Source of the DNA: Candidatus Obscuribacterales bacterium
Lineage (GTDB): Bacteria; Cyanobacteriota; Vampirovibrionia; Obscuribacterales; Obscuribacteraceae
Assembly (NCBI GenBank): GCA_021732565.1
Contig: JAKFUT010000005.1
Coordinates: 1-64,000, forward strand
Direction: 5' to 3'
DNA: 64,000 nucleotides
Under the pieces are notes generated by a model. It did no database searches and was not told where the DNA came from. It was given only the letters and a program-made list of their open reading frames with translations. Of this stretch, positions 1 to 64,000 are shown in pieces. Numbering within the stretch: position 1 is the first letter of the stretch; every line of letters starts with the position of its first letter. Made by a program: the position numbers and the translations under genes.

Positions 1-128
1 CGGTCTAAAAATCCAAAGCGAAAAAATTTGACAATGTTAGGGTGAGACAGTGTCGATAATATCTTCCCTTCACGTTCAAATCGAGCGATAGCTCTTGCGT
101 CATTGAAATCGAAGTGTATGAGTTTGAT
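1..128 (-). pseudogene. 5'-truncated fragment of a second Ser/Thr kinase
   Basis: Read from 128 downwards in a frame different from the upstream kinase, this stretch gives IKLIHFDFNDARAIARFERE and then a GKILSTLSHPNIVKFFRFGF segment, which is the kinase N-lobe from the VAIK lysine through the alpha-C helix. It lacks a start codon and glycine loop, is preceded by an in-frame TGA (129-131), and runs off the left edge. The DNA resembles 635-735 of the neighbouring kinase at roughly three bases in four by eye, so it is a diverged paralogue. It looks like the product of recombination between tandem kinase genes, or an assembly join. Confidence 0.7.
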
Positions 129-880
129 TCAGGCACTGGTTTTGCGTTCGGAAGGGTTGTGATGGATTGTGGTTCATTCTTTAGATGTTTGAGGATGACG
201 GCCATGTTCTCATCGGCGACAAATGGCGTGCTGCCTGTAAGCATTTCATAGAGAATACACCCGAGCGCGTATATGTCTATGCGATGATCTATTTTTGCTC
301 CCAGGCATTGTTCCGGCGCCATGTAGAACACGCTGCCTATAAGGGCACCAGTCTGTGTTATCTTTGCGCACTGATCGCTGTCTTCATTGATGATTTTTGC
401 CACACCGAAGTCCACTACTTTTACGTTGTCTTCTTCCATCAAAATAATGTTACTCGGCTTTAAGTCACGGTGGATTATGCCCTCCTTGTGTGCTGCGGCA
501 AGTCCATCGCAGATTTGAATTGCGATTTTGAGGAATTGTTGAAGTGGTAGCTGGGGTGTGTCATCTAGAAGGCTTCGCAGTGACCGCCCCTGTACGAATT
601 CCATTGCAATGTATGGAACATTCTCTCCCACAAGTCCAAAGCGATAAAATTTCACAATGTGCGGATGTGAAAGTTTCGACAATACTTTCCCCTCGCGTTC
701 GAAGCGTCCGATCGATTTCGTATCGCGAACATCGTCGTGCAAGAATTTCAGTGCTACCAGCCGATCGAGCGAGAGTTCTCTGGCTTTGTAGACGGTACCG
801 AAGCCACCTTCGCCCAGGCTCTCTAATATTTCATAGCGTTTGTCGATTACTGAGCCAGGCGCGAAAATCATCGAGAACAT
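5..880 (-). CDS. Hanks-type Ser/Thr protein kinase, 3' end replaced
   Basis: The protein would phosphorylate Ser/Thr on unknown targets in the cytoplasm. It shows a glycine loop GEGGFG (about 23-28), VALK with Lys45, catalytic HRDLKPSN (Asp139), DFG (157-159) and APE (188-190), so the N-lobe and most of the C-lobe are intact. True homology stops near residue 251. The last 40 residues are read from the wrong frame of a second kinase fragment that joins at about position 129, so subdomain XI is missing. Most relatives continue into a full C-lobe plus a membrane or TPR tail. It begins 20 bp after the histidine-kinase stop on the same strand, which suggests co-transcription. ATG at 880 or 871 are both possible and neither has a strong ribosome site. 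The kinase family is certain; whether the shortened product works is not. Confidence 0.85.
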   Translation of the reverse strand: MFSMIFAPGSVIDKRYEILESLGEGGFGTVYKARELSLDRLVALKFLHDDVRDTKSIGRFEREGKVLSKLSHPHIVKFYRFGLVGENVPYIAMEFVQGRSLRSLLDDTPQLPLQQFLKIAIQICDGLAAAHKEGIIHRDLKPSNIILMEEDNVKVVDFGVAKIINEDSDQCAKITQTGALIGSVFYMAPEQCLGAKIDHRIDIYALGCILYEMLTGSTPFVADENMAVILKHLKNEPQSITTLPNAKPVPESNSYTSISMTQELSLDLNVKGRYYRHCLTLTLSNFFALDF

Positions 881-900
881 CTCGTATCTAACTGAACAAC

Positions 901-2727
901 TTATTCCCCTCTCAATGAAGGCTGATGCGGCAGCTTCACCCAGAATTTGCTGCCTTCTCCCTCCACACTCTCCACTCCTACCTGTCCTCCATGGGCTTCT
1001 GCCAGTAGTTTACAGATAGCCAACCCCAGCCCGCTACCGACTTTGGAGTCATCTTTTTGGACTTGAGTGAAGCGTTTAAAGATCTGCTCATGCATGTCCT
1101 TTGGGATTCCCCGACCCTGGTCGGTAACCACGATCTTTACTTCGGTTTCGTTGGTTGAGGCACTGAGCTTCACCACATTGCCACGCGATGAGAACTTAAC
1201 TGCATTGGTCAGGTAGTTCACCAAAATCTGAACGATTCTTTCCTCATCAGCGAACACCACAATATTGGCATTGGACGCTTCAAGCTCCACTCCGTTGTCA
1301 TCGGCAAACATGGCCACTGCTTCCAGCGCTCGAAAGAAGATCTGTGCCAGCTCTCCGCTTTTCTTGTGTAATTTTATATTGCCCGTTTCCAATGCTGCCA
1401 GATCAAGTAAGTCTACGGTCAGATGCATAAGCCTCTTACATTCACGGTAGGCGCGTGCGGCACCGGTCGAAAGAGATGTGTCGAGGACACCGTATGCGCC
1501 ATCAGACAATAAATTCAAAAAGAATGCTATTGAGTTCAGCGGTGTTTTCAGATCGTGACTTACTATGGAAATTACCTCGCTACGCAGTCGTTCTGCGTAT
1601 TCTCTTTCTGAAATATCTTCAACGCACACCACATAACGGTCTTGCGCTTTGTATTGGAAATGTGCTACGGAAACTTCAGCCGGAAATGCTTCAGCTTGAT
1701 TTCTCTTCAGCTGGCAGCGATAAATTCTTTCTCTGGCGCCGGCCACAAATGCTTCGTAACTTTCCGGCGCAGGTTCTATCAGCATCACCATGTTCTTTCC
1801 GAGGATGTCGCTTAGCTGGTAATTGAGCAATGATTCTGCCTTTGGATTGAGCGACTCGATCACTCCGGCGGAGCCACAGGTGATGAGGCCGATGGTCATG
1901 TTGGCGAAGACAGCTTTGTCTTTCTGAGTAGCGTCTGTCAACGCCTCGGCCATGTCGTGAAATGTTTTGTCCACAAGGCTAATTTCATCAGTACCGCCCA
2001 TTGTTTTGTGGAGCTGCTTGCCGCTAGCAAGCAACGCAATATTCTGCGCGATTACATTGAGCCTCCACGTCACAGTTTTGCTGAAGCCCAGTACAATCAA
2101 CGCTGTTGCAAGAATGTTTCCAATGAATAGACCTGACAGCGCGATTGTCGCGAGTTGTCTGGCTCGGTCCTCATTAGCGCCGTCGAGATCACCGTGTTTT
2201 TGTTGTTCGACCATTCCAGCAATTGCGGTCCTCAGGTCGTACATATGTGGCCAGATTTCGTTGTCTACCATTCTCTTGATTCGAATCGTCTTCACACCCA
2301 TAGGATCGTCTTCCACTGCATCTCTGCACTCTTTCATCAGGGAGATAATTAGATCTGTTCCGCCTGCGATATTACGAAGCGTTTCTGATTGTTTTCGAGT
2401 GAGTTTCAGGGTCTTTCTAATTTGTGCAATTCGTTGCGGAACATCAGTGCAAATATGATCGAAGCGTTGTTGAAGGAATGTCTTATCTTTTTCGAAGGCT
2501 AGCATGCCCAGTGTAATTGTTGCCGCGTAGATGCCATCTTGGGCCGTCAGCAAAGTGGAAACTAGCAATTGAGACTGACGCGCGCGTTGCTGCTCTTGAT
2601 CCGAATGAATTAGCAGCGCGGTGAAACTGGCAAATAGAATTATTTGCACGGCAGAGACCGCCAGGAGGAACAGGAGACCTTTGTGAAAAAGTTTCATTGA
2701 CCACAGATGATGGATGTTGCCGCCCAT
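901..2727 (-). CDS. Membrane sensor histidine kinase with PAS domain
   Basis: Autophosphorylates on His and passes the phosphate to a response regulator. Order: transmembrane helix 1 (about 17-40), a helical periplasmic sensor region (41-192), transmembrane helix 2 (about 193-215), HAMP-like linker, PAS domain (about 270-375), HisKA with H391 in the SHDLKTP motif, and HATPase with an N box (NYLTNAVKF, about 504-512), DQGRGIP and GSGLGLA. All expected motifs are present. The start could be ATG at 2727 or the more typical MKLFHKG start at 2697. It is divergent from an OmpR-type regulator at 3121, the likely partner by position, and the Ser/Thr kinase follows it directly. The signal sensed is unknown. 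Confidence 0.93.
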   Translation of the reverse strand: MGGNIHHLWSMKLFHKGLLFLLAVSAVQIILFASFTALLIHSDQEQQRARQSQLLVSTLLTAQDGIYAATITLGMLAFEKDKTFLQQRFDHICTDVPQRIAQIRKTLKLTRKQSETLRNIAGGTDLIISLMKECRDAVEDDPMGVKTIRIKRMVDNEIWPHMYDLRTAIAGMVEQQKHGDLDGANEDRARQLATIALSGLFIGNILATALIVLGFSKTVTWRLNVIAQNIALLASGKQLHKTMGGTDEISLVDKTFHDMAEALTDATQKDKAVFANMTIGLITCGSAGVIESLNPKAESLLNYQLSDILGKNMVMLIEPAPESYEAFVAGARERIYRCQLKRNQAEAFPAEVSVAHFQYKAQDRYVVCVEDISEREYAERLRSEVISIVSHDLKTPLNSIAFFLNLLSDGAYGVLDTSLSTGAARAYRECKRLMHLTVDLLDLAALETGNIKLHKKSGELAQIFFRALEAVAMFADDNGVELEASNANIVVFADEERIVQILVNYLTNAVKFSSRGNVVKLSASTNETEVKIVVTDQGRGIPKDMHEQIFKRFTQVQKDDSKVGSGLGLAICKLLAEAHGGQVGVESVEGEGSKFWVKLPHQPSLRGE

Positions 2728-3120
2728 TTTAGCTGAACAAAGTTGATCTGGCGATTCTTTGGCCGGGCTCCGGTAGCCAAGCGCTGTGTGCAGCAGGATA
2801 GACTTTGTGGTTATTCAGGCGCCTGTCCGATTTGAGTCAGTTCATCGTCTTTCTGGAACAACGAAAACATCAGGCATCAAAAGCCCTCAGTTGGCAGATG
2901 TATTGTGGCATTATCAGAAAATTGCGTGAATTTCAGAATTGCTGGGCAGCCTCCGACGCCTGGTGCCCATTGGCTGGTAAACCTCCATGGTTAATGTGGC
3001 AGCGAAGCCTTTGGGCTCACGAAAACCGATTTTTTTGTCGACCTGTAGACGTTTAGCAACACTCGTCTTGTACGAATCAGGCAAAGCCAGGGTATAACTG
3101 TGGCAACTGGAGGGAGACGG
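2728..3120. other. Divergent intergenic region, no gene seen
   Basis: It separates the divergent histidine kinase and response regulator and must hold both promoters. Short open frames occur on both strands, but none has a ribosome site or protein-like composition. No convincing -35/-10 pair or inverted repeat was found by eye. Confidence 0.5.
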
Positions 3121-3798
3121 ATGGCAAAGATTTTGATCGTTGAAGATGATGTGGCGCTTGCTTCGTTTGTACGGGACGGTCTTGTTCGTCAAAATCACGC
3201 GGTGGATATAGTAAATGACGGTGAGGAGGGCCTCTATTGGCTCAGTCACCAGGATTATTCACTGGCACTCATCGACTGGGATTTGCCGAAGTTGAGCGGA
3301 GTTGAACTCTGTCATCGCTACAGGAGTTCAGGCGGCGCGGTACCGATCTTAATGTTAACGGGCAAAGGTGGTGCCGATGACATTGTGCAGGGTTTGGATT
3401 CCGGTGCCGATGATTATTTGCCCAAGCCATTCGAAATGGGGCCACTACTCGCCCGCATTCGAGCTTTGTTGAGAAGACCAGCCGAAGTTCAAAATTCGGT
3501 CTTGCAAGCGGGAATGATAGAAGTAGATTTGACCGCGGGTCTTGTTAGAGTTAGTGGAACTCTGGTGGAATTGAGTCCCAAAGAATTTGGTCTGCTCGAG
3601 TTCCTCATGAGAAATCGCGACCGAGTTTGCAGCACGGAAACGTTAATCAGTAACGTCTGGCCGACAGATTCAACCACGTCTGTAGAGTCTATTAGATCGA
3701 TAGTAAATCGTTTGCGATCGAAACTAGAGTCCGCTGATCCGAAAGCTGGCGGGTGCGTTCGCTCTATTTACGGCATGGGCTACAAGTTGGAGTGTTAA
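3121..3798 (+). CDS. OmpR/PhoB-family response regulator
   Basis: DNA-binding transcription regulator controlled by phosphorylation. The receiver domain (1-120) has the acidic pair E8-D9-D10, phospho-acceptor D52 in LIDWDLP and the conserved Lys in LPKPFE. The C-terminal winged helix (about 128-225) includes the SPKEFGLLEFL helix and ends in the usual YGMGYKLE hairpin. The ATG at 3121 is preferred over an upstream GTG at 3100 because a GGAGG ribosome site sits just before it and the protein then starts MAKILIVEDD as in the family. Length (225 aa) is normal. It is divergent from the histidine kinase at 901-2727, the probable cognate. Confidence 0.95.
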   Translation: MAKILIVEDDVALASFVRDGLVRQNHAVDIVNDGEEGLYWLSHQDYSLALIDWDLPKLSGVELCHRYRSSGGAVPILMLTGKGGADDIVQGLDSGADDYLPKPFEMGPLLARIRALLRRPAEVQNSVLQAGMIEVDLTAGLVRVSGTLVELSPKEFGLLEFLMRNRDRVCSTETLISNVWPTDSTTSVESIRSIVNRLRSKLESADPKAGGCVRSIYGMGYKLEC

Positions 3799-4338
3799 CT
3801 GTTTTGGCGGGCAAGATGCCTGCGGTCCCGGGGAGGAGTGGGCTCGACGCCTTAGCAGGCGTCGCCGTACTCGACGATTCGTTCGCGGCTTCAATACTCG
3901 ATTGGGTGTTCAGCATTCCGGTCGGCGCTTTACCAGACCGCGTTCCGTTTGCCGAACTGATAAGCTATGTTATCGACAGTCACGACCACCGCAAAAAGTC
4001 AAGGCGACCGGATGACGGATGGTCGGCAACCGGTGAGCGACCAAAGAACAGTCCAACGGAAATGAGATAAACGAGCCCGGGGGGACGATCGATTTCCTGA
4101 TCGCCGTGACAGCGATGCCCAATTGAAAATATGGCATCAGCTGCGAACACCTGCCTGATATTGCCGCAGGTCAACGACCTGATTGATATTCGGTGTCAGG
4201 AGCTAAAAACAGATAACCGATCATTTTTTTGCGACGATTGCCATGTTGAATGTTCTCAACAACAGGCAGTATTAACGGCCGACGAGTGTGCGTTTTCGAA
4301 AGTGCACATTACCACAAGCTGATGAGGAAGGAAACAGA
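3799..4338. other. Intergenic region with a hairpin; weak open frames only
   Basis: A 7-bp perfect stem CGACGCC/GGCGTCG with a 6-nt loop lies at 3845-3864, 46 bp after the regulator stop; it may end that transcript, though there is no U tract. A frame from ATG 3825 to 4070 (81 aa) reads plausibly but has no clear ribosome site. A second one at 4131-4322 (63 aa, with a C-x2-C-x3-C cluster) is also unsupported. I do not call either as a gene. Confidence 0.35.
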
Positions 4339-5085
4339 ATGGAAATACATGATATGGACGAGCGAATAAATGAGAGCGGAACACGATTAGTTCAGTTTGA
4401 TACAAGTTTGCTCTGGTCGGCAAATGAGATACCCGCCCTAAAGACGGGTCCGAATAAAGGGGATGCGCCGTTTCCTGCCACCAAGGTTGGGGACCCCGAT
4501 ACGGCCAGCCTCCTAAATGAGGCCGCCAGAACTCGCGGGGCGCGTGCGGGCTCATCGAAATTGTCCGAAACTGAGCCCGTCAGACATCTGGAAACAAACG
4601 GCGGTGTGCAAACTGACCGCACGGGCCTGGTTCCGATCCGGCAACCTCGTAACGAAAGAGCTTATCTTCCTTCTCAGGAGCAATTGGATAAAGTGAAAGC
4701 CTGTCTGGCAGAAGCAACGAAAGAGGCGATAACCGGGTTAATAGATAAACTTGCTACAGGCAACGATGAAGAGAAGAAAGCGGCCTCGCTCCAGCTTAAA
4801 GTTTTTCCTGAAGCACTTCCTCAAATTTTGGAACGGATGGACCAGCTGGAGAAAGTAGTTGTGATTCCAGAAGAAAACAATCCGAAGGAGTTTGCCCATT
4901 TCAATGCATTGCGAGATGTGATTGAAGAGCACAATAGGCAAGGTCTAGTTAAGTTGTTCATCGAAATGTCCGAGTGGGAATCAAAATTCTCCCCTCCGCC
5001 CCCGGGTTTTCATCCAGCTGGTGGCATAGAGCTACCGAACCTCATGCCAAAACAAAAACAGCCGGTGGATCGTAAGAAGAACTGA
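4339..5085 (+). CDS. Hypothetical cytosolic protein
   Basis: Not recognised. The 248-residue product is hydrophilic, without signal peptide or membrane helix. Residues about 20-110 look disordered (Gly, Pro, Arg, Thr rich); residues about 115-215 are strongly helical with many Glu/Lys, and the tail carries a Pro run and ends Lys-rich. ATG 4339 is chosen because GAGGAAGG precedes it at good spacing; the frame is open upstream to 4288 but without a better site. It stands alone between the regulator and a convergent TPR gene. A possible terminator follows at 5292. Confidence 0.7.
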   Translation: MEIHDMDERINESGTRLVQFDTSLLWSANEIPALKTGPNKGDAPFPATKVGDPDTASLLNEAARTRGARAGSSKLSETEPVRHLETNGGVQTDRTGLVPIRQPRNERAYLPSQEQLDKVKACLAEATKEAITGLIDKLATGNDEEKKAASLQLKVFPEALPQILERMDQLEKVVVIPEENNPKEFAHFNALRDVIEEHNRQGLVKLFIEMSEWESKFSPPPPGFHPAGGIELPNLMPKQKQPVDRKKN

Positions 5086-5291
5086 TGGAGGCGCCCATGC
5101 GGCACCGAAAGGTTCTTGCTTCCGTTTTGTCTTAGTGATCATTTTCGATCTCGCTTCGCCGAGCAGACTTGTACGGTCTTAAGTTCTTTGTTTGGTCTGG
5201 TCGGAATGTCCATGTCGGTGTCCGATTTCGTGTTAAAAATAGAGCTGGTGGCAGAAACGTTTGCAGGGGAGTCGAGTTTGACGACTTCCCT

Positions 5292-5340
5292 CTCTTGCGG
5301 TGAGTCGCAAGCGCGATGAGTGCTTTAGAAGCGTTTTTTC
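5292..5340 (+). terminator. Possible intrinsic terminator region
   Basis: Two small hairpins, CTTGCG-GTGAGT-CGCAAG and GCTT-TAG-AAGC, precede a run of six T. It lies about 200 bp after the stop of the + strand hypothetical gene and just before the convergent TPR gene ends. The stems are short, so this is weak. Confidence 0.3.
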
Positions 5341-5348
5341 TTGATGAG

Positions 5349-7463
5349 TTATATTGTGGACTTTCTTTCCATGTATTTTTCAAGGGCAGCCTTACGCCAT
5401 CGGCGAGCGAGCTTATGATCTTTCATCGCATAGTAGAGGGCCGCTTTGCGGGAGAGCGTCGAGTAACTGTCACTTCCACCTTCGATCAGTTTGTCGCATT
5501 CCACGAGGGCTCCCCTGAAGTCTCCGCGAAGAAATAGGAGGTCGGCTAATTGTTTTCGCAGGACTATCGCATCATTATTCTTTGCCTGATGTTGAATTTT
5601 GTTTGAGTCAAAAGGTAGAAGTTCCTTCTTAACGACGGCAATTTGATCATCGATAGTCTTTCTTCCGGAGGTGAGTAAGGCTCTTAGCGCCTCCAGCGGA
5701 TTCGAGTAAAATCTGGCGCACCGGTCACGTATGTCAGCCAGGTTCACAGTTCTGCCTGTGCGCTGCTTGAGTTCCTTGAGGATCCGCTGGGCTTCTTCGG
5801 GACGAGACGTGAGATAGAATGCTTCGGCTAGCAAGATCGGAGGATCGTCATATTCAGGTGGTGATTCTTCCGTGGCTTTTGTGAGGTAGGGAATTGCTTC
5901 CGCAAACCTGTGAGTAAACAAGTATAACCGACCAATTCCCGTGTGAGCATGCATGTGCTCAGGGGCAAGCTCCAGAGCGGTTTTTAAATATTGTTCGGCG
6001 AGACGTGGATCACCAAAGTGATCCACTGTGCCAGCGGCAAACGTGTAGTTGTCTGGAGTTGGTGCCGCAAGTACTAGTTGACGACATCGATCAATGCCCT
6101 CGTGTACGGCCTCGCGCAAACGCGCCAGTCTTACCTTTACACTCATTAGAGAAGCATAGTAGTCGGCAGTCGCGCCAATTTCGCAAGCTTTCTCGAGATC
6201 GAATATTTGTTGCTTTAAACGGCGCTCGTTGCTTTGCTGCGTGGAGAGAAAGGCTGCTCGCATTGCGTAATCGTCACCCGTTCTTAGTTTTGTATTGACA
6301 AGTCGATCCAACTCGTCATCGATTAGCTGTGGCTTACTCTTGAGGAGAATAGAAAGCCTTGCAATCTCTAACTGAAAGGACTCGCCGCAATTGGCTCTGG
6401 CATCTTCCAAAACAGCATTTGCTGCTTCCAGATCCTTCTTTTCGACAAAGAACAGTGACTTAAAAATGTAGTTGGTGATGTTCCGAGGATCGATTTTGAT
6501 TGTCCTCGAATACCATTCTTCTGCCTCTTTCAGTTTGCCTGACACTCGGAGGATATTTGCTATATCTCTCATTGTTGAAGGATTGTCGACGGTGCATTCG
6601 TTGAGCCGCCGGAGCGGATCTTCCGCGCTCAGATAATGTTGCTGAAGCCATGAAATATACATGCACAGAAAGTCGGGTCTGTTTCTCATGGTTTCAGTGG
6701 CGTTCTGAAAGACGGCTGGTGCTTCTTCTCTCCTCCCTAAAATCCAGAGTGATGTTGCATGTTTTGGATAGCACGCCAGCTCTTTTGGAAAGTCTCTGAG
6801 CAAGTTGGCATACAACCTCTCTGATTCCGAGAACTTACCTTGCGCAGTTAGCCCCCGAGCCTTTAATTTGCGAACCTCCGGGGAATCAGTCAGCTTTAGA
6901 CTTTGATCACAACTTCTGATGCATTCTCTGTAGTTTCTCGCGCTAAAGTTTGTTAACGCTCGCTCTTTCCACAGGGCTGCAGTTGGTTTTAACTCAAGAG
7001 CTTGATCGTTTAGTTTTAGAGAAGATGCATAGTCTCCACATAGACGAAATACTGAAATGGGTTGTTCTATCCGGTCCAAGTTGGAAGCAGTACGACGTTT
7101 CTCCAGCTCCCGACAACGTTTCAAGGCCTGAGCAAATTCACCTGACGCGGCGAAGCACAGAGCTTCCAGCCACTGTGCGTCAAGATTGGTTGGATCTCTG
7201 CGACTGATTTCGGAGCACTGTTTTCTGGCGCGGATTGTAAAGCCTGTTTTGTAATCCAGGCGAGCAGTCTCCAAAGCGGCGGATGACTTGTCGTCGGCAA
7301 CGGCAGTGCCTTGCAATAGAACGAATAGCATTGCGGTGGCGGTCACCAGGCTCCATCGACGGAAGCAGTTATTAGGCATATACGTCGCGATTGCCAGAGA
7401 GAGCGGGCAGAAACTGCGCAGTCTGATAGTTCGATGGCGGGCGGTGAGGTTCGTTGTGTTCAT
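5349..7463 (-). CDS. Exported TPR-repeat protein
   Basis: A long array of tetratricopeptide-like helical pairs, likely a scaffold outside the inner membrane. A hydrophobic segment at about 37-55 followed by AVADD looks like a signal peptide. If the real start is the ATG at 7379 (MPNNCFRRWS), the signal would be of normal length; neither start has a clear ribosome site. Repeats run through the rest of the chain with the usual spaced Leu/Ala/Tyr, ending with the pair around LFLRGDFRGALVECDKLI. No enzymatic domain is visible. It is convergent with the upstream hypothetical gene and divergent from the methyltransferase at 7570. The partner is unknown. Confidence 0.88.
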   Translation of the reverse strand: MNTTNLTARHRTIRLRSFCPLSLAIATYMPNNCFRRWSLVTATAMLFVLLQGTAVADDKSSAALETARLDYKTGFTIRARKQCSEISRRDPTNLDAQWLEALCFAASGEFAQALKRCRELEKRRTASNLDRIEQPISVFRLCGDYASSLKLNDQALELKPTAALWKERALTNFSARNYRECIRSCDQSLKLTDSPEVRKLKARGLTAQGKFSESERLYANLLRDFPKELACYPKHATSLWILGRREEAPAVFQNATETMRNRPDFLCMYISWLQQHYLSAEDPLRRLNECTVDNPSTMRDIANILRVSGKLKEAEEWYSRTIKIDPRNITNYIFKSLFFVEKKDLEAANAVLEDARANCGESFQLEIARLSILLKSKPQLIDDELDRLVNTKLRTGDDYAMRAAFLSTQQSNERRLKQQIFDLEKACEIGATADYYASLMSVKVRLARLREAVHEGIDRCRQLVLAAPTPDNYTFAAGTVDHFGDPRLAEQYLKTALELAPEHMHAHTGIGRLYLFTHRFAEAIPYLTKATEESPPEYDDPPILLAEAFYLTSRPEEAQRILKELKQRTGRTVNLADIRDRCARFYSNPLEALRALLTSGRKTIDDQIAVVKKELLPFDSNKIQHQAKNNDAIVLRKQLADLLFLRGDFRGALVECDKLIEGGSDSYSTLSRKAALYYAMKDHKLARRWRKAALEKYMERKSTI

Positions 7464-7569
7464 GTCTATGATAGTAGGCAGTTTTCAAATTTCAAGTTTC
7501 GAGTAATTGAACGAATGAGGTTGCATCCGCTGATATTCAGGTAATTCCTCCAACAATGTTCCACGGTGT

Positions 7570-8337
7570 ATGATCACCTTTGCCCCAATCTGGAGAAGAT
7601 CAATGCCAGAAGACACAATGCCTTTGGCTGAAGGCTGCTTTGTGAAGACATTGAACAATATGGGCTACATGACGACTTGCCTGGACGAATTCTCCCGCGA
7701 GTTTGTGCAATTTGCCGCAATAGCGCCCGGTCCGGTATTGGATGTGGGCGCTGCATACGGGGTAGCAACTTTGTCTGCCCTCAACGCTGGGGCGACGGTT
7801 ATTGCAAACGATATCGACGAGCGCCATTTGAACATGCTAATGGGTCGGGTGGATCCTGAATTGTGGGATCGAGTTGAGCTGTTATCGGGAGACTTTCCAG
7901 AATTGCCTATCAATTCTTCCTCTTTGGGAGCCGCGCTTGTTTGTCGAGTGTTGCATTTTTTCGAAGGTGAACGTGTAGAGCGATCGGCAGAGGCGTTATT
8001 TGGCTGGCTGAAGCCGGGAGGGAAGGTCTTTATCGTGACTGAAACCCCTTTCGTCGGAACACTCCGCAAATTTGCGGATGAGTACGCGAGGCGGAAGCAG
8101 CATGGAGATCCGTGGCCCGGATTGATAACCAACATGTCTTTCTATTCAGGAAAGCGCGCAGGAACCATACCGGAGTTTGCGAATTGGCTTGATCCCGACG
8201 TATTGAATCGAGTCTTCAAACAAGCCGGTTTCGAGATAGAACGTTGCCACACATTTGCAAGACCAGAGTTTCCTGAAGACCTGCAGTGGGACGGCCGCGA
8301 AAGCGTAGGACTGGTCGGCGTGAAACCGCCATCGTGA
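7570..8337 (+). CDS. SAM-dependent methyltransferase, class I
   Basis: Rossmann-fold methyltransferase. Motif I is VLDVGAAYGVAT (about residues 57-68), followed by an acidic loop ANDIDERHL that should bind the SAM ribose, then LSGDFPELP and LVCRVLHFFEG as the post-I and motif-II regions, and a GGKVFIVTETPF strand. Size (255 aa) fits small-molecule or lipid methyltransferases of the Methyltransf_11/25 type. ATG at 7603 or 7618 would also leave the domain intact. The gene stands alone, convergent with the FecR-like gene. The substrate cannot be told from sequence. Confidence 0.88.
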   Translation: MITFAPIWRRSMPEDTMPLAEGCFVKTLNNMGYMTTCLDEFSREFVQFAAIAPGPVLDVGAAYGVATLSALNAGATVIANDIDERHLNMLMGRVDPELWDRVELLSGDFPELPINSSSLGAALVCRVLHFFEGERVERSAEALFGWLKPGGKVFIVTETPFVGTLRKFADEYARRKQHGDPWPGLITNMSFYSGKRAGTIPEFANWLDPDVLNRVFKQAGFEIERCHTFARPEFPEDLQWDGRESVGLVGVKPPS

Positions 8338-8416
8338 GTCTGACGATGTGGATCGCAAGACATGGTAACTTGCCCGTTCAAAAGAGCCCTATGCCTGTGT
8401 CACGATGGCGATGAAC

Positions 8417-8959
8417 CTAACGAATTTGTTCGCCTGTGGAAGAAAACAAGCTACCTGGTTCCAGTGACTTGACCAGCGCATTTGTTCGCAAGTCGTATAC
8501 CGAGACCTTGTCTTCAAATGAGGTGATCTGTTCGGCTTGGGGAGAAACAGTTACGTTAATGGTTGTGCCTGCTACCATTACTCGATAGTGTGGGGTGCGC
8601 ACCTCATATGGTGCGCACTCCAATTGGGTTTTGTTTACAAAGAACTTCAGGCTGCCTTTTCTGACAGCTATTTGGTTCTTGCTTGGCTGTATTTGAAATG
8701 CCGTCGCTTGCCAGGCGCGTACAATAGCACTTTTCCATTTGATTTCGCACCAGGAATTTTTCTCGGCATTCACTATGTCGCCGTCTTCCAATTCCATTCC
8801 GGGCGAAAGAATGTCGCCTGCGCCGGTTTTTACAGAGCCACCAATGCGAGTAACATAAGCCCCCCGGGGAGGGGCAGGCACTTCACTTATAGCGGCTGAT
8901 GACAAAGAGAATAGAGCCACCAGTGTCCAGATATATGTTCGCTTGCGTGTGTGCGACAT
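8417..8959 (-). CDS. Exported FecR-domain protein
   Basis: A 180-residue protein with an N-terminal signal segment (about 9-25) followed by a FecR-like beta domain: VTRIGGSVKTG, a GMELEDGDIVNA turn and VRTPHYRVMVAGTTINVTV, the usual end of the fold. In FecR proteins this domain transmits an envelope signal to an anti-sigma region. Here there is no cytoplasmic anti-sigma part and no sigma gene beside it, so it is a stand-alone envelope domain, as often seen in cyanobacteria and planctomycetes. Monocistronic by spacing. Confidence 0.8.
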   Translation of the reverse strand: MSHTRKRTYIWTLVALFSLSSAAISEVPAPPRGAYVTRIGGSVKTGAGDILSPGMELEDGDIVNAEKNSWCEIKWKSAIVRAWQATAFQIQPSKNQIAVRKGSLKFFVNKTQLECAPYEVRTPHYRVMVAGTTINVTVSPQAEQITSFEDKVSVYDLRTNALVKSLEPGSLFSSTGEQIR

Positions 8960-9039
8960 CTTATTTCATGCACTCAGGGCTCTTGATTCAACAATAGCGC
9001 GTGACGTTCCAACATGTCTGCTGGAGCAGTGTTGAGACT

Positions 9040-10203
9040 TCAATATCTCAAAACTGCTGCCACGTGATCAAATTTTTGTAGAGCGCCATCATCGACGAAA
9101 CAAACATCTCCGTTTTCAGACAAGACCTCGCCGATAAGAGCATCCACCGCATCTGAAATTAGGTGTTGAGAAAAGTATTCCGGGTGATCTATCAGCTGAA
9201 TCTGACCACTGTGGCCTTGCATCGTCGAAGGGCAGAAGTAATTCCTTTCTACCAACACCTTTTTGCATCTTCCCTGTCTCGCGCTCTTCCAGACTTCTTG
9301 AATGCCAGTGGCGTAGCGATTTCCTTTGATAGACGCTTCGAATTCTTGAAGCTCTGCGGCTGTTTGCCTCAGCTCAAATTGCTCCACCAATTTTGTGCAT
9401 TGTATTCGCAGGTCTTCGTAATATGAATTGGGATAAGTTCCGATGAGGACGCTTTCAATTCTATGTTCATTGTGAGTGACTTGTTTGTAGAGAGCGATAT
9501 TTCCTTCAGTCGCCACCAGAATCAATGGTGAAGAGTCTTGCTCAATCATCTTTGTGATTGTTCTGTCGACCTGGAGAAAAAAACGACGGATGATTTCATC
9601 CTTGAGAGCGCAGATATCGGCAGATTCGTCGCGTGGCAACGGCGTTGCTCCAATTACGACACTGAAACGGCGTTCTCGGGTACCGTCCTTCTCTCTGGAA
9701 GAAAAACGCTGATTCACTTGCTCTACGTTGTGGTATTCCATTGGAAATTCCTGCACATTTGCCTCTTTCAATGTGTTATTCGTGCCGATGAGCAGGCGGG
9801 CTCCGCAGTCGCTTAAGATCAGGACGCGGTATCGAACCGTTCTGTATAAAGCTTCAACGAGTTCGCGCAATGCAAAAATTTCTGCAATTACAACGCGTTC
9901 TTTAACAGGGAACGGTAACGCATACTTCTTTCCGAAATGTCTATTCGCCAGAAGGGCAAGACTGTCTCCCCGGTTGCTTCGAAAGTCGATGGTTTCCACC
10001 AGCGAAGCGATGTTGTCTAGAACCGGTTGAGCATCGCGCGCCGATAACTGTCTCTGGATCTGCTCTTGTACCTGTCGAGTCAACTCTTCCAGCCTGCTAC
10101 GATCCTCCCCTGTCTGCAGAAGACTCCTGTGAGTCGGCAGGAGAATCGAAACCGAAGGATATTCGCGGAATTCCTGAAGAAGTCTAACTTCTGAACGATT
10201 CAT
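9040..10203 (-). CDS. baeRF-family (bacterial eRF1-like) protein
   Basis: The N-terminus LLQEFREYPSVSILLPTHRS followed by a helical segment is the typical opening of bacterial archaeo-eukaryotic release factor (baeRF) proteins, and the C-terminal part (HLISDAVDALIGEVL then GDVCFVDDGAL) matches their pelota/eRF1-like third domain. The family is thought to act on ribosomes in rescue or hibernation, but its chemistry is not established. ATG 10203 is chosen over 10242 because GGGGAGGAG lies 6 bases upstream; the protein is then 387 aa, normal for the family. No ribosome gene is adjacent. Confidence 0.78.
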   Translation of the reverse strand: MNRSEVRLLQEFREYPSVSILLPTHRSLLQTGEDRSRLEELTRQVQEQIQRQLSARDAQPVLDNIASLVETIDFRSNRGDSLALLANRHFGKKYALPFPVKERVVIAEIFALRELVEALYRTVRYRVLILSDCGARLLIGTNNTLKEANVQEFPMEYHNVEQVNQRFSSREKDGTRERRFSVVIGATPLPRDESADICALKDEIIRRFFLQVDRTITKMIEQDSSPLILVATEGNIALYKQVTHNEHRIESVLIGTYPNSYYEDLRIQCTKLVEQFELRQTAAELQEFEASIKGNRYATGIQEVWKSARQGRCKKVLVERNYFCPSTMQGHSGQIQLIDHPEYFSQHLISDAVDALIGEVLSENGDVCFVDDGALQKFDHVAAVLRY

Positions 10204-10248
10204 ACGTACTCCTCCCCACATGATGGGGATATTTGTTTCCATGTACTC

Positions 10249-10392
10249 TTACGCAGGAGCTGAGGATAGAATTCTCAAACGCAGTTTGTCTTCGCTTGGC
10301 GAAACACCACAGTCTCGGCACAATTTCCAACTCGATTTTTCTTTAGAGAGATCATTATCTCGATGAAGATGAATGCGCTCCATCCCATGCAT
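10249..10392 (-). CDS. Possible small protein with a CxxC pair
   Basis: The frame gives a 47-residue hydrophilic peptide with a C-x2-C (CRDCG) in natural-looking sequence. The same frame stays open without a start codon to about 10521, so it may instead be the end of a broken longer gene. No ribosome site precedes the ATG. It ends 45 bp upstream of the baeRF start, same strand. Confidence 0.35.
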   Translation of the reverse strand: MHGMERIHLHRDNDLSKEKSSWKLCRDCGVSPSEDKLRLRILSSAPA

Positions 10393-10943
10393 TTTGTGGT
10401 GTTGGAGCAATAGTACAATCGGTTTGTCGGGCCAAATCTCGACGCTCGAACGCCCGCAAAGGGGCTTCCTCGCGGCGCAGTCTAAGCCGTTCTCCTGGTA
10501 AGTTTTTCTATCGTACGAATTTCAATTCCAACAGCGCCAGGGGAACGAATCCGGCCACGCCAGTTGAGTGATTCATTGTGGATGGATGAGTGTGAGCCTT
10601 TGATTGTGGTGGCAGCTTACTGCTTCCATAGCTGCGTGAGCAGAATCTCAAGGTGATCGTATGGTACTCTGCGTGGTACGGGCTTTGATCAAGTCATCCG
10701 TGAGCACCATTGAGAATTCGCATGAAGATTGATCATTTTTTTGCGACTATTTGCACCGGATGTGTTCGCAAGCTTGGTGTTCGCCGAAAGGAGTCTGTTT
10801 CTTTAGCGGGGCACGTGCGGGCGAACGCTTATCGGGCGGCATCCCACAGATTGAAGCTGCCTCGGCTTTGCTAATGCAGATCCGCTAGCGGTGAGGTAAA
10901 ATCTTGGCTTATAAAATAACGAATTCACCAACTGGAGGTTGTT
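10393..10943. other. Intergenic region, no supported gene
   Basis: A short + frame at 10722-10874 (50 aa) has no ribosome site. A TATAAAAT box at about 10911-10918, 25 bp before the VOC gene start, may be its -10 element, but no good -35 is seen. Confidence 0.3.
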
Positions 10944-11336
10944 ATGCCTACGAGTACCGGTTTGAAGCTGTCCAATATGTCTTATGTCATCATTTACGTT
11001 ACGGACACGGAGAAAGCCTTGAGCTTTTACCGCGATAAGCTTGGAATGTCCGTTAAGGTGAATCATCCGGGTTGGGTCGAACTCGACACTGGTGCCACCA
11101 CTCTAGCTCTGCATGGAACAGATAAAGTCTCCGAGCCCACAGATCGACACGCTTGTCTTGTATTCAACGTTGATGATGTAGACGCTGCCGCTCGTGAATT
11201 GAAAGAAAGAGGAATAACGCTCAAGGAAGAGCCACGGCAAGTGTGCGAAGAAGGTGATCATGTTGGAATGTCTGCTGACTTTACTGATCCCGACGGTAAT
11301 CTATTGTCGGTGTTTGCGCTGGTTCCAAAGAAATAA
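10944..11336 (+). CDS. VOC-superfamily (glyoxalase-like) protein
   Basis: A 130-residue vicinal-oxygen-chelate protein. The fold signature is clear: IIYVTDTEKALSFYRDKLGM in the first beta-alpha-beta unit, WVELDTGATTLALHG, LVFNVDDVDAAARELKERG in the second, and FTDPDGNLLSVF at the end with the expected metal-side Glu replaced by Ser near the last strand. Such proteins include glyoxalase I, dioxygenases and antibiotic-binding proteins, and the metal site looks incomplete, so the role stays open. A GGAGG ribosome site before ATG 10944 fixes the start. It is monocistronic. Confidence 0.9.
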   Translation: MPTSTGLKLSNMSYVIIYVTDTEKALSFYRDKLGMSVKVNHPGWVELDTGATTLALHGTDKVSEPTDRHACLVFNVDDVDAAARELKERGITLKEEPRQVCEEGDHVGMSADFTDPDGNLLSVFALVPKK

Positions 11337-11832
11337 CGGGCTCGATTTCATTTGCCACCCGAATGTGGGCGGGGTCCGGTAGGGGACATTGTTTTCCTGG
11401 ACCCACCTGCCCTCTGTGCCCATGGATGGTTTGCTCTTGCGAACCGGGTTGTACATAGCCTATCTGGCGCTTAGAGCTTGATAATCCTCCGATAACAAGG
11501 ACGTTCCTACTGCGAGAACGGCCGGTCATTGTAATACTTCAACTTCAGCTTTGAGAAAGAGTTAGACTGGTAGTTACCAGGAACCAGTTGGAAGGCAATT
11601 GTCTAGTTATCCAGTGAGTTGTCATCAGCAAGAAGGACCGGTCTGCTTCGTTGAGAGGTCCTTTTCTAACGATATGTTCAGCGCTTCCAGATGCCCCAAT
11701 GCTGTAAATGCTTGTGACAACCGGCTTTCACTCAGTAAACAGGCACCGTTGCTCTTGCCGATTGTTTTACTTGTCCGCCGGGCATGGATTAAAATGCGAA
11801 GCCGACCTAACGGGGCAGCATAGCAGGGGGCT
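11337..11832. other. Intergenic region with a small inverted repeat
   Basis: No convincing gene. CTGGTA-GT-TACCAG (11567-11580) is a perfect 6-bp inverted repeat, too tight for an RNA hairpin and possibly an operator for the gene at 11833. Confidence 0.3.
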
Positions 11833-13122
11833 ATGGGAGAAGGGCTGCAGACTATCAATTACCATCAGGGCTTGATGACCTTCAGCATCCCTGAGGATTG
11901 GGCCTATGGTTATGATCCTGCGCGAAACGAAGCCGTTTTCTATCAGGATCGTGAGGGCAGCGGACTTCTGCGGCTTCATTTTGCTCACATTGTCCCCTAT
12001 GACTCTTCCAAACCTCTTGCCCAATATGCAGCGGAACTCGCCGAAAATGGGGAGGTTTCCGTAAGAGACGACGGTGCCTTTGTTTGCACAAAAACCGAAC
12101 AATATACTGAAGACGATCGCCATGTGCTGATTTTTCATTGGTTCAATCTCAGTCCCATCGACAATGACTATGTGCGAATGGCTCATCTGAGCTATACAAC
12201 GCCGTTTGAGGAACTTCATCATCCGGATTTTGAGCGGCAACTGGCAACGCTAAGCAAAGAGCTGACTTTGTTGTCATGGGCGGCTCCTGAGTCGCTTTAT
12301 GAAAATCTGCGCACCGTGCTTGCGCCGGTACAGGCGCTCAATGACACCATTGTGCAATATGCGATCTCGGAGCAAGTAGCGATGGCTATAGCGTGCGCCG
12401 TCCATGGTGATGAGATGGTGGATTTTGTACCTTATTCGGATCTGGATGCATGGTGTGTTCCCGCCGATGAGGCTTGGCGGCGAGCATTTGAAAACATGGA
12501 CCGAGTGCTGGCCGAGACTCCCATCACCGTCGAAGAGCTTGTCGATGGCGTGCCCATGGCATTTTTCGATACTACCTCTCCCTTGCAAGCTGCATTGATT
12601 ACGGCTCCGTCTCTGCGCGCGCATGTGGAAGGCAGCATTGGCTGGCCCGTGCAGGCTCTTCTTCCATGTCAGGATTTCTTACATCTCATTCCTGCCCATT
12701 GGGCTCCAACTCCTCAGCAAATTTTTGCGCTGTCTGAGCTTGTTATCGATGAATGGCAAAATTCGCCATGTGCTCTGTCCACCGAGCTCTTCGTAATCGA
12801 TGATCAGGGTATTCATGCCTCGGGTCGTTTTCAAACAGATGGTTTCGTTCATCTGGAGTCGAACGGTCACCAGATTGATGCGATTGAGGAGATCGTGCAG
12901 TCTGCGTACCCCAACCCGGTACACGCCCATGATTTTTACAATCGCGGGCTGATTTACAGCACAATGCTTCAGCATGAACGAGCAATTGAAAGTTTTAGCC
13001 GCGCCATTGAGATCGATCCTGGTATTGCAGATTACTACCGGAGCCGTGCTGTCGAATATGAACTAGTCGGTGATCTGGACAAAGCCAATCAGGACTCGAC
13101 TTACGCCAGTCACTTGAGCTAG
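11833..13122 (+). CDS. DcrB-like / DUF1444-like / TPR fusion protein
   Basis: Three parts can be read in the 429 residues. Residues about 1-150 resemble the DcrB/DUF1795 fold (MTFSIPEDWAYG, then alternating strands). Residues about 190-335 resemble DUF1444: LDAWCVPADEAWRRAFENM, the central strand QALLPCQDFLHLIPA, and a helix SELVIDEWQNSPCALSTELF. Residues about 355-429 are two TPR-like units (DFYNRGLIYSTMLQHERAIE and the next). No signal peptide, so cytosolic. A GGGGG stretch just before ATG 11833 serves as ribosome site. Function unknown; the gene at 13225 follows on the same strand after about 100 bp. Confidence 0.75.
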   Translation: MGEGLQTINYHQGLMTFSIPEDWAYGYDPARNEAVFYQDREGSGLLRLHFAHIVPYDSSKPLAQYAAELAENGEVSVRDDGAFVCTKTEQYTEDDRHVLIFHWFNLSPIDNDYVRMAHLSYTTPFEELHHPDFERQLATLSKELTLLSWAAPESLYENLRTVLAPVQALNDTIVQYAISEQVAMAIACAVHGDEMVDFVPYSDLDAWCVPADEAWRRAFENMDRVLAETPITVEELVDGVPMAFFDTTSPLQAALITAPSLRAHVEGSIGWPVQALLPCQDFLHLIPAHWAPTPQQIFALSELVIDEWQNSPCALSTELFVIDDQGIHASGRFQTDGFVHLESNGHQIDAIEEIVQSAYPNPVHAHDFYNRGLIYSTMLQHERAIESFSRAIEIDPGIADYYRSRAVEYELVGDLDKANQDSTYASHLS

Positions 13123-13224
13123 CTTTAAATGGAATCGGGGCGGTCTCACCGAAGAGGCGGTGCTGATAGGAGATTGTTGGGTAAATAGTCAAATGACTGT
13201 CTTAAACGAAGTGGTCTTGCCGTG

Positions 13225-14838
13225 ATGAGTGAAATCTGCAAGGAAGTGCGGTTCATCAGCCAACTGTCACTCGATGGTGTCGCGCTCGGTCGCAATACTC
13301 GCGATAAGGCTTCGCAACATCGTGAACAATGTCACGATTGCAGGAATTTTCACGAGACATTAATTCAGGCGACAGCGTTGGCGTCTGATATTTCTACCGA
13401 CGATGTGTTTAATCCGGCCGACATGGCTTCTGTTGCGCAGAAACTTAAGGTGTTACTGGACGAGTTCATTACACTGGATGACAGCGGTGAAAACGGCGAC
13501 AACTATGAGACCGACGCCAACACCATAGAGTCACGGCTGCATGCATTATTAGACCCTGGCGAAAATACATCCATTTCTGCTCGAATGGATGATGAACCAG
13601 GGCAACTAATTTCTTGCACCGAAGATGACGGTCGTATTGTCGAGACTTTTCTGGATCAGAAAGGCTGGACTACCACGCGTATCCGCACCGTTGAGATGGA
13701 AGTTGAAAATAGTGGAGAGGCAACAATGCCCCTTCCTCATCAGCCGCCGGCTACATCAGTTGTGAATCAGGCGGTACAGTCAGCTAGTCCGGTGATAGTT
13801 GACCTGGTCTCGGTAGAGCCACCACAGCAGGACCCGTCACCGTCTATGGCTGCGCCGATTGTGAATCAGGCACCGCAACAGGCACCACTTAAGCCACCAT
13901 CGACGCCATCTCACCGGACACCCTCCACGCCGTTATCGAAGGGGCAAATTCACTCAGCTGTGTCCGATCAACCGCCGCAGGGTCCGACCGTGTGGACTCA
14001 GTCATTTCGCAATTCCGATGATCTATCGGCAAAACCCGGGGACTACATTAATGAACCCGAGCCGGAAAGAATTGATGACGACGAAGATGATGAGTTTGGC
14101 GACGAACCTGATGATGTATCAGGGCGTCATAGACAAACCTTATTCGATCTCACAGAAACTGACATAGATCAGATCTTCGGGCGAATGTATGTATCTCGTT
14201 CTCGTGAACGGCGCAAGCCTCTTGCGGTCCCCATCGATAATAATGTTCCGCCGAAGCAACCTGATATTTTGGAGCGAGCGGTGCCTCCCACACGGGCGCG
14301 CGGATTTGCGGTGTCAGCTGATGCTCTTGCGAGATATGGGAAAATCAACGTCGATAAACTTGACGAGATAATTGATGCTCAGGGTTGCATCAAAGATCTG
14401 GGCAAGTTTTTGCTAGATCCCGAAGCTGTGAATGCGTTTGAAAGAATCATCAAATCGCGCGAAGTCAATGTACTTGTTAATCGATTAACCACTGAACAGA
14501 ACGCTGTACTGGAACGGCTCCAAACATACATGCACCAGCAACATGCAGTAGTTGCAACTCTAGTGGTGGGACGCGACAATCAAGTGCTTAGTGGCAGATA
14601 TCGCTCCGATGCTACCAATGAAGACATCGCTCACTGGGCACTATGTGCATACATAAATTCCAAGACCGCTGCGCAGCTGCTTAATTCGCAAGAACTCTAC
14701 CACATTATTTTGAGCAATAATCGAGGCAGCGTAATCATTTCAGATCTCGGTCAGACGTTTCTAATTACTGTGACCGATAAACAAGATTCAGCAGATCGCG
14801 AAGCTTTGATGCGCAAATTGGAATCACTGCTTGGTTAA
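13225..14838 (+). CDS. Zinc-finger (HC2-like) and Roadblock/LC7 domain protein
   Basis: Residues 32-39 carry H-x3-C-x2-C (H32, C36, C39), the core of the zinc-binding anti-sigma (zf-HC2/ZAS) motif. A long Pro/Gln/Ser-rich linker with an acidic patch (DDDEDDEFGDEPDD) follows. The last 115 residues look like a Roadblock/LC7 domain: a helix, AVVATLVVGRDNQVLSGRY, a long helix, then YHIILSNNRGSVIISDLG and FLITVTDK. Roadblock proteins act with small GTPases or as scaffolds. There is no membrane helix, unlike classic zf-HC2 anti-sigmas. ATG 13225 directly follows a GTG at 13222. Its stop overlaps the convergent gene's stop at TTAA. Confidence 0.72.
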   Translation: MSEICKEVRFISQLSLDGVALGRNTRDKASQHREQCHDCRNFHETLIQATALASDISTDDVFNPADMASVAQKLKVLLDEFITLDDSGENGDNYETDANTIESRLHALLDPGENTSISARMDDEPGQLISCTEDDGRIVETFLDQKGWTTTRIRTVEMEVENSGEATMPLPHQPPATSVVNQAVQSASPVIVDLVSVEPPQQDPSPSMAAPIVNQAPQQAPLKPPSTPSHRTPSTPLSKGQIHSAVSDQPPQGPTVWTQSFRNSDDLSAKPGDYINEPEPERIDDDEDDEFGDEPDDVSGRHRQTLFDLTETDIDQIFGRMYVSRSRERRKPLAVPIDNNVPPKQPDILERAVPPTRARGFAVSADALARYGKINVDKLDEIIDAQGCIKDLGKFLLDPEAVNAFERIIKSREVNVLVNRLTTEQNAVLERLQTYMHQQHAVVATLVVGRDNQVLSGRYRSDATNEDIAHWALCAYINSKTAAQLLNSQELYHIILSNNRGSVIISDLGQTFLITVTDKQDSADREALMRKLESLLG

Positions 14839-15302
14839 TTGCTTTCTTTCCATTCTATCTTTAGCGCACCGGGTGCAGTTAGGCATTTCACAATGTCAAA
14901 AGGCTGCGTCATCATCTGCGCCGAGATTCCGCCCGGTCGTGGCTTTGTCAAAGTTGCGTCAACCAGCAGTTCCTTATCGGTCTTCTCAATTGAAGTGATT
15001 TTTGCGCCGTACCCGCCGCTCGGTTTGGAACCCGCAATCACCGCAATTACCATATCTTTCTTGAAGTCAATTTTCGGTGCGGCCGGAACCGGCAATTGTC
15101 TGGATTTATGCTTGGTCCAGAAGGTTTTCCATTCACTATCGGAGCGAATAACAAATTCTGTTTTGTCGTCGATGCCGCTGTCGATACCTGAATCTACTTC
15201 TGAAAATTTCAAGGTTTGTTTCTCTCCCGCAATAGCACTTCCTGCACATAAGATGCCGCTTGCAAAAAAGAAGGCAACGCACGCACACAGCTTTGTGTTC
15301 AT
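14835..15302 (-). CDS. Exported PrcB C-terminal-domain protein
   Basis: A 155-residue protein with a signal peptide (about 5-25, ending AIAGEK). The mature part has FVIRSDSEWKTFWTKHKS, then DFKKDMVIAVIAGSKPSGGYGAKI and an MTQPFDIVKC strand, the pattern of the PrcB C-terminal domain of Treponema denticola, where it belongs to a secreted protease complex. No protease gene is next to it. The stop codon shares bases with that of the convergent gene (14835-14838), so the two transcripts must read into each other. Confidence 0.78.
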   Translation of the reverse strand: MNTKLCACVAFFFASGILCAGSAIAGEKQTLKFSEVDSGIDSGIDDKTEFVIRSDSEWKTFWTKHKSRQLPVPAAPKIDFKKDMVIAVIAGSKPSGGYGAKITSIEKTDKELLVDATLTKPRPGGISAQMMTQPFDIVKCLTAPGALKIEWKESN

Positions 15303-15344
15303 CAGTATTCCTCGCCATCCGTGTTTGATTTTAACACAGGTGCT

Positions 15345-15900
15345 TCAGAGGGCAGCAAAGCGATCATGGAACACTTTGTATGTGTGCTGATCTTTGCTCT
15401 TATCATAAATTGCAAACACTACTCGCTGGAAGAAGTAGCAAAATGGATCTGAATCTAACAATGTGGCAAATATGCGTGCCATTGATTCCGGATTGTTTTT
15501 GAATACGCTGCATCCCCATGCGCCGAGGATGACTTGTGTTCGCAAGCGGCTGCTACGGACAAGACGCATTTTGCCCTGCGCAGAAGACGCATTTTGCCCT
15601 GAGCAGAAGAGTCGTTTCCACTTCGCTGGCCCCTTGCGGGTTTCGTTTCACGTATTCGCCGGCGTTAGGTGCGGGTGCGGTTATGATGGAGCCGACGAAA
15701 GGTTCGTCCAGTTAGATCGTCGAGTTCGAGGAAACGTGGCGATAGCGCGTCACTCCCTCCCGGAATCTAGTCTTCGGACTCACCCACCGTTGCCGAAATG
15801 CGTTTACGCTGCGCTGGCCACCGGTCACATACAATGAACGTGGAGTTCGGCCCGAATTGGCAGGTTCTGGCAACCAGATCCGCCAGCGATGAGCTTTCTT
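15345..15900 (-). pseudogene. Decayed PARG-like (TIGR02452) gene
   Basis: Reading from high to low coordinates in changing frames gives pieces of a microbial PARG-type (TIGR02452/DUF2263) protein: a QESSLADL-like piece near 15890, LDEPFVGSIITAPAPNAG near 15710-15655, LLRRAKCVLSVAAACEHK near 15590-15530, and VILGAWGCSVFKNNPESMAR with the C-terminus FQRVVFAIYDKS to the stop at 15345. A 23-bp tandem duplication at 15561-15606 breaks the frame, another shift lies near 15530, and a TAA precedes LDEPF. The catalytic NPGGG part was not found. The intact enzyme would remove ADP-ribose. Confidence 0.72.
15561..15606. repeat. 23-bp tandem duplication
   Basis: Two head-to-tail copies, 15561-15583 and 15584-15606, differ at one base. 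Removing one copy restores the reading frame across this point of the PARG-like pseudogene, so the duplication itself is a disabling event. Confidence 0.9.
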
Positions 15901-16022
15901 GTGAAAATTGGCCGGTTAACCATCACTGCGCAAGAAGGCTGACGCCCGGGTCCATGAGAGGAACAGCAGTGACGGTTTGGAATCCATTTTTGCCGAAATA
16001 AACACTAGCCGAACGCCATTAA

Positions 16023-16592
16023 CTATTCTTCTGGTCGAGCAACCGGAGCTGATACGTTGTAAGTCCAAGTGGCATGAGACTTTGAGTCGGTCATTGTGAA
16101 AGTCGGAATTTTTGCCTTCTCAAGGTAAGGTTTAATGGGATCGATTATGGCTGTTCGCAAGTTTTTATCTGGCAATGTGGCAGCGACCGTTAACTGAGCT
16201 GGTGCATCAACGTTCTTGTCCACCTCCTTTCCCTCGGCCAGGTCGGTCCAGGTTATTTTTCCCGTACCCCCGGCGTTGGTCAGGCCCTTTGTCAATTCGG
16301 TTTCAATGAAATTTCGAGCGTCCACCACGGTCAGCTTGTCCATCGGATCTTCAGGCGGCGGTCCTGATGTCATTAATTTGCCAATCCATGATCCGGACAT
16401 GGCGAACGCTAAGACACCTATCGCTACAATGAACACGAGAACAAAAGGCATCCAGTTAATGCCGGGTTCCGGGGGCTTAAAGGAGTCGAAGCGGTTGCTT
16501 CCACCCTTTCGTGCGAATTGCTTCGTTCCGCAACTAGGGCAAACTTCCTCATAGCCGTGTAAGGGCACACGACAGGCCGGACAATCATGCAT
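16023..16592 (-). CDS. Zinc-ribbon, single-pass membrane protein
   Basis: The 189-residue protein starts with a four-Cys zinc ribbon (C4-x2-C7, C18-x2-C21), followed by a short linker, one transmembrane helix (about 49-70, MPFVLVFIVAIGVLAFAMSG) and a 110-residue C-terminal domain with no recognised family. By the positive-inside pattern the ribbon is cytoplasmic and the C-terminal domain outside. It lies 74 bp downstream of the rhomboid protease on the same strand and could be its neighbour in an operon or even a substrate; the latter is only a guess. Confidence 0.8.
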   Translation of the reverse strand: MHDCPACRVPLHGYEEVCPSCGTKQFARKGGSNRFDSFKPPEPGINWMPFVLVFIVAIGVLAFAMSGSWIGKLMTSGPPPEDPMDKLTVVDARNFIETELTKGLTNAGGTGKITWTDLAEGKEVDKNVDAPAQLTVAATLPDKNLRTAIIDPIKPYLEKAKIPTFTMTDSKSHATWTYNVSAPVARPEE

Positions 16593-16666
16593 AGCTTAAT
16601 TTGGCCTCCAGAGACCGCTATATTCACTTTAGCAAATGTTCCACGTGCGCGCATAAATCACGCCGG

Positions 16667-18469
16667 CTAGATTGGAGTTGATGAAATTTCAGGTTTCTCT
16701 GAGGTAAAGGGCTTCAAAGGAAGACAGTAGCCCAGCACAAATCCCGCAAGCATCCCGCCTGCATGTGCCCATGAGGCTATGCGAACAGCCTCCCCTTTAT
16801 CGTGAAAGACGGAAACCAGATTCACTAGCTGGTCGAATCCGATCTGCATGATTGCCAGTCCGGCCATCCACCTTAATTCAGACTTTCGCAGTTTAGCCGG
16901 TAACACGTTCTTCAGGCGCAAGGTTGCCGCCGCGCTTGCGCCGAAGATGCCCATTACAGCTCCCGATGCGCCCACGGCATGGTCATTTGGCGTCAGGAGC
17001 ATTTGCGCAATTCCGCTCAAAATTCCAGCACCAAAAAAGATTATCAGAAATCGGCCCGGTCCGTACACGTTCTCAACGTGCTTGCCAAGCCAGACTAGAC
17101 CAAAAACGTTCATGAAAAGATGTGACAGGTTCGCGTGCAGTAGAAGGTAGGTGACAACTCGCCACCATTGACCGGCTAGTACCAGGTCTTCCCTCAGGTA
17201 TCCTGAGGTGAACACGTAAATGTAGAAATCAAAGAGCGTTTTGTTTTGCAGTAATCGGGCGACCAGCCCGAAAAGGAATATTGTCCCCAATACAATTACC
17301 AAACCCCTTACGGCCGGGCCGCGCCGGCCTGAGTCCATGATATTGCCCACGACCATCGCCCGGGCTTGCAAATTTCTCGCTCGCGCTAAGAGATCTTCGT
17401 TGGCCGCACCAGTGACCAGCGGAACCACCGGTTGGTCATCTAACCGTGAAGTGATCGACCCGGATCTTTCGCCATTCTTGATCGAGGCAGCCGGAGGTGG
17501 TTGGGGAACTTCAATGAGGTTCGCCTCTGCCGCCAATGCAACTCTCTTTCTCTGATAGAGAACACGATGCCTCCACGATTCATCGTTGGCCGGCAACAAA
17601 GACAGACATTTATCAAATTCCACAATCGCGTCTTGAAAAGCTCCACGAACTGCAGCACAGCGGGCTCGCCAATAAACACGACCGTACTCGGGTACGGATC
17701 CGCCGCGTGCGGGCATCTGAGAAAGGAGTTCGTCCAAATCTTTTTCGGCTCCGGTGAGAGAGTAAAAACTCAAGAAGATGGTTTCTAGAGCCTCGGGTTG
17801 GTGAAAGTTTCCTGGCAGGTCGGCCGCTTCAAGACATTCGACGCTTTTGTCGAACTGCGACAATTCGCAGTATGCCCGGCACGCTGATATAGCAGCTTGT
17901 GCGGGGAAGCGAGCTTCTTTCGGTTTTGAAATTTCATCGAGGGAATGTTGAGCAATAGCAGTTGTGTATTTTTCCAACACGCCTTTCCAGTCACGGTTCA
18001 TCAATGTACCGGTGAGAGAATAGGCTGTTAACGTGTCTCTCATTGGTACGGGAAGAGGAAAGTCATTCCAGCGGGCAGCAATAGCCTCTGCGCTGACGAT
18101 GTCTTCCTTTGCGTAGAAATCCAGCATAGTTACAAGGTCTTGCCAATACCTTCCCGGCGGCCCCCAGGAGAGAAGCTTTAACCACTTTATCTGTTTGAGA
18201 GCGGCATTGGTGCGCAACGCCGCCAGGTTGTTTCCGATGGAGCCCACCAGAGTGCGACGTCCCACATTAAATATGAGAAAAAATACCCAGCCAATCAGTG
18301 CCCAGAGCACAGCGTGTCCGGCGAAAAATCCCAGCAGGGCAATAACTCCTATAAACAAATGCTGTATCAGATAACCGAGAGACCAGCGTATGGGAACTCG
18401 TAAACAGGCAGTGACACCGAATATGGAGCCAAGGAGAAGTGGTGCGAGCCATAACTGTATGGTGTTCAC
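16667..18469 (-). CDS. Rhomboid-family intramembrane serine protease with TPR-like domain
   Basis: Cleaves membrane proteins within the bilayer. The 600-residue protein has a hydrophobic N-terminal segment (about 4-70), a soluble helical TPR-like region (about 100-370) and a C-terminal rhomboid domain (about 385-585). The catalytic serine is S502 in GASG, the histidine H569 in SWAHAGG, and the H-x4-H-x3-N motif (445-454, HANLSHLFMN) is present, so it should be active. The start is taken as GTG 18469, preceded by AGAAGG; the frame is open further upstream but that part is Arg/His-rich and unlike protein. It follows nanE by 100 bp. Confidence 0.9.
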   Translation of the reverse strand: MNTIQLWLAPLLLGSIFGVTACLRVPIRWSLGYLIQHLFIGVIALLGFFAGHAVLWALIGWVFFLIFNVGRRTLVGSIGNNLAALRTNAALKQIKWLKLLSWGPPGRYWQDLVTMLDFYAKEDIVSAEAIAARWNDFPLPVPMRDTLTAYSLTGTLMNRDWKGVLEKYTTAIAQHSLDEISKPKEARFPAQAAISACRAYCELSQFDKSVECLEAADLPGNFHQPEALETIFLSFYSLTGAEKDLDELLSQMPARGGSVPEYGRVYWRARCAAVRGAFQDAIVEFDKCLSLLPANDESWRHRVLYQRKRVALAAEANLIEVPQPPPAASIKNGERSGSITSRLDDQPVVPLVTGAANEDLLARARNLQARAMVVGNIMDSGRRGPAVRGLVIVLGTIFLFGLVARLLQNKTLFDFYIYVFTSGYLREDLVLAGQWWRVVTYLLLHANLSHLFMNVFGLVWLGKHVENVYGPGRFLIIFFGAGILSGIAQMLLTPNDHAVGASGAVMGIFGASAAATLRLKNVLPAKLRKSELRWMAGLAIMQIGFDQLVNLVSVFHDKGEAVRIASWAHAGGMLAGFVLGYCLPLKPFTSEKPEISSTPI

Positions 18470-18569
18470 TGGTGCCTTCTGTGCTCTTGGGGAATTCCAC
18501 GTCGGGCGAGCCCGCGAAAAAGTTCTTTTACCTGTAGGATCACGGCGCTGGTGGTGAAGGCATTCGTGT

Positions 18570-19280
18570 TCATTTCTGTGGCGATGTCGGAATCGCTTGC
18601 ACAAACCTTCTCGTTATCAGTTGGGGGCGGGTGATGGCAGACCCGACCACCACAGCGTGCACTCCCAGTTCGAAGGCTCTGGATACTTCTGCCGGATGCC
18701 AGACTCGTCCTTCAAGAACCACCGGAACGGACAATTCTCGGCAAAGTCTGGCAACCAAGTCAAAATCTGGACCAACATCTGGCGGTAGTTTAGTCTCTTC
18801 CGTATATCCATACATGGTTGTTGAAATTACATCAGCTCCCAGGAGTGCTGCTTCCAGCCCCTCTTCGTAAGTGGAAATATCGGCCCATACCAACCGACCT
18901 AACTCTTCTTTGATCTTTTTGATAAGAACTTTCAGGGTCGCGCCATCCGGTCGCGGCCGGGATGTGGCATCAAGGGCGATTATATTGGCACCGGCGCAAG
19001 CCAATTGCTCAGCTTCTGCGAATGTTCCTGTAATGTACACTCGACTTAGCTTCTCAGATTCGGGCACCATCGCTTTTATTAGCCCGATAATGGGCACATC
19101 TGTGCGGGAACGCACGTAAGTCACATTCTCTCGTCCTTCCAGACGCAGTCCGCAGGCGCCCCCATTCAAACCGGAAAGCGCCAGGGCGCAGATGTGTTCC
19201 GGCCCGTGCAGCGGTTCTCCTTCTGCTGCCTGGGCGGAGACGATCAATCCTCGGACCAGCCTTCGTAGTGGTTCTGGCAT
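18570..19280 (-). CDS. nanE: N-acylglucosamine-6-phosphate 2-epimerase
   Basis: Converts N-acetylmannosamine 6-phosphate to N-acetylglucosamine 6-phosphate in the cytoplasm. The TIM-barrel signature is clear: RGLIVSAQAAEGEPL at the N-terminus, GACGLRLEGRENV, VPIIGLIK, ANIIALDATSRPRP, ADISTYEEG and VVVGSAITRP at the phosphate-binding end. ATG 19280 (236 aa, starting MPEPLRRLVRG) matches normal family length and is preferred over an upstream start at 19451. No other sialic-acid or amino-sugar genes are adjacent, so its pathway here is unclear; it may serve cell-wall recycling. The rhomboid gene follows. Confidence 0.9.
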   Translation of the reverse strand: MPEPLRRLVRGLIVSAQAAEGEPLHGPEHICALALSGLNGGACGLRLEGRENVTYVRSRTDVPIIGLIKAMVPESEKLSRVYITGTFAEAEQLACAGANIIALDATSRPRPDGATLKVLIKKIKEELGRLVWADISTYEEGLEAALLGADVISTTMYGYTEETKLPPDVGPDFDLVARLCRELSVPVVLEGRVWHPAEVSRAFELGVHAVVVGSAITRPQLITRRFVQAIPTSPQK

Positions 19281-19556
19281 GTCAGCTTTTGAAGCGTGTG
19301 TGTGAGTCACGAGTGAAATCCTGATCAAAGCGGGGAGAATCTGGATATTATCTAAGGATAAGACCTTCTGCGCTACCTTTGATTGGTAGACAAGTAAAGG
19401 CTGTTCACCAATAGATTGCAACACTGGCTTGCTAAGCCGCCCTTGTGCCAATTCAATTTCGTAGCCTGCTTAACAACGAGCTTAATCGAGTCAAGTGCTT
19501 TTGTTGCGGTTCGCCATGTCCTCGACTCCGGGCTCAAGCCGCTGAGCCCGTCATGC

Positions 19557-20642
19557 TTATGTGCACTTGAGTTCAGACCATTGTCTGTCGTAGATGAAGA
19601 TGGCTTTTCCGATGTCTTTAATCTCTTCGCAACGAGCCAGCACACTGTCAGGCGGATAAAGCTCTTTGTCTTCCTTTAGTTCAGTATTCACATACTTGAG
19701 CGCAGCTTCGTTGGGAGTTGCGTAGAGAGTAAAATTAGACAGTGCCGCGGATACCTTAGCATCAAGAATGTAATCAATCCAGAGATGGGCGTATTCCGGA
19801 TGAGGCGCACTGGCCGGAATCGCCAGATTGTCAACCCACATGGAGGCACCACTTCTAGGAATGACGTACTTAATGGCCTTGTTCTCTCGTGCGGCTTGCT
19901 GGGCGTCGCCACTGAAAGATAAAGACAGGTAGCTGTCACCGCTGGTGAGATAGACTATTACCTGATCCGATGTATAACACATGACGAGATTCTTTTCGAG
20001 TTTGAGATCGTTGCATGCCTGTCTCACAATATCTTCATTCGTGGTGTTGTAAGAATCACCGCGGCGCTTTAGGGCAAAACCCAGGCTCTCTCTTGGATCT
20101 TCCAGCAAAGTGATTCTTCCGGCAAATCGTTTGTCCCAGAAAGCATCCCAATCGTTCGGATACTCTCTTGCCGATCGCAGAATCGACGAGTTATATGCCA
20201 GCCCGGTTGTACCAAAGGTATATGGAACCGCAAACTGAGCGTTTGGATCTGTGCCGAAGTCTGAATTTCGGAATCGATCCTTTAGATTCTTGAAGTTCTT
20301 CAGCCGATCGCGTTCAATCGGTCTGAGCAAGTTTAGCTTGCGAAGCTTAGTCACCGCATAATTGCTGGGCACGACAATGTCATAATCGGATGCCCCCGCC
20401 TGAAATTTTGCAATCAATCCTTCATTGGACGAGACTGTGTCATATACCACTCGGATGCCGTATCGTTTCTCAAATTCAGGTATCGCTTCTGGTTGAATGT
20501 AATCCGGCCAGCTATAAATGTTCAATTTGCGCGAATTTGTCGAACCGTCTCGATTGCAGGAATTCAGGATGCCACTACAAGCCGTGGCAGCGCTGAGCTG
20601 TAGAAAGCGGCGACGTGTTATTGCTAACTGAGAGGCTTGCAC
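19557..20642 (-). CDS. potD: Polyamine ABC transporter substrate-binding protein
   Basis: Periplasmic spermidine/putrescine-binding protein, PotD/PotF type. NIYSWPDYIQPEAIPEFEKRYGI is the classic N-terminus of the mature domain, with DIVVPSNY, YTFGTTGLAYN and PESNEGL-type ligand loops. The signal region has a twin-Arg-like TRRRFLQLSA and then ILNSC, a near-lipobox, so it may be exported folded or as a lipoprotein. Length (361 aa) is normal. No permease or ATPase gene is nearby, so the transporter must be encoded elsewhere or the protein is an orphan. It starts 8 bp after the receiver-like gene and is likely co-transcribed. Confidence 0.9.
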   Translation of the reverse strand: MQASQLAITRRRFLQLSAATACSGILNSCNRDGSTNSRKLNIYSWPDYIQPEAIPEFEKRYGIRVVYDTVSSNEGLIAKFQAGASDYDIVVPSNYAVTKLRKLNLLRPIERDRLKNFKNLKDRFRNSDFGTDPNAQFAVPYTFGTTGLAYNSSILRSAREYPNDWDAFWDKRFAGRITLLEDPRESLGFALKRRGDSYNTTNEDIVRQACNDLKLEKNLVMCYTSDQVIVYLTSGDSYLSLSFSGDAQQAARENKAIKYVIPRSGASMWVDNLAIPASAPHPEYAHLWIDYILDAKVSAALSNFTLYATPNEAALKYVNTELKEDKELYPPDSVLARCEEIKDIGKAIFIYDRQWSELKCT

Positions 20643-20650
20643 GAATCGGG

Positions 20651-21175
20651 CTACTCCGATGTCTCTTCAGACCTTGTGTCTGGAATTTCGATTAGAAAAG
20701 GTGTCAACCAACTGCGCATTTCGTTCAGGTCTTGATTTATGCAAAGCGCGGGTATTCCTTGATCTATCGGCTCTTGATCCTTATCGTTGACCACAAAAAA
20801 TGGTATGTGTGTCAAATCGGGTTCGCTTTTCAACACGGTGTATAGCTCCTGTACGCTTCCTTCTGCTAGCTCCGGCTCACACAGTATTAGACACGGAAAG
20901 TTCTTCTGTGCCAGAAAGATAGCAAGGCCAACACTGGTGGTCTTAACGACTTCGCAATCGAAGCCGTCAACTGCCTCCTTAACGAACTCAACAAGCCTGT
21001 CATTTTTGCCTGCGCACAGGATACGAATCCCCAACTGCTTCTCCTTTAAGGCGGGCTCTGATCTTAGCATTAGAGGTGCATCGTTCGGATCAACCTCAGG
21101 CCCCAAGCTCAAACAGTTCATTCGTTTTGCGACTGTGATAGCAGCCTGCAGACGCGGTCCTCTCATGTGAATCAT
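20651..21175 (-). CDS. Degenerate receiver-domain protein
   Basis: Residues about 48-165 have the alternating strand-helix pattern of a response-regulator receiver (GIRILCAGKNDRLVEFVKEA, then FPCLILCEPELAEGSVQELYTVL, then IPFFVVND). The phospho-acceptor Asp is replaced by Glu100, the N-terminal acidic pair is AGK, and the conserved Lys after beta-5 is not seen, so phosphorylation is unlikely. Residues 1-45 contain no known domain. There is no output domain. It precedes the potD-like gene by 8 bp. An 8-bp hairpin lies just upstream (21191-21210). It could be a scaffold or a permanently 'on' partner; I cannot decide. Confidence 0.68.
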   Translation of the reverse strand: MIHMRGPRLQAAITVAKRMNCLSLGPEVDPNDAPLMLRSEPALKEKQLGIRILCAGKNDRLVEFVKEAVDGFDCEVVKTTSVGLAIFLAQKNFPCLILCEPELAEGSVQELYTVLKSEPDLTHIPFFVVNDKDQEPIDQGIPALCINQDLNEMRSWLTPFLIEIPDTRSEETSE

Positions 21176-21190
21176 AATAGTTTGAGAATC

Positions 21191-21210
21191 GTTGCTTAAA
21201 GGTAAGCAAC
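21191..21210. repeat. Perfect 8-bp inverted repeat
   Basis: GTTGCTTA-AAGG-TAAGCAAC lies 15 bp upstream of the receiver-like gene start. It could be an operator or a leader hairpin close to the ribosome site of that gene. Confidence 0.6.
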
Positions 21211-21492
21211 GTTGTTATAAATTCAGCTGAGTTTTGTCAGTCAACAGCGCTGTTGGAAGCCGCACTGCTATGTGAAAGAGAAGAGTCGGATTTTTCCAGA
21301 CTTGGATCATCAGGCTTTCGTTCAAGGCGAGAGATTTGTCCGATGAGCATATACAACAAAGTTGTTATAGGTGTGCACATTTTTTGCGCGACAAAATGCT
21401 GCGAGCGCTCAGTCTGTCAAGCGCTCGATTCCCTTTGAGGAAGAGAGTCCCAGGGTAATGCCTTAAATGATCGTGACGTAAAGGTGAAATTT
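21211..21492. other. Upstream region of sigma gene, no gene seen
   Basis: A CAA(C/A)GTTGTTATA motif occurs at 21208-21220 and again at 21357-21369 in the same orientation with one mismatch. It may be a binding site. A 61-residue open frame at 21253-21438 begins with TTG and has no ribosome site, so it is not called. Confidence 0.3.
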
Positions 21493-21522
21493 TTGTTTGA
21501 GAGGAGACAAAAGTGAGATAAT
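21493..21522 (+). promoter_or_regulatory. Candidate sigma-70-type promoter for the sigma factor gene
   Basis: TTGTTT (21493-21498) and GATAAT (21517-21522) are separated by 18 bp. It would give a leader of about 310 nt before the sigma factor start, long enough for post-transcriptional control. Confidence 0.35.
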
Positions 21523-21839
21523 GTCAGTAACGGAAAAAAACTGTGTTCTACTCTCTCGGCTGGCCGGTTATTCAGGCGAGTCCGAAAGCTAGCTCGCTTT
21601 GAATCGCACGCGAGGTAAGATCCCTGTTCACAAGCATGAGTCAACCTTTGAGTACTCGTGCTGTTGTTATCGAAATTTCGAGGACTGTCGGCAATCTTTG
21701 TGTGATTGTCTGAGGTTGAGGCGTCGACAGCCGACGAAATTACGTGGAACCCAAGTTTAGACGCGGCTTGCCGCGCGGCAAAGACGATGTCCGCGCTGTC
21801 TACTTTGTACGCACAGTCGGACGAAAGGAGTGTGCCACC

Positions 21840-22847
21840 ATGTATGCTTCACCGTTACTACAACCACTCTCTCGTGTTAGGACCCCTGTTGTTTATAAAC
21901 ACGAAGAAATTAACGACGAAGACCAACTAGAAGAAGACGTCGAACAAGATATTGTTCAGCCAGTCGACCCCATGCCCGTGAGGTGTGAGGACGAGGCGGA
22001 ACCCGGTCACCGAGAATTAAGCGCGATCAAGAGCTATTTCCAGGAAGTTGGAAAGTATAAGCTGCTCAAAGCAGAGGAAGAGATATTTCTGTCTCGGGCT
22101 TTCAAATCTGGAAATCTATTTGCCAGAAATCGGCTTATTGCATCTAATTTGAGGCTTGTAATCAGTATCGCAAAAAAATACAGCGGCTCGGGATTGGACC
22201 TGGAGGACCTTATTCAAGAAGGTAATCTAGGATTGATGCAAGCTGTGGCCAAATTCGACCCCGCTCGCGGAAGTAAATTCTCTACTTATGCCACCTGGTG
22301 GATACAACAAGCCATTCAAAGAGCAATCTGCAACAAAGGTCGAACTATCAGAATTCCTGTGCATGTTACTCAACAGTTTTATCGATTGCGAAAGGCATCC
22401 AAGCCTTTCTATCAGGAGCACGGAAGAGCACCAACTGCCTCGGAGCTAGCTGAGCTGACCGGCATGAATGTTGACGAAATTGCCCATATACTGCGCAGTC
22501 AAATGACTGTAATGTCGCTTGATGGACATCCCGCCGGAATCGACGATGGCGACGATATGTTAGACCGCATGATACCGGAAGAAGATGAGGAGCATTCACC
22601 GGAAAGCAGCGCGGAAGTCCGACTTCTTTCAAAGCGCGTTGGTAATCTGCTGGCGCATTTGTCGTCAGAGGAACGAACAGTGATGGAGCTGAGGTACGGT
22701 CTGACGGGAATGGCTCATCCGGGTGACGCCGAGATTGCTGATGAAATGCATACTGATCGCTGTACGGTTCGCAGAACAACTATTCGTGCCATGCGCAAAT
22801 TGCGCAAATTAAATGGCGAGAAAACTCTCACTGAATATTTGCAGTAA
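21840..22847 (+). CDS. RNA polymerase sigma factor, sigma-70 group 1/2 (RpoD/SigA-like)
   Basis: Directs RNA polymerase to promoters. The 335-residue protein has region 1.2 (SAIKSYFQEVGKYKLLKAEEE), region 2 with SNLRLVISIAKKYSG and the DLIQEGNLGLMQAVAKFDP / FSTYATWWIQQAI core, region 3, and region 4 with EERTVMELRYGL and a helix-turn-helix AEIADEMHTDRCTVRRTTIR. It lacks the long region 1.1 of housekeeping sigma70, has only a short acidic N-terminus, and its region 4 helix differs from the usual 'RERIRQIE', so a group-2 alternative role is more likely, as in cyanobacteria. AAGGAG before ATG 21840 decides the start. Confidence 0.93.
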   Translation: MYASPLLQPLSRVRTPVVYKHEEINDEDQLEEDVEQDIVQPVDPMPVRCEDEAEPGHRELSAIKSYFQEVGKYKLLKAEEEIFLSRAFKSGNLFARNRLIASNLRLVISIAKKYSGSGLDLEDLIQEGNLGLMQAVAKFDPARGSKFSTYATWWIQQAIQRAICNKGRTIRIPVHVTQQFYRLRKASKPFYQEHGRAPTASELAELTGMNVDEIAHILRSQMTVMSLDGHPAGIDDGDDMLDRMIPEEDEEHSPESSAEVRLLSKRVGNLLAHLSSEERTVMELRYGLTGMAHPGDAEIADEMHTDRCTVRRTTIRAMRKLRKLNGEKTLTEYLQ

Positions 22848-23337
22848 TCGGAGACGACAAGACCCCCAGCAGTTCAGATCCCGCCGGCGAAGCTGTTGTG
22901 CGTATTCGTTTTCAAGTACATCGCCCAATCCCAACCGCTCATCGCTGACTGAGAGCGCTTTGAGTGCATCGACCATGTAAGGAAACCCAGCATGCGGAAT
23001 GTCGGTTGGTCTAGTTTTCCAATCAACCACGTCCTAGAATGAATCCCTTGCACTGCACCTTGCTACTTTTTTCATCACGCAATCCGTCCCGGATCGTCTT
23101 GTTATCAAAAAAGTATGTCGGGTTAACGCGGGCGGGCGGTGGAGGTCCCCAAAACGGTAGATCGTCTTGCTCCTTCTGTGCAAGTTGATACCGAAGCCGA
23201 TCCCAAACAGCAAAACGACCATCTATTCCTGTGTATATGACGATATCGGCCGCCTGTTTGCCTGGTTGGCTTACCCTCCAAGTTTGAGTCTTTCGATCAA
23301 ACTCGATGAGGCCACCTATTATCTGGAATCAGTGCCT
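22809..23337 (-). pseudogene. Frameshifted unknown protein gene
   Basis: From 23337 down to a TGA at 23023-23025 one frame is open with protein-like sequence (for example IVIYTGIDGRFAVWDRLRYQ and LPFWGPPPPARVNPTYFFD) but it has no start codon and begins right after a TGA. From 23030 to 22809 a second frame continues with natural sequence (HAGFPYMVDALKALSVSDER). One base shift near 23025 would join them. The family is not recognised. It directly follows the RNA ligase gene on the same strand and overlaps the sigma-factor end. It is either a dead gene or an intact one with sequence errors. Confidence 0.5.
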
Positions 23338-24488
23338 CCCTTGCGGGCAAGGTAATCCACCGACAGCGATTTGACTATGAGTCTTCCGCCAAGCAGGGGC
23401 GAATAAACAACTTCCTTCACGGGAGTGATCACAATTCCCTCTCTTCCCTTGAATTTTCCCGCCGATTCAGCCTCACAAATTGTGGTTGGCCCGCAGGTGT
23501 ATTGATCGAGAAGCGCTTCATTGAATTCGCCGCGGTACAAAATGGGCGCCCTCTCAACTTCGAATTTCTTGAATAGTTCTGTTGTTACGTCGAAGTCAAC
23601 ATACAATCCGTTTATCGCCAGATCAAATGCGCGAAAACTTCGTTTGCCGTTGACCAGGCCGTAACACATATCTTGCACGCCCGATCCGTAAATCTCCCCA
23701 AACAGCACAACGCCTATCTTGGGCTGATCCCAGTGAATTTCATCGCGAATGTACGTTAGCATGTTCCTGACATTGTCGGTGAGAGCGCACCAGAATTCCG
23801 ACCGTCTTCCTTTTGAGTCTATCTCTTTGCGGCGCACGGAATGTGAGCCGGCCATGTACAGCCAGGATTCAGTGCCATCGTCATTAATCTCTTGAATGAA
23901 ACCAATTCGACAATTTTTTCCATGGATCTTCTCTGCGAAAATCACTTCGGTACCGTGAACAATGGCATCGGGAAAGTTGCCGACGTTCTCGATGTCCGTG
24001 TAACGATGGAAGCGAGGATGTTCCGGTTCAGAGTCACCATCGACGCTCTCCAGCGGAGGCTCCCACTTTGTGACACCGAAATGTGCCGCCACATCAGTTC
24101 CAATTTCCCAACCCTGGTCATCCCCAAAATCCGAATTCAGTTGCATAATTAAGCCATACGACGGTACTCCCCTCAGCCTTGCGGCTTTGACTCTCCCTCC
24201 GGGAGGTTGCACCCCATCTTGAGTTTTCGGTAGCCTGTTTAAGTATTGCATGATACCAAGTCGTCCCGGAGGGGTGTCTCCAGGACCGTGAGCCAGCTCC
24301 GGCGGGAGCACGCAGTCAGGGGGGAAATAAATACAGTGGTCGCCCGGTAGAAATTCTGGAGTGTCTGTCTCGGGATCATACCGTATGCAAGTTTTCCACC
24401 CTTTCACAGTGGCAATGGCGAGTCGCTCGGCATTCGGGTGCGGCTCTACATGGTCGACACGGCAGACTTCCACAACTAATTTACTCAT
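23319..24488 (-). CDS. ATP-dependent RNA ligase, Rnl5 (Deinococcus DraRnl) type
   Basis: Joins RNA 3'-OH and 5'-phosphate ends through enzyme-AMP and RNA-adenylate steps. The N-terminal region (about 1-130) looks like the OB-fold domain that distinguishes Rnl5 from other ligases (VEVCRVDHVEPHPNAERLAI resembles an OB strand pattern). The nucleotidyltransferase domain has motif I EKIHGKN with lysine K187, a LFGEIYG motif III, REGIVITP as motif IV and IVKSLS as motif V. Length 389 aa fits. GAGGAA before ATG 24488 fixes the start. Likely role is repair of nicked RNA, perhaps on a DNA guide as in Deinococcus; targets here are unknown. Confidence 0.88.
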   Translation of the reverse strand: MSKLVVEVCRVDHVEPHPNAERLAIATVKGWKTCIRYDPETDTPEFLPGDHCIYFPPDCVLPPELAHGPGDTPPGRLGIMQYLNRLPKTQDGVQPPGGRVKAARLRGVPSYGLIMQLNSDFGDDQGWEIGTDVAAHFGVTKWEPPLESVDGDSEPEHPRFHRYTDIENVGNFPDAIVHGTEVIFAEKIHGKNCRIGFIQEINDDGTESWLYMAGSHSVRRKEIDSKGRRSEFWCALTDNVRNMLTYIRDEIHWDQPKIGVVLFGEIYGSGVQDMCYGLVNGKRSFRAFDLAINGLYVDFDVTTELFKKFEVERAPILYRGEFNEALLDQYTCGPTTICEAESAGKFKGREGIVITPVKEVVYSPLLGGRLIVKSLSVDYLARKGGTDSR

Positions 24489-24543
24489 ACTGTTTCCTCA
24501 AGATCATTTATAAGCATTCTCTTAGTGCGCTCGTGTCGTCCGC

Positions 24544-24581
24544 GCTAACCAACCATTCCCTTGAAGGGAAACTTGGCTAGC
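24544..24581. repeat. Extended hairpin with a nested palindrome
   Basis: Outer arms GCTAACCAA and TTGGCTAGC pair with one mismatch; inside lies TTCCCTT-G-AAGGGAA (24556-24570). It sits 55 bp upstream of the RNA ligase start. It may be an operator, a leader structure, or a transcript end for the upstream genes. Confidence 0.55.
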
Positions 24582-24597
24582 CGTGCTCAAGCTGTCT

Positions 24598-24753
24598 TTA
24601 TTTTGTTGACGTAGTTGATGGGAGAATCCACGCCAGTACTCGGGTCATATCAAGTGACTTGAGCGCATCTGCGGTCGCGTCCAAATTGCAAGCCGGATCT
24701 TTCAGGTTCAATCCTGGCAAGTTAACGGAATTGATATTACTTTTATTGGCCAT
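24598..24753 (-). CDS. Possible 51-residue small protein
   Basis: ATG at 24753 to TAA at 24598 gives a 51-aa peptide beginning MANKSNINSVNLPGLNLKD, polar, with no signal or membrane helix. A GGAG lies 13 bases upstream, which is long. It starts 36 bp after the aldo/keto reductase stop on the same strand, so it could be the last gene of that operon. No family recognised. Confidence 0.35.
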   Translation of the reverse strand: MANKSNINSVNLPGLNLKDPACNLDATADALKSLDMTRVLAWILPSTTSTK

Positions 24754-24789
24754 TGCCAAAATCTAGCTCCAATCGTCCGCTCAAATCAA

Positions 24790-25695
24790 TTATCCCTGTG
24801 CGACCCAATTTCTGGAGGACACTTCTTTCCATCGTGCTCGAATGCTCTGGAATGTCTCTTTCGGTAGCGGCCCCTTCGCCACTTCAACTGCATTTTGCTG
24901 CCAGCGGTCTGGTTGCGTTGTTCCAACGATGGCAGTGTGAACCCCGGGATTCATCAAAGTAAATCGCAAGGCGATGGCCACTTCCTCGTTAAGCTTTCCG
25001 TTATCGCTGTCGATGAAGTCATATTTTAGATTTTGCAATCGTTCCCAATATGTATGGTAATAGGTGTTGGTGGGCAATGTTTTCTCGCGCCATGCCACAT
25101 TGGCGATGGGACGCTTAATGATGACCCCCATCTCTTTTTCACGCGTCAGTGGCAGTATCTCGTCGATAGCATCCTGGTCTGCGATATTAACCGATGTCTG
25201 CAGCGTGTCGAATGCACCGGATTTTATCGCATACTTTGCTGCCGAGCCGTCTCCGCTATATCCGATGAAGCGGGCTTTGCCTGCTGATTTTGCCTGTTGC
25301 AGCGCTTCTATGACCTCGCCGCGGCGAAGTATATCTTCAGAACAACTGTGTAACTGCACCAGATCCAGTCTGTCCGTGCGGAGTCGCCGCAGGCTCTGTT
25401 CTATCGAAAATGTAATGCTTGCGCGATCCCACGCAGGAACATCGAAACTGCCTCTATGTCCGGCTTTTGTAAACAGATAGAAGTCGTCTCGGCGGTGCGA
25501 AACAGCGGCGCCGATCAGTTCTTCACTTCCGGCATAGCACTCGGCAGTATCTATTACATTGAGCCCGGCATCCAGCGCTCCGTTCAACAGTTGAGCCACA
25601 GTGTCGGTATCGATACCCTGAAAACCGATTTCCGCGCCACCAAAACCAAGCACCGACACGTTCATACCGGTTCTACCGAAAGCGCGTTTTTCCAT
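24790..25695 (-). CDS. Aldo/keto reductase
   Basis: NADPH-dependent carbonyl reductase with a TIM barrel. The family features are MNVSVLGFGGAEIGF at the N-terminus, VIDTAECYAGSEELIG with the catalytic Asp and Tyr, FTKAGH with the catalytic Lys, and DLVQLHSC with the His; GTTQPDRWQQN forms the cofactor end. The 301-residue length is normal and the catalytic tetrad is complete. GGAG sits 9 bases before ATG 25695. It follows ackA by 39 bp, so the two are probably one transcript. The substrate is unknown. Confidence 0.93.
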   Translation of the reverse strand: MEKRAFGRTGMNVSVLGFGGAEIGFQGIDTDTVAQLLNGALDAGLNVIDTAECYAGSEELIGAAVSHRRDDFYLFTKAGHRGSFDVPAWDRASITFSIEQSLRRLRTDRLDLVQLHSCSEDILRRGEVIEALQQAKSAGKARFIGYSGDGSAAKYAIKSGAFDTLQTSVNIADQDAIDEILPLTREKEMGVIIKRPIANVAWREKTLPTNTYYHTYWERLQNLKYDFIDSDNGKLNEEVAIALRFTLMNPGVHTAIVGTTQPDRWQQNAVEVAKGPLPKETFQSIRARWKEVSSRNWVAQG

Positions 25696-25734
25696 GACAT
25701 CTAACTCCGAACTAGAAAACGAGGAATAGAGATC

Positions 25735-26874
25735 TTACCTTTTTCCTGATAAGTCAATCCATTCTTCAAGGATGGCCAGATCCTCCCGGGCTTGCACCAC
25801 CACCACGGCAATCTGACTTTCGCTGGTGCTGATAACTCTGTCTGCAGGCGGTTGGCTATTCAGCGCCAGGTCTAATTTCACTCCCAGAAATGCCAAGCGA
25901 GCACATGTTTCTTGACGTACCTCAGATGAATTCTCTCCTATCCCGCCTGTGAATGCCAGGATGTCCAGACCGCCTAGCGCTGCCGTCATTGCTCCTACCC
26001 CCCCGGCAAGTCTGTGCACGAAAATGTCAAAGGCCAGTGTTGCACGCTCATGACCGCTTTGCCTGGCAGCGACAATTTCTCTCATGTCTTTACTGATGCC
26101 GGATACTCCGGCAAGCCCGGAATGCTTGTTCAGGATATTGTCAATGTCATCTATGGAAATGCCCGTGCGTGCCATGTGCAATAGGACTCCGGGATCGATA
26201 CTACCGCTTCGGCTGCCCATCATTAAACCTTCCAGCGGTGTGAATCCCATAGTGGTATCGATGCTGGTACCATGCGACACGGCCGCCAGGGAGCAGCCGT
26301 TGCCTAAATGACAGGTCACCATTAACACGTCTGCAGATGTTTTGCCCGTCAGTGCGGCACCGCGAGAGCTGCAATATTTATGGCTGGTACCGTGAAAACC
26401 AAACCGCATAAGATTTTTATCTGAAAACCACTCGTAGGGCAGTGGATAAACTTTTGATCTCAACGGCATGTTCGAATGAAAAGCCGTATCAAATACCGCA
26501 TAGTGTGCGGCTGATTGCAGCAGTTGTCGGGAGGCTTTGATAACCTTCAGCGCAATTGGATTGTGCAGCGGTGCTATTTGGCAAAGTGTTTCGATTTCTG
26601 TGATGACAGTGTCATCGAGCATCATGGCCCTGGTAAGTTTTGTGCCGCCGTGCACCACTCTGTGTCCAACGGCAACGATTTCTTCGCTAGTGGGGTTTTT
26701 CTGCAGTTTCTCTCGGATAGTCTCAACAATGCCGTCTTCGGATTCGTCTGCCAAAGACATCGAGCAATCCTCGCTCCACAGCACATTCCCCACACTCGCT
26801 GAAGGACCATCACTTACGTCTGCCAGCGTCAATTTTAGGCTGCTGGAGCCGGCGTTGAGAACAAGAACCTTCAT
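25735..26874 (-). CDS. ackA: Acetate kinase
   Basis: Interconverts acetyl phosphate + ADP and acetate + ATP in the cytoplasm, giving ATP in fermentation or activating acetate. The sequence starts VLVLNAGSSSLKL (signature 1), has GHRVVHGG, the FGFHGTSHKY signature 2, CHLGNG and GGIGENS near the end. It has 379 residues, close to the usual 395-400. The usual partner pta is not in the window; instead an aldo/keto reductase follows. A fermentative life-style fits what is known of Melainabacteria. Confidence 0.97.
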   Translation of the reverse strand: MKVLVLNAGSSSLKLTLADVSDGPSASVGNVLWSEDCSMSLADESEDGIVETIREKLQKNPTSEEIVAVGHRVVHGGTKLTRAMMLDDTVITEIETLCQIAPLHNPIALKVIKASRQLLQSAAHYAVFDTAFHSNMPLRSKVYPLPYEWFSDKNLMRFGFHGTSHKYCSSRGAALTGKTSADVLMVTCHLGNGCSLAAVSHGTSIDTTMGFTPLEGLMMGSRSGSIDPGVLLHMARTGISIDDIDNILNKHSGLAGVSGISKDMREIVAARQSGHERATLAFDIFVHRLAGGVGAMTAALGGLDILAFTGGIGENSSEVRQETCARLAFLGVKLDLALNSQPPADRVISTSESQIAVVVVQAREDLAILEEWIDLSGKR

Positions 26875-27085
26875 TCGATCACCCTGACAATGTTTCGCCT
26901 AAATCGCTCCACAGAATAGCAGCTGAGCAGGTGGAGTAGATGTACCGGCTCCGAAGACCGCTGTTAGAGTGGCGGAGCATGGTTCCTGAAGGCCTTTGTG
27001 ACTGTGCGTCTTGAATGTGGGATGTAGCACTTCTGGAATGGTGTATTATCTGCTGAAGACTGGCTTTATTGAGGGGCTTCTCACA

Positions 27086-29515
27086 ATGGATGACTACGAA
27101 AAACTTGGTGTCTTTTACCTGGGTAAAAGATACAATCCGGCGGAGAATAGTCGCACCGATGAACTAATACTTTACGACTCGAAAGATCTGCTGACCCACG
27201 CTGTTTGCGTCGGCATGACAGGTAGTGGCAAAACCGGTTTATGCATCAATCTTATCGAAGAAGCCGCTATCGATAATATTCCGGTAATTGCCATCGATCC
27301 AAAAGGTGATCTGGGAAATCTCATGCTCACCTTTCCGGATTTGAAAGCGAGTTCGTTCATGCCCTGGATAACTGATGACGAATGTCGGCGCAAAGGATTA
27401 TCGCGCGAAAAGCAAGCCGAAGAAATAGCCGAGAGCTGGAGAATCGGTTTGCATGAGTGGGGGCAAGACAGCAGCAGAATTGAGAGATTGAAAAATGCCG
27501 CCGATTTTGCCATTTACACCCCTGCCAGTAATGCGGCGACGCCCATATCAATTTTGCATTCATTCGATTGTCCGGGAAAGGACGTTATTGAAGATTCCGA
27601 TATGTTTCGCGAGCAGATTTCGTGCACCGCCACAAGCATTCTTGCTCTTCTTTCGATGGAGACTGATCCACTCAAGAGTAGAGAGCATATTTTCCTATCG
27701 TCTATTCTCAGCGCGGAATGGAAGGCGGGGCGTAATTTAGATCTCCATTTGCTAGTGGAAAAGATTACAAATCCTCCCTTCAAGCAGCTCGGTGCAATGC
27801 CTCTCGATTCGATTTTCTCCCCCGCCGATCGATTTCAGTTTGCCATGTCAATTAATAATTTGCTTGCGGCACCAGGCTTCGAAAGCTGGTTGGAAGGCGA
27901 ACCGTTAGATATTGATCGGTTGTTATACAGTGAATCGGGAAAACCAAGAGTCAGTATTATCTCGATTGCACACTTACCTGACAGCGAGCGAATGTTCTTC
28001 GTGTCGCTTCTTCTCACCCGACTTCTTTCCTGGGTACGAAGACAGTCCGGTACCACCAGCTTGCGCGCTATTCTCTACATGGATGAAGTTTTCGGGTTCT
28101 TTCCACCGGTGAAGAATCCTCCCTCTAAACCACCTTTGATTGCGTTGCTCAAACAGGCTCGCGCGTTTGGCCTCGGTGTGGTGCTGGCCACACAGAATCC
28201 TGTGGATCTTGATTACAAAGCACTGGGTAACACGGGAACGTGGTTTATCGGACGCCTGCAGACGGAGCGGGACAAAATGCGAGTATTAGAAGGGTTGGAA
28301 ACCGCTGCAGATGCGGGCGGGATGAGTTTTGATCGCCAACAAATCGATCGATTATTGTCCGGATTGAATCGCAGGGTGTTCTTGATGAACAACGTTCATG
28401 AGGATGGTCCGGTGCTGTTTGAATCGCGATGGAGTCTCTCCTGGCTGAGAGGACCGCTGAGCCGCAATGAATTGAAATCACTGGCGACGGTGGCACCGGC
28501 CGTGGTGAAAAGGCAGCCCCCGCCTGATCTGCAAAGCACCGCTGCAAACTCATCAGCTAGCAAGAAATCCCCGCCAATGTTACCGCCGGAGATATTGGTT
28601 CGTTATGCTCCTGTGCGCAAAGAGGTGCCCGAGGGGGCCAGACTTGTGTACAAACCAATGTTGATGTCGCGGGCAGAAATCCGTTTCCTTGACACTAAAT
28701 GTTCGGTAGATCTCACTCGTTCATTGACTTTCCTAACACTATTGAAGGGAGAAACAGATCCGATAAACTGGGAAAAGAGTTTTATCGTGGACATCGAACC
28801 CTCTGAATTTCTTACCGCTGCGTCGGCCACTGCAGAGTTTGCAGACTTGCCGGCGGCAGCCGCCACGGTTCGATCTTATAGCCAGTGGAAAAAAGACCTG
28901 GTTGCTCGAGTTTTGGAAACCCAAAAACTGGAGCTTTTTCGGTGTTCAATAACAAAGTTGTACTCGCAGCCAGATGAGTGCGAAAGAGATTTTCGAATTC
29001 GGTTGATGCAAGATACCCGCGAAGAACGCGATGGGCACCTCGAGACGCTACGAAAGAAGTACTCGGACAAACTGTCACCCGTGCAAGACCGCTTAGTGAA
29101 AGCGCAACAGACATTGGATAAGGAGATCACCGAGGCACGCCAGGTCGAGATGCAGTCTGCAATCAATCTTGGTGCATCACTGTTTGGTGCAGTCATGGGG
29201 CGAAAGATTCTCAGCCAGACAAATATCCGTCGGGCAAGTTCCGCTCTGAATGCAGCCAACCGTACATCTCGACAGAAACAAGATGTGGAGCACGCTCAAG
29301 AGGTTGTCGAACAACTCAATGAAAAGATTGCCGCCATGGAACAGGAGTTTGCCGGTGAAATGAACAAGCTGCAGTCCAAATTAGACCCTATAAGCCAACA
29401 GTTCGAGAAAGTAATAGTGGCTGTAAGAAAAACTAATGTCAGAGTGGTCGAAATCGGCCTGTGTTGGGCACCATGTGTGCGACAGGCTGATGGACGATTT
29501 ACCGGCGCATGGTGA
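27086..29515 (+). CDS. HerA-like ATP-binding protein (DUF853/VirB4-type ATPase)
   Basis: A RecA-fold motor ATPase of the HerA/FtsK class. Walker A is GMTGSGKT (43-50), the following strand VIAIDPKGDLGNL is typical of HerA-like proteins, Walker B is ILYMDEVFGFFP, and LATQNPVDLDYKALGNTGTWFIGRL is the conserved region with the sensor. Residues about 640-780 form a long Gln/Glu/Lys-rich coiled coil. ATG 27086 is preferred because GAGGGG lies upstream; the frame is open to a TTG at 27011. There is no NurA nuclease beside it, unlike archaeal HerA operons, so a role in DNA translocation is inferred only. It is divergent from ackA. Confidence 0.88.
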   Translation: MDDYEKLGVFYLGKRYNPAENSRTDELILYDSKDLLTHAVCVGMTGSGKTGLCINLIEEAAIDNIPVIAIDPKGDLGNLMLTFPDLKASSFMPWITDDECRRKGLSREKQAEEIAESWRIGLHEWGQDSSRIERLKNAADFAIYTPASNAATPISILHSFDCPGKDVIEDSDMFREQISCTATSILALLSMETDPLKSREHIFLSSILSAEWKAGRNLDLHLLVEKITNPPFKQLGAMPLDSIFSPADRFQFAMSINNLLAAPGFESWLEGEPLDIDRLLYSESGKPRVSIISIAHLPDSERMFFVSLLLTRLLSWVRRQSGTTSLRAILYMDEVFGFFPPVKNPPSKPPLIALLKQARAFGLGVVLATQNPVDLDYKALGNTGTWFIGRLQTERDKMRVLEGLETAADAGGMSFDRQQIDRLLSGLNRRVFLMNNVHEDGPVLFESRWSLSWLRGPLSRNELKSLATVAPAVVKRQPPPDLQSTAANSSASKKSPPMLPPEILVRYAPVRKEVPEGARLVYKPMLMSRAEIRFLDTKCSVDLTRSLTFLTLLKGETDPINWEKSFIVDIEPSEFLTAASATAEFADLPAAAATVRSYSQWKKDLVARVLETQKLELFRCSITKLYSQPDECERDFRIRLMQDTREERDGHLETLRKKYSDKLSPVQDRLVKAQQTLDKEITEARQVEMQSAINLGASLFGAVMGRKILSQTNIRRASSALNAANRTSRQKQDVEHAQEVVEQLNEKIAAMEQEFAGEMNKLQSKLDPISQQFEKVIVAVRKTNVRVVEIGLCWAPCVRQADGRFTGAW

Positions 29516-29653
29516 TCCCGATTTGGGATGCTGACCCTTTTGCCGATGATTTCCAATTTTACCGACAGATACTGCTTTTCAAGTGGACTCCGTAGTTAAT
29601 CATCGGGTATTTGCTGTCCGGACGTTATCCCGGCGGGCTACTGCCCATGTATC

Positions 29654-29797
29654 ATGATGGTAGATAATTCGATCAAATATTGGCAAGATGGGCATAACCC
29701 AGTTATTGGCATTGACTACCAGCCCGTGAATTGCCGCTTGGTGGTCTGGAAAAGCGGACGACTTAATGTTCAAACCAAAACAACCACAGCAGCCTAA
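29654..29797 (+). CDS. Doubtful 47-residue frame overlapping the next gene
   Basis: Reads MMVDNSIKYWQDGHNPVIGI and on to a TAA 32 bp inside the next gene. The composition is natural, but there is no ribosome site. It could be a leader peptide coupled to the next gene, or chance. Confidence 0.22.
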   Translation: MMVDNSIKYWQDGHNPVIGIDYQPVNCRLVVWKSGRLNVQTKTTTAA

Positions 29798-31541
29798 TCA
29801 ACCTCCAACTCGACAACGCCTTCCCATGGTAGAGCGTCCGCCACGTCAGGAGGATATCGCCGCATTGTTCACCGGGGCAATGCGAATCAAGGGATGTAGC
29901 TTTGAGCTCCCCGTCCGGCCGACGCAGGCTCCAAATGTGTGGCTGGTAACTTGCCAGTTCGACACTTTTTCCAACGAAACAGTATGGTCAATGTACGAAG
30001 GGGAACATGGCAGTCTGCAGTTGTGGACCTGCCCTCACAGCGATCTGGATCTTGTGTTTGATATGGTCTGCATGCAGTGCGGTGGCACGAATGCACCGAT
30101 GAATCTTCCTCTTGAGGTTCAACAAATAGCGCCGGCCCCGTATCAACCGCCTGCACCAACCCCCGCTCCTTATCAGCCTCCTGCCCCGACTCCTGCTCCG
30201 GCTTATCAGCCACCTCAAACATATCCCGGACAGCAGGGTTACCAACCCACCCAACAGCAACAACCATACACTCCATATCAGTCACAAGAGCAACCATACA
30301 ACCCGCCATATCAGCCACAAGGGTATCAGTCGCAACCGCAGCCACAGCCACAACAGCCACCGGCCGCTCCGTACGGACAGCCATCGGCTCCCTATACCCC
30401 GCCTCAGCCTTCTGCTCCTTACAATCCGCCATTTCAGCCTGCTCCGGGCTATGGTCAGCAGCAAGCACCATATCCCTCGCAGCAGGCACCCTATACTCCC
30501 CCGGCGCAGCAGCCCGCGCCAGCTCCGGCTCCGGCACAGCAATACCAGCCATCGCCTGCTCAGGATTGGCAGCAACCCATATATTATCCTCAACAGGGCT
30601 ACAACAATCAGCCCGGTCAATTTTCGAATGGTCAGGCTTTCCCGCAACAGACCCCAGTGCCTGCGCCCGCACCGACGCCAGCGCCGGCTCCCCAGCCAAC
30701 TCCGATTTTTACCCCGGGGCAATCAACTTTTGGTTCAGGCGGTTTTGGCGGAAATTCCTCTGCTTCGCCTTTGGTTACTCCAGAAATTACGAATTTTATT
30801 GACCTGATTAACAAGGGCACTCCGAATCTTCTTTTAGGACATTTATTCGTGGAAGCCGGAATAGTTCCGAATCGATGCCTGGACGCAGCTCTCAAGTGTC
30901 AGGAGCTTGTCCGCCACGGAAAGCTTACCAATGAGCAAGCAGTGCTGGCTCTTAAACGAGCAGCGGAACTTGGTGGCATACTGGATGACGACATAGTTGC
31001 GTGGGCTCAAGATCCTGAAGGGGCCAGGGCTCGTTCACGAGCCAACGCTTCCAATCAACTCGGGTCTCGACCACAGTCTCAGCCCCATCAGGCGCAGGTT
31101 CCGCCGCAGCAGCACGTATCCCCTCCGCAGCCGCAACATCACCAGCCGACTCAGCCCCGACAGACTCAGCCACAACCACAACCACAGCCACGTCCTTCCC
31201 AGCCACAATCTGCTCCCGGACCCGGTGCTTATACCCAGAGTCGCGATAATCCGGCTATGCAAAAAGTGATCGAACTGCTCAAGCAGGCGGGACTGGTCTC
31301 AGAAGCGGATGTTGAAACAGCACGCAAAGTGCGTAGCAAACATGGTGGTGAGCTGGCGCAGATTTTGGTGTCTGCGGGAAAAGTTAGTGCTCAAACGCTG
31401 GATGCAGCCTCGCAGTGTCAAGAATTGGTGACTAACGGACGGCTCAGAATAGATCGTGCCATTATGACGCTTCACTATTGTGAGCGTATGCGCGCCGGGT
31501 TGAAGGAAGCCTTCGAAGAACTCCACATCGAGCTGGAATAG
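29766..31541 (+). CDS. Pro/Gln-rich protein with two MshEN/GspE-N-like repeats
   Basis: Residues about 20-120 form a globular N-terminal domain with two cysteines in CMQCGG. Residues about 120-320 are low-complexity Pro/Gln/Tyr/Ala (repeats such as YQPPAPTPAP). Two copies of a helical domain follow: about 335-420 (LLLGHLFVEAGIVPNRCLDAALKCQELVRHG...) and about 500-590 (VIELLKQAGLVSEADVETARK... LAQILVSAGKVSAQTLDAA), separated by a second Pro/Gln stretch. The repeat resembles the GspE N-terminal/MshEN domain, which in some proteins binds c-di-GMP. The same domain fills the protein at 34986-36035. No signal peptide. Function unknown; it could be a flexible scaffold. Confidence 0.78.
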   Translation: MFKPKQPQQPNQPPTRQRLPMVERPPRQEDIAALFTGAMRIKGCSFELPVRPTQAPNVWLVTCQFDTFSNETVWSMYEGEHGSLQLWTCPHSDLDLVFDMVCMQCGGTNAPMNLPLEVQQIAPAPYQPPAPTPAPYQPPAPTPAPAYQPPQTYPGQQGYQPTQQQQPYTPYQSQEQPYNPPYQPQGYQSQPQPQPQQPPAAPYGQPSAPYTPPQPSAPYNPPFQPAPGYGQQQAPYPSQQAPYTPPAQQPAPAPAPAQQYQPSPAQDWQQPIYYPQQGYNNQPGQFSNGQAFPQQTPVPAPAPTPAPAPQPTPIFTPGQSTFGSGGFGGNSSASPLVTPEITNFIDLINKGTPNLLLGHLFVEAGIVPNRCLDAALKCQELVRHGKLTNEQAVLALKRAAELGGILDDDIVAWAQDPEGARARSRANASNQLGSRPQSQPHQAQVPPQQHVSPPQPQHHQPTQPRQTQPQPQPQPRPSQPQSAPGPGAYTQSRDNPAMQKVIELLKQAGLVSEADVETARKVRSKHGGELAQILVSAGKVSAQTLDAASQCQELVTNGRLRIDRAIMTLHYCERMRAGLKEAFEELHIELE

Positions 31542-31697
31542 TCTATTCAGCCCGCATTCACCACAAAATTTGCGGTCAGCACCGGATGCGCAAACTGGAA
31601 TTCGCTCTAGACTTTCCCTCCGCCCCAAAGGTATATGCCCCGACTCAGATTTATTCGGCTTTATCGTCTACCATCAGAAGCGATGATCGAATTGAGA

Positions 31698-32240
31698 CTA
31701 TTCGTCGTCCGACTCTGCCTCCGTCGCAGGCGCCGTTCCCATTAACACTTTCGTCCTGTTAATCTCGGGCACGATATTGTCCTTCTGATAAAGTTTCAGT
31801 TTTGCAAAATCAGATCGGGCGCCGGCTTTGTCACCTCTCAATGCTTTCATTCGCGCGGCATCCGGACTCTCCTCGAACGCCTTTTTGAGTTCGGCGTCAC
31901 TACCTGCGGTATCACCACCCAATCGCTTGCACAGCGCTAAGCCGGAATAGCCCTCACCGCACGGGTTCAATTTCAATCATCGTCGGACTCAATTGCAAGG
32001 CCTGATTCACATCCTTGAATGCGCCGTCCATGTCCTTAAGCCTACCTTTTACGGCCGCTCGAAAATACCAACTCGCCGCATCTGCCGGGGCAGCCTTTAT
32101 TGTCCAATCCAGGTCCACCAGCGCGCCCTTTAAATCACCGGTTTCCATCTTGGATTGGCCTTGGGATCCATTGCTGCCAATCGTTGTACGTCGTTGTCAT
32201 GCGCCAGCCAATGTTGGTTGCACATACAAGTCTTTCCACT
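31698..32240 (-). pseudogene. Frameshifted TPR-protein remnant
   Basis: Pieces in different frames join into a TPR protein: DNDVQRLAAMDPKAN near 32200, METGDLKGALVDLDWTIKAA from 32148, QALQLSPTMIEIEP near 31980, then CGEGYSGLALCKRLGGD and the C-terminus to 31698. Frame changes lie near 32150 and 31970. There is no intact start. It is a dead gene unless the sequence holds errors. Confidence 0.65.
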
Positions 32241-32502
32241 GGCGAGATATTACGCTTGAGTTGCAGCCGATTTTTCGATCTTTGCAGACTGATCTCAACT
32301 AAGGCAGTTACCCTTCATATGCAGTCCCCCACGTCCGCGAACATGCCGGACTCGGGATGTGCTGTGGTTGTTGGAATATCCAGTTCAGGTTTGGGAAAAG
32401 TGCCAGATGCATTTCCAAAGCTGTGTGCGGCAGGCTAGCTAAAGCATCAATTGTACAGCGCTCCCGCGGCTCGTCCGCGGTCACTCGCTTTGCCCGGGGC
32501 GA

Positions 32503-32829
32503 TCAACTCCGTTTCAATTGACTGTAGATCCCCTCAACTGTCTGTCCGGCCGCTAACCGCCCGGCTCCGCCCACTGGCTCTTCACCGGGGATGTAACCGC
32601 TGTGAATTCTATGTCCGACGGCTATAGACCAGAGGCACTCATCTTCAGCCTTTGTGAGGCAGGGATTGTTTTTTACATTTAAGGTCGGCTTGCAGCGCGC
32701 CCTCGGGCCAAAGCGGGTAAGCCCGTCCCGTCCAAATACTATCGAAGACCTCCATTGTTGTGAGGTCGAAAAGTCTTCCTACAGGCAGCGGAGGTGCCGG
32801 TTTTGGAAAGAATGAAATAGATTGGGGAT
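32503..32829 (-). pseudogene. Possible frameshifted unknown gene
   Basis: A frame without a start (SISFFPKPAPPLPVGRLFDL...) runs to a run of six A near 32678, and a second frame then continues (PCLTKAEDECLWSIAVGHRI...) to TGA at 32503-32505. One base change in the A run would join them. The family is not recognised. Confidence 0.35.
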
Positions 32830-32831
32830 GA

Positions 32832-33047
32832 CTAAGTCGTCAGTGCCGCTTGCTTGGCGGCCTCTTTCTCTCGCTTCTTGAGCTTCTTCTTTAGCTGGGC
32901 TACAGAGAATGGATAAGGACACCAACCAACACCGTTTGTCGGACAAATCGCCAGCGGGGATTGTGTTTTCTTCCGAGAGGCCTTCTTACGTGTAGACGGT
33001 GAGACCGTTTTCGCTTCTTTCGTCTTGTTCGTTCTTGCTGTAGACAT
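32832..33047 (-). CDS. Small Lys-rich protein with two cysteines
   Basis: A 71-residue basic protein: the first 30 residues are Lys/Ser/Thr/Arg-rich and likely disordered, the middle has CPTNGVGWCPYPFSVAQL with a C-x8-C spacing, and the end is a Lys/Glu helix. GGAGG lies 4 bases before ATG 33047, so translation is well supported. No family recognised. The charge suggests nucleic-acid or ribosome binding, which is only a guess. It stands alone. Confidence 0.68.
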   Translation of the reverse strand: MSTARTNKTKEAKTVSPSTRKKASRKKTQSPLAICPTNGVGWCPYPFSVAQLKKKLKKREKEAAKQAALTT

Positions 33048-33871
33048 ATGACCTCCAGTTCTAATAGTGTTTTATCACTAAGTTGGAAATCTGAAAAGGG
33101 GGGTAAATCAAAGCTCAGCGGGAAAGTCCCCCTTAATGCATTGAGTGAAGAGGGCGGAATTCGATTTTGACGTGCAGCGTTACGCTTGTGGAGACGGGCT
33201 CTTTAAGCCAATCAGGAGCATGGTTTGATTGGTCCTGAATACAACGGTGCCAACGTGTTATTAAATCTCTCGGTTCAAGATGCTTGTTGAAAGCCATGCC
33301 GTCAGTTCAGAATAGATTTGTTGTTTTCAAACATTTTTGTGAGCCACCTCAGTGACCGTAGCGGAGTCTCATCACAAGCCAACCATCTGCCATCCATATG
33401 TTTCATATATTGGAATGACTGAGGGTTTGTTGGTGAAGCTGTTGTAGTCAAGTGGCTCGCCGAGCCTGATGCCTGCAGACCCGTACCGCCTCAGTCCCAC
33501 CCATCGCGTGTCGGAACTGAATGACGCTTATCGTACATTGTGCGGGTGAGCGACTTACACCGCCCTCAATGAGAGCACAATGATGATTCATTAGGGCTCG
33601 GTGTTGGTAATTTCCAGAATTCCGTGGACTCCACGTGGATCGGTCCGCAGGCTCCTGGCTCCTTTCACGGGGATTGGCGATTATTGGAACTTACCGATCA
33701 CATTCATTGGTATGGTGCGGCAGGGCAAACAAACGGCGATGACTAACTGTCATCGCCATCCTTGGCCGGAGGTGGCAGGTTCCGGCGGCATCACTATAAT
33801 TAATTTCCCAACGAAGATGTGTGACAAACGGCCTGCTCAGGGGCTGCGGTTGCCCCGAGATATACGGTCTC
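33048..33871. other. Long intergenic region, no supported gene
   Basis: The only notable structures are the htpX terminator candidate at 33724-33757 and a 7-bp inverted repeat CCAATCA/TGATTGG at about 33209-33233. A + frame at 33601-34026 runs into htpX antisense and lacks protein character. Confidence 0.4.
33724..33757 (-). terminator. Intrinsic terminator-like hairpin downstream of htpX
   Basis: A perfect 9-bp stem GGCGATGAC/GTCATCGCC with a 5-nt loop (33735-33757). On the - strand it is followed by GTTTGTTTG, a broken U tract. It lies about 115 bp after the htpX stop. Confidence 0.55.
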
Positions 33872-34804
33872 CTAATGCCCGGCAGGTCTGGACATTGGTT
33901 GGGGCGACTCTTTCATCAGCCGTTCGATTCTCTCTTCAAGCGGCGGGTGCGAAGCGAATAACTTCATCAGACCGCTGGGGTGTCCGTTTATTTGCAGGGT
34001 CTGCACGGCGGCGGCCTCGGCGGTGACCATCGGCTCGTAATTGCGACGCAGCTCTTCCAGGGCGGCAACCATTCTGTCGCGCCCGGCTAGCCTGGCGCCT
34101 CCACGATCGGCTCGGAATTCTCGCCAGCGTGAAAAAGCTGCTACCACCATGGACCCAAGTAACATGAACACGACTTCCAATGCTATCTGCACAACGTAAT
34201 ACAGGAGTCCCGGTCCACGATATTCTTCATCGTTGCTCCGCGAGGAGGTTACTGCAAATGCAATGACCCTGGAAAGGAACATAACGAAGGAATTCACAAT
34301 GCCCTGCAGCAGAGTCATAGTGACCATGTCTCCATTGGTGATGTGGGTTATTTCGTGACCAAGAACACCGGCGATTTCATCTCGATTCATCCGGCTAAGT
34401 AACCCCGACGAAACTGCTACCAGCGCCATTGACTTTGAGGGTCCTGTTGCAAAAGCATTCAGGTCCGGCGAGTCATAAATTCCCACTTCCGGCATGTCGT
34501 TCATGCCGGCTGCCCTCGACAGATCGTGTACCATCTGAACGATTGTACGAAGACTGGGGTCGCTAGTGTTCGGGTCTATTATTTGAACGTGCATCGTCCA
34601 TTTTGCAATGGCCCGCGAAAGCAACAGGTTTATGAATGCTCCTGTTGATCCCCACAGCACACAGAAAATTGCCAGGGATCTGTAGTCAATGCCGTATTGA
34701 TTGAGGTAAGAGTTGACGCCGAGCACCGCCGTCAATATGCTTATGCTCACGATAACCAGAGCATTCACTACGAGGAACAGTAATACTCTTCCTATAATCG
34801 CCAT
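33872..34804 (-). CDS. htpX: HtpX-family membrane zinc metalloprotease
   Basis: Inner-membrane M48 protease that degrades damaged membrane proteins from the cytoplasmic side. The zinc motif is H150-E-x2-H154 (GHEITHITNGD), preceded by two N-terminal membrane helices (about 5-28 and 42-64), with two more helices after the active site and the third zinc ligand region FRADRGGARLAG. The 310-residue length is normal. ATG 34804 with GGAG upstream is preferred to a longer frame from 34876. The gene is divergent from the repeat protein at 34986. Confidence 0.94.
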   Translation of the reverse strand: MAIIGRVLLFLVVNALVIVSISILTAVLGVNSYLNQYGIDYRSLAIFCVLWGSTGAFINLLLSRAIAKWTMHVQIIDPNTSDPSLRTIVQMVHDLSRAAGMNDMPEVGIYDSPDLNAFATGPSKSMALVAVSSGLLSRMNRDEIAGVLGHEITHITNGDMVTMTLLQGIVNSFVMFLSRVIAFAVTSSRSNDEEYRGPGLLYYVVQIALEVVFMLLGSMVVAAFSRWREFRADRGGARLAGRDRMVAALEELRRNYEPMVTAEAAAVQTLQINGHPSGLMKLFASHPPLEERIERLMKESPQPMSRPAGH

Positions 34805-34985
34805 GGTTGATTTACTCCAGAGGTACACAAGTCTACAGACTAGATCGTATATAGGTTGTTTCCGTACGCAATGCATTTAATTCTTTCGTAATTATGTGAC
34901 AGTGGGGATTTCACTCGTGTCAGAAATTCGACCACAGCGGGAAGAAATTGTATAAACTCATTGGTGGTAATTTCGAGGGGTTCCC

Positions 34986-36035
34986 GTGCACGAAGCAGAG
35001 CAACAGCAGAGACCAAAAAACGACGTCAAGATCGGTGAACTCCTAACTGGAGTGGGCGTTGTTACTAGCGGCGACTTGCAAGAGGCGATTCAAATTGCCA
35101 AGCGAATGAATCTGCCAATCGGTCGTGTGATTGTAATGTCCGGTGTTATCTCGGAACAAAATTTGCAGTACTCATTAGAAGCCCAGTCGCTCATCAGAGA
35201 CGGTCTTCTCGAGTTTGAAGCCGCCATTACAGCGTTGAAAACTTGCTATAAGAAGGGTATCTCGCTGCAAGAGGCTCTGGCGGAACAGAAATGGGCGCCC
35301 AGGCAAGATCGAACGTCTAATAAGCTAGGCGAACTATTGGTCGATTCGAACATGGTGTCACAATCCCAACTTGATTCTGCGCTTTACGCCAGTTTTGAAA
35401 CAGGCATGCCACTGGGCGGAACTCTTGTCATTCAAGGGGTTATGTCGGCTCAGCTACTGCCGATGGTGCTCACTGCCCAAGAACAAATTCGAGATGGGAA
35501 AATAACCAGACTTGAAGCCGTAGAACAGCTCAAGTCAGCCGTGATGTTTTGGGCTAAGGCTGATGAGGTGGCGAATAAAGGCACATACTCAGACATGATC
35601 ACTGAGCAGGAATCAACGGGACGAACCGTTGCAACCTCAAGCGGGGTAGTTGCCACTACTCGTGAAACAGCGTTGCCTCGTTCGCCTGGTTCCCGCCGAA
35701 CACAGAATTTCGGACCACCTAGTGGCATTGATTTGTCTCTAGTTGACATGATGAAGTTTTCGGGATTCTGTTCGGATCAGGACATTCAAAGTGCAATTGA
35801 GCGAGCTCTCCTAAATTCTGAAATTGCATCTCGCCTGTTTATGGCCACCGGCTTGCTTACTCAACCCTCACTGGATAACTTTGTACGTTGCCGGTCGTTG
35901 ATTCGGCGCGGTGTTCTTACCCAGGAGCAGGCACTTGAAGCGTTGTCTATTTGGAATGCAGAGGGAATTAGCCTGGAGGAGGCTTTCCTTGACTTGGGTT
36001 TATCAATACCCGAAGGCGGGACTCTAAGTTGGTGA
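34986..36035 (+). CDS. Protein of three MshEN/GspE-N-like repeats
   Basis: The 349 residues consist of about three copies of one helical module: KIGELLTGVGVVTSGDLQEA...GRVIVMSGVISEQNLQYSL...LIRDGLL (about 10-100), NKLGELLVDSNMVSQSQLDSAL...GGTLVIQGVMSAQLL...QIRDGKI (about 115-200), and SLVDMMKFSGFCSDQDIQSAI...SRLFMATGLLTQPSL...LIRRGVL (about 250-345). The pattern 'LGELLVxxGxVsxxqLxxAL' matches GspE_N/MshEN-type domains. No ATPase domain is attached, unlike type II secretion ATPases. The start is GTG 34986 with GAGGGG before it. The same module ends the protein at 29766-31541. Function unknown. Confidence 0.8.
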   Translation: MHEAEQQQRPKNDVKIGELLTGVGVVTSGDLQEAIQIAKRMNLPIGRVIVMSGVISEQNLQYSLEAQSLIRDGLLEFEAAITALKTCYKKGISLQEALAEQKWAPRQDRTSNKLGELLVDSNMVSQSQLDSALYASFETGMPLGGTLVIQGVMSAQLLPMVLTAQEQIRDGKITRLEAVEQLKSAVMFWAKADEVANKGTYSDMITEQESTGRTVATSSGVVATTRETALPRSPGSRRTQNFGPPSGIDLSLVDMMKFSGFCSDQDIQSAIERALLNSEIASRLFMATGLLTQPSLDNFVRCRSLIRRGVLTQEQALEALSIWNAEGISLEEAFLDLGLSIPEGGTLSW

Positions 36036-36145
36036 ACACCAGGGTTTAGCGGGTAATTCGAAGTTCTTTTCGGTTCCCACGCCGCCCTTTTCGTCCCGCC
36101 TCTCGTGCAGTTCGGGCTAGCAGATCATGAGCGGCAAAGTCATTT

Positions 36146-36319
36146 CTATCGTAAAGGACCGAGACATTCCGGATGCCCACATTCACAAACATCGCCTAAT
36201 GAATCTCCTACTTTGCATAGCTCGCTGCAATAAGGTTCTGAACCATGTACGGGACAATTGCAGGCGGAATGCGCACATTTGTTATCTTCATGCGCCGGTA
36301 CTTCAATGTTATCCATCAT
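36146..36319 (-). CDS. Small metallothionein-like Cys-rich protein
   Basis: A 57-residue protein from ATG 36319 to TAG 36146. It has nine Cys and five His in short clusters: KCAHSACNCPVHG, YCSELCK and CECGHPEC. This matches bacterial metallothionein (BmtA/SmtA, PF02069), where the cysteines and histidines chelate zinc, cadmium or copper. AGGAGAGG lies five bases before the first ATG, so translation is well supported. The usual SmtB/ArsR repressor is not adjacent. The opposite strand has a 65-aa open frame that is only a shadow. Confidence 0.82.
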   Translation of the reverse strand: MMDNIEVPAHEDNKCAHSACNCPVHGSEPYCSELCKVGDSLGDVCECGHPECLGPLR

Positions 36320-37215
36320 CTTGAGCCTCTCCTAATTCAACTTGATGCTTATTTGAAAGACCATCGCTCTACATATCTGTTCCAGAATGAGAGCAGCAAA
36401 CGAAGCTGACAAAGCAATCTTTGACCACTAAACGGTAACGACATCAGGAGACGGGCGTGTTGCCAAACTACTGAGTATCCGTTGCCTGAACTGGTCTAAT
36501 CAGAAATTAGCGTTCATGCTACGTCGAAGCATAAGCTGGACTTTATGTAGAGAAGCCGCGATGTCAATGCGTGCAATCGCAAGTCCGCCGGTCACTCCGG
36601 CCGTGCGCCGGATGATTCTCTTGAGAGCGTCTTGTGTGTCGCCAGCCATGTTCGTGTATGCCCCCGGCTTCAATGAAGCCCCGGAGCATGGGTCTGCCCC
36701 AAGCGGAGAACTTGCTTGTAGCGATGATCTTGAGCATGAAGCTTCCAAGTTAGCCAAGTTGGTGGCAACAACCAGACGAAAATTGCGCTTTATATTGATC
36801 TTTAGAAATCGGTCTTGGCTTGTCACTAATTTACATATGGGCTACGAGTGTTGCCATTGTCAAGCAAGCGATGCATCAATGATCATTTCATGTCGCCCGG
36901 GGAGCCACTATATACGGTGGCATTTAATTCAGTAACAGTGTCAAATTTAGATCGCTTTCGCATATACCTGCCTCGCCGGTCACCAAATACGGTGCGTAGC
37001 TTGACGGACTTCGCACTAAGGCCAGCCAGGCGACGATTCGCCTGTGTTGTCCAAGTATGGTTGTACGACTGAATGCGGCACTTCCTCCGCCGAAGCGGGT
37101 GTGATCCTGACATCCACGAGAGATATTCATTTCTGTAACAACATCGCCTGAATACCTCTAAAACGGGTAAGTTTTACATAGGTATTTTCGCTGACAGGAG
37201 CACCGGCTGGAAGTT
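36320..37215. other. Long intergenic region, no supported gene
   Basis: Short frames on both strands (for example 36500-36826 on -) have no ribosome site and mixed character; some may be relics. A 7-bp palindrome GGCTTCA-A-TGAAGCC lies at 36666-36680. The metallothionein promoter must lie in the left part. Confidence 0.4.
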
Positions 37216-38427
37216 ATGGGGGATTCAAGCGGCATTTCGACCAAGAAAACGGCATCTAGCCAGTCAGACGAGATAAAAGAAGACCTGCCAGGTGCCACTG
37301 CGAACAAAGAGAACACTAGCGATCGCCATTTCCAAGACAACAAGGCCGCAGACCAGCCTTCAATTAAAGTTGACTCCGGCGGTAGCTTAGAAGGAACAAA
37401 AATAGTCAAAAAGAACCACATAACGTGGGAGCGTGCAATTGAAGTGGCAAAGTTGGTTGCCACTATATGGGTCGCATTGGTGGGTAGCTTTGTGACTATG
37501 CAGTTCAATGACCGCCAGCATGAGCTCAATAGAATTGAAGCGATCGCGCAGATGCTACCTCACATGTCGGGACAAGGTGCCGCCACAAAGAGTGATGAAG
37601 CCTCCTCGACGCCCGGAAAAGGGGACGATATGGGGCGCGACGGAGCCATCTGGGCAATCTTCAGAACCGCCAATAACCGAACCATGCTGCGCGATCTGGC
37701 ATCCCTGTTTCCGGAAGACATTTATCGCGTTGTCAGTTCAATTGCAATCTCCGGGGAACTCGATCGCGATCCCGATGCTACTGTGGCTTTGCGAGTTTCT
37801 TCGGAGAAGCTTGCCGCCCAATACAGTACCGAGCCCAAACATACCGAGTTAGCCAGCCGCCTCTATACGCAAGCACTACGACTACGAGAACGCAAACCCG
37901 ACGATGTAACCCCTTTACGAGTGGTGGATCTGGCTACGGTTCAGCAGTCGGACTCACATCCTACCGGTGATCAGTTGCAAAACCTGATCAAAACGGTCAA
38001 CGACTTAGGTGACGTCCACATGAGAGACATCGCCTCACCGTCGACGAAGAAAAAGAGCACCGATGTACACTGGGCGGCAAAAGAGTTATACAAACGCGGA
38101 CGCAATCTGGGCTTAAAGAGTACGGATCGCGAGGTGATGGAACAAGTAGCCCGATCTGATCTGTCGTTAGCCAACCTGTATGTGATAGAGAAACTCTCTG
38201 ATGATGCCTTTAAGTACTTGAAGGAAGCAGTGGATTTAGAAGCGAAAATAACAGGTAAACCAGTTCACAACGAGATTCTAAAACAGCTCGACGATGACGG
38301 AGACGGATATGCAGGGCTTGCGGAGATTGCCAAAGCCATAACGTTGGCCGAAGCCAGGTTGAAGAAAATATTTGAGGAAATGCCAGACAGGGGTGCGGAA
38401 CTAAATGCAGGCAAAGAACCAGAATAA
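37216..38427 (+). CDS. Single-pass membrane protein with an EF-hand-like loop
   Basis: Not a recognised family. Residues 1-70 are hydrophilic and disordered, 76-96 form one membrane helix (VAKLVATIWVALVGSFV), and the rest is a soluble helical region with TPR-like pieces (for example ELASRLYTQALRLRERKP and LSDDAFKYLKEAVDLEAK). Near the C-terminus D359-D-D361-G-D363-G-Y-A-G-L-A-E370 fits a calcium-binding EF-hand loop, although position 8 is Ala instead of Ile/Val. ATG 37216 has only a weak GGA site. It is followed by heme oxygenase after about 190 bp. Confidence 0.72.
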   Translation: MGDSSGISTKKTASSQSDEIKEDLPGATANKENTSDRHFQDNKAADQPSIKVDSGGSLEGTKIVKKNHITWERAIEVAKLVATIWVALVGSFVTMQFNDRQHELNRIEAIAQMLPHMSGQGAATKSDEASSTPGKGDDMGRDGAIWAIFRTANNRTMLRDLASLFPEDIYRVVSSIAISGELDRDPDATVALRVSSEKLAAQYSTEPKHTELASRLYTQALRLRERKPDDVTPLRVVDLATVQQSDSHPTGDQLQNLIKTVNDLGDVHMRDIASPSTKKKSTDVHWAAKELYKRGRNLGLKSTDREVMEQVARSDLSLANLYVIEKLSDDAFKYLKEAVDLEAKITGKPVHNEILKQLDDDGDGYAGLAEIAKAITLAEARLKKIFEEMPDRGAELNAGKEPE

Positions 38428-38619
38428 TCCTCCGCGCTTATAAAATGGTATCTCTGTATGCATCTTTATGCAGACTGTGCTGTTGACCGCAATATTCCTG
38501 CAATATTCATGCAACAGCTTGTTTCCATGTGGTCAAAGGCTCAACGAGCTGCAATTTTGGGTATCTTCTTCCCGTGTTCACGGGTTACTATATTTCGGTG
38601 GTCGACGGAGCGATTTATC

Positions 38620-39252
38620 ATGACAGCTACTTTGATGGAAACTCTGAAGAAATCAACGGCGCCGATGCACGACTCGGCAGAGGGGAGCCAATTTCAAAGT
38701 CTTCTTACTCGCGGGAAACTGCCGAAGGAGATTTACGGTGATTATCTGGCGCAGCTGTACCTCGTGCATAAAGTGCTGGAAACGGAACTTCGACGGCACT
38801 CTGCCACCGCAGCCATTGTATCGCCGGCTGAGTTTCAAGAAGAATTCTTAAAGCAAGATCTGGCCAGTATGCAGCGAGATCCCGAGAAAAGCCAGGCTCT
38901 GTCGTCTACGCAAGGGCTGCTAGATGATATTCGCGCTTGTTCGGCCGAGTGCCCCGAAGCATTGCTAGGCATGCATTACGTTTTGCTGGGCAGCAAACAT
39001 GGTGGCAAGTTTATTGCCAGGAATGTGCAGAGTACTTATGCATTAGCTGATGGCACCGGGAGTCTTTACTTTGATCCCTACGGTGCGTCGTTTATGCCAA
39101 TTTGGAAGCAGTTCAAAGAGCAAATGAACAAGCTTGAGATTCCCGAAAGTACAGTGGAAGCAGTGTGTCAGGCTGCCGGGCAAATCTTCAAACGTATTAC
39201 GGAGATTGGCCTTGAATTGATGCCACGCGTGGTGCTTTCAAGTCAGTCTTGA
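38620..39252 (+). CDS. Heme oxygenase (biliverdin-producing type)
   Basis: Opens heme to biliverdin, iron and CO using a reductant such as ferredoxin. The 210-residue protein has the proximal His17 in MHDSAEGSQF, the helix YGDYLAQLYLVHKVLETEL, and the distal-helix region LLGSKHGGKFIARNVQ with the flexible Gly pair. This is the normal size for bacterial and cyanobacterial HO. ATG 38620 is chosen because GGAG lies 9 bases upstream and it gives the family N-terminus; the frame is open to 38458. No bilin or heme-uptake gene is adjacent, so iron recovery from heme is the simplest guess. Confidence 0.88.
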   Translation: MTATLMETLKKSTAPMHDSAEGSQFQSLLTRGKLPKEIYGDYLAQLYLVHKVLETELRRHSATAAIVSPAEFQEEFLKQDLASMQRDPEKSQALSSTQGLLDDIRACSAECPEALLGMHYVLLGSKHGGKFIARNVQSTYALADGTGSLYFDPYGASFMPIWKQFKEQMNKLEIPESTVEAVCQAAGQIFKRITEIGLELMPRVVLSSQS

Positions 39253-39309
39253 ACTTTCTTAATAGTAGGCGCCCCGGCGCGGACGTGCGTCATTGAGCGG
39301 TTTCAGTCT

Positions 39310-41403
39310 CTAGTCTGAATCCGGAACCTCTTTTGCTGTACCCAACTTGCTTCCCAGCTCATCGATCTGTTTTTTTACGGCGCTGAGATCAGCCTGAGTA
39401 GCATCAATCTTACCCGCCGGTATTGCCTGCCGGAGCAATTCTGCGTATGCTTTGAGGTCTTCGAAAAGGAGGTGCTCATCTTTTGTCTCTTTTGCAGTTT
39501 TTATTGCTGACCTGAGAACCTTTGCTCCCTCGGAAAACTGATTCTGGTCGCGGTAAAAAGTACCCAATGTGAAATATGCTTTTGAGAGAAGTTTGTTATC
39601 TTCTTCCGTCCGCTTCTCGACGCTCTCACGAATTTTTGCAGCGTCAAGATACAATTTTTCTGCCTCGTCAAAACGCTGCGACTCGGTATAACATTTTCCC
39701 AATTGTGTTTTGAGATCAGCTAGTCTAGCTGCTTTGTCCAGCCCGTTCGATCTATAAACCCGTACTGCCTGCGTGAGTAATTGCTGTTCTTCCGTGTGCA
39801 GCTCTCGCGAATGCAACCGTATTGCTATGTCCAAGGCGCCGGTTCCGGTCCCGAGCACTCCTGCTTTTCGTTGATCGGTTTCCGCAGGGTTAGACACAGG
39901 CACCTCCAACTTGGAAAGGCGGCCTTGCATTACCAGATAATCTCTTTTAACTTGAATGGTCACGATATTCCTTATTTCAGTGCGAACGCGTTCAAGCTCT
40001 GCACCGTCAACGAATTTGCTTTCGGCCCTTAGTATTTGTTCGAGGCGAGTGTCATTGTCGTCATACTTGCGAGCCATTGCCTCGGCTTGCTTCGCCACAT
40101 TCTCGGCTTCGACGAAATTGGCTTTTGCAATACTTTCATTCATCTTTTGAAGCATAAGACCGTACATGCCGCGATCATAGAGCGAAAGACTGTCAAGACC
40201 CTTTGTGCCGTATGGAATGGTAAAAACGATGGCTGCCAGTCCAAGTACTCCGAAAACAATCAACACCGCAACTGCAAGATTTCCGCCGCCCGCTTTAGCA
40301 GGACCACGAAAACCGCCAGTCGCTGCAAGTTTCACCCGATCAAATGTTTGCGATAAAGCAGATTTTCGCGAAACTTCCTGTACCGCGCCTGCTCTGTATC
40401 CTTTAATTCCGCTTGCCAATGCGGCATCCAGCAATGCCTGCCGAAGTTCTGCAACGGTGGAATAACGCTTGTCTGGATTCTTCTCCAGGCATTTCATTAT
40501 CACTGCTTCAATGGCGGAAGGTATCGCTAAAGCGGGTGCTGTCTTGCTGAATGGAGGAGGGGCTTCCTGCAGGTGTTTGACCACGGTATTTATGTACGTG
40601 TCACCTATGAGTGGCGGCGTACCCGATAGCGTTTCATACATAAGACAGCCGAAGGAATAGATATCCGACCTCGGATCCATGGCGGTGCCATTGCACTGCT
40701 CCGGGCTCATATATAGAGGGCTGCCAAATATCTCACCGGTTTGCGTTAGTTGCTGACGCTGTTTTTCTCCCTCTTGCGGAGCCGCTTTGGCGATGCCAAA
40801 GTCCACCAGTTTCACCAGATCCGTGCCGTCGGCCTCAGTAATTACTACCAGGTTGCTTGGTTTGATATCGCGATGAATGATCCCTTTCTTGTGGGCGTGT
40901 TCAAGCCCGTCAAGACCCTGTTTAAATATTTCAATGGACCGAGCCAGAGGCAGCGTGCCGTTGTTCTCAACAAGATCCGAAAGGCTCAATCCCTCAAGGC
41001 AGTCCATTACCAGGTAGGCCTGTTTGGGCTCGACTTCTGTAAAACCGAAGTCGTGCACCACTACTACGTTTTGATGTGATAGTGAGGCGGCGGCCGATGC
41101 CTCTCGGCGAAAACGTTCTCTGGCCACCTCATCATGGGTAAGTTCGCGGTTGAGGAGCTTGAGCGCCATAACCCTTTCCATGTGGATATGGCGTGCCTTG
41201 TAGACGATGCTCATTCCCCCTGTACCAAGTACAGACAGAATTTCATATTTGCCAAGAAAAGTGGTACCCAGAAATCTGTCTTTTTCTTGCCGGGCCAGTT
41301 CACTTCCGTCATCAGGACATTTATCTACTCCCGCAGGGTACGTCTTGCTGCATATCTTGCAGATGCGGACAGAGCCGGAATGCTTGGCGGTTTGATCAGT
41401 CAT
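39310..41403 (-). CDS. Ser/Thr kinase with zinc-ribbon-like N-terminus, TM helix and TPR domain
   Basis: Residues 15-32 have C-x2-C...CPDDG, a partial zinc ribbon. The kinase domain (about 53-320) has GTGGMS, Lys82, HRDIKPSN with Asp179, DFG at 201-203 and the SPEQC activation end, so it should be active. A membrane helix follows (about 376-398), then a TPR region (about 500-680) on the far side. This architecture, a cytoplasmic kinase joined to an outer TPR sensor, is common in cyanobacteria-like phyla. It is convergent with heme oxygenase and lies downstream of the pseudo-caspase gene on the same strand, separated by 350 bp holding a 28-bp palindrome. Confidence 0.93.
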   Translation of the reverse strand: MTDQTAKHSGSVRICKICSKTYPAGVDKCPDDGSELARQEKDRFLGTTFLGKYEILSVLGTGGMSIVYKARHIHMERVMALKLLNRELTHDEVARERFRREASAAASLSHQNVVVVHDFGFTEVEPKQAYLVMDCLEGLSLSDLVENNGTLPLARSIEIFKQGLDGLEHAHKKGIIHRDIKPSNLVVITEADGTDLVKLVDFGIAKAAPQEGEKQRQQLTQTGEIFGSPLYMSPEQCNGTAMDPRSDIYSFGCLMYETLSGTPPLIGDTYINTVVKHLQEAPPPFSKTAPALAIPSAIEAVIMKCLEKNPDKRYSTVAELRQALLDAALASGIKGYRAGAVQEVSRKSALSQTFDRVKLAATGGFRGPAKAGGGNLAVAVLIVFGVLGLAAIVFTIPYGTKGLDSLSLYDRGMYGLMLQKMNESIAKANFVEAENVAKQAEAMARKYDDNDTRLEQILRAESKFVDGAELERVRTEIRNIVTIQVKRDYLVMQGRLSKLEVPVSNPAETDQRKAGVLGTGTGALDIAIRLHSRELHTEEQQLLTQAVRVYRSNGLDKAARLADLKTQLGKCYTESQRFDEAEKLYLDAAKIRESVEKRTEEDNKLLSKAYFTLGTFYRDQNQFSEGAKVLRSAIKTAKETKDEHLLFEDLKAYAELLRQAIPAGKIDATQADLSAVKKQIDELGSKLGTAKEVPDSD

Positions 41404-41753
41404 TTCTCATCTACATGCGGGGTGAATCCCTACCATTGTATCGTTTTAAGGCTCCAGAAAGGTCGCTCAAGTGAAGTGGTTTCCTGTTGTTGAGGTTTGA
41501 TCGACCCGTCTATTCTCGTAGTCAAGGGCGGTACGTGGCATTATTGCGAGATCGAACCTTGGCATGTTCGCAGCGCGATTTATTCGTGAATAAATCGCGC
41601 AATAATCCGACGATCCCGCTACTGCAGGCAGGGCTGACAACAGCAGATCTCGGGGCTTATCGATTTCTCTCCCGTGAACGATTTCCATGTTGTGATGAAT
41701 TTGAAAAAGAAATTTCGGTTGGAAACGGACCTCGAACAGCTTGAAACTTTATG
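41404..41753. other. Spacer between kinase and pseudo-caspase genes
   Basis: No gene is supported. It holds the palindrome at 41573-41600, and probably the promoter of the kinase gene on the - strand. Confidence 0.4.
41573..41600. repeat. 28-bp perfect palindrome
   Basis: Arms GCGCGATTTATTC and GAATAAATCGCGC (13 bp each) flank GT without a mismatch. As RNA it would be a 12-bp hairpin with a CGUG or CACG loop. No U tract follows on either strand, so an operator or a cruciform site is as likely as a transcript end. Confidence 0.85.
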
Positions 41754-43553
41754 TTATGGTGTCGAGGCGTTGATCTGGTCTAGATGGGCCTGAGCTGCGG
41801 CTCTCCTTGCATCACCGGCGGGAAGGAGTTCGATGAATTTGACTAATTCGTCTCTCGCTTCCGCAACATCAGAAGTTTTCTCCAGTACTTTGCTTAAGAG
41901 CATATGAGCATCCACATTAGAGGGAGCCAGTTTGATCGCTTCTCTGTACTGCACTATCGCCGGTTGCAGATCGCCTTTGGTGGCAAGCAGAGAGCCCATG
42001 TTCAGTCTGGCTGATACCAAGGCAGGGTCGAGCTGCACGGCTTTTTCGATATGCTGATAAGCGTCGTTGAAGTTTCCCGAGGCGGAAAGCGCAAATCCCA
42101 GACGATCGTGAAGCGACGCCATATTCGGATACATATCCAGTGCATCTTGAAGTAGTCCGATAGCGGAGTGAACATCGCCTGCTGAAATCGTTTTGTCTGC
42201 CAGCGCGCACAAAATTACGCGATCTTTCGGATTCAAATTGTAGGCCTTTTCCAGTTCTCGCCGACATTCCACTGTCTGACCGAGTGCGTCGAGAACCCTC
42301 GCGTAGTTCGCTCGGTAGAGTGAGTCATTCGGTTTTAGCGTCACTGCTTGCTTGAGTTGCTGCACGGCATCCTTCCATTTGCCTTGCAATGCCAGCGCAA
42401 CTCCGTAATCGGCCAGAGCATCCGAATAGGACGGATCGGTGGCCACCGCCGCTTCATACTCGGAAATTGCAGCGGTCAAATCGCCGGCTCCCATCAGTCT
42501 GCTTGCTTTGAGATAGTGAGATTCTGCGCCGAGAAAGTTGCGCACAGACTCCGGAAGCATAGCCAGCTGCTCAAGAACGGGAGCACCGAGAGTGAGATCT
42601 GCGCCACTCCAATCAGACTTAAGAACGGGTGTTTGTTTTCGTCCTTCATTGAGTGCGTCTGTTTGCGTGTTCTCTTTGGCTTTCTCAAACGCGTCTGGCA
42701 AGCTAATCTTTCCGTCGTTTTGTAAAAGAGCAACCGTGAGATTTTCAGAGAAGCGCGTGCCTCTTATGGCTTGATCTGGTTTGGCAGAGCACAGCAACAT
42801 ATAGCCGTGACCCAACACTACCTTGTTCAAATCAAGACTATAGTTAGACGTAAGCTCTCTGGCACCCAATAAATTGGCTGAGCCGCTATACGGAGATTCG
42901 AGTATCAGTACCACCCGGTCTGATTTTACCTGGTCTTTTAACGTCTTCATAATGGATTGCATGGAGACGCAAGTGCCGTAGATATTATCTAGAGCCGTAT
43001 TGTAGGAGCATAACCAGCTGTTCCCGTCGGTGGTGGGAAAGCCCTGCGTGGCAATGTAAACTACCACCAGATCGTCCGGACCCGCAAGAGTTCCAAGCCA
43101 TGACGGGCTGAGTGATGTAGCTATGTTTTGCTGAGTCGCATCATCGTTCAACAGCAGCTTTACATGGTCCGGTTGAAACCGCCCACCCTTCTCGCTGAGC
43201 AGGTATGAGTGAAACTTTTTTGCAGCCTTGTCGATAAACTGATCATTGTTCATGCGTTTATCTTTGAATTTGCCGACAGCTATCACAATCGCCCACTTTT
43301 GACGGATCGGGCGGTTTAGAGGCTTGGTATCAGGCGATAAATCCTGAATCTTAGTGAAACTCACCGGGCTCTTTTTCTCCTGGGCGAAAACTTCACCAGG
43401 AGCAAGAAATTGCCCTGCCACCATCGCGATAACGGTGCCAATGGCAGCGCTCGGTCTGTTTGTTAAGAACCCGGTGTGACTGCGGTGCTTGCAAGTTCGT
43501 ATATAGTTCTGCACCGGAGGCGCGACATTATCAGTTGTGGTCGAGTGCAACAT
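41754..43553 (-). CDS. Caspase-like (peptidase C14) protein without catalytic residues, with TPRs
   Basis: The N-terminus has a signal-like segment (about 38-58, ending VFAQE). A caspase-type domain follows (about 83-310): KWAIVIAVGKFKDKRM, DHVKLLLNDDATQQNI, DLVVVYIATQGFP and RVVLILESPYSGSA. In the two active relatives in this window these read STHGSP or ASHGTG and LDTCYSG or LDTCHAG; here His is Gln170 and Cys is Pro221, so it cannot act as a cysteine protease. About six TPR units follow (about 350-590). ATG 43553 lies 20 bp inside the hydrolase gene's 3' end, so translation is probably coupled. It may bind substrates or regulate the active caspases. Confidence 0.85.
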   Translation of the reverse strand: MLHSTTTDNVAPPVQNYIRTCKHRSHTGFLTNRPSAAIGTVIAMVAGQFLAPGEVFAQEKKSPVSFTKIQDLSPDTKPLNRPIRQKWAIVIAVGKFKDKRMNNDQFIDKAAKKFHSYLLSEKGGRFQPDHVKLLLNDDATQQNIATSLSPSWLGTLAGPDDLVVVYIATQGFPTTDGNSWLCSYNTALDNIYGTCVSMQSIMKTLKDQVKSDRVVLILESPYSGSANLLGARELTSNYSLDLNKVVLGHGYMLLCSAKPDQAIRGTRFSENLTVALLQNDGKISLPDAFEKAKENTQTDALNEGRKQTPVLKSDWSGADLTLGAPVLEQLAMLPESVRNFLGAESHYLKASRLMGAGDLTAAISEYEAAVATDPSYSDALADYGVALALQGKWKDAVQQLKQAVTLKPNDSLYRANYARVLDALGQTVECRRELEKAYNLNPKDRVILCALADKTISAGDVHSAIGLLQDALDMYPNMASLHDRLGFALSASGNFNDAYQHIEKAVQLDPALVSARLNMGSLLATKGDLQPAIVQYREAIKLAPSNVDAHMLLSKVLEKTSDVAEARDELVKFIELLPAGDARRAAAQAHLDQINASTP

Positions 43554-45180
43554 CGACAGAAAGTACTCCCTCAGGATTCGCGAATGATACCTTAACCAGG
43601 TTGGTTTCAAGACCTTGCTCACCGCCCTGTGCACTGGCGAGTGCAGTATTGTTGGACATTGATGAAGGCATGATAACAGGATTGGGATCACCCCAACTCA
43701 ATTCCATGCGCGTTGGCACCAGATCCTTGGCGCCAGTGCGATCGGGTGATACGAAAGCCGTTAGCAGTGATGAATTTTGCACCGATGGATCAAGTGGTCG
43801 CCGTGAGAATATAACTGATACTCGTTCTTGCCCGGGATTATTGTCGAAGCGCAGCCACGACTTTGTGGGAAGCGCTATGTCATGTTGAGCGCCGATTCGA
43901 TTGAATCTGCCGGTTTGGTCGTCAGGAAAGAGTACGGCGTGTTTTCCAGTGGTGCCTGCTTTCAACAAGATGTAGGCAAAACCGTCTACATTTGCTCGAA
44001 CATGCAGCCTGATTTCGTCTCCTGATTTAAAAGCTATTTTGTTGTTGCAACGAAAACGTTTACCGTCACGCATTAGTTCGATCCAATAGGTTATGGCAAG
44101 CTTGTCGGCACCATTGGAAGTGGCAGAAGTAGCAGATGCGGGAATGACGTCGCTGGGATGTTCCGGTTGATTGACTGATGTTCCCGGTTTGACAGTGGCA
44201 AGCTTCACGTCTTCGGCAATTTCTTTGGCCAGTCGCTTATCAATCCAATTAGAAACAAATCGCAAGTCATCGCTGGAAAATTGTCCATACTCAAAAATTA
44301 AGTGTTCGGCGTTGCTGCTCAGTGCAATGTCTAAATTCGGTGTTGCAAGGTGCTCCCACACATCCCAGGTGCCGCTCGGGTGCACTAATTTATCGCGCGC
44401 TCCTTGAATAATTAAAACCGGCAGTTGCTTTACCTGTTTTGCCACGTCAAAATTCTGTTTCATGAAGCTCTGGAAGGTCATCAATTCAGCCGGTGAAAAG
44501 TTATTGCGTCCGCGCGGATCATTTTTCCACAGATCGCGAAGGTCTTGTTTTGCAGTGGCGTATTGCACCACGTGGCTGCCCACGTCAAAGCGTTCTTTGA
44601 AGCCTCCGGCCAAGATTCGCAGTGTTACGTGTAAATCTCCACCGAGACCGCCGAAGCGATCATTGGAAGGCACTGAACTGATCAAACCCGCGACCATATC
44701 GGCATTTTGGGCAGCGGCTTGCAGCGCCACTGCTCCACCCATCGATTCTCCCAGCAGGAAAATTGGAGCGTCGGGATATTGTGCGCGAATATCTTTCAAG
44801 GTTTTGGTAACGTCCAAAAGCGACGCGGGAAAGTCTAGTTTCGGTTGTCCATTTTGGTACCAGGTTCCAAAACCACGCACATCGACGGCATATACAGCTA
44901 CATCTCGGTTTGCCATGGCAGTGGCAAATTGAGCAAATGTTCCGCGATGAAGACCTAGCCCGTGAATACAGAGCATTGCCGCTCTGGCTCTTCCCCTGAC
45001 GGGGCGCCAAAAGCTGAGGGGCGGGTTTTGACTGATGGTTTCTTCAGGTATCGGCTGGTCTGGTCCTCCCGTGCTGCTGCGAAGCACCGCCGGGCTCGAG
45101 AGGGGCTGGCCCGTCGCCGGGACCGGTGTAGTTACCATTAAAGTTAACAATGCTGCTGTAAAGCGGAACGTATTATTCAT
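43531..45180 (-). CDS. Exported alpha/beta hydrolase with C-terminal DUF4384
   Basis: A signal segment (about 5-24) precedes an alpha/beta hydrolase domain (about 60-320) of the monoacylglycerol-lipase type: AMLCIHGLGLHRG, nucleophile S146 in GESMGG, the Asp in QGARDKLVHP and the His in NAEHLIFEYG, so the triad is complete. Residues about 355-480 are DUF4384: YWIELMRD, FKSGDEIRLHVRANVDGFAY and AVLFPDDQTG. The tail ends in LSVDVALDHN, a motif shared with the two other DUF4384 proteins here. It overlaps the pseudo-caspase gene by 23 bp and is divergent from the stand-alone DUF4384 gene at 45750. Confidence 0.88.
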   Translation of the reverse strand: MNNTFRFTAALLTLMVTTPVPATGQPLSSPAVLRSSTGGPDQPIPEETISQNPPLSFWRPVRGRARAAMLCIHGLGLHRGTFAQFATAMANRDVAVYAVDVRGFGTWYQNGQPKLDFPASLLDVTKTLKDIRAQYPDAPIFLLGESMGGAVALQAAAQNADMVAGLISSVPSNDRFGGLGGDLHVTLRILAGGFKERFDVGSHVVQYATAKQDLRDLWKNDPRGRNNFSPAELMTFQSFMKQNFDVAKQVKQLPVLIIQGARDKLVHPSGTWDVWEHLATPNLDIALSSNAEHLIFEYGQFSSDDLRFVSNWIDKRLAKEIAEDVKLATVKPGTSVNQPEHPSDVIPASATSATSNGADKLAITYWIELMRDGKRFRCNNKIAFKSGDEIRLHVRANVDGFAYILLKAGTTGKHAVLFPDDQTGRFNRIGAQHDIALPTKSWLRFDNNPGQERVSVIFSRRPLDPSVQNSSLLTAFVSPDRTGAKDLVPTRMELSWGDPNPVIMPSSMSNNTALASAQGGEQGLETNLVKVSFANPEGVLSVDVALDHN

Positions 45181-45749
45181 GTACCTGACTCAAATCAGTG
45201 GAGATTTCGATTTTAATTTTGATTCGACTTCCAACCGGCTAAATTTAGGTTGCCGGACGTAGAGTTGGTTGAACATTCTTAATCGTACCGCAATCCTGCT
45301 TGAGTTCTCGCTGTTTTCAGCTTTTGCAACACCCTGGCAAGATTACCGGTTTCTCAAATGTGACAGGCAGCTCCGATCCCTGCGCTTTCATCGCTGCAAT
45401 AATTTCCCGAGGTTTTCACGCTTTTGTTCTGTTTTGTTGACAGCCAGTTGCTTCGCAAACATATTTACCGCAGGCTGTTGCAATGGCTAACTCATTGGCA
45501 CAGTCTGATTGAAGCGAGGTGCGCGTCTGGCGCGAAACGAGCGGCTAGCGTGCACGAGGCGACAGTGAACCCGAAGGAACGCTTACAATTGTATTTGATT
45601 TATTCGACCCGTATCGGTGCATATTCTCTATGGTTCAACTTGAAGAATCCTCAGCCGGATTCCCGGGAAAGACGTGTTACGGAAAAGCATAACAGCCCAA
45701 AGGCTTGCTAGGATAATAGAAAGTGAAATTCGACGGAGAAAGCAATCTT
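45181..45749. other. Divergent intergenic region, no gene seen
   Basis: It separates two divergently read DUF4384 genes and should hold both promoters. No convincing promoter pair, inverted repeat or small gene was found by eye. Confidence 0.4.
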
Positions 45750-46523
45750 ATGCACGGGCTGGCAAAATGTTCAGCAATCCTCATTGGTTTGACAATGTTG
45801 TTCGCTAACGGTCCGAGTGCCTTCGCGGAAAACGGAGCTAAAGATCTCTTCTACAAGCAAATGTCTCGACCGGGCGAGCAGTTGAATACAGGTGTTCAAT
45901 ACTGGATCGAGCTGCGGCGCAACAACGAATCAACCAGGGTCAATAACAAGTTTGAGTTTAAATCCGGCGACAAGATAAAATTTCATGTAAAGGCTAATAT
46001 CAGTGGTTTTGCTTATGTGATCCTTCGAGAAGGAAGCAAAGGCGAGCACGAGGTACTCTTTCCGGATAGACAGTCGGACGACAACCGAATAAAAGCAGGC
46101 GCCGACTATGCGCTTCCAGGCGATGGCTATTTATTATTTGACTCTGTGCCAGGAAATGAAAAACTGATGCTGGTGCTTTCCCGCTCGCCTATTCGCGTAG
46201 ACGACTATATAAAAAATTCTACACAGCCTCGAGTTCTTGTTGCCTCGAGACAGCCGGGCTCGAAAGATCTGGTGCCAGGGTCTGCAGTGGTGTCGTTCGA
46301 CGACAACTCACAAATTGCAGACATGCCCGCCGACAGTTCAACGTCTACTATTGCCGTAAAACCACCGGAGAAAACAACAATCCTGGTATCAAGTGATACC
46401 AGCCCCGGTACCAACCCTGATATTCCACTTCCTGCGGGCATGGCTAATTCCGTGACCACTGTAATCGAAAAGGATCCGCAGATCGTCCTGGCGCTCGATA
46501 TCGTGTTGTCTCACAAACCCTGA
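45750..46523 (+). CDS. Exported stand-alone DUF4384 protein
   Basis: A 257-residue secreted protein: signal peptide MHGLAKCSAILIGLTMLFAN to SAFA, then GAKDLFYKQMSR, then DUF4384 (YWIELRRNN, FKSGDKIKFHVKANISGFAYVIL, EVLFPDRQSDDNRI) and a 90-residue tail ending LALDIVLSHKP. The GxKDLFYxQMxR motif and the tail also occur in the DUF4384-caspase at 61964-63625, so this is the same module without the protease. ATG 45750 with GGAG upstream gives a normal signal peptide; a GTG at 45723 is less likely. DUF4384 is often linked with caspases and kinases, and its role is not established. Confidence 0.83.
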   Translation: MHGLAKCSAILIGLTMLFANGPSAFAENGAKDLFYKQMSRPGEQLNTGVQYWIELRRNNESTRVNNKFEFKSGDKIKFHVKANISGFAYVILREGSKGEHEVLFPDRQSDDNRIKAGADYALPGDGYLLFDSVPGNEKLMLVLSRSPIRVDDYIKNSTQPRVLVASRQPGSKDLVPGSAVVSFDDNSQIADMPADSSTSTIAVKPPEKTTILVSSDTSPGTNPDIPLPAGMANSVTTVIEKDPQIVLALDIVLSHKP

Positions 46524-46707
46524 TGCGATCTTGTCTATATGACAATTTCGGCTTACATCCACTCTTCTCAGTTTTGAGTGTAAATCATACGGGAGGCTTG
46601 TTTTCGAGATTCTGCCGATGTGTTAAGCCCGTTGAAGGTGTTATTCTGCTGCATTTAGTGGAACGTTCTATTAATAAGAGGCTTCTGTGCGGAGATTAAT
46701 ATCGGAC

Positions 46708-48963
46708 ATGACTATGGCCGTCGGTCAGTTGCTTGATGAACAGTACGAGGTGCTTTCAGTACTTAGCGAGGGCACTCACAGTTATGTTTATCGCGCCAGG
46801 GAGCGCATGACCGGGCTTGCTTGCATTGTCAAAGTGTTGAAGACCGGAGAAGGCAAAGACGCTTTGGTGCGTTTTGAAGAAGAGGCGAAGAAACTTCGAA
46901 GGCTCGATCATCCCAGCGTTTCACGTTTTCAGACCTTTGGCGCTACTCCCTCAGGCGAACCGTACATGGTAATGGAGAGTGTCGAGGGCAAAAGCCTTGA
47001 AGCCGTCTTGACCGAGTGTGAACGGTTGCCCGTCGATAAAGCTCTAAAGCTGTTTGAGCAAATTTGCGACGGCATGGGCATCGCCCATCACCTTGGAATC
47101 TACCACCGAAATCTCAAACCTTCCAAGATAATTGTGACCTCGGAGACGGCGAACAATATAGCTATTAAAATCATCGATTTTGGCGTCGCTGCGGTTCTAC
47201 GATCCGACTACAATCATATTGCGAACTTGACCAAACCAGGATCCACCGTTCCCAGCCCCCACTATATGAGCCCGGAGCAATGCATGGCCAGGCAAACTGA
47301 TGGTCGGGCCGATATTTATGCGTTCGGATGCATCATGTATCGAACCCTCACCGGGCACAAACCATTTTCGGGCAAAAGTGCAATTGAGGTGTTGGCTAAG
47401 CATATCAATGAGTCGCCTCCCGGGTTTAGGCAAGTTGCTCCGAAGGTGTCCATATCGCCGGAACTGGAAAAAATCGTTATCCGGTGTCTTGAGAAAAGTC
47501 CGGAAGATCGCTTTGCGTCGGTCAGCGAGTTGAGACGGGCGCTGGAGAATTTTCAAGAAAAGGGCACCGCTGGTGCTGCTGTTTCTCATGTGATGATTCC
47601 GGGCAGCCAACCTGCCGATACGCGAAAAGACGCTGCCAAGGAAAGACCGAAAGATGCACTTAAAGCGAAGGAGGCTGCAAAACACAACTCCCACGCTGCC
47701 CCCGCCGGAGCGCCTCATCCAGCCGAGCAAACAGCTCCAGAACCGGCTCCGCAAGCCAATACCCAAACTGCTGGCGACGCCAGTCTCTCTGAACCAGGAT
47801 CTGGAACCGAAACAGGAAGAATGCGCCGGCCCCGGCCAGCAGCAGTAGAATTGACTGCCAAGAAGCCACACAACCCTATTCCCATATTGATTCTGGCGCT
47901 TCTGCTCGGTGGAGGAGCTGTGGGAGTAGCGATGATGCGCTCGTCGGCTCCTCCGGTGGTGGCTCCGCGGGGGCCCGAAGCTGGTGGTCAGGGAACCAAC
48001 GGGGCACTCAGCCTTTCACAGGTACTTGCACTGTCTCCTCCCGAATTTTCTAATCGAGCTTACTCCGAGTTACCCGAGCCGGCCAAGGAGGTCTTTGAGA
48101 AAGAAGACGCTTTTGAATCGCAATCAAGCTCAGGTGGTGGCGATTCGGTGATGAAACAGCGGGTAGATCCGGCTATTTCTCAGACCGAAGCGGTATTTGG
48201 CAAAGACTCCATTGAATTAGCCTGGCTACAGTCTCGAATTGGCGAGTTACTTTTGATCAACCGGTATTATGTTGAAGCAGAATCGCTATCAGCTGCGAGC
48301 CTTTCCCTTCAAAAGTCCAAGTTTCTCTTCAAACCCGAGTGGCTGACAGATCGCACCAGAGCGGCGCTAGTTGCTTCTAGCCTCGCCAATGGCAAACCGG
48401 CCATAGCAACTGAACAAATGATGGTTCTGTGTCAGGGCAAAGACCTTCGCCGTCCTGTCGACCAGTCGTTTAAATCGGTACTGGCCAAACTCGAAAAAAA
48501 TTCAAATGAACTCTCTATGTTGGTGTCTTCTTCGCAAATTGCAGACAGTGAGGTTGAAGAAAAATTGCGCTCGATTCTCAGTTCTTCAGAATCGGTGCGT
48601 TCACGTAATTTCGAATTGAAAACCTATGCGCTCTGGTACTTGTTGATGGCTTCGCTAAACAAGAAGGACAACGATAAAGCTATCAATGAGGTTCTGGCTC
48701 AACTTGAGGAGACAACCAAACCCGTAGAGAAAGCCAATAACGCTGTCGGGTATCTGTTGGTTCTCGCTTCGCTCAAAGCAAGAGAAGCAGATCAGCCAAA
48801 CATAGCCGCGACTATCGATGAATTGGCTGTGAAGAAATTCCAGTTCGATGATGAACATGATCCTATCTATTTGGAGTTCAAGAGACACCACCCGAAAGGT
48901 TTACCCGGGCTAGCATTGCGGCAGCCCCAGGCTGCGACCACTGGTACCATGGAGCAGAAATGA
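46708..48963 (+). CDS. Ser/Thr pseudokinase with membrane helix
   Basis: Kinase fold at about 10-280. Lys42 of the VAIK position and DFG (157-159) are kept, but the glycine loop reads SEGTHSY, the catalytic HRD is HRN (Asn135), and the following KPSN Asn is Lys140. Without the catalytic base it should be inactive or nearly so. The codon for Asn135 is AAT, one base from GAT. A Pro/Ala/Glu-rich linker (about 290-390), a membrane helix (about 393-413) and an outer TPR-like region follow. ATG 46708 is near a GGAG; a GTG start at 46687 is possible. The caspase-TPR gene starts 13 bp downstream, so both are one operon. Confidence 0.85.
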   Translation: MTMAVGQLLDEQYEVLSVLSEGTHSYVYRARERMTGLACIVKVLKTGEGKDALVRFEEEAKKLRRLDHPSVSRFQTFGATPSGEPYMVMESVEGKSLEAVLTECERLPVDKALKLFEQICDGMGIAHHLGIYHRNLKPSKIIVTSETANNIAIKIIDFGVAAVLRSDYNHIANLTKPGSTVPSPHYMSPEQCMARQTDGRADIYAFGCIMYRTLTGHKPFSGKSAIEVLAKHINESPPGFRQVAPKVSISPELEKIVIRCLEKSPEDRFASVSELRRALENFQEKGTAGAAVSHVMIPGSQPADTRKDAAKERPKDALKAKEAAKHNSHAAPAGAPHPAEQTAPEPAPQANTQTAGDASLSEPGSGTETGRMRRPRPAAVELTAKKPHNPIPILILALLLGGGAVGVAMMRSSAPPVVAPRGPEAGGQGTNGALSLSQVLALSPPEFSNRAYSELPEPAKEVFEKEDAFESQSSSGGGDSVMKQRVDPAISQTEAVFGKDSIELAWLQSRIGELLLINRYYVEAESLSAASLSLQKSKFLFKPEWLTDRTRAALVASSLANGKPAIATEQMMVLCQGKDLRRPVDQSFKSVLAKLEKNSNELSMLVSSSQIADSEVEEKLRSILSSSESVRSRNFELKTYALWYLLMASLNKKDNDKAINEVLAQLEETTKPVEKANNAVGYLLVLASLKAREADQPNIAATIDELAVKKFQFDDEHDPIYLEFKRHHPKGLPGLALRQPQAATTGTMEQK

Positions 48964-48964
48964 C

Positions 48965-48970
48965 AGGAGG
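48965..48970 (+). promoter_or_regulatory. Ribosome binding site deciding a TTG start
   Basis: AGGAGG lies six bases before TTG 48977 and just after the pseudokinase stop. It supports the TTG as the start of the caspase-TPR gene and points to coupled translation. Confidence 0.8.
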
Positions 48971-48976
48971 CTCCCG

Positions 48977-51502
48977 TTGCACGCTGACAAGAAATTATTG
49001 CCCATTCCTGGTGTAAGCAGCTTTTTCGCTTCAGAGCTTGGCTCGGTTGCACTGGCGGGCATGATTCTTGTCGCACCGCATGCGGTTGCAGGTGAACTGC
49101 GATCGAGAGATACCGGTGCCAAGACCTTTTCTCCCGTGCCTGCTTCCAAACCCATTGGTGACAAGTGGGCAGTGGTTATCGGAATAGGAAAATTCGGCGA
49201 CTCGCGTGTGCCTGAGCTCAAGTATGCGGCCAAAGATGCCAAAGATTTCTACAACTATCTTACCGATGGTGCCGGCGGCAAATTTGAGAAGGATCATGTG
49301 AAGCTTCTGATCAATGATGAAGCCACCAAGGTTAACATCATGGACATGCTCGGCGACTCATTTCTGCCCCATGCGGCCAATCCGGAAGATCTTGTCGTAA
49401 TCTATCTTTCTACCCACGGCTCGCCTGCCGGTGCTGATATTCGTGGCGTGAACTACATCGTATCTTATGATACTCGTGTTCAGCGACTGTTCGCCACCGG
49501 TTTGGAAATGAAGCAATTGCTGCGAATGATAAAAGAGAGAGTGCACACCAACCGGATAGTTCTTGTCTTAGATACTTGTTATAGTGGCGCCGGCGGTGAG
49601 GACCATAAAGGATTGACTCGCTCGAATATTGATTCAAACGGGGTGGCACAAGGCATCGGTAGCGTTGTTATTTGTTCGAGTAGTCCCGATCAACGTTCTT
49701 GGGAATCCGATGAACTGAAAAATAGCTATTTCACCAGGTACCTGATTGACTCGCTGAAGGGCGGACCGGGAAGCACTCTTGATCAGGCTTTTTCGTCAAT
49801 GAAGCAAAAGGTTCAACAGAATGTCTTGAAAGACAAGGGCGAGATCCAAACTCCGGTGATGTGTGGAACCTTTAGTGGTCCGCCGCTTCAAATTGGCGCC
49901 AAAGCCAGTGTTATGCGCCCGGCGCCGATTACGTTTGCCATCGGCGAAACTGCCACAAAGTCTGGCGGATCCGCAGTAGATCTCAGTACTTATGGCGAGC
50001 ACATGCGCAAAGCGCAAGAGCTGATGAGTGGAAATAAATTTTGGGAAGCATCACATGAACTAAATTTGGCGATCAAGTGCAATCCTGACTCGGTGGAAGC
50101 TCAGTTGGTTTCCGCTGATGTGTTTGATATTCAGGGTCGATTTGGAGAGGCCCTGGAATCTGCTAAGAAAGCAGTTCGTAACGATGAGGAGTCAGCTCGA
50201 GCGCGCGAAAAGTTGGCGCGGGCTTATCAACGCATGGCACAATCCGACGACGCATTGCGCCAGGCGCAAAAGGCAGTGACGCTTGATCCCGAGAACTCAA
50301 TGGCTCACTGTATGCTGGCCAAAATCAATGAGAAGAATTTCAATCACGTGGATCTTGCCGAACAAGAATTCAGAAAAGCATTGCAGCTAAATGGTTTAAA
50401 TGGTCCGGCACTGCTGGGGCTGGCTCGAATTTTGTATCGTCAAGGACAAGACGTGTCGGTGGTAGCGGCCCTGATTCACAAGGCATTGGACGCCGACGAG
50501 GATGATGATGAGGCCCATTTGGAATTAGCTCGATTAGTGCTCAAGCAGGGAAAAGCAGACGAGGCTGAGAAGCACGTGCGCAGGGCCATTGCGATCAATC
50601 CCAATAATGCTGTCTTGCATGCAGAGTTAGGAAGCATCCTTTCATTATCTGCCGACAAGGCAGCCGAGGCCGAAGTAGAGTTTCGCAAAGGGCTAGAACT
50701 AGGGACAGACATTGGCTATTGTCATTTTGCATTTGCGCGATTTCTTTTGGACCGTCGCGACCGAGCCGAGGAAGCTGAGAAGGAATATCGTAGCGCTATT
50801 AAGATGGACGATGACCTCGATGAAGCGAAAGTGCGCCTTGCCAGTTTGTTGATTTCCCGCAGGAAAGTCTATGACGAAGCCGACGATTTGTATCGAAAGG
50901 CTTTCGCTGCAAATCCACGCAATGCATATGCTGTTCTTGGGCTGGGAAACATCAAATCGGAATTGTATAAGGATTATGCCGGAGCTGAGGCTGAGTATAA
51001 AAAGGCTCTTACCCTGGAACCGAAGCTTGCGCTGGCGCACGATTTGCTCGGGCAGTTATATGACGGTAAAATGAGCAGAGACGCGGAAGCAAAAAAAGAA
51101 TACGAAAAAGCATTAGAGTGTGACCCTCATTGGGGGCTGGCTCATTTCCATCTGGCCATGTTGATAATGAAAACCGTAAAAGAGAAGGACCTTAACTCTC
51201 CTAACCTGGCTGTGGCGCAGCTGCAAATGGCAGTGGAGCTAGAGCCTTCCACATCTTTGTATAAAACTAAACTGGGTTGGCTGAACTCGACCTACCTGAA
51301 AAAATATCAGGAGGCTGAGGCAGACTTTCGTAAGGCCATTGAATTGAATTTGTCAGATTGGGAGGCCCACCTTCGTCTGGGCTTACTATTAATAGAAAGG
51401 CTTTCGCAGCGAAAAGCCGGTGAAGCCGAGTTGAAAACTGCCATGTCCCAGAACCCGGATGACCCGGAAGTAAAATCTGCTTGTGATAGATTTGTGCATT
51501 GA
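48977..51502 (+). CDS. Caspase-like protease (peptidase C14) with long TPR array
   Basis: A signal/membrane segment (about 20-39) is followed by a caspase domain (about 60-300): KWAVVIGIGKFGDSRV, DHVKLLINDEATKVNI, H147 in YLSTHGSP and C201 in LDTCYSG, the complete dyad of metacaspase/C14-type proteases. Residues about 335-841 form a TPR array of about 14 units (for example ARAREKLARAYQRMAQSDDALRQA). It would cleave proteins outside the inner membrane, with TPRs as substrate or partner platform. It starts with TTG, fixed by AGGAGG six bases before. It follows the pseudokinase by 13 bp, and the next large TPR gene follows after about 130 bp. Confidence 0.92.
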   Translation: MHADKKLLPIPGVSSFFASELGSVALAGMILVAPHAVAGELRSRDTGAKTFSPVPASKPIGDKWAVVIGIGKFGDSRVPELKYAAKDAKDFYNYLTDGAGGKFEKDHVKLLINDEATKVNIMDMLGDSFLPHAANPEDLVVIYLSTHGSPAGADIRGVNYIVSYDTRVQRLFATGLEMKQLLRMIKERVHTNRIVLVLDTCYSGAGGEDHKGLTRSNIDSNGVAQGIGSVVICSSSPDQRSWESDELKNSYFTRYLIDSLKGGPGSTLDQAFSSMKQKVQQNVLKDKGEIQTPVMCGTFSGPPLQIGAKASVMRPAPITFAIGETATKSGGSAVDLSTYGEHMRKAQELMSGNKFWEASHELNLAIKCNPDSVEAQLVSADVFDIQGRFGEALESAKKAVRNDEESARAREKLARAYQRMAQSDDALRQAQKAVTLDPENSMAHCMLAKINEKNFNHVDLAEQEFRKALQLNGLNGPALLGLARILYRQGQDVSVVAALIHKALDADEDDDEAHLELARLVLKQGKADEAEKHVRRAIAINPNNAVLHAELGSILSLSADKAAEAEVEFRKGLELGTDIGYCHFAFARFLLDRRDRAEEAEKEYRSAIKMDDDLDEAKVRLASLLISRRKVYDEADDLYRKAFAANPRNAYAVLGLGNIKSELYKDYAGAEAEYKKALTLEPKLALAHDLLGQLYDGKMSRDAEAKKEYEKALECDPHWGLAHFHLAMLIMKTVKEKDLNSPNLAVAQLQMAVELEPSTSLYKTKLGWLNSTYLKKYQEAEADFRKAIELNLSDWEAHLRLGLLLIERLSQRKAGEAELKTAMSQNPDDPEVKSACDRFVH

Positions 51503-51629
51503 TTTGGTGAAACGGTTGATGGATGGGTGGTTGAGCGAAGCTATTTTCAGAAGCGAATATATTTTTCTTGATTTATGATTCACTGATGCGCTCACTGAGA
51601 TAGATGGGGAAGGACAGGGTAGCGGTCGA

Positions 51630-54600
51630 ATGAGCGGAAAGTCGATAAACTACCCGTTGTTCGCTCTTTGCCTTGTGCAGATGGTCTGGTTGCAATCTTC
51701 TGTTTTCGCCCGGTCTGAGAAAGTCCATTCAGGGGCAATTCGCGGTGAACACACTCAGATTCCACCCCTCAAAGTTGCGGAGAACTCCCAGCCAGCATCA
51801 GATTTTGGGCATGTGTATTTGAAATCGAAAGGGCTCACCAGTGAATCCGAATCACTCTTGAAGTCGGCTCGAGATGATGAAGCAGCGGAAAACAATGTGT
51901 CAGCATGTGCCAAATATCTTGCTGCAGCGTCCGAAGCGCTTGATGCCGGAAACGTCAAAATATCGAAACCCATTATCGACAAAATTTCCCTCTTAGGTGC
52001 CAAACTTGATCTCACTTCAAAGAAGGCTTTGATAGCGGCGCTCCTTGAAGCAGGTGAAGCCACTCAGCGCCAGAGCCGTATCCTTACCTCAGAGTATTTG
52101 CTTACAGCTGCACTGCAATTGAAAGAGCAAACCGCTGAGACAGATATGCAACTGGTTACCACCGTTGTCAGGTTAGCATCGGTCCGGGGCTTCGAATCGC
52201 AATATGTTCCTGCGGAGACCCTATATAAACGTGCCATCGGTTTGTTGGAGTCGGGCAAGGTAGTCGATGAAGCGCTGCTGTTTCGCAGTCTTAGTTCTCT
52301 TGCCGCTCTTAGTGCTCAGCGTGGCCTCTACGCAGAGGCTTCTATTGTTTTGCAAAAATTGCTTGCGCGAATCGAGAAAAACAACAAGCCTCCCGGGTTG
52401 GACACCTGCGCTTATCTTGTTCAGTTTAGCAATACGCAGAGGCGCCTGGGGAAATTGAACGAAGCTCGCGCCCGAATGACGGCTGCTCTGGATATCGCCT
52501 CACGCCTCACAGCTTCGCTTCCGCCATCGTTTGATAAAGCGCAGGTGATAGCGCTGGCAGAAGGATTTCATGAAGCGGTGCGAACGCGAATTTCAGGAAG
52601 TCGTGCCGTTGCAGACGAACAAGTCGAGAAGGTGTTGAAGATGGCGCTTCGCCTCAGGCTGACAGCCGGTGGCTTAGACGAGTCTGTTGAGCATGAGCTT
52701 GGGGAGGCGTGCCAATATCTGGAGAAATTCGGGAAGGCGGGAGACGCAGCAGATCTCTATGCTCAGGCTCTGAAGAGCACCATCGTGGATGAGGAAAGCA
52801 GGAAGCGTGTGCGTGCCGACTATCTAGAGTGTCTCAAATCTTGTAATCGATTAGCTGAGGCTGCTCGGATTGAAGCGGAGTTAGATCGTGAGGATGAACT
52901 GCGATGGAAGGCAGCTGAAGGAATAGCGGAAGAGGCGCTCGCAAAGGCGAGGACGAGTAAGACCGATCCTGCCCGATACATTCCCAAGCTAATTGCTTTG
53001 GTTAAGGTAAGACTTTCTGCTCACAAAATAGCCGAGGCCATGGCTCTAGCAAGAGAGGTAATCGCCGTCGGGCAGAAGAACGCAGATGGGGAACTCGATG
53101 ATGATACCGTGCTGGTGCTCTGGGATTGCGCCAGGTCGTACCTCTCTAGCGACGCCAAATCTGCTGGCGGTAAGGTAGGACCGGGGGCGAACCAGAACAA
53201 TTCTGAGACTAAAAAGCCCGACACCGTTATCGATGAGCACTTCATCTATGATGTAGCGAGTCTGGATGAAAAAAACGCTGGACAAAGAACTGAGTTGGGG
53301 CGAATTACTGATCTGTCTGAAATTACAAGCCATTTCACAAAGAGCAGTCGCTTCGCTGATGCGGCCGAGTTCATGAAGTATGTGCTTGCATTGCGCAAGA
53401 GATTTCGCCCTCAGGATCTAGTCGCCGCATCGCAAGCTTATGAAGTGCTGGCGGAAATTTATCGCGAAGCAGGTGACAGAGAAAAATACAAAGAAGCAAG
53501 AAAACAGTTTCTGTCGATTATGGAGAGTCGATACAGTCATACTGATCCTCGTACCATTCGCCCTCGTCTGGTGGTGGTAGTGTTGAAAATTCAGGAGGGC
53601 AAATTAGACGAAGCCCAAGCCATTATGAACCAGGTTATTGCAACTGCTGAGAAGGCCGAGTCCGAGTCATCACATCGACCTGATGTTTTGGCTCAGATTC
53701 GCCGCATGGTTGGTATGTATCTGGCTAATTATCAAATTGTCGAAGCAGATCGAATTCTGCAAAAGGGAATGGCGCTCTCTCGTGGTTCCACCGAGCCGGA
53801 TTGGATCCGCATCTATCGCGATCGAATAATAGATTATTACTGTCGTGGTGCCGAGTACGAGAAAGCAGAAGAGCTTTGTAAATTGTACGTTGCTGCCGTT
53901 TCGAAGAAGGCTGCCGATCCTGAGGATTTGATTCGGGCACGAACCAGATTGAGCGACATATTGCTGTTTCACTCGAATTCGTTGCAGAAGCATGACAAGT
54001 CTGCGGACGCTAAGCGTGTGCTCGGGCAATCTGATCAAGAATTTGCTCAGGCAATCGCCTTGCTGCAGAAGTCTCAAGGGGGAATACCGGTTCAGGCGGC
54101 TCAGCGACGACGTAGCGCGCTGCTTGATTCAGGTTCTATCATTCGTCCCACTACTGCTCGAGAATCGCTGGGACCAGATGTACGACATCATCTGCTCGAT
54201 GTACCGAATCAGCTGGTGCCATCGCCGCGAGAACCTCTTTCGTTTGCGGTTTTCGGTCGATCCGAAGTGCTTCTGTCTGGAAACGCCAGCACCTGGTCTT
54301 GTAGTTCTGAGGTACCAGACATGCTCACGATTCTTGATTCAGGAGGAGACGTTGGCAGTTTTGGAAAAATTAAATTGAAGGATGATGCAGCGGCGCACGG
54401 CTCCTTGATGGCCAGGAGTCTTTATATGCTGCAGAACAATGTCAATCTGGGCGATTCTCTTAATGCCACGGGAAATGCTCCAAGACCGTACCCTCTGCCT
54501 CCGCCTCTCAATCTTCCGCCCGGGCTGAAAGCCGTGCGGGCCAGTATTAAACGCGGCGTAATGACACCGGCGCCGCCAGGGTACGTCGTGGATGTTGGTG

Positions 54601-55679
54601 AGCTGCTTCTCGATTGTGGCACTGTGCTCAGTCTGCCACCGGGAGATTATATAGCCAGCAAGATAACGCTTCTTGGCGGCAGCGGTCTGGAAATTTCCAA
54701 TCCCGAATCAAACTCGCCATCAGCTGCCAAAGGTGTTCGATTCTTTTTCAGGGAGATGCCTGTTTCTCCTGAAGGGAAGCAGCCTGTTCAAGTATATGTT
54801 GACGGTGGTTCGTCTATTAACTCAAAGGGATTACCGGCGCAGTTTCAGTTGTGGTATTCAGGCGCCGGTGTCTTAGCTGCCAAAGATGGTGCTCTCATTC
54901 ACGGAATTATTTATGCACCGAAGGCGCTGGTCACTTTCAGCGGAGAGCGAACGTGCATGTTTGGTTCCGTTGTTGCCGATGAGGTTCGGCTGTCCGGCGA
55001 TGCCAGAGCTATTTTCGACAAGCAGTTGCCCAATGCAAAGGCGCTCGGGCTTCCCCGTCTGAGCGTCAGACCTCTAAATAACCAACCGGTATTAACTCAG
55101 GAAAATGCCGGCGCAATCATGATGGGAGTCGATCCCGATGATGAAGAATTGTCGCGGGGCGATGCTTTAATGGGTCTTGGACAACAACCTCTTGCTCTTG
55201 AACATTACTTGAAAGCTGTGGCACAATTCCCTTCCGCTACGTCGCTAACTGCTCTGGCGCACTGCCGAATTGCGTTGAAGCAGCATCAGGATGCACTGAA
55301 CGATTGTAATCGAGCCATTTCAATTGCGCCGGATGACGCGCACTCTTATGCCACCAGGGGTGAAGTCTATGCTGCGCTCAATCTAAATGATCAAGCTCAA
55401 GGCGACTTCAAGAAAGCAATGCAATTGCTATCGCTGCCCGAATCGTACACAGAGGTGTTGACCGCTGGCATCTGCCAACTAGGACTGGGTGAAACAGAGA
55501 AGTCCATTGCGTTGCTGTCGGAATGCATTTTCATGCAAGCAGATGTTTGTCAGGCATACGAGTATCGAGCTCGGGCTTATGAGAAACAGGGAAAAGCGGA
55601 ACTGGCGAATCAAGATCGGCAGAGATTGAAGGATGTGATGATTGCCCAGCAACAGAAGGCGGCCAAGCCGCAACAGTAA
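51630..55679 (+). CDS. Giant exported TPR protein with DUF7305-like beta domain
   Basis: A 1349-residue protein. Signal peptide at about 10-27 (FALCLVQMVWLQSSVFA). Residues about 60-830 hold TPR-like helical repeats. Residues about 850-1150 are a beta-rich domain resembling the DUF7305/PilX-associated fold: LSFAVFGRSEVLLSGNAS, SKITLLGGSGLEIS, VQVYVDGGSSINSKG, LWYSGAGVLAAKDGALIHGIIYAPKALVTFSG and MFGSVVADEVRLSGDA. Two or three more TPR units end the chain (about 1165-1345). Such beta domains occur in surface and pilus proteins of planctomycetes and others. It stands after the pseudokinase-caspase operon, same strand, and may be part of it. Confidence 0.85.
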   Translation: MSGKSINYPLFALCLVQMVWLQSSVFARSEKVHSGAIRGEHTQIPPLKVAENSQPASDFGHVYLKSKGLTSESESLLKSARDDEAAENNVSACAKYLAAASEALDAGNVKISKPIIDKISLLGAKLDLTSKKALIAALLEAGEATQRQSRILTSEYLLTAALQLKEQTAETDMQLVTTVVRLASVRGFESQYVPAETLYKRAIGLLESGKVVDEALLFRSLSSLAALSAQRGLYAEASIVLQKLLARIEKNNKPPGLDTCAYLVQFSNTQRRLGKLNEARARMTAALDIASRLTASLPPSFDKAQVIALAEGFHEAVRTRISGSRAVADEQVEKVLKMALRLRLTAGGLDESVEHELGEACQYLEKFGKAGDAADLYAQALKSTIVDEESRKRVRADYLECLKSCNRLAEAARIEAELDREDELRWKAAEGIAEEALAKARTSKTDPARYIPKLIALVKVRLSAHKIAEAMALAREVIAVGQKNADGELDDDTVLVLWDCARSYLSSDAKSAGGKVGPGANQNNSETKKPDTVIDEHFIYDVASLDEKNAGQRTELGRITDLSEITSHFTKSSRFADAAEFMKYVLALRKRFRPQDLVAASQAYEVLAEIYREAGDREKYKEARKQFLSIMESRYSHTDPRTIRPRLVVVVLKIQEGKLDEAQAIMNQVIATAEKAESESSHRPDVLAQIRRMVGMYLANYQIVEADRILQKGMALSRGSTEPDWIRIYRDRIIDYYCRGAEYEKAEELCKLYVAAVSKKAADPEDLIRARTRLSDILLFHSNSLQKHDKSADAKRVLGQSDQEFAQAIALLQKSQGGIPVQAAQRRRSALLDSGSIIRPTTARESLGPDVRHHLLDVPNQLVPSPREPLSFAVFGRSEVLLSGNASTWSCSSEVPDMLTILDSGGDVGSFGKIKLKDDAAAHGSLMARSLYMLQNNVNLGDSLNATGNAPRPYPLPPPLNLPPGLKAVRASIKRGVMTPAPPGYVVDVGELLLDCGTVLSLPPGDYIASKITLLGGSGLEISNPESNSPSAAKGVRFFFREMPVSPEGKQPVQVYVDGGSSINSKGLPAQFQLWYSGAGVLAAKDGALIHGIIYAPKALVTFSGERTCMFGSVVADEVRLSGDARAIFDKQLPNAKALGLPRLSVRPLNNQPVLTQENAGAIMMGVDPDDEELSRGDALMGLGQQPLALEHYLKAVAQFPSATSLTALAHCRIALKQHQDALNDCNRAISIAPDDAHSYATRGEVYAALNLNDQAQGDFKKAMQLLSLPESYTEVLTAGICQLGLGETEKSIALLSECIFMQADVCQAYEYRARAYEKQGKAELANQDRQRLKDVMIAQQQKAAKPQQ

Positions 55680-55772
55680 ATTTTTTTGATGTTGTTCGTG
55701 CCTTCTTTGTGGAAATAACAATCTGAGGACTCTTATTGGTTCCGGGTTCAACTTAAGCTTTTCGACAACTGG

Positions 55773-56055
55773 TTAGTGAAGGTCTCTGATGGCGGTCATC
55801 TTCGTGACAAAGGTCTCATGTTCAGCTGTGGATAGGTCCTCTATTGAGCGCTTCCAGTGCCCGCGGGAAATCTAGTGCAAGCACCGCATCGTCGTGCAGC
55901 CACAGTCCTGGAAATACTTTTGAAGTGATACCATCACCTGTTGCAGCCAGACGATCACCTTGTTGCAAATCAAACCAAAAAACTCTTTCGGACTCAAACA
56001 AATGACTTCTCGCATCATGGTATCTCCGCTTTGGAGCTGCGGATATTTGTCATCA
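55773..56055 (-). pseudogene. Decayed Uma2-family (DUF820) nuclease fragment
   Basis: One frame gives a C-terminal Uma2-type sequence: LFESERVFWFDLQQGDRL, ITSKVFPGLWLHDDAVLALD and FPRALEALNRGPIHS, then a stop; a shifted frame continues AEHETFVTKMTAIRD to TAA at 55773. The usual G-x-S-x2-PGLWL and EH-x2-FV features are clear. The N-terminal catalytic half (PDDEXK-like) is missing. A short - frame from 56078 begins with an ATG but leaves the family frame at once. It is a dead remnant. Confidence 0.68.
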
Positions 56056-56103
56056 AGATTTTCTCGCCGAGCGACCATGCCGGATCCTGCGTCTAAGAGT
56101 AAG

Positions 56104-58476
56104 TTACTGTGTTAAATTATATTCTATCTCGATTTCCAAGACTTTGCGCACGGCGGCTATACCAGCCAGTCGTTCAGAGAGTTCCGGTTTCGTCAGTTTT
56201 TGCACAAGCGAAGACAGCTCGGCGCTGATGTGCGCACCCATTCCAATGGGGTCGGAGCAGCTAATCGGAACAGGATCTTCTCCTACAATAAGGAAGTACA
56301 AAGTGGCTCCCATGGAATACAGATCGCTTTGCGGGCATGGAGTTCCGCGAAATTGCTCGGGAGCCATATAGGGTGTTTTGCCGACGACTGTGCCGGTGGT
56401 TCCGTCGCTGCTTTCCTGGTGAGCGACGTTGAAGTCAATTAGTTTTAGCGTGCCTTCCCTGGTCAAAATCAAATTATCGGGAGTGAAATCTCGATGCACC
56501 ACCGCTGGTTCTCGGGTAGACAAATATTCAAGAATGGAGCACATTTGTTCAGCCAGCTTGCGCACCTCGGCCTCGCCAAGTGAACCGTGCTGTTTTACCT
56601 TGTCACTGAGTGATGGTCCGTCTATATGCTCCAATACCAGGTAAGCGCGATGGTCTTCCACGAAGTAGTCTTGCAGTTTTACCACTTGTGGATGCGAAAG
56701 TTCCTTGAGAAGGCGGGCTTCCTGTTCAAATGTAGCAAGCGCTTTGCGGCGGATGTTCACATCCACAAAAACAGGTAGTAAAAACTCTTTCAGTACCACC
56801 TTTTCTCCTGTAACACAGTCGTTGACCAGATAAGCGGTTCCTTGACCGCCGCAGCCGAGCATTCTTGAAACATGATACTGATCGTTCTTGAGCCTCGCCC
56901 CGGTAATAAGTGGTTCCAGTCGTTCTCTCTCCGGTGGTGCGCTGAGCGCCTCCAGCCAGAGTTCGGTATAGCTGTAATCGCATGGGGCTTGCAATATTTT
57001 GATTACGTCTACATCTCGCGGTATATCTGGCCCCCAACGTTCAATTGCTTTCAGAATTTCCTCACGGGCAGCAATGGTATCAATGCTTCCCACTCTCAAT
57101 CTCCTTCTTGTGCCATCGTTGGCATAGAAAACCAACCAGTGGTCAGCGATTGATGCCTTGCCTTTTGGGAGTTCAACACCGATGCGTTTAACCTTTGCCC
57201 AGGGCAAAATGGGATCACGCAGCCAGATAGGCATGAAGCTTCCGATGAATCTCAGACCGGACTTGCCTATTTCAATGTGTGTCGGGCGGCAGAATACAAA
57301 GATGCCATAGAGAACCAGTGTTCCTGCAATTACAAAACCGCATGTTTCAAGTACCCGAAATAGCATCGATATGATTGCAGTAAGTATCACCGGATCATGA
57401 ATTTGTGATTTCTCATAGCATCCTTGAGCAAGCCTTTGCGGAATTCTCACCAGAGATGCAAGAAAAATCCAGCCGAAAACGATTCGAAAACAATGAACTA
57501 AATGTTTTCCTCGGGCAAGTCTCTTATCTTCTTTGGCGATAACTCGAGCTTTGTATTTGCTGGTGTCGAGCTCCAATGCGTTTTCCAGTGCATGAAAAGC
57601 ACGGTAGCGAATGAGAAGTTTATTGTCAGCTACCTTCACCTGATCGGCTGGTCTTTCGCGACGCTTTATGCGAGCTGTTTGTGACGCGGCGACCAGCCAT
57701 TCTGCCGTGTCTTTATATTGCGGTCCGCCGCGAAATGAAGACCAGTGATATAGAAATCCGCCGAGACTCTTAAGTAGCGCTCGTTTCCAGGCTTTAGCAA
57801 ATGTTAGCCGATTTCCCTGGCGGTCGGCAATCCAGGTGCTTAACATTCCATATCCGGGAGTATTGCGGCAAGCCGAACTTTCAAAGCACGCTTCATAGAT
57901 TGGCCGCGAAAAAGCAGGCAACAGACCAAGCAAAAAGGTGAACACCATGGTTGATGCAACCTTTAACGGTATAACTGCAGTCGGGTCGGCTCCGCTCCAG
58001 ATACAGAGATTGTCGATGATCAACTGCCCGACAGTTACACCAGTAAGGCATTGGTAAACTAACAGAATCAACGCCAGATGTATTGGCCATCGGTAGCAGA
58101 TCGCGTAGATCAAAAATGATGAGATACCGGTGGCTAGCCCAAGGTCGAAAATACTAAGAAGTGGTTTTGCCGCGGCGCCAGGCATAAGTGCCGCGAAAAC
58201 CATCACTGCCAGGCTGCACAGTGTTGCTCCAATGGTCGCGCAAAATAGGGTGTCTGTTAAATTAGCCGAAGTGACAATTCGTTCGGGTAAATCAATTGGT
58301 TTGAGTCTATCTTTCACAGATGGAACGGTCTGCAAATGCTCCGCCGATTCTTCTGCTGTGAGTTTGGATGACCGAGGGGCAATTATGAGGAAGCCATTGG
58401 CTGCAGTTTTGTCAGTCTCGGCAATTCCGTCAATCTTTGCGTTGGATTCAGTCGCTTTCTCATTAAAGCTGGTCAT
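56104..58476 (-). CDS. Ser/Thr kinase with N-terminal RDD-like membrane domain
   Basis: Residues about 75-265 form a multi-helix membrane part with STWIADRQGNRLTFAKAWKRA, typical of RDD-family domains. Another membrane pair follows (about 320-400), then a PH/bPH2-like strand-rich stretch (HIEIGKSGLRFIGSFM) and the kinase domain (about 520-780): CGGQGTAY loop, VLKEF with the Lys, HRDFTPDN with Asp at about 661, and DFN instead of DFG at about 680. The Asp is kept, so activity is likely but not certain. It starts 8 bp after the TPR gene at 58485 and is a paralogue of the kinase at 60104; the three form one operon. Confidence 0.88.
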   Translation of the reverse strand: MTSFNEKATESNAKIDGIAETDKTAANGFLIIAPRSSKLTAEESAEHLQTVPSVKDRLKPIDLPERIVTSANLTDTLFCATIGATLCSLAVMVFAALMPGAAAKPLLSIFDLGLATGISSFLIYAICYRWPIHLALILLVYQCLTGVTVGQLIIDNLCIWSGADPTAVIPLKVASTMVFTFLLGLLPAFSRPIYEACFESSACRNTPGYGMLSTWIADRQGNRLTFAKAWKRALLKSLGGFLYHWSSFRGGPQYKDTAEWLVAASQTARIKRRERPADQVKVADNKLLIRYRAFHALENALELDTSKYKARVIAKEDKRLARGKHLVHCFRIVFGWIFLASLVRIPQRLAQGCYEKSQIHDPVILTAIISMLFRVLETCGFVIAGTLVLYGIFVFCRPTHIEIGKSGLRFIGSFMPIWLRDPILPWAKVKRIGVELPKGKASIADHWLVFYANDGTRRRLRVGSIDTIAAREEILKAIERWGPDIPRDVDVIKILQAPCDYSYTELWLEALSAPPERERLEPLITGARLKNDQYHVSRMLGCGGQGTAYLVNDCVTGEKVVLKEFLLPVFVDVNIRRKALATFEQEARLLKELSHPQVVKLQDYFVEDHRAYLVLEHIDGPSLSDKVKQHGSLGEAEVRKLAEQMCSILEYLSTREPAVVHRDFTPDNLILTREGTLKLIDFNVAHQESSDGTTGTVVGKTPYMAPEQFRGTPCPQSDLYSMGATLYFLIVGEDPVPISCSDPIGMGAHISAELSSLVQKLTKPELSERLAGIAAVRKVLEIEIEYNLTQ

Positions 58477-58484
58477 GCTGTTCC

Positions 58485-59987
58485 TTAGTATGAATTTGGT
58501 ATCACTATAGAGGTGTCCTCACGCAATTGCTGCTGGCACTTTGCTGCTCTGACCAGGTCACCGCTATGAGTGAACACAAGCTTTCCAACCTCGTTTGCCT
58601 TGCGAAAACGAGGATTTATGGACAGTGCGGTGTTCACATCGCGCAAGGCGGCAGGGTACTGTCCGAGGTGGAAGTAACACTCGGCTCTCAATGCGTAGAA
58701 TAATGGAGCACAAGCGGTCATGTTCTGCTGATAATTTTCGCCGGATAATTTGAGCGATTCACTGTAACGGTCAAGCTTATTGAGCAGGGACATTCTTCTG
58801 CACAAGTCTTCATTGGTTTGCGGTGTGGCGAACCACGGCTGGTACAACTTATTAGCGCGAGCGAGCGCCTGTTCTAAACGACCACTTCGCGTGTAGATTT
58901 CGGAGAGAGTAATGTCAGAGTGCGCTTTCTCCCTTATACGCAAGGCGGCCTTATCGAATGATTGTCCGCGCAGGGATTGAAGGCGGTCTTCCCAGAGTCC
59001 GGCGAACTGCGTGGTGTAGTGCAATTTCATCAGTTCCGTAAGTCTAAGCACCTGATCTGGTTGATTTAGATGATAGTAGGCATTGATTCTCCACGATAGA
59101 AGCTGGAGACAGTTGTACTCATCTGCGGACGTGATGTTAACGATGTCATTCCATTCGCCTCGAGCAGCATGAAGCCCACAAAGCAGGTTCATCCTTTTTC
59201 TGAACTCCTCCGTGGACCGTTCAGCATGATAGTCCTGGCTGTGGTGAAGCTGGATTGCCAGGGCCTCCTCTACTTCCTTGATAGCGGAGGGGAAATCATT
59301 TTCACCAATGAGTGATGTGGCGATAATGTCGTGCACTCGCGAGTCACCAGGCAAAAAAGCTCTCAGCCGTTCAGCATACGATTTTTCCACTGGAGGTTGT
59401 TTGTCGTGAAGCGCGGTGAGGGTCATTATCTTACTGACTGGCATCAACCCGGGATGTGTGAGAAAGTTGACCACAATCTTTCCTTCCAGGGGCTGAGAGG
59501 CATTGGCAAAATTTGCCGAAGGAATTATGGAATAGGAAAGATCCGGTGTTCCTGCCCATCCGCCCAGCAGGCCGAATCCCAATGTAAGTGGAGTAGGATC
59601 GGGAGTTCTCGTTGGTATGACGCACATGGTAATGAACGCGGACACTAATACAACTGAAAATACGGCAATAACTGTGGAGGCGAATGAGAGTCGCGCCTCA
59701 TCGGACAGCGCGGGTAAGCTAATGTAATCTAGCGTCTGGGCACTCGCGTGCTCGTTCTTGTTTCCCTTCGTATTCTTCTTAGCGTTCTTCTTACTAGTTT
59801 TGTGACTCCTATGTTCCGAACTGTTAGACGATTTGCCTGGCAGTGCGAAGTCAGTGTCAAGTGTATTGCATTGCTCGGTGGTTGATGAGAGAGTTGAGGC
59901 TGTGCACGGTGCTGTGACGGGGACATCGTCACTGGTGACCAATTCTACACTCTCAGTTTTTTCTATTATTTTCTTTTCCACCGACAC
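58485..59987 (-). CDS. Single-pass membrane TPR protein
   Basis: The first 95 residues are polar with a Lys/Asn-rich patch (KKNAKKNTKGNKN). One membrane helix lies at about 103-127. The outer part (about 200-490) has TPR-like repeats, ending with YFHLGQYPAALRDVNTALSINPRF, a canonical unit. No enzymatic domain. It lies between two kinase genes on the same strand, 8 bp before the second and 116 bp after the first, so it may be the extracytoplasmic partner or substrate of one of them. Confidence 0.85.
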   Translation of the reverse strand: MSVEKKIIEKTESVELVTSDDVPVTAPCTASTLSSTTEQCNTLDTDFALPGKSSNSSEHRSHKTSKKNAKKNTKGNKNEHASAQTLDYISLPALSDEARLSFASTVIAVFSVVLVSAFITMCVIPTRTPDPTPLTLGFGLLGGWAGTPDLSYSIIPSANFANASQPLEGKIVVNFLTHPGLMPVSKIMTLTALHDKQPPVEKSYAERLRAFLPGDSRVHDIIATSLIGENDFPSAIKEVEEALAIQLHHSQDYHAERSTEEFRKRMNLLCGLHAARGEWNDIVNITSADEYNCLQLLSWRINAYYHLNQPDQVLRLTELMKLHYTTQFAGLWEDRLQSLRGQSFDKAALRIREKAHSDITLSEIYTRSGRLEQALARANKLYQPWFATPQTNEDLCRRMSLLNKLDRYSESLKLSGENYQQNMTACAPLFYALRAECYFHLGQYPAALRDVNTALSINPRFRKANEVGKLVFTHSGDLVRAAKCQQQLREDTSIVIPNSY

Positions 59988-60103
59988 AATTCCGATTGCT
60001 GATGCGGAGTACTTTTCTTCTTTGTCCTATTTATTCCGGCTGCTGCTATTATGCAGACTCTTATCGGTTGAGCGATTGATTTCAGACCAAGCTCATCCTC
60101 ACC

Positions 60104-61528
60104 TCAATGGTTAATGGTTAGTGATACGTCTGTCAATCGCATTAGAAGTTTCTCTGCGTCGGCGATTCTGTTGACGGTTTCCATTGCCGTTAGTTCACAG
60201 ACTAAAGTATCAAGTACTGCGGGAATTTCGGGCACTACCGTCTGTGGGGACGAACTGGTAAGAGGTATGGGATCTCTGCCAGTGAGAAGGAAAAATAGCG
60301 TAGCTCCCAGAGCATAAAGATCGCTCTGGCAGACAGCTTTACCTCGAAGCTGTTCGGGCGCGATGTATGCTTGCTTACCAATGAGTGTACCTGTTGCTGT
60401 ACCGAGAAATTCGTTGGCTGCGCCGAAGTCTATAATCATCAGCGATCCTTTGTTGTCGAGCACTATGTTGTCTGGTGTTAAATCTCTATGGATAATCGGA
60501 GGTTGGCGGGAGTGTAAATACATCAGTGCTTCGGCTATTTCGATTGCCCACGCGGTCACTTTGTCTGCGCGTTGCGGACCATGTTGTCGGACAAACTGTC
60601 GCAGGTCTTGTCCATTGATATATTCCAGGAGCAAGTAGGTTCGGGTATCCTCCACAAAGTAATCAAATACTTTGGCTATCGATTGATGTGAAAGTGTGCA
60701 GAGCAATTGCGATTCTCGGCTCAAATGCTTTTCTGCTTCTCGTCGGATTGCTGGATCTGCATTGCCTGGAACGACGGCTTCTTTCAGCACATACAGATCT
60801 TGTTGATCTCTCTGCACAAGGTAGATCGCAGAGAGTCCTCCAAATGCCAGTTGCCTAACAACGGTTAATCTGCCGCCCTGCAACTTGTGTTCCGGATCGA
60901 GTGGGAGAAACGTTGTTGAGCGAAAGCGACGACTTAGCTCGTCTTCCCACATTTGGGTATAGCTTTGCCGTTCAATTCCTCGCATTTCATTTTGTAATTG
61001 TGCTTGATAGTCAATTAATTCTGCGGTTCGCCGGGTGTGGGTCGACCACAATTCGGTGCCCAACAACAGTTGTTCCAGTTCCTCTTTGTGAAACCCGGAG
61101 ACGTCAAAAGCCACACGTCGGCCGGAGTCCAATGCAAATACCAGGCGTTCGGAACCTGCCACGCCGATGATCGTTGATTCTGTAACTTCTTGCCAGATGA
61201 GATTAGTACGCGTCAGATAACGAAGCGAAATCAGCCATGGAAGAATCATTCCATCTTTAGACACCTTGACGTAAAAATCCTTCAAGGGTCTGGTGAGAAC
61301 AGCTGAAATATGCAGGACTGCAAAATACACAAATACGAGAGCCACTGCATTCCACAGATTTTCGTCTATGACGAGTTGCAGCCCATTTACAATGAGATAG
61401 AGGCCGGCTCCGGCGAAAAAAACGCACGGAAGGACGACAAGCCAGCACCATCTGATCAGATCGATAAAGCTGAATAGTCGCTTCAGCCTTGTCGGTCTAT
61501 ATCGAACAGCAAGTTGCAGTTCCGCCAT
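60104..61528 (-). CDS. Membrane-anchored Ser/Thr kinase
   Basis: Two membrane helices (about 27-50 and 61-82) are followed by a strand-rich stretch (KDFYVKVSKDGMILPWLISL) and a kinase domain (about 205-465): a loose glycine loop AFGGLS, LKEAVVP with the Lys, HRDLTPDN with the catalytic Asp, DFG in IDFGAAN, and APEQLRG. All catalytic residues are kept. The order resembles the C-terminal half of the kinase at 56104-58476, including HRDxTPDN instead of the more usual HRDLKPSN, so the two are paralogues with a shared origin. It heads the operon kinase - TPR - kinase on the - strand. Confidence 0.9.
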   Translation of the reverse strand: MAELQLAVRYRPTRLKRLFSFIDLIRWCWLVVLPCVFFAGAGLYLIVNGLQLVIDENLWNAVALVFVYFAVLHISAVLTRPLKDFYVKVSKDGMILPWLISLRYLTRTNLIWQEVTESTIIGVAGSERLVFALDSGRRVAFDVSGFHKEELEQLLLGTELWSTHTRRTAELIDYQAQLQNEMRGIERQSYTQMWEDELSRRFRSTTFLPLDPEHKLQGGRLTVVRQLAFGGLSAIYLVQRDQQDLYVLKEAVVPGNADPAIRREAEKHLSRESQLLCTLSHQSIAKVFDYFVEDTRTYLLLEYINGQDLRQFVRQHGPQRADKVTAWAIEIAEALMYLHSRQPPIIHRDLTPDNIVLDNKGSLMIIDFGAANEFLGTATGTLIGKQAYIAPEQLRGKAVCQSDLYALGATLFFLLTGRDPIPLTSSSPQTVVPEIPAVLDTLVCELTAMETVNRIADAEKLLMRLTDVSLTINH

Positions 61529-61559
61529 TACCCAATTTCCAGGCAGTTATCCTCTTTCT

Positions 61560-61796
61560 CTATTCCCTGTTGATGTGCAACCCGAACTGTATCGACAGTT
61601 CTGGTTCGCGGGAAGTCGCACTCTGGTTCGAAATTGAAAAAAATGCCAGGAGCTTCGCCCAATCATTGTCACCGTCGCCGTAATCGTCACCGAGGCCGAC
61701 TCTTGTGCAAGGAATGCTGCCCGAACCTGAGCCTGTTCCTGCGCTGTCAGTTTGAGTCTGATACTCAGCATCTTTATCGGGCTCATCGAGACTCAT
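61560..61796 (-). CDS. Possible small acidic protein
   Basis: A 78-residue frame starting MSLDEPDKDAEYQTQTDSAG with a Gly/Asp-rich middle (LGDDYGDGDNDW). It reads like a secreted or disordered acidic protein. It ends 31 bp before the kinase at 60104-61528 on the same strand. The ribosome site is weak, and an overlapping frame on the same strand makes the call uncertain. Confidence 0.35.
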   Translation of the reverse strand: MSLDEPDKDAEYQTQTDSAGTGSGSGSIPCTRVGLGDDYGDGDNDWAKLLAFFSISNQSATSREPELSIQFGLHINRE

Positions 61797-61963
61797 CTCA
61801 CGGACCCGGCGCTATGATGCGAACTTTGCTTTGGAGACTCTTCCTGCGCCAAGCGAGCAATCCGTCGTCAAAAGGATTTTCTAAACGGCAAATCATGGAT
61901 AAGCCCTTCGTGTTCATATCTCCTCTGATAATTTGGCCGTTTATCGCCGGGTATGCTCAAGGT

Positions 61964-63625
61964 CTAAATGCCGGCCGGTTTGCGTGGCTTGAGTGGAGGC
62001 ACCGTCACCTTTAGCTCATCGCCCTTCCACTCCGCGTCTTTGAGTACGGGTGTCTGGCGCTGGCGGAAATCTGTAACCGTCTCTTCTTCAACTTTTTGTT
62101 TTGTGTAATTAAATGCTTCTGCAAATTTGCCGTATTTGCGCAATCCATCCATGAAGTGACGGGTAAAGACACCATTGTTATATCGCAGCGAATCATGTGC
62201 AGTTTGGTTAGCAGCGGCGGAACCCACAATTAACTGCCCTGTACCTTGTGCAAGATCTTTGAAATCGAATTTCGGCAATGTTGGACCTAGCGATTTGGCG
62301 CCAGGTTCTGCGGCTCCGGCATGGCAAGTATCCAGAACTATCAAAATACGATCAGCGTTAATTCGGCGCTTAATTGTTCGCGCAAGATCCTGAATCTCAA
62401 TTCCACTTGCAAAAGGATTTGTCGGATCTGTGTCATACGCTACGAGGAAATTTTTCTTTGCCACATCTTGATCGGCCCCCGTGCCGTGGCTGGCAAAATA
62501 AATGACCACAAGATCGCCTGGTTTTACATTGGCGGGCAGGAATTGCGCGCCTAGTTGGGTCAGAATTTTCTCTCGTGTTGCTTCTGCATTCGTGAGCACC
62601 TTTACGTGATCGGGTGCGAAGTTACATTCAGTGGTGAGGAATTTTGCAAAATCTTTGGCGTCTTTGTCAGCATAAAGAAGATTCCATTTGGGATCTTTAA
62701 ACTGGCTAATTCCTACAACCACCGCCCACTTGTCGGCTACAACGCTGTTGGCTTCTTTACTAATTTCAGTTTTTTGCGGTGTTACATGCTCGATGGGGGA
62801 AGCGGAACGATCGTTGTCGGGTGGCAGCTTCGCCGAAACTGGCCTGGTAGTTTCAGTTCCGCTTGCTCGTCCGGCTGATGAAATTACAGGATCTTTAACC
62901 GCACCTTCATGGCGAAGCACCATTTCCAGAGAAAGAGGTTTTGTAATTTCAGTAGACACAACTGTGACCGCCGGCTCTTCCTTAAAGGTAGGCGGGTGCG
63001 CTGCCGGTGACCACGAAGCATTGGTAGTGAGCGGCAGATCGATTAGAGAATTTCCTTGCTTCAGCGGTGTCTTGGGCGTAATTATTATCTGTCTCTCCCG
63101 CCCTGCTGCCAGTGCGTTTTCGAGATTGAGTTTTTCCGGAGAAATAATAAGTTGAAGCCGTTCCTCACCTGGTTGGTTATCGAATTCGAGCACCCCTTGT
63201 TCAGGTAGAACGTAGTCCTCGCCTTTCTTGATTACATTATTCTCGCCGCTATCCGCTGCCGGGAACAGGACCGCCTGTGACCCATGGCTACCCGACTTCA
63301 TTACCACATACATGTAGCCGTCTATGTTGGACTGTACGTGAAATCGAATCTCATCACCACTCTTGAACGGAAACCGTGAATCGACCTTTGTGACTTCGTT
63401 GCTGCGCACTAGTTCGATGGAGTAGGTTAAACCGACATTGTCGAGATGACTGCTGGTATCACGGCGCATTTGTCGGTAGAAGAGGTCTTTGGGACCCCCC
63501 TCTGCGTATGTCGCCGCCAGGGTGGGACCGATGGTAGTCATCGATGAAAGTAACAAAAACGAGCCGAGCCAGCCGGCGGGCGTCGTGCGGCTTACCGAGT
63601 AAGTGGACTTGCACCTGAATTTCAT
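61964..63625 (-). CDS. Exported DUF4384 - caspase (peptidase C14) fusion
   Basis: A signal peptide (about 18-38, ending LAATYAEGG) is followed by GPKDLFYRQMRR, DUF4384 (about 65-170: YSIELVRSN, FKSGDEIRFHVQSNIDGYMY, AVLFPAADSG) and a linker with LSLEMVLRHEG. The caspase domain (about 297-540) has KWAVVVGISQFKDPKW, H380 in YFASHGTG and C434 in LDTCHAG, so the dyad is complete, followed by TAHDSLRYNNGVFTRHFMDGL of the small subunit. No TPRs. ATG 63625 is chosen because GGAGG lies six bases upstream. The fusion links DUF4384 directly to a caspase and explains why DUF4384 genes cluster with caspase genes at 43-51 kb. Confidence 0.92.
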   Translation of the reverse strand: MKFRCKSTYSVSRTTPAGWLGSFLLLSSMTTIGPTLAATYAEGGPKDLFYRQMRRDTSSHLDNVGLTYSIELVRSNEVTKVDSRFPFKSGDEIRFHVQSNIDGYMYVVMKSGSHGSQAVLFPAADSGENNVIKKGEDYVLPEQGVLEFDNQPGEERLQLIISPEKLNLENALAAGRERQIIITPKTPLKQGNSLIDLPLTTNASWSPAAHPPTFKEEPAVTVVSTEITKPLSLEMVLRHEGAVKDPVISSAGRASGTETTRPVSAKLPPDNDRSASPIEHVTPQKTEISKEANSVVADKWAVVVGISQFKDPKWNLLYADKDAKDFAKFLTTECNFAPDHVKVLTNAEATREKILTQLGAQFLPANVKPGDLVVIYFASHGTGADQDVAKKNFLVAYDTDPTNPFASGIEIQDLARTIKRRINADRILIVLDTCHAGAAEPGAKSLGPTLPKFDFKDLAQGTGQLIVGSAAANQTAHDSLRYNNGVFTRHFMDGLRKYGKFAEAFNYTKQKVEEETVTDFRQRQTPVLKDAEWKGDELKVTVPPLKPRKPAGI

Positions 63626-63866
63626 CATGGCCTCCAACGGCGTTCTTTCTCTAGTTGCTTCATTAAATAGAAAACTGACGCGTAACTCCCGAGCAATAGG
63701 AGTACAAATTGATTAAATCACTTTCTTTAACGATCAGGGGTCGTTTTGAGGGAGCCTTATCATAATTCGGCGGTTTTCAGTCATGCTGACTATCGGTAGA
63801 AATCGTGGAGCTTGTTGGCGCATGCCCCACGAGACCGGATTGTAGAGCACTTCGGGGTTTTCGCGT

Positions 63867-64000
63867 CAACTCGCCACTGGTGTCATCTTCACCCGCTTCA
63901 ACACCCCATGCATATGCTTATACCGCTTATTAGGCGGCCGTGTCGGTGGTTTCAGCCAGATCCTGTGGTCTTTCTGGACGCCCTCTATCGATGGTTGTTC
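63867..64000 (-). CDS. C-terminal end of a gene entering from the right edge
   Basis: From the right edge a - strand frame reads IEGVQKDHRIWLKPPTRP and a basic end (LKRVKMTPVAS) to TGA at 63867-63869. It has no start inside the window, so it is the last 44 residues of a longer product, or a relic. The family is not recognised. Confidence 0.4.

Follow-up and report, generated by a model that had tools for sequence, protein, structure and literature searches.

The conserved unit in a cluster of caspase-related genes of Candidatus Obscuribacterales (Melainabacteria) is a two-gene operon, in which a gene for a putative lipase-like hydrolase with a C-terminal DUF4384 domain (43531-45180, minus strand) is followed by a gene for a caspase homologue that has lost its active site and carries C-terminal tetratricopeptide repeats (TPRs; 41754-43553, minus strand), hereafter the dead caspase. 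Both products are predicted to be exported. The window in which the operon lies comprises bases 1-64000 of a 66-kb contig, part of an 8.6-Mb metagenome-assembled genome. The original prediction had joined the genes from 41754 to 55679 into one system of active and dead caspases, a pseudokinase and DUF4384 proteins. Every gene that it named is present with the named domains, according to Pfam, paralogue alignment and motif inspection, and its grouping of the dead caspase, the hydrolase and their shared DUF4384 theme is borne out by the recurrence of the pair throughout the family and by a proximity of DUF4384 to caspases far above chance. The unity of the whole 14-kb block did not hold up, because most loci have the pair alone; what recurs elsewhere in neighbourhood searches is the pair and not the complete block.

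Linkage and distribution of the gene pair

Full-length relatives of the hydrolase-DUF4384 protein were found in many genera when 60 related genomes were searched, and in all 20 of the neighbourhoods that were fetched, the gene directly after it is the dead caspase, which is cut by a contig end in two of them. A reverse search of 84,980 species genomes with an alignment of dead caspases identified 49 loci, two of which begin at contig ends. The hydrolase-DUF4384 gene is directly upstream in 46 of the remaining 47, at distances of -56 to +116 bp, a count that comes largely from the same genomes as the 20 forward neighbourhoods and is not independent of it. The single locus without a hydrolase-DUF4384 gene (L160) is on a contig of 3.5 kb, and at three loci (L135, L137 and L139) two tandem hydrolase-DUF4384 genes precede the dead caspase.

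Of 50 genomes in the family, 41 have the dead caspase; at least 15 genomes possess two copies, and the duplicate copies that were fetched keep their hydrolase partner. Searches found it neither in three genomes of a sister family nor, at a threshold of E 1e-85, in 338 further genomes of the phylum. A few loci are in assemblies labelled as other phyla; mislabelling is likely, at least for two of them (L138 and L158). Dead caspases share about 45-50% identity with each other yet stay adjacent to the hydrolase, and the pair stays together while its flanking genes mostly differ between genera.

The overlap between the two genes that had been predicted is real, but it is probably 23 bp rather than 161 bp. 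The longest open reading frame of the dead caspase (41754-43691, 645 amino acids) starts at 43691; comparison of relatives points to the ATG at 43553 as the likely start, and an overlap of 23 bp is also found in a same-genus relative. No RNA families were detected in the 64-kb window, and in promoter and terminator scans promoter-like sites were no commoner in the real than in shuffled sequence.

The hydrolase and its DUF4384 domain

Pfam recognizes Hydrolase_4 (E 2e-33) and DUF4384 (E 1.8e-8) in the product of the first gene. Its best solved relatives by sequence are monoglyceride lipases (E 7.5e-27), which are also the closest solved structures in a fold search of the hydrolase model. An alpha/beta fold, the HG motif, the GxSxG motif and a complete catalytic triad (Ser146-Asp263-His293, invariant among 37 aligned hydrolase relatives) are all present, and judged by sequence and model the protein is a putative lipase-like hydrolase of the monoglyceride-lipase family. 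The fold, the GESMGG nucleophile elbow and the Ser-Asp-His triad are shared with human MGLL and Mycobacterium Rv0183, whereas only the protein described here has an N-terminus of the exported type, a DUF4384 tail and a dead caspase as near-constant neighbour.

The DUF4384 domain (43795-44031, minus strand) is all-beta in the model. No solved relative was found for it by sequence search, and the best matches to the fusion in a fold search were all hydrolases, which gives DUF4384 no structural identity. Within the same beta part of the model, just upstream of DUF4384 itself, Cys378 (in RCNNK) is a cysteine in 48 of 48 sequences; some fusions of DUF4384 to caspases likewise have a cysteine at the corresponding DUF4384 position.

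The dead caspase

In the second gene product Pfam detects only the TPRs, and the C14 model misses the caspase part. In alignments this part alone is 32-38% identical to active paralogues of the same genome, with E-values down to 1e-47; NCBIfam NF047832 matches the protein with an E-value of 3e-13, below the curated cut-off of that model, and three relatives exceed the PF00656 cut-off. The claim of homology is built on these three observations because the C14 model made for the neighbourhood analysis had the window's dead caspase among its seeds. In the AlphaFold model (mean pLDDT 81) an alpha/beta domain leads into a TPR solenoid, and only TPR proteins were among the best matches of the whole chain to the PDB, so that the assignment as a caspase derives from sequence and not from fold.

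The catalytic His of active caspases is replaced by Gln (Gln216, codon 43044-43046, minus strand) and the catalytic Cys by Pro (Pro267, codon 42891-42893, minus strand). The His-Cys dyad is kept in none of 48 dead caspases, which have 13 different residue combinations at these positions; by comparison, the genome of the window has 25 C14 matches above the Pfam cut-off, and 23 of the 24 other caspase domains that were aligned have an intact dyad. The basic-residue pocket for substrate seems to be gone too, on the evidence of residues equated with the published pocket acids by motif position and not by structure: the acidic residue of LDxC (Asp, at position -2 from the Cys) has become Gln in 33 of the 48 sequences and Glu in 13 and is still Asp in two, and nearly all of them have Ala or Ser for the Asp of the KDA motif. 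An FPTT motif next to the lost His, the Gly that follows it (FPTT-x-G) and Cys241 (codon 42969-42971, minus strand, in the numbering of the 645-residue frame) are identical in all 48, and the position of Cys241 is Gly or Ala in active paralogues.

In a phylogenetic tree, the 21 dead caspases sampled group on a single branch with full support, together with a divergent protein of genome G002 (locus L168), likewise dead, in which Cys241 is replaced by Ser and whose gene lies near that of a hydrolase lacking DUF4384. In comparison with a same-genus relative, the non-synonymous divergence of the dead caspase (0.198) resembles that of the active caspase (0.187) and of the hydrolase (0.191), these being non-synonymous fractions and not dN/dS values, as synonymous sites are saturated. 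The dead caspase is under purifying selection. Pseudogene decay was considered and is ruled out by the open frames of the relatives and by selection like that on active paralogues.

Association of DUF4384 with caspases

Two DUF4384 domains of the window score 34.7 and 45.2 bits against PF14326 (cut-off 27). Of 52 DUF4384 domains counted across nine genomes, 32 have a caspase gene within 5 kb, where gene density would predict 1.2; these are counts of domains and not of independent occurrences, and the pair and the fusions are among them. Each of the 11 DUF4384 domains in the genome of the window has a caspase domain no more than 5 kb away. DUF4384 and caspase domains are also found fused, as in the protein encoded at 61964-63637 (minus strand), in which DUF4384 is joined to an active caspase domain with an intact dyad.

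The association of DUF4384 with caspases is already known in outline from published surveys. It is a recorded accessory domain of 19 true orthocaspases and four pseudo-orthocaspases in a survey of cyanobacteria (PMC8283722), and further cyanobacterial orthocaspases carrying DUF4384 are on record (PMC7475262). The role of DUF4384 as a companion of caspases is common to these proteins and those described here, but the published DUF4384 is fused to the caspase, whereas here it is mainly on distinct proteins encoded next to the caspase, of which one is a hydrolase (PMC8283722, PMC7475262). Neither the separate-gene form nor the lipase partner was found in the literature searched.

Neighbouring genes

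Transcribed divergently from the pair is a gene for a small DUF4384 protein (45723-46523, plus strand; Pfam E 1e-11), followed by genes for a putative membrane pseudokinase (46687-48963, plus strand), an active caspase homologue with TPRs (48977-51502, plus strand; C14 E 2e-18), which has both His and Cys in the motifs STHG and LDTCYSG, and a TPR/DUF7305 protein of 1349 amino acids (51630-55679, plus strand) whose membership in any common system is doubtful. A simple heuristic and visual inspection pointed to signal-peptide-like N-termini in the hydrolase, the dead caspase, the small DUF4384 protein, the active caspase and the giant protein, all of which are predicted to be exported; the pseudokinase has instead a hydrophobic segment after its kinase domain. 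The kinases of the window and of the same-genus locus L119 have HRN for HRD, and DFG is kept in that of the window, a pattern suggestive of inactivity.

The same-genus genome has the genes between 38458 and 61964 in the same order, and the set originally confined to 41754-55679 does contain the named genes while continuing past these limits to the DUF4384-caspase fusion at 61964-63637, which is within the conserved same-genus neighbourhood. Only in the same-genus genome (L099/L119) do the genes for the pseudokinase and the giant TPR protein occupy the same positions, which speaks against the whole 14-kb block as a conserved unit, and it was rejected as such. At L121 and L162, the small DUF4384 gene and an active caspase-TPR gene are divergent to the pair, the latter directly after the former (L106/L121 and L101/L162). 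The pseudokinase looks like a later insertion, because no kinase gene separates these two genes there. L165 has a small DUF4384 gene, a DUF4384-caspase fusion and another caspase by the pair, and L132 has a small DUF4384 gene beside the pair and no caspase; most of the 49 loci have neither the small DUF4384 gene nor an active caspase within a flank of up to 10 kb.

A caspase-type defence system of known kind was also considered and rejected. PADLOC has no match for the hydrolase or the small DUF4384 protein, a generic TPR match for the dead caspase, and generic caspase and kinase models for the remaining genes of the block.

Proposed function of the pair

An intact lipase-like enzyme is strictly paired with a conserved caspase fold that is dead and of the exported type, and for this reason the dead caspase may be a non-catalytic partner of the lipase. 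The explanation that we favour, with about as much confidence as doubt, is that it serves as scaffold or regulator of an envelope lipase, the two proteins forming a complex through DUF4384 as adaptor. Both proteins would be exported and would act together in the envelope. Because DUF4384 otherwise keeps company with caspases, it is the natural candidate for the contact, and may dock onto the caspase fold. The dead caspase would then hold or regulate the enzyme, as pseudo-enzymes often do, its TPRs might recruit or sense a third protein, and in this way the cleavage of an ester in the envelope, such as a monoacylglycerol, a lysophospholipid or the like, would be placed or switched. Where they are present, the small DUF4384 protein and the active caspase-TPR could be a parallel, proteolytically active module that uses the same adaptor and perhaps acts on the pair; proteolysis would then be no more than an optional feature, because most loci have no active caspase nearby. 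The adaptor idea is weakened by the divergent pair at L168, which survives without DUF4384. A further elaboration, which is speculative and somewhat improbable, is that DUF4384 docks on caspase folds generally, and that in this pair a caspase has been turned into a permanent, non-proteolytic controller of an envelope lipase, possibly fastened by a disulfide between Cys378 and Cys241, in parallel to the active caspase-DUF4384 pairs. The AlphaFold models of the hydrolase and the dead caspase are both of single chains, and a disulfide specific to the pair is conjectural because some DUF4384-caspase fusions also have the Cys and because covariation comes down to a single case, the L168 dead caspase without Cys241.

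Lipase and foldase genes of Pseudomonas form one operon, and the dead caspase with its TPRs might similarly be a lipase-specific chaperone, a periplasmic foldase or stabiliser for folding or secretion of the hydrolase with no regulatory role. The one-to-one linkage fits this proposal, as does the succession of an exported lipase and a dedicated exported partner, which is the arrangement of lipase-foldase pairs such as LipA and LipH (PMC13381987). It appears unlikely all the same: about 20 other hydrolase matches of the same fold in many genomes, among the matches listed, have no such partner, the dead caspase matches no known foldase family in Pfam or NCBIfam, and the second domain of the hydrolase is one associated with caspases. 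The invariance of Cys241, FPTT and Gly in 48 of 48 sequences, beside an old active site that varies freely, could be taken to mean that Cys241 and the FPTT-x-G loop are now the basis of a new catalytic activity of this caspase-like domain; this we consider extremely improbable, since no catalytic partner residue was identified and a binding surface or a disulfide would account for the invariance equally well.

The proteolytic cascade originally envisaged for the entire block would consist of the pseudokinase, the active and dead caspases and the DUF4384 proteins in the envelope, the dead caspase tuning the active one as FLIP tunes caspase-8. The block is kept within the genus, an active caspase-TPR and a small DUF4384 protein are beside the pair at L119, L121 and L162, and another form of the arrangement is found at L165. 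This cascade is nonetheless decidedly unlikely, as the gene strictly kept with the dead caspase encodes a lipase-like hydrolase and not a protease, most of the 49 loci lack an active caspase in the flank, the pseudokinase and giant protein are neighbours at genus level only, and about 20 more active caspases are encoded elsewhere in the genome of the window. Nor is there much probability that the two genes are coincidental neighbours with independent roles, kept together by slow rearrangement: their limitation to one family of related genomes would fit such an origin, but the pair is constant in surroundings that differ between genera, has been duplicated within genomes, and remains adjacent at about 45-50% identity of the dead caspase.

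Comparison with known systems

FLIP and other pseudocaspases of animals have a dead caspase fold and a presumed regulatory role; the proteins described here differ in having no death-fold domains, a lipase-like partner and a predicted location in the envelope. Bacterial pseudo-orthocaspases have a p20 fold without the His-Cys dyad, and include a class with an FS dyad, some members of which have TPRs, and a class with a QC dyad, some members of which have DUF4384 together with a trypsin-like domain (Klemencic et al. 2019; PMC6426788). The dead caspases share with them homology to the C14 p20 domain and substitution of His and/or Cys, and seem to lack the acidic specificity pocket that is typical, not definitional, of pseudo-orthocaspases. 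Whereas the published proteins keep characteristic dyads and two acidic pocket residues, here the dyad varies freely, the pocket acids are lost and FPTT-x-G and Cys are invariant, and only here is there a fixed lipase-like hydrolase-DUF4384 partner (PMC6426788). LipA and LipH of Pseudomonas, an exported lipase with a dedicated periplasmic partner (PMC13381987), resemble what is predicted here, but no similarity of the partner here to a foldase family was found and the hydrolase is of the monoglyceride-lipase group. No paper describing caspases of Obscuribacter or the hydrolase/dead-caspase pair was found in the literature searched.

Prokaryotic pseudo-caspases have been counted in many genomes. 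One clade of them now has a single, near-invariant gene partner of predictable chemistry, which makes the role of a dead bacterial caspase directly testable with two proteins, and the clustering of DUF4384 with caspases offers a first clue to what this uncharacterized domain may do.

Variation in the hydrolase-DUF4384/dead caspase pair

The genome of the window encodes a second dead caspase, fused to DUF4384 (contig C66, 22818-23987; loci L005 and L035), in which Arg replaces the His and Asn replaces the Cys of the dyad, and which falls outside the paired dead-caspase branch of the tree. A divergent pair is present in the related genome G002 (L168:5716-9237, minus strand): its exported-type hydrolase lacks DUF4384, an additional 246-aa protein separates the hydrolase from the dead caspase-TPR protein, and the position of Cys241 is occupied by Ser. 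At three loci (L135, L137 and L139), tandem hydrolase-DUF4384 duplicates both lie upstream of a single dead caspase; in whichever copy adjoins the dead caspase, the RCNNK motif is not exactly preserved, but its Cys is retained.

Neighbouring genes and other DUF4384-caspase associations

Immediately downstream of the window's dead caspase is an active-looking Ser/Thr kinase with TPRs (39310-41403, minus strand); a relative follows the pair at locus L132, and a weaker relative takes that place at L147. The window also encodes a 1349-aa exported-type protein (51630-55679, plus strand) with TPRs at each end and a DUF7305 domain (residues 1049-1134).

A caspase domain predicted from its sequence to be active is fused to DUF4384 at 61964-63637 (minus strand). 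Its neighbours are a kinase (56104-58476), a TPR protein (58485-59987) and another kinase (60104-61528), and this four-gene order is conserved in a same-genus genome (L171). Arrays of DUF4384 proteins adjoin further caspase genes at loci L169 and L170 and on contig C55 of the window's genome (30555-35081), where four separate DUF4384 domains and one fused to a caspase lie within ~4.5 kb.
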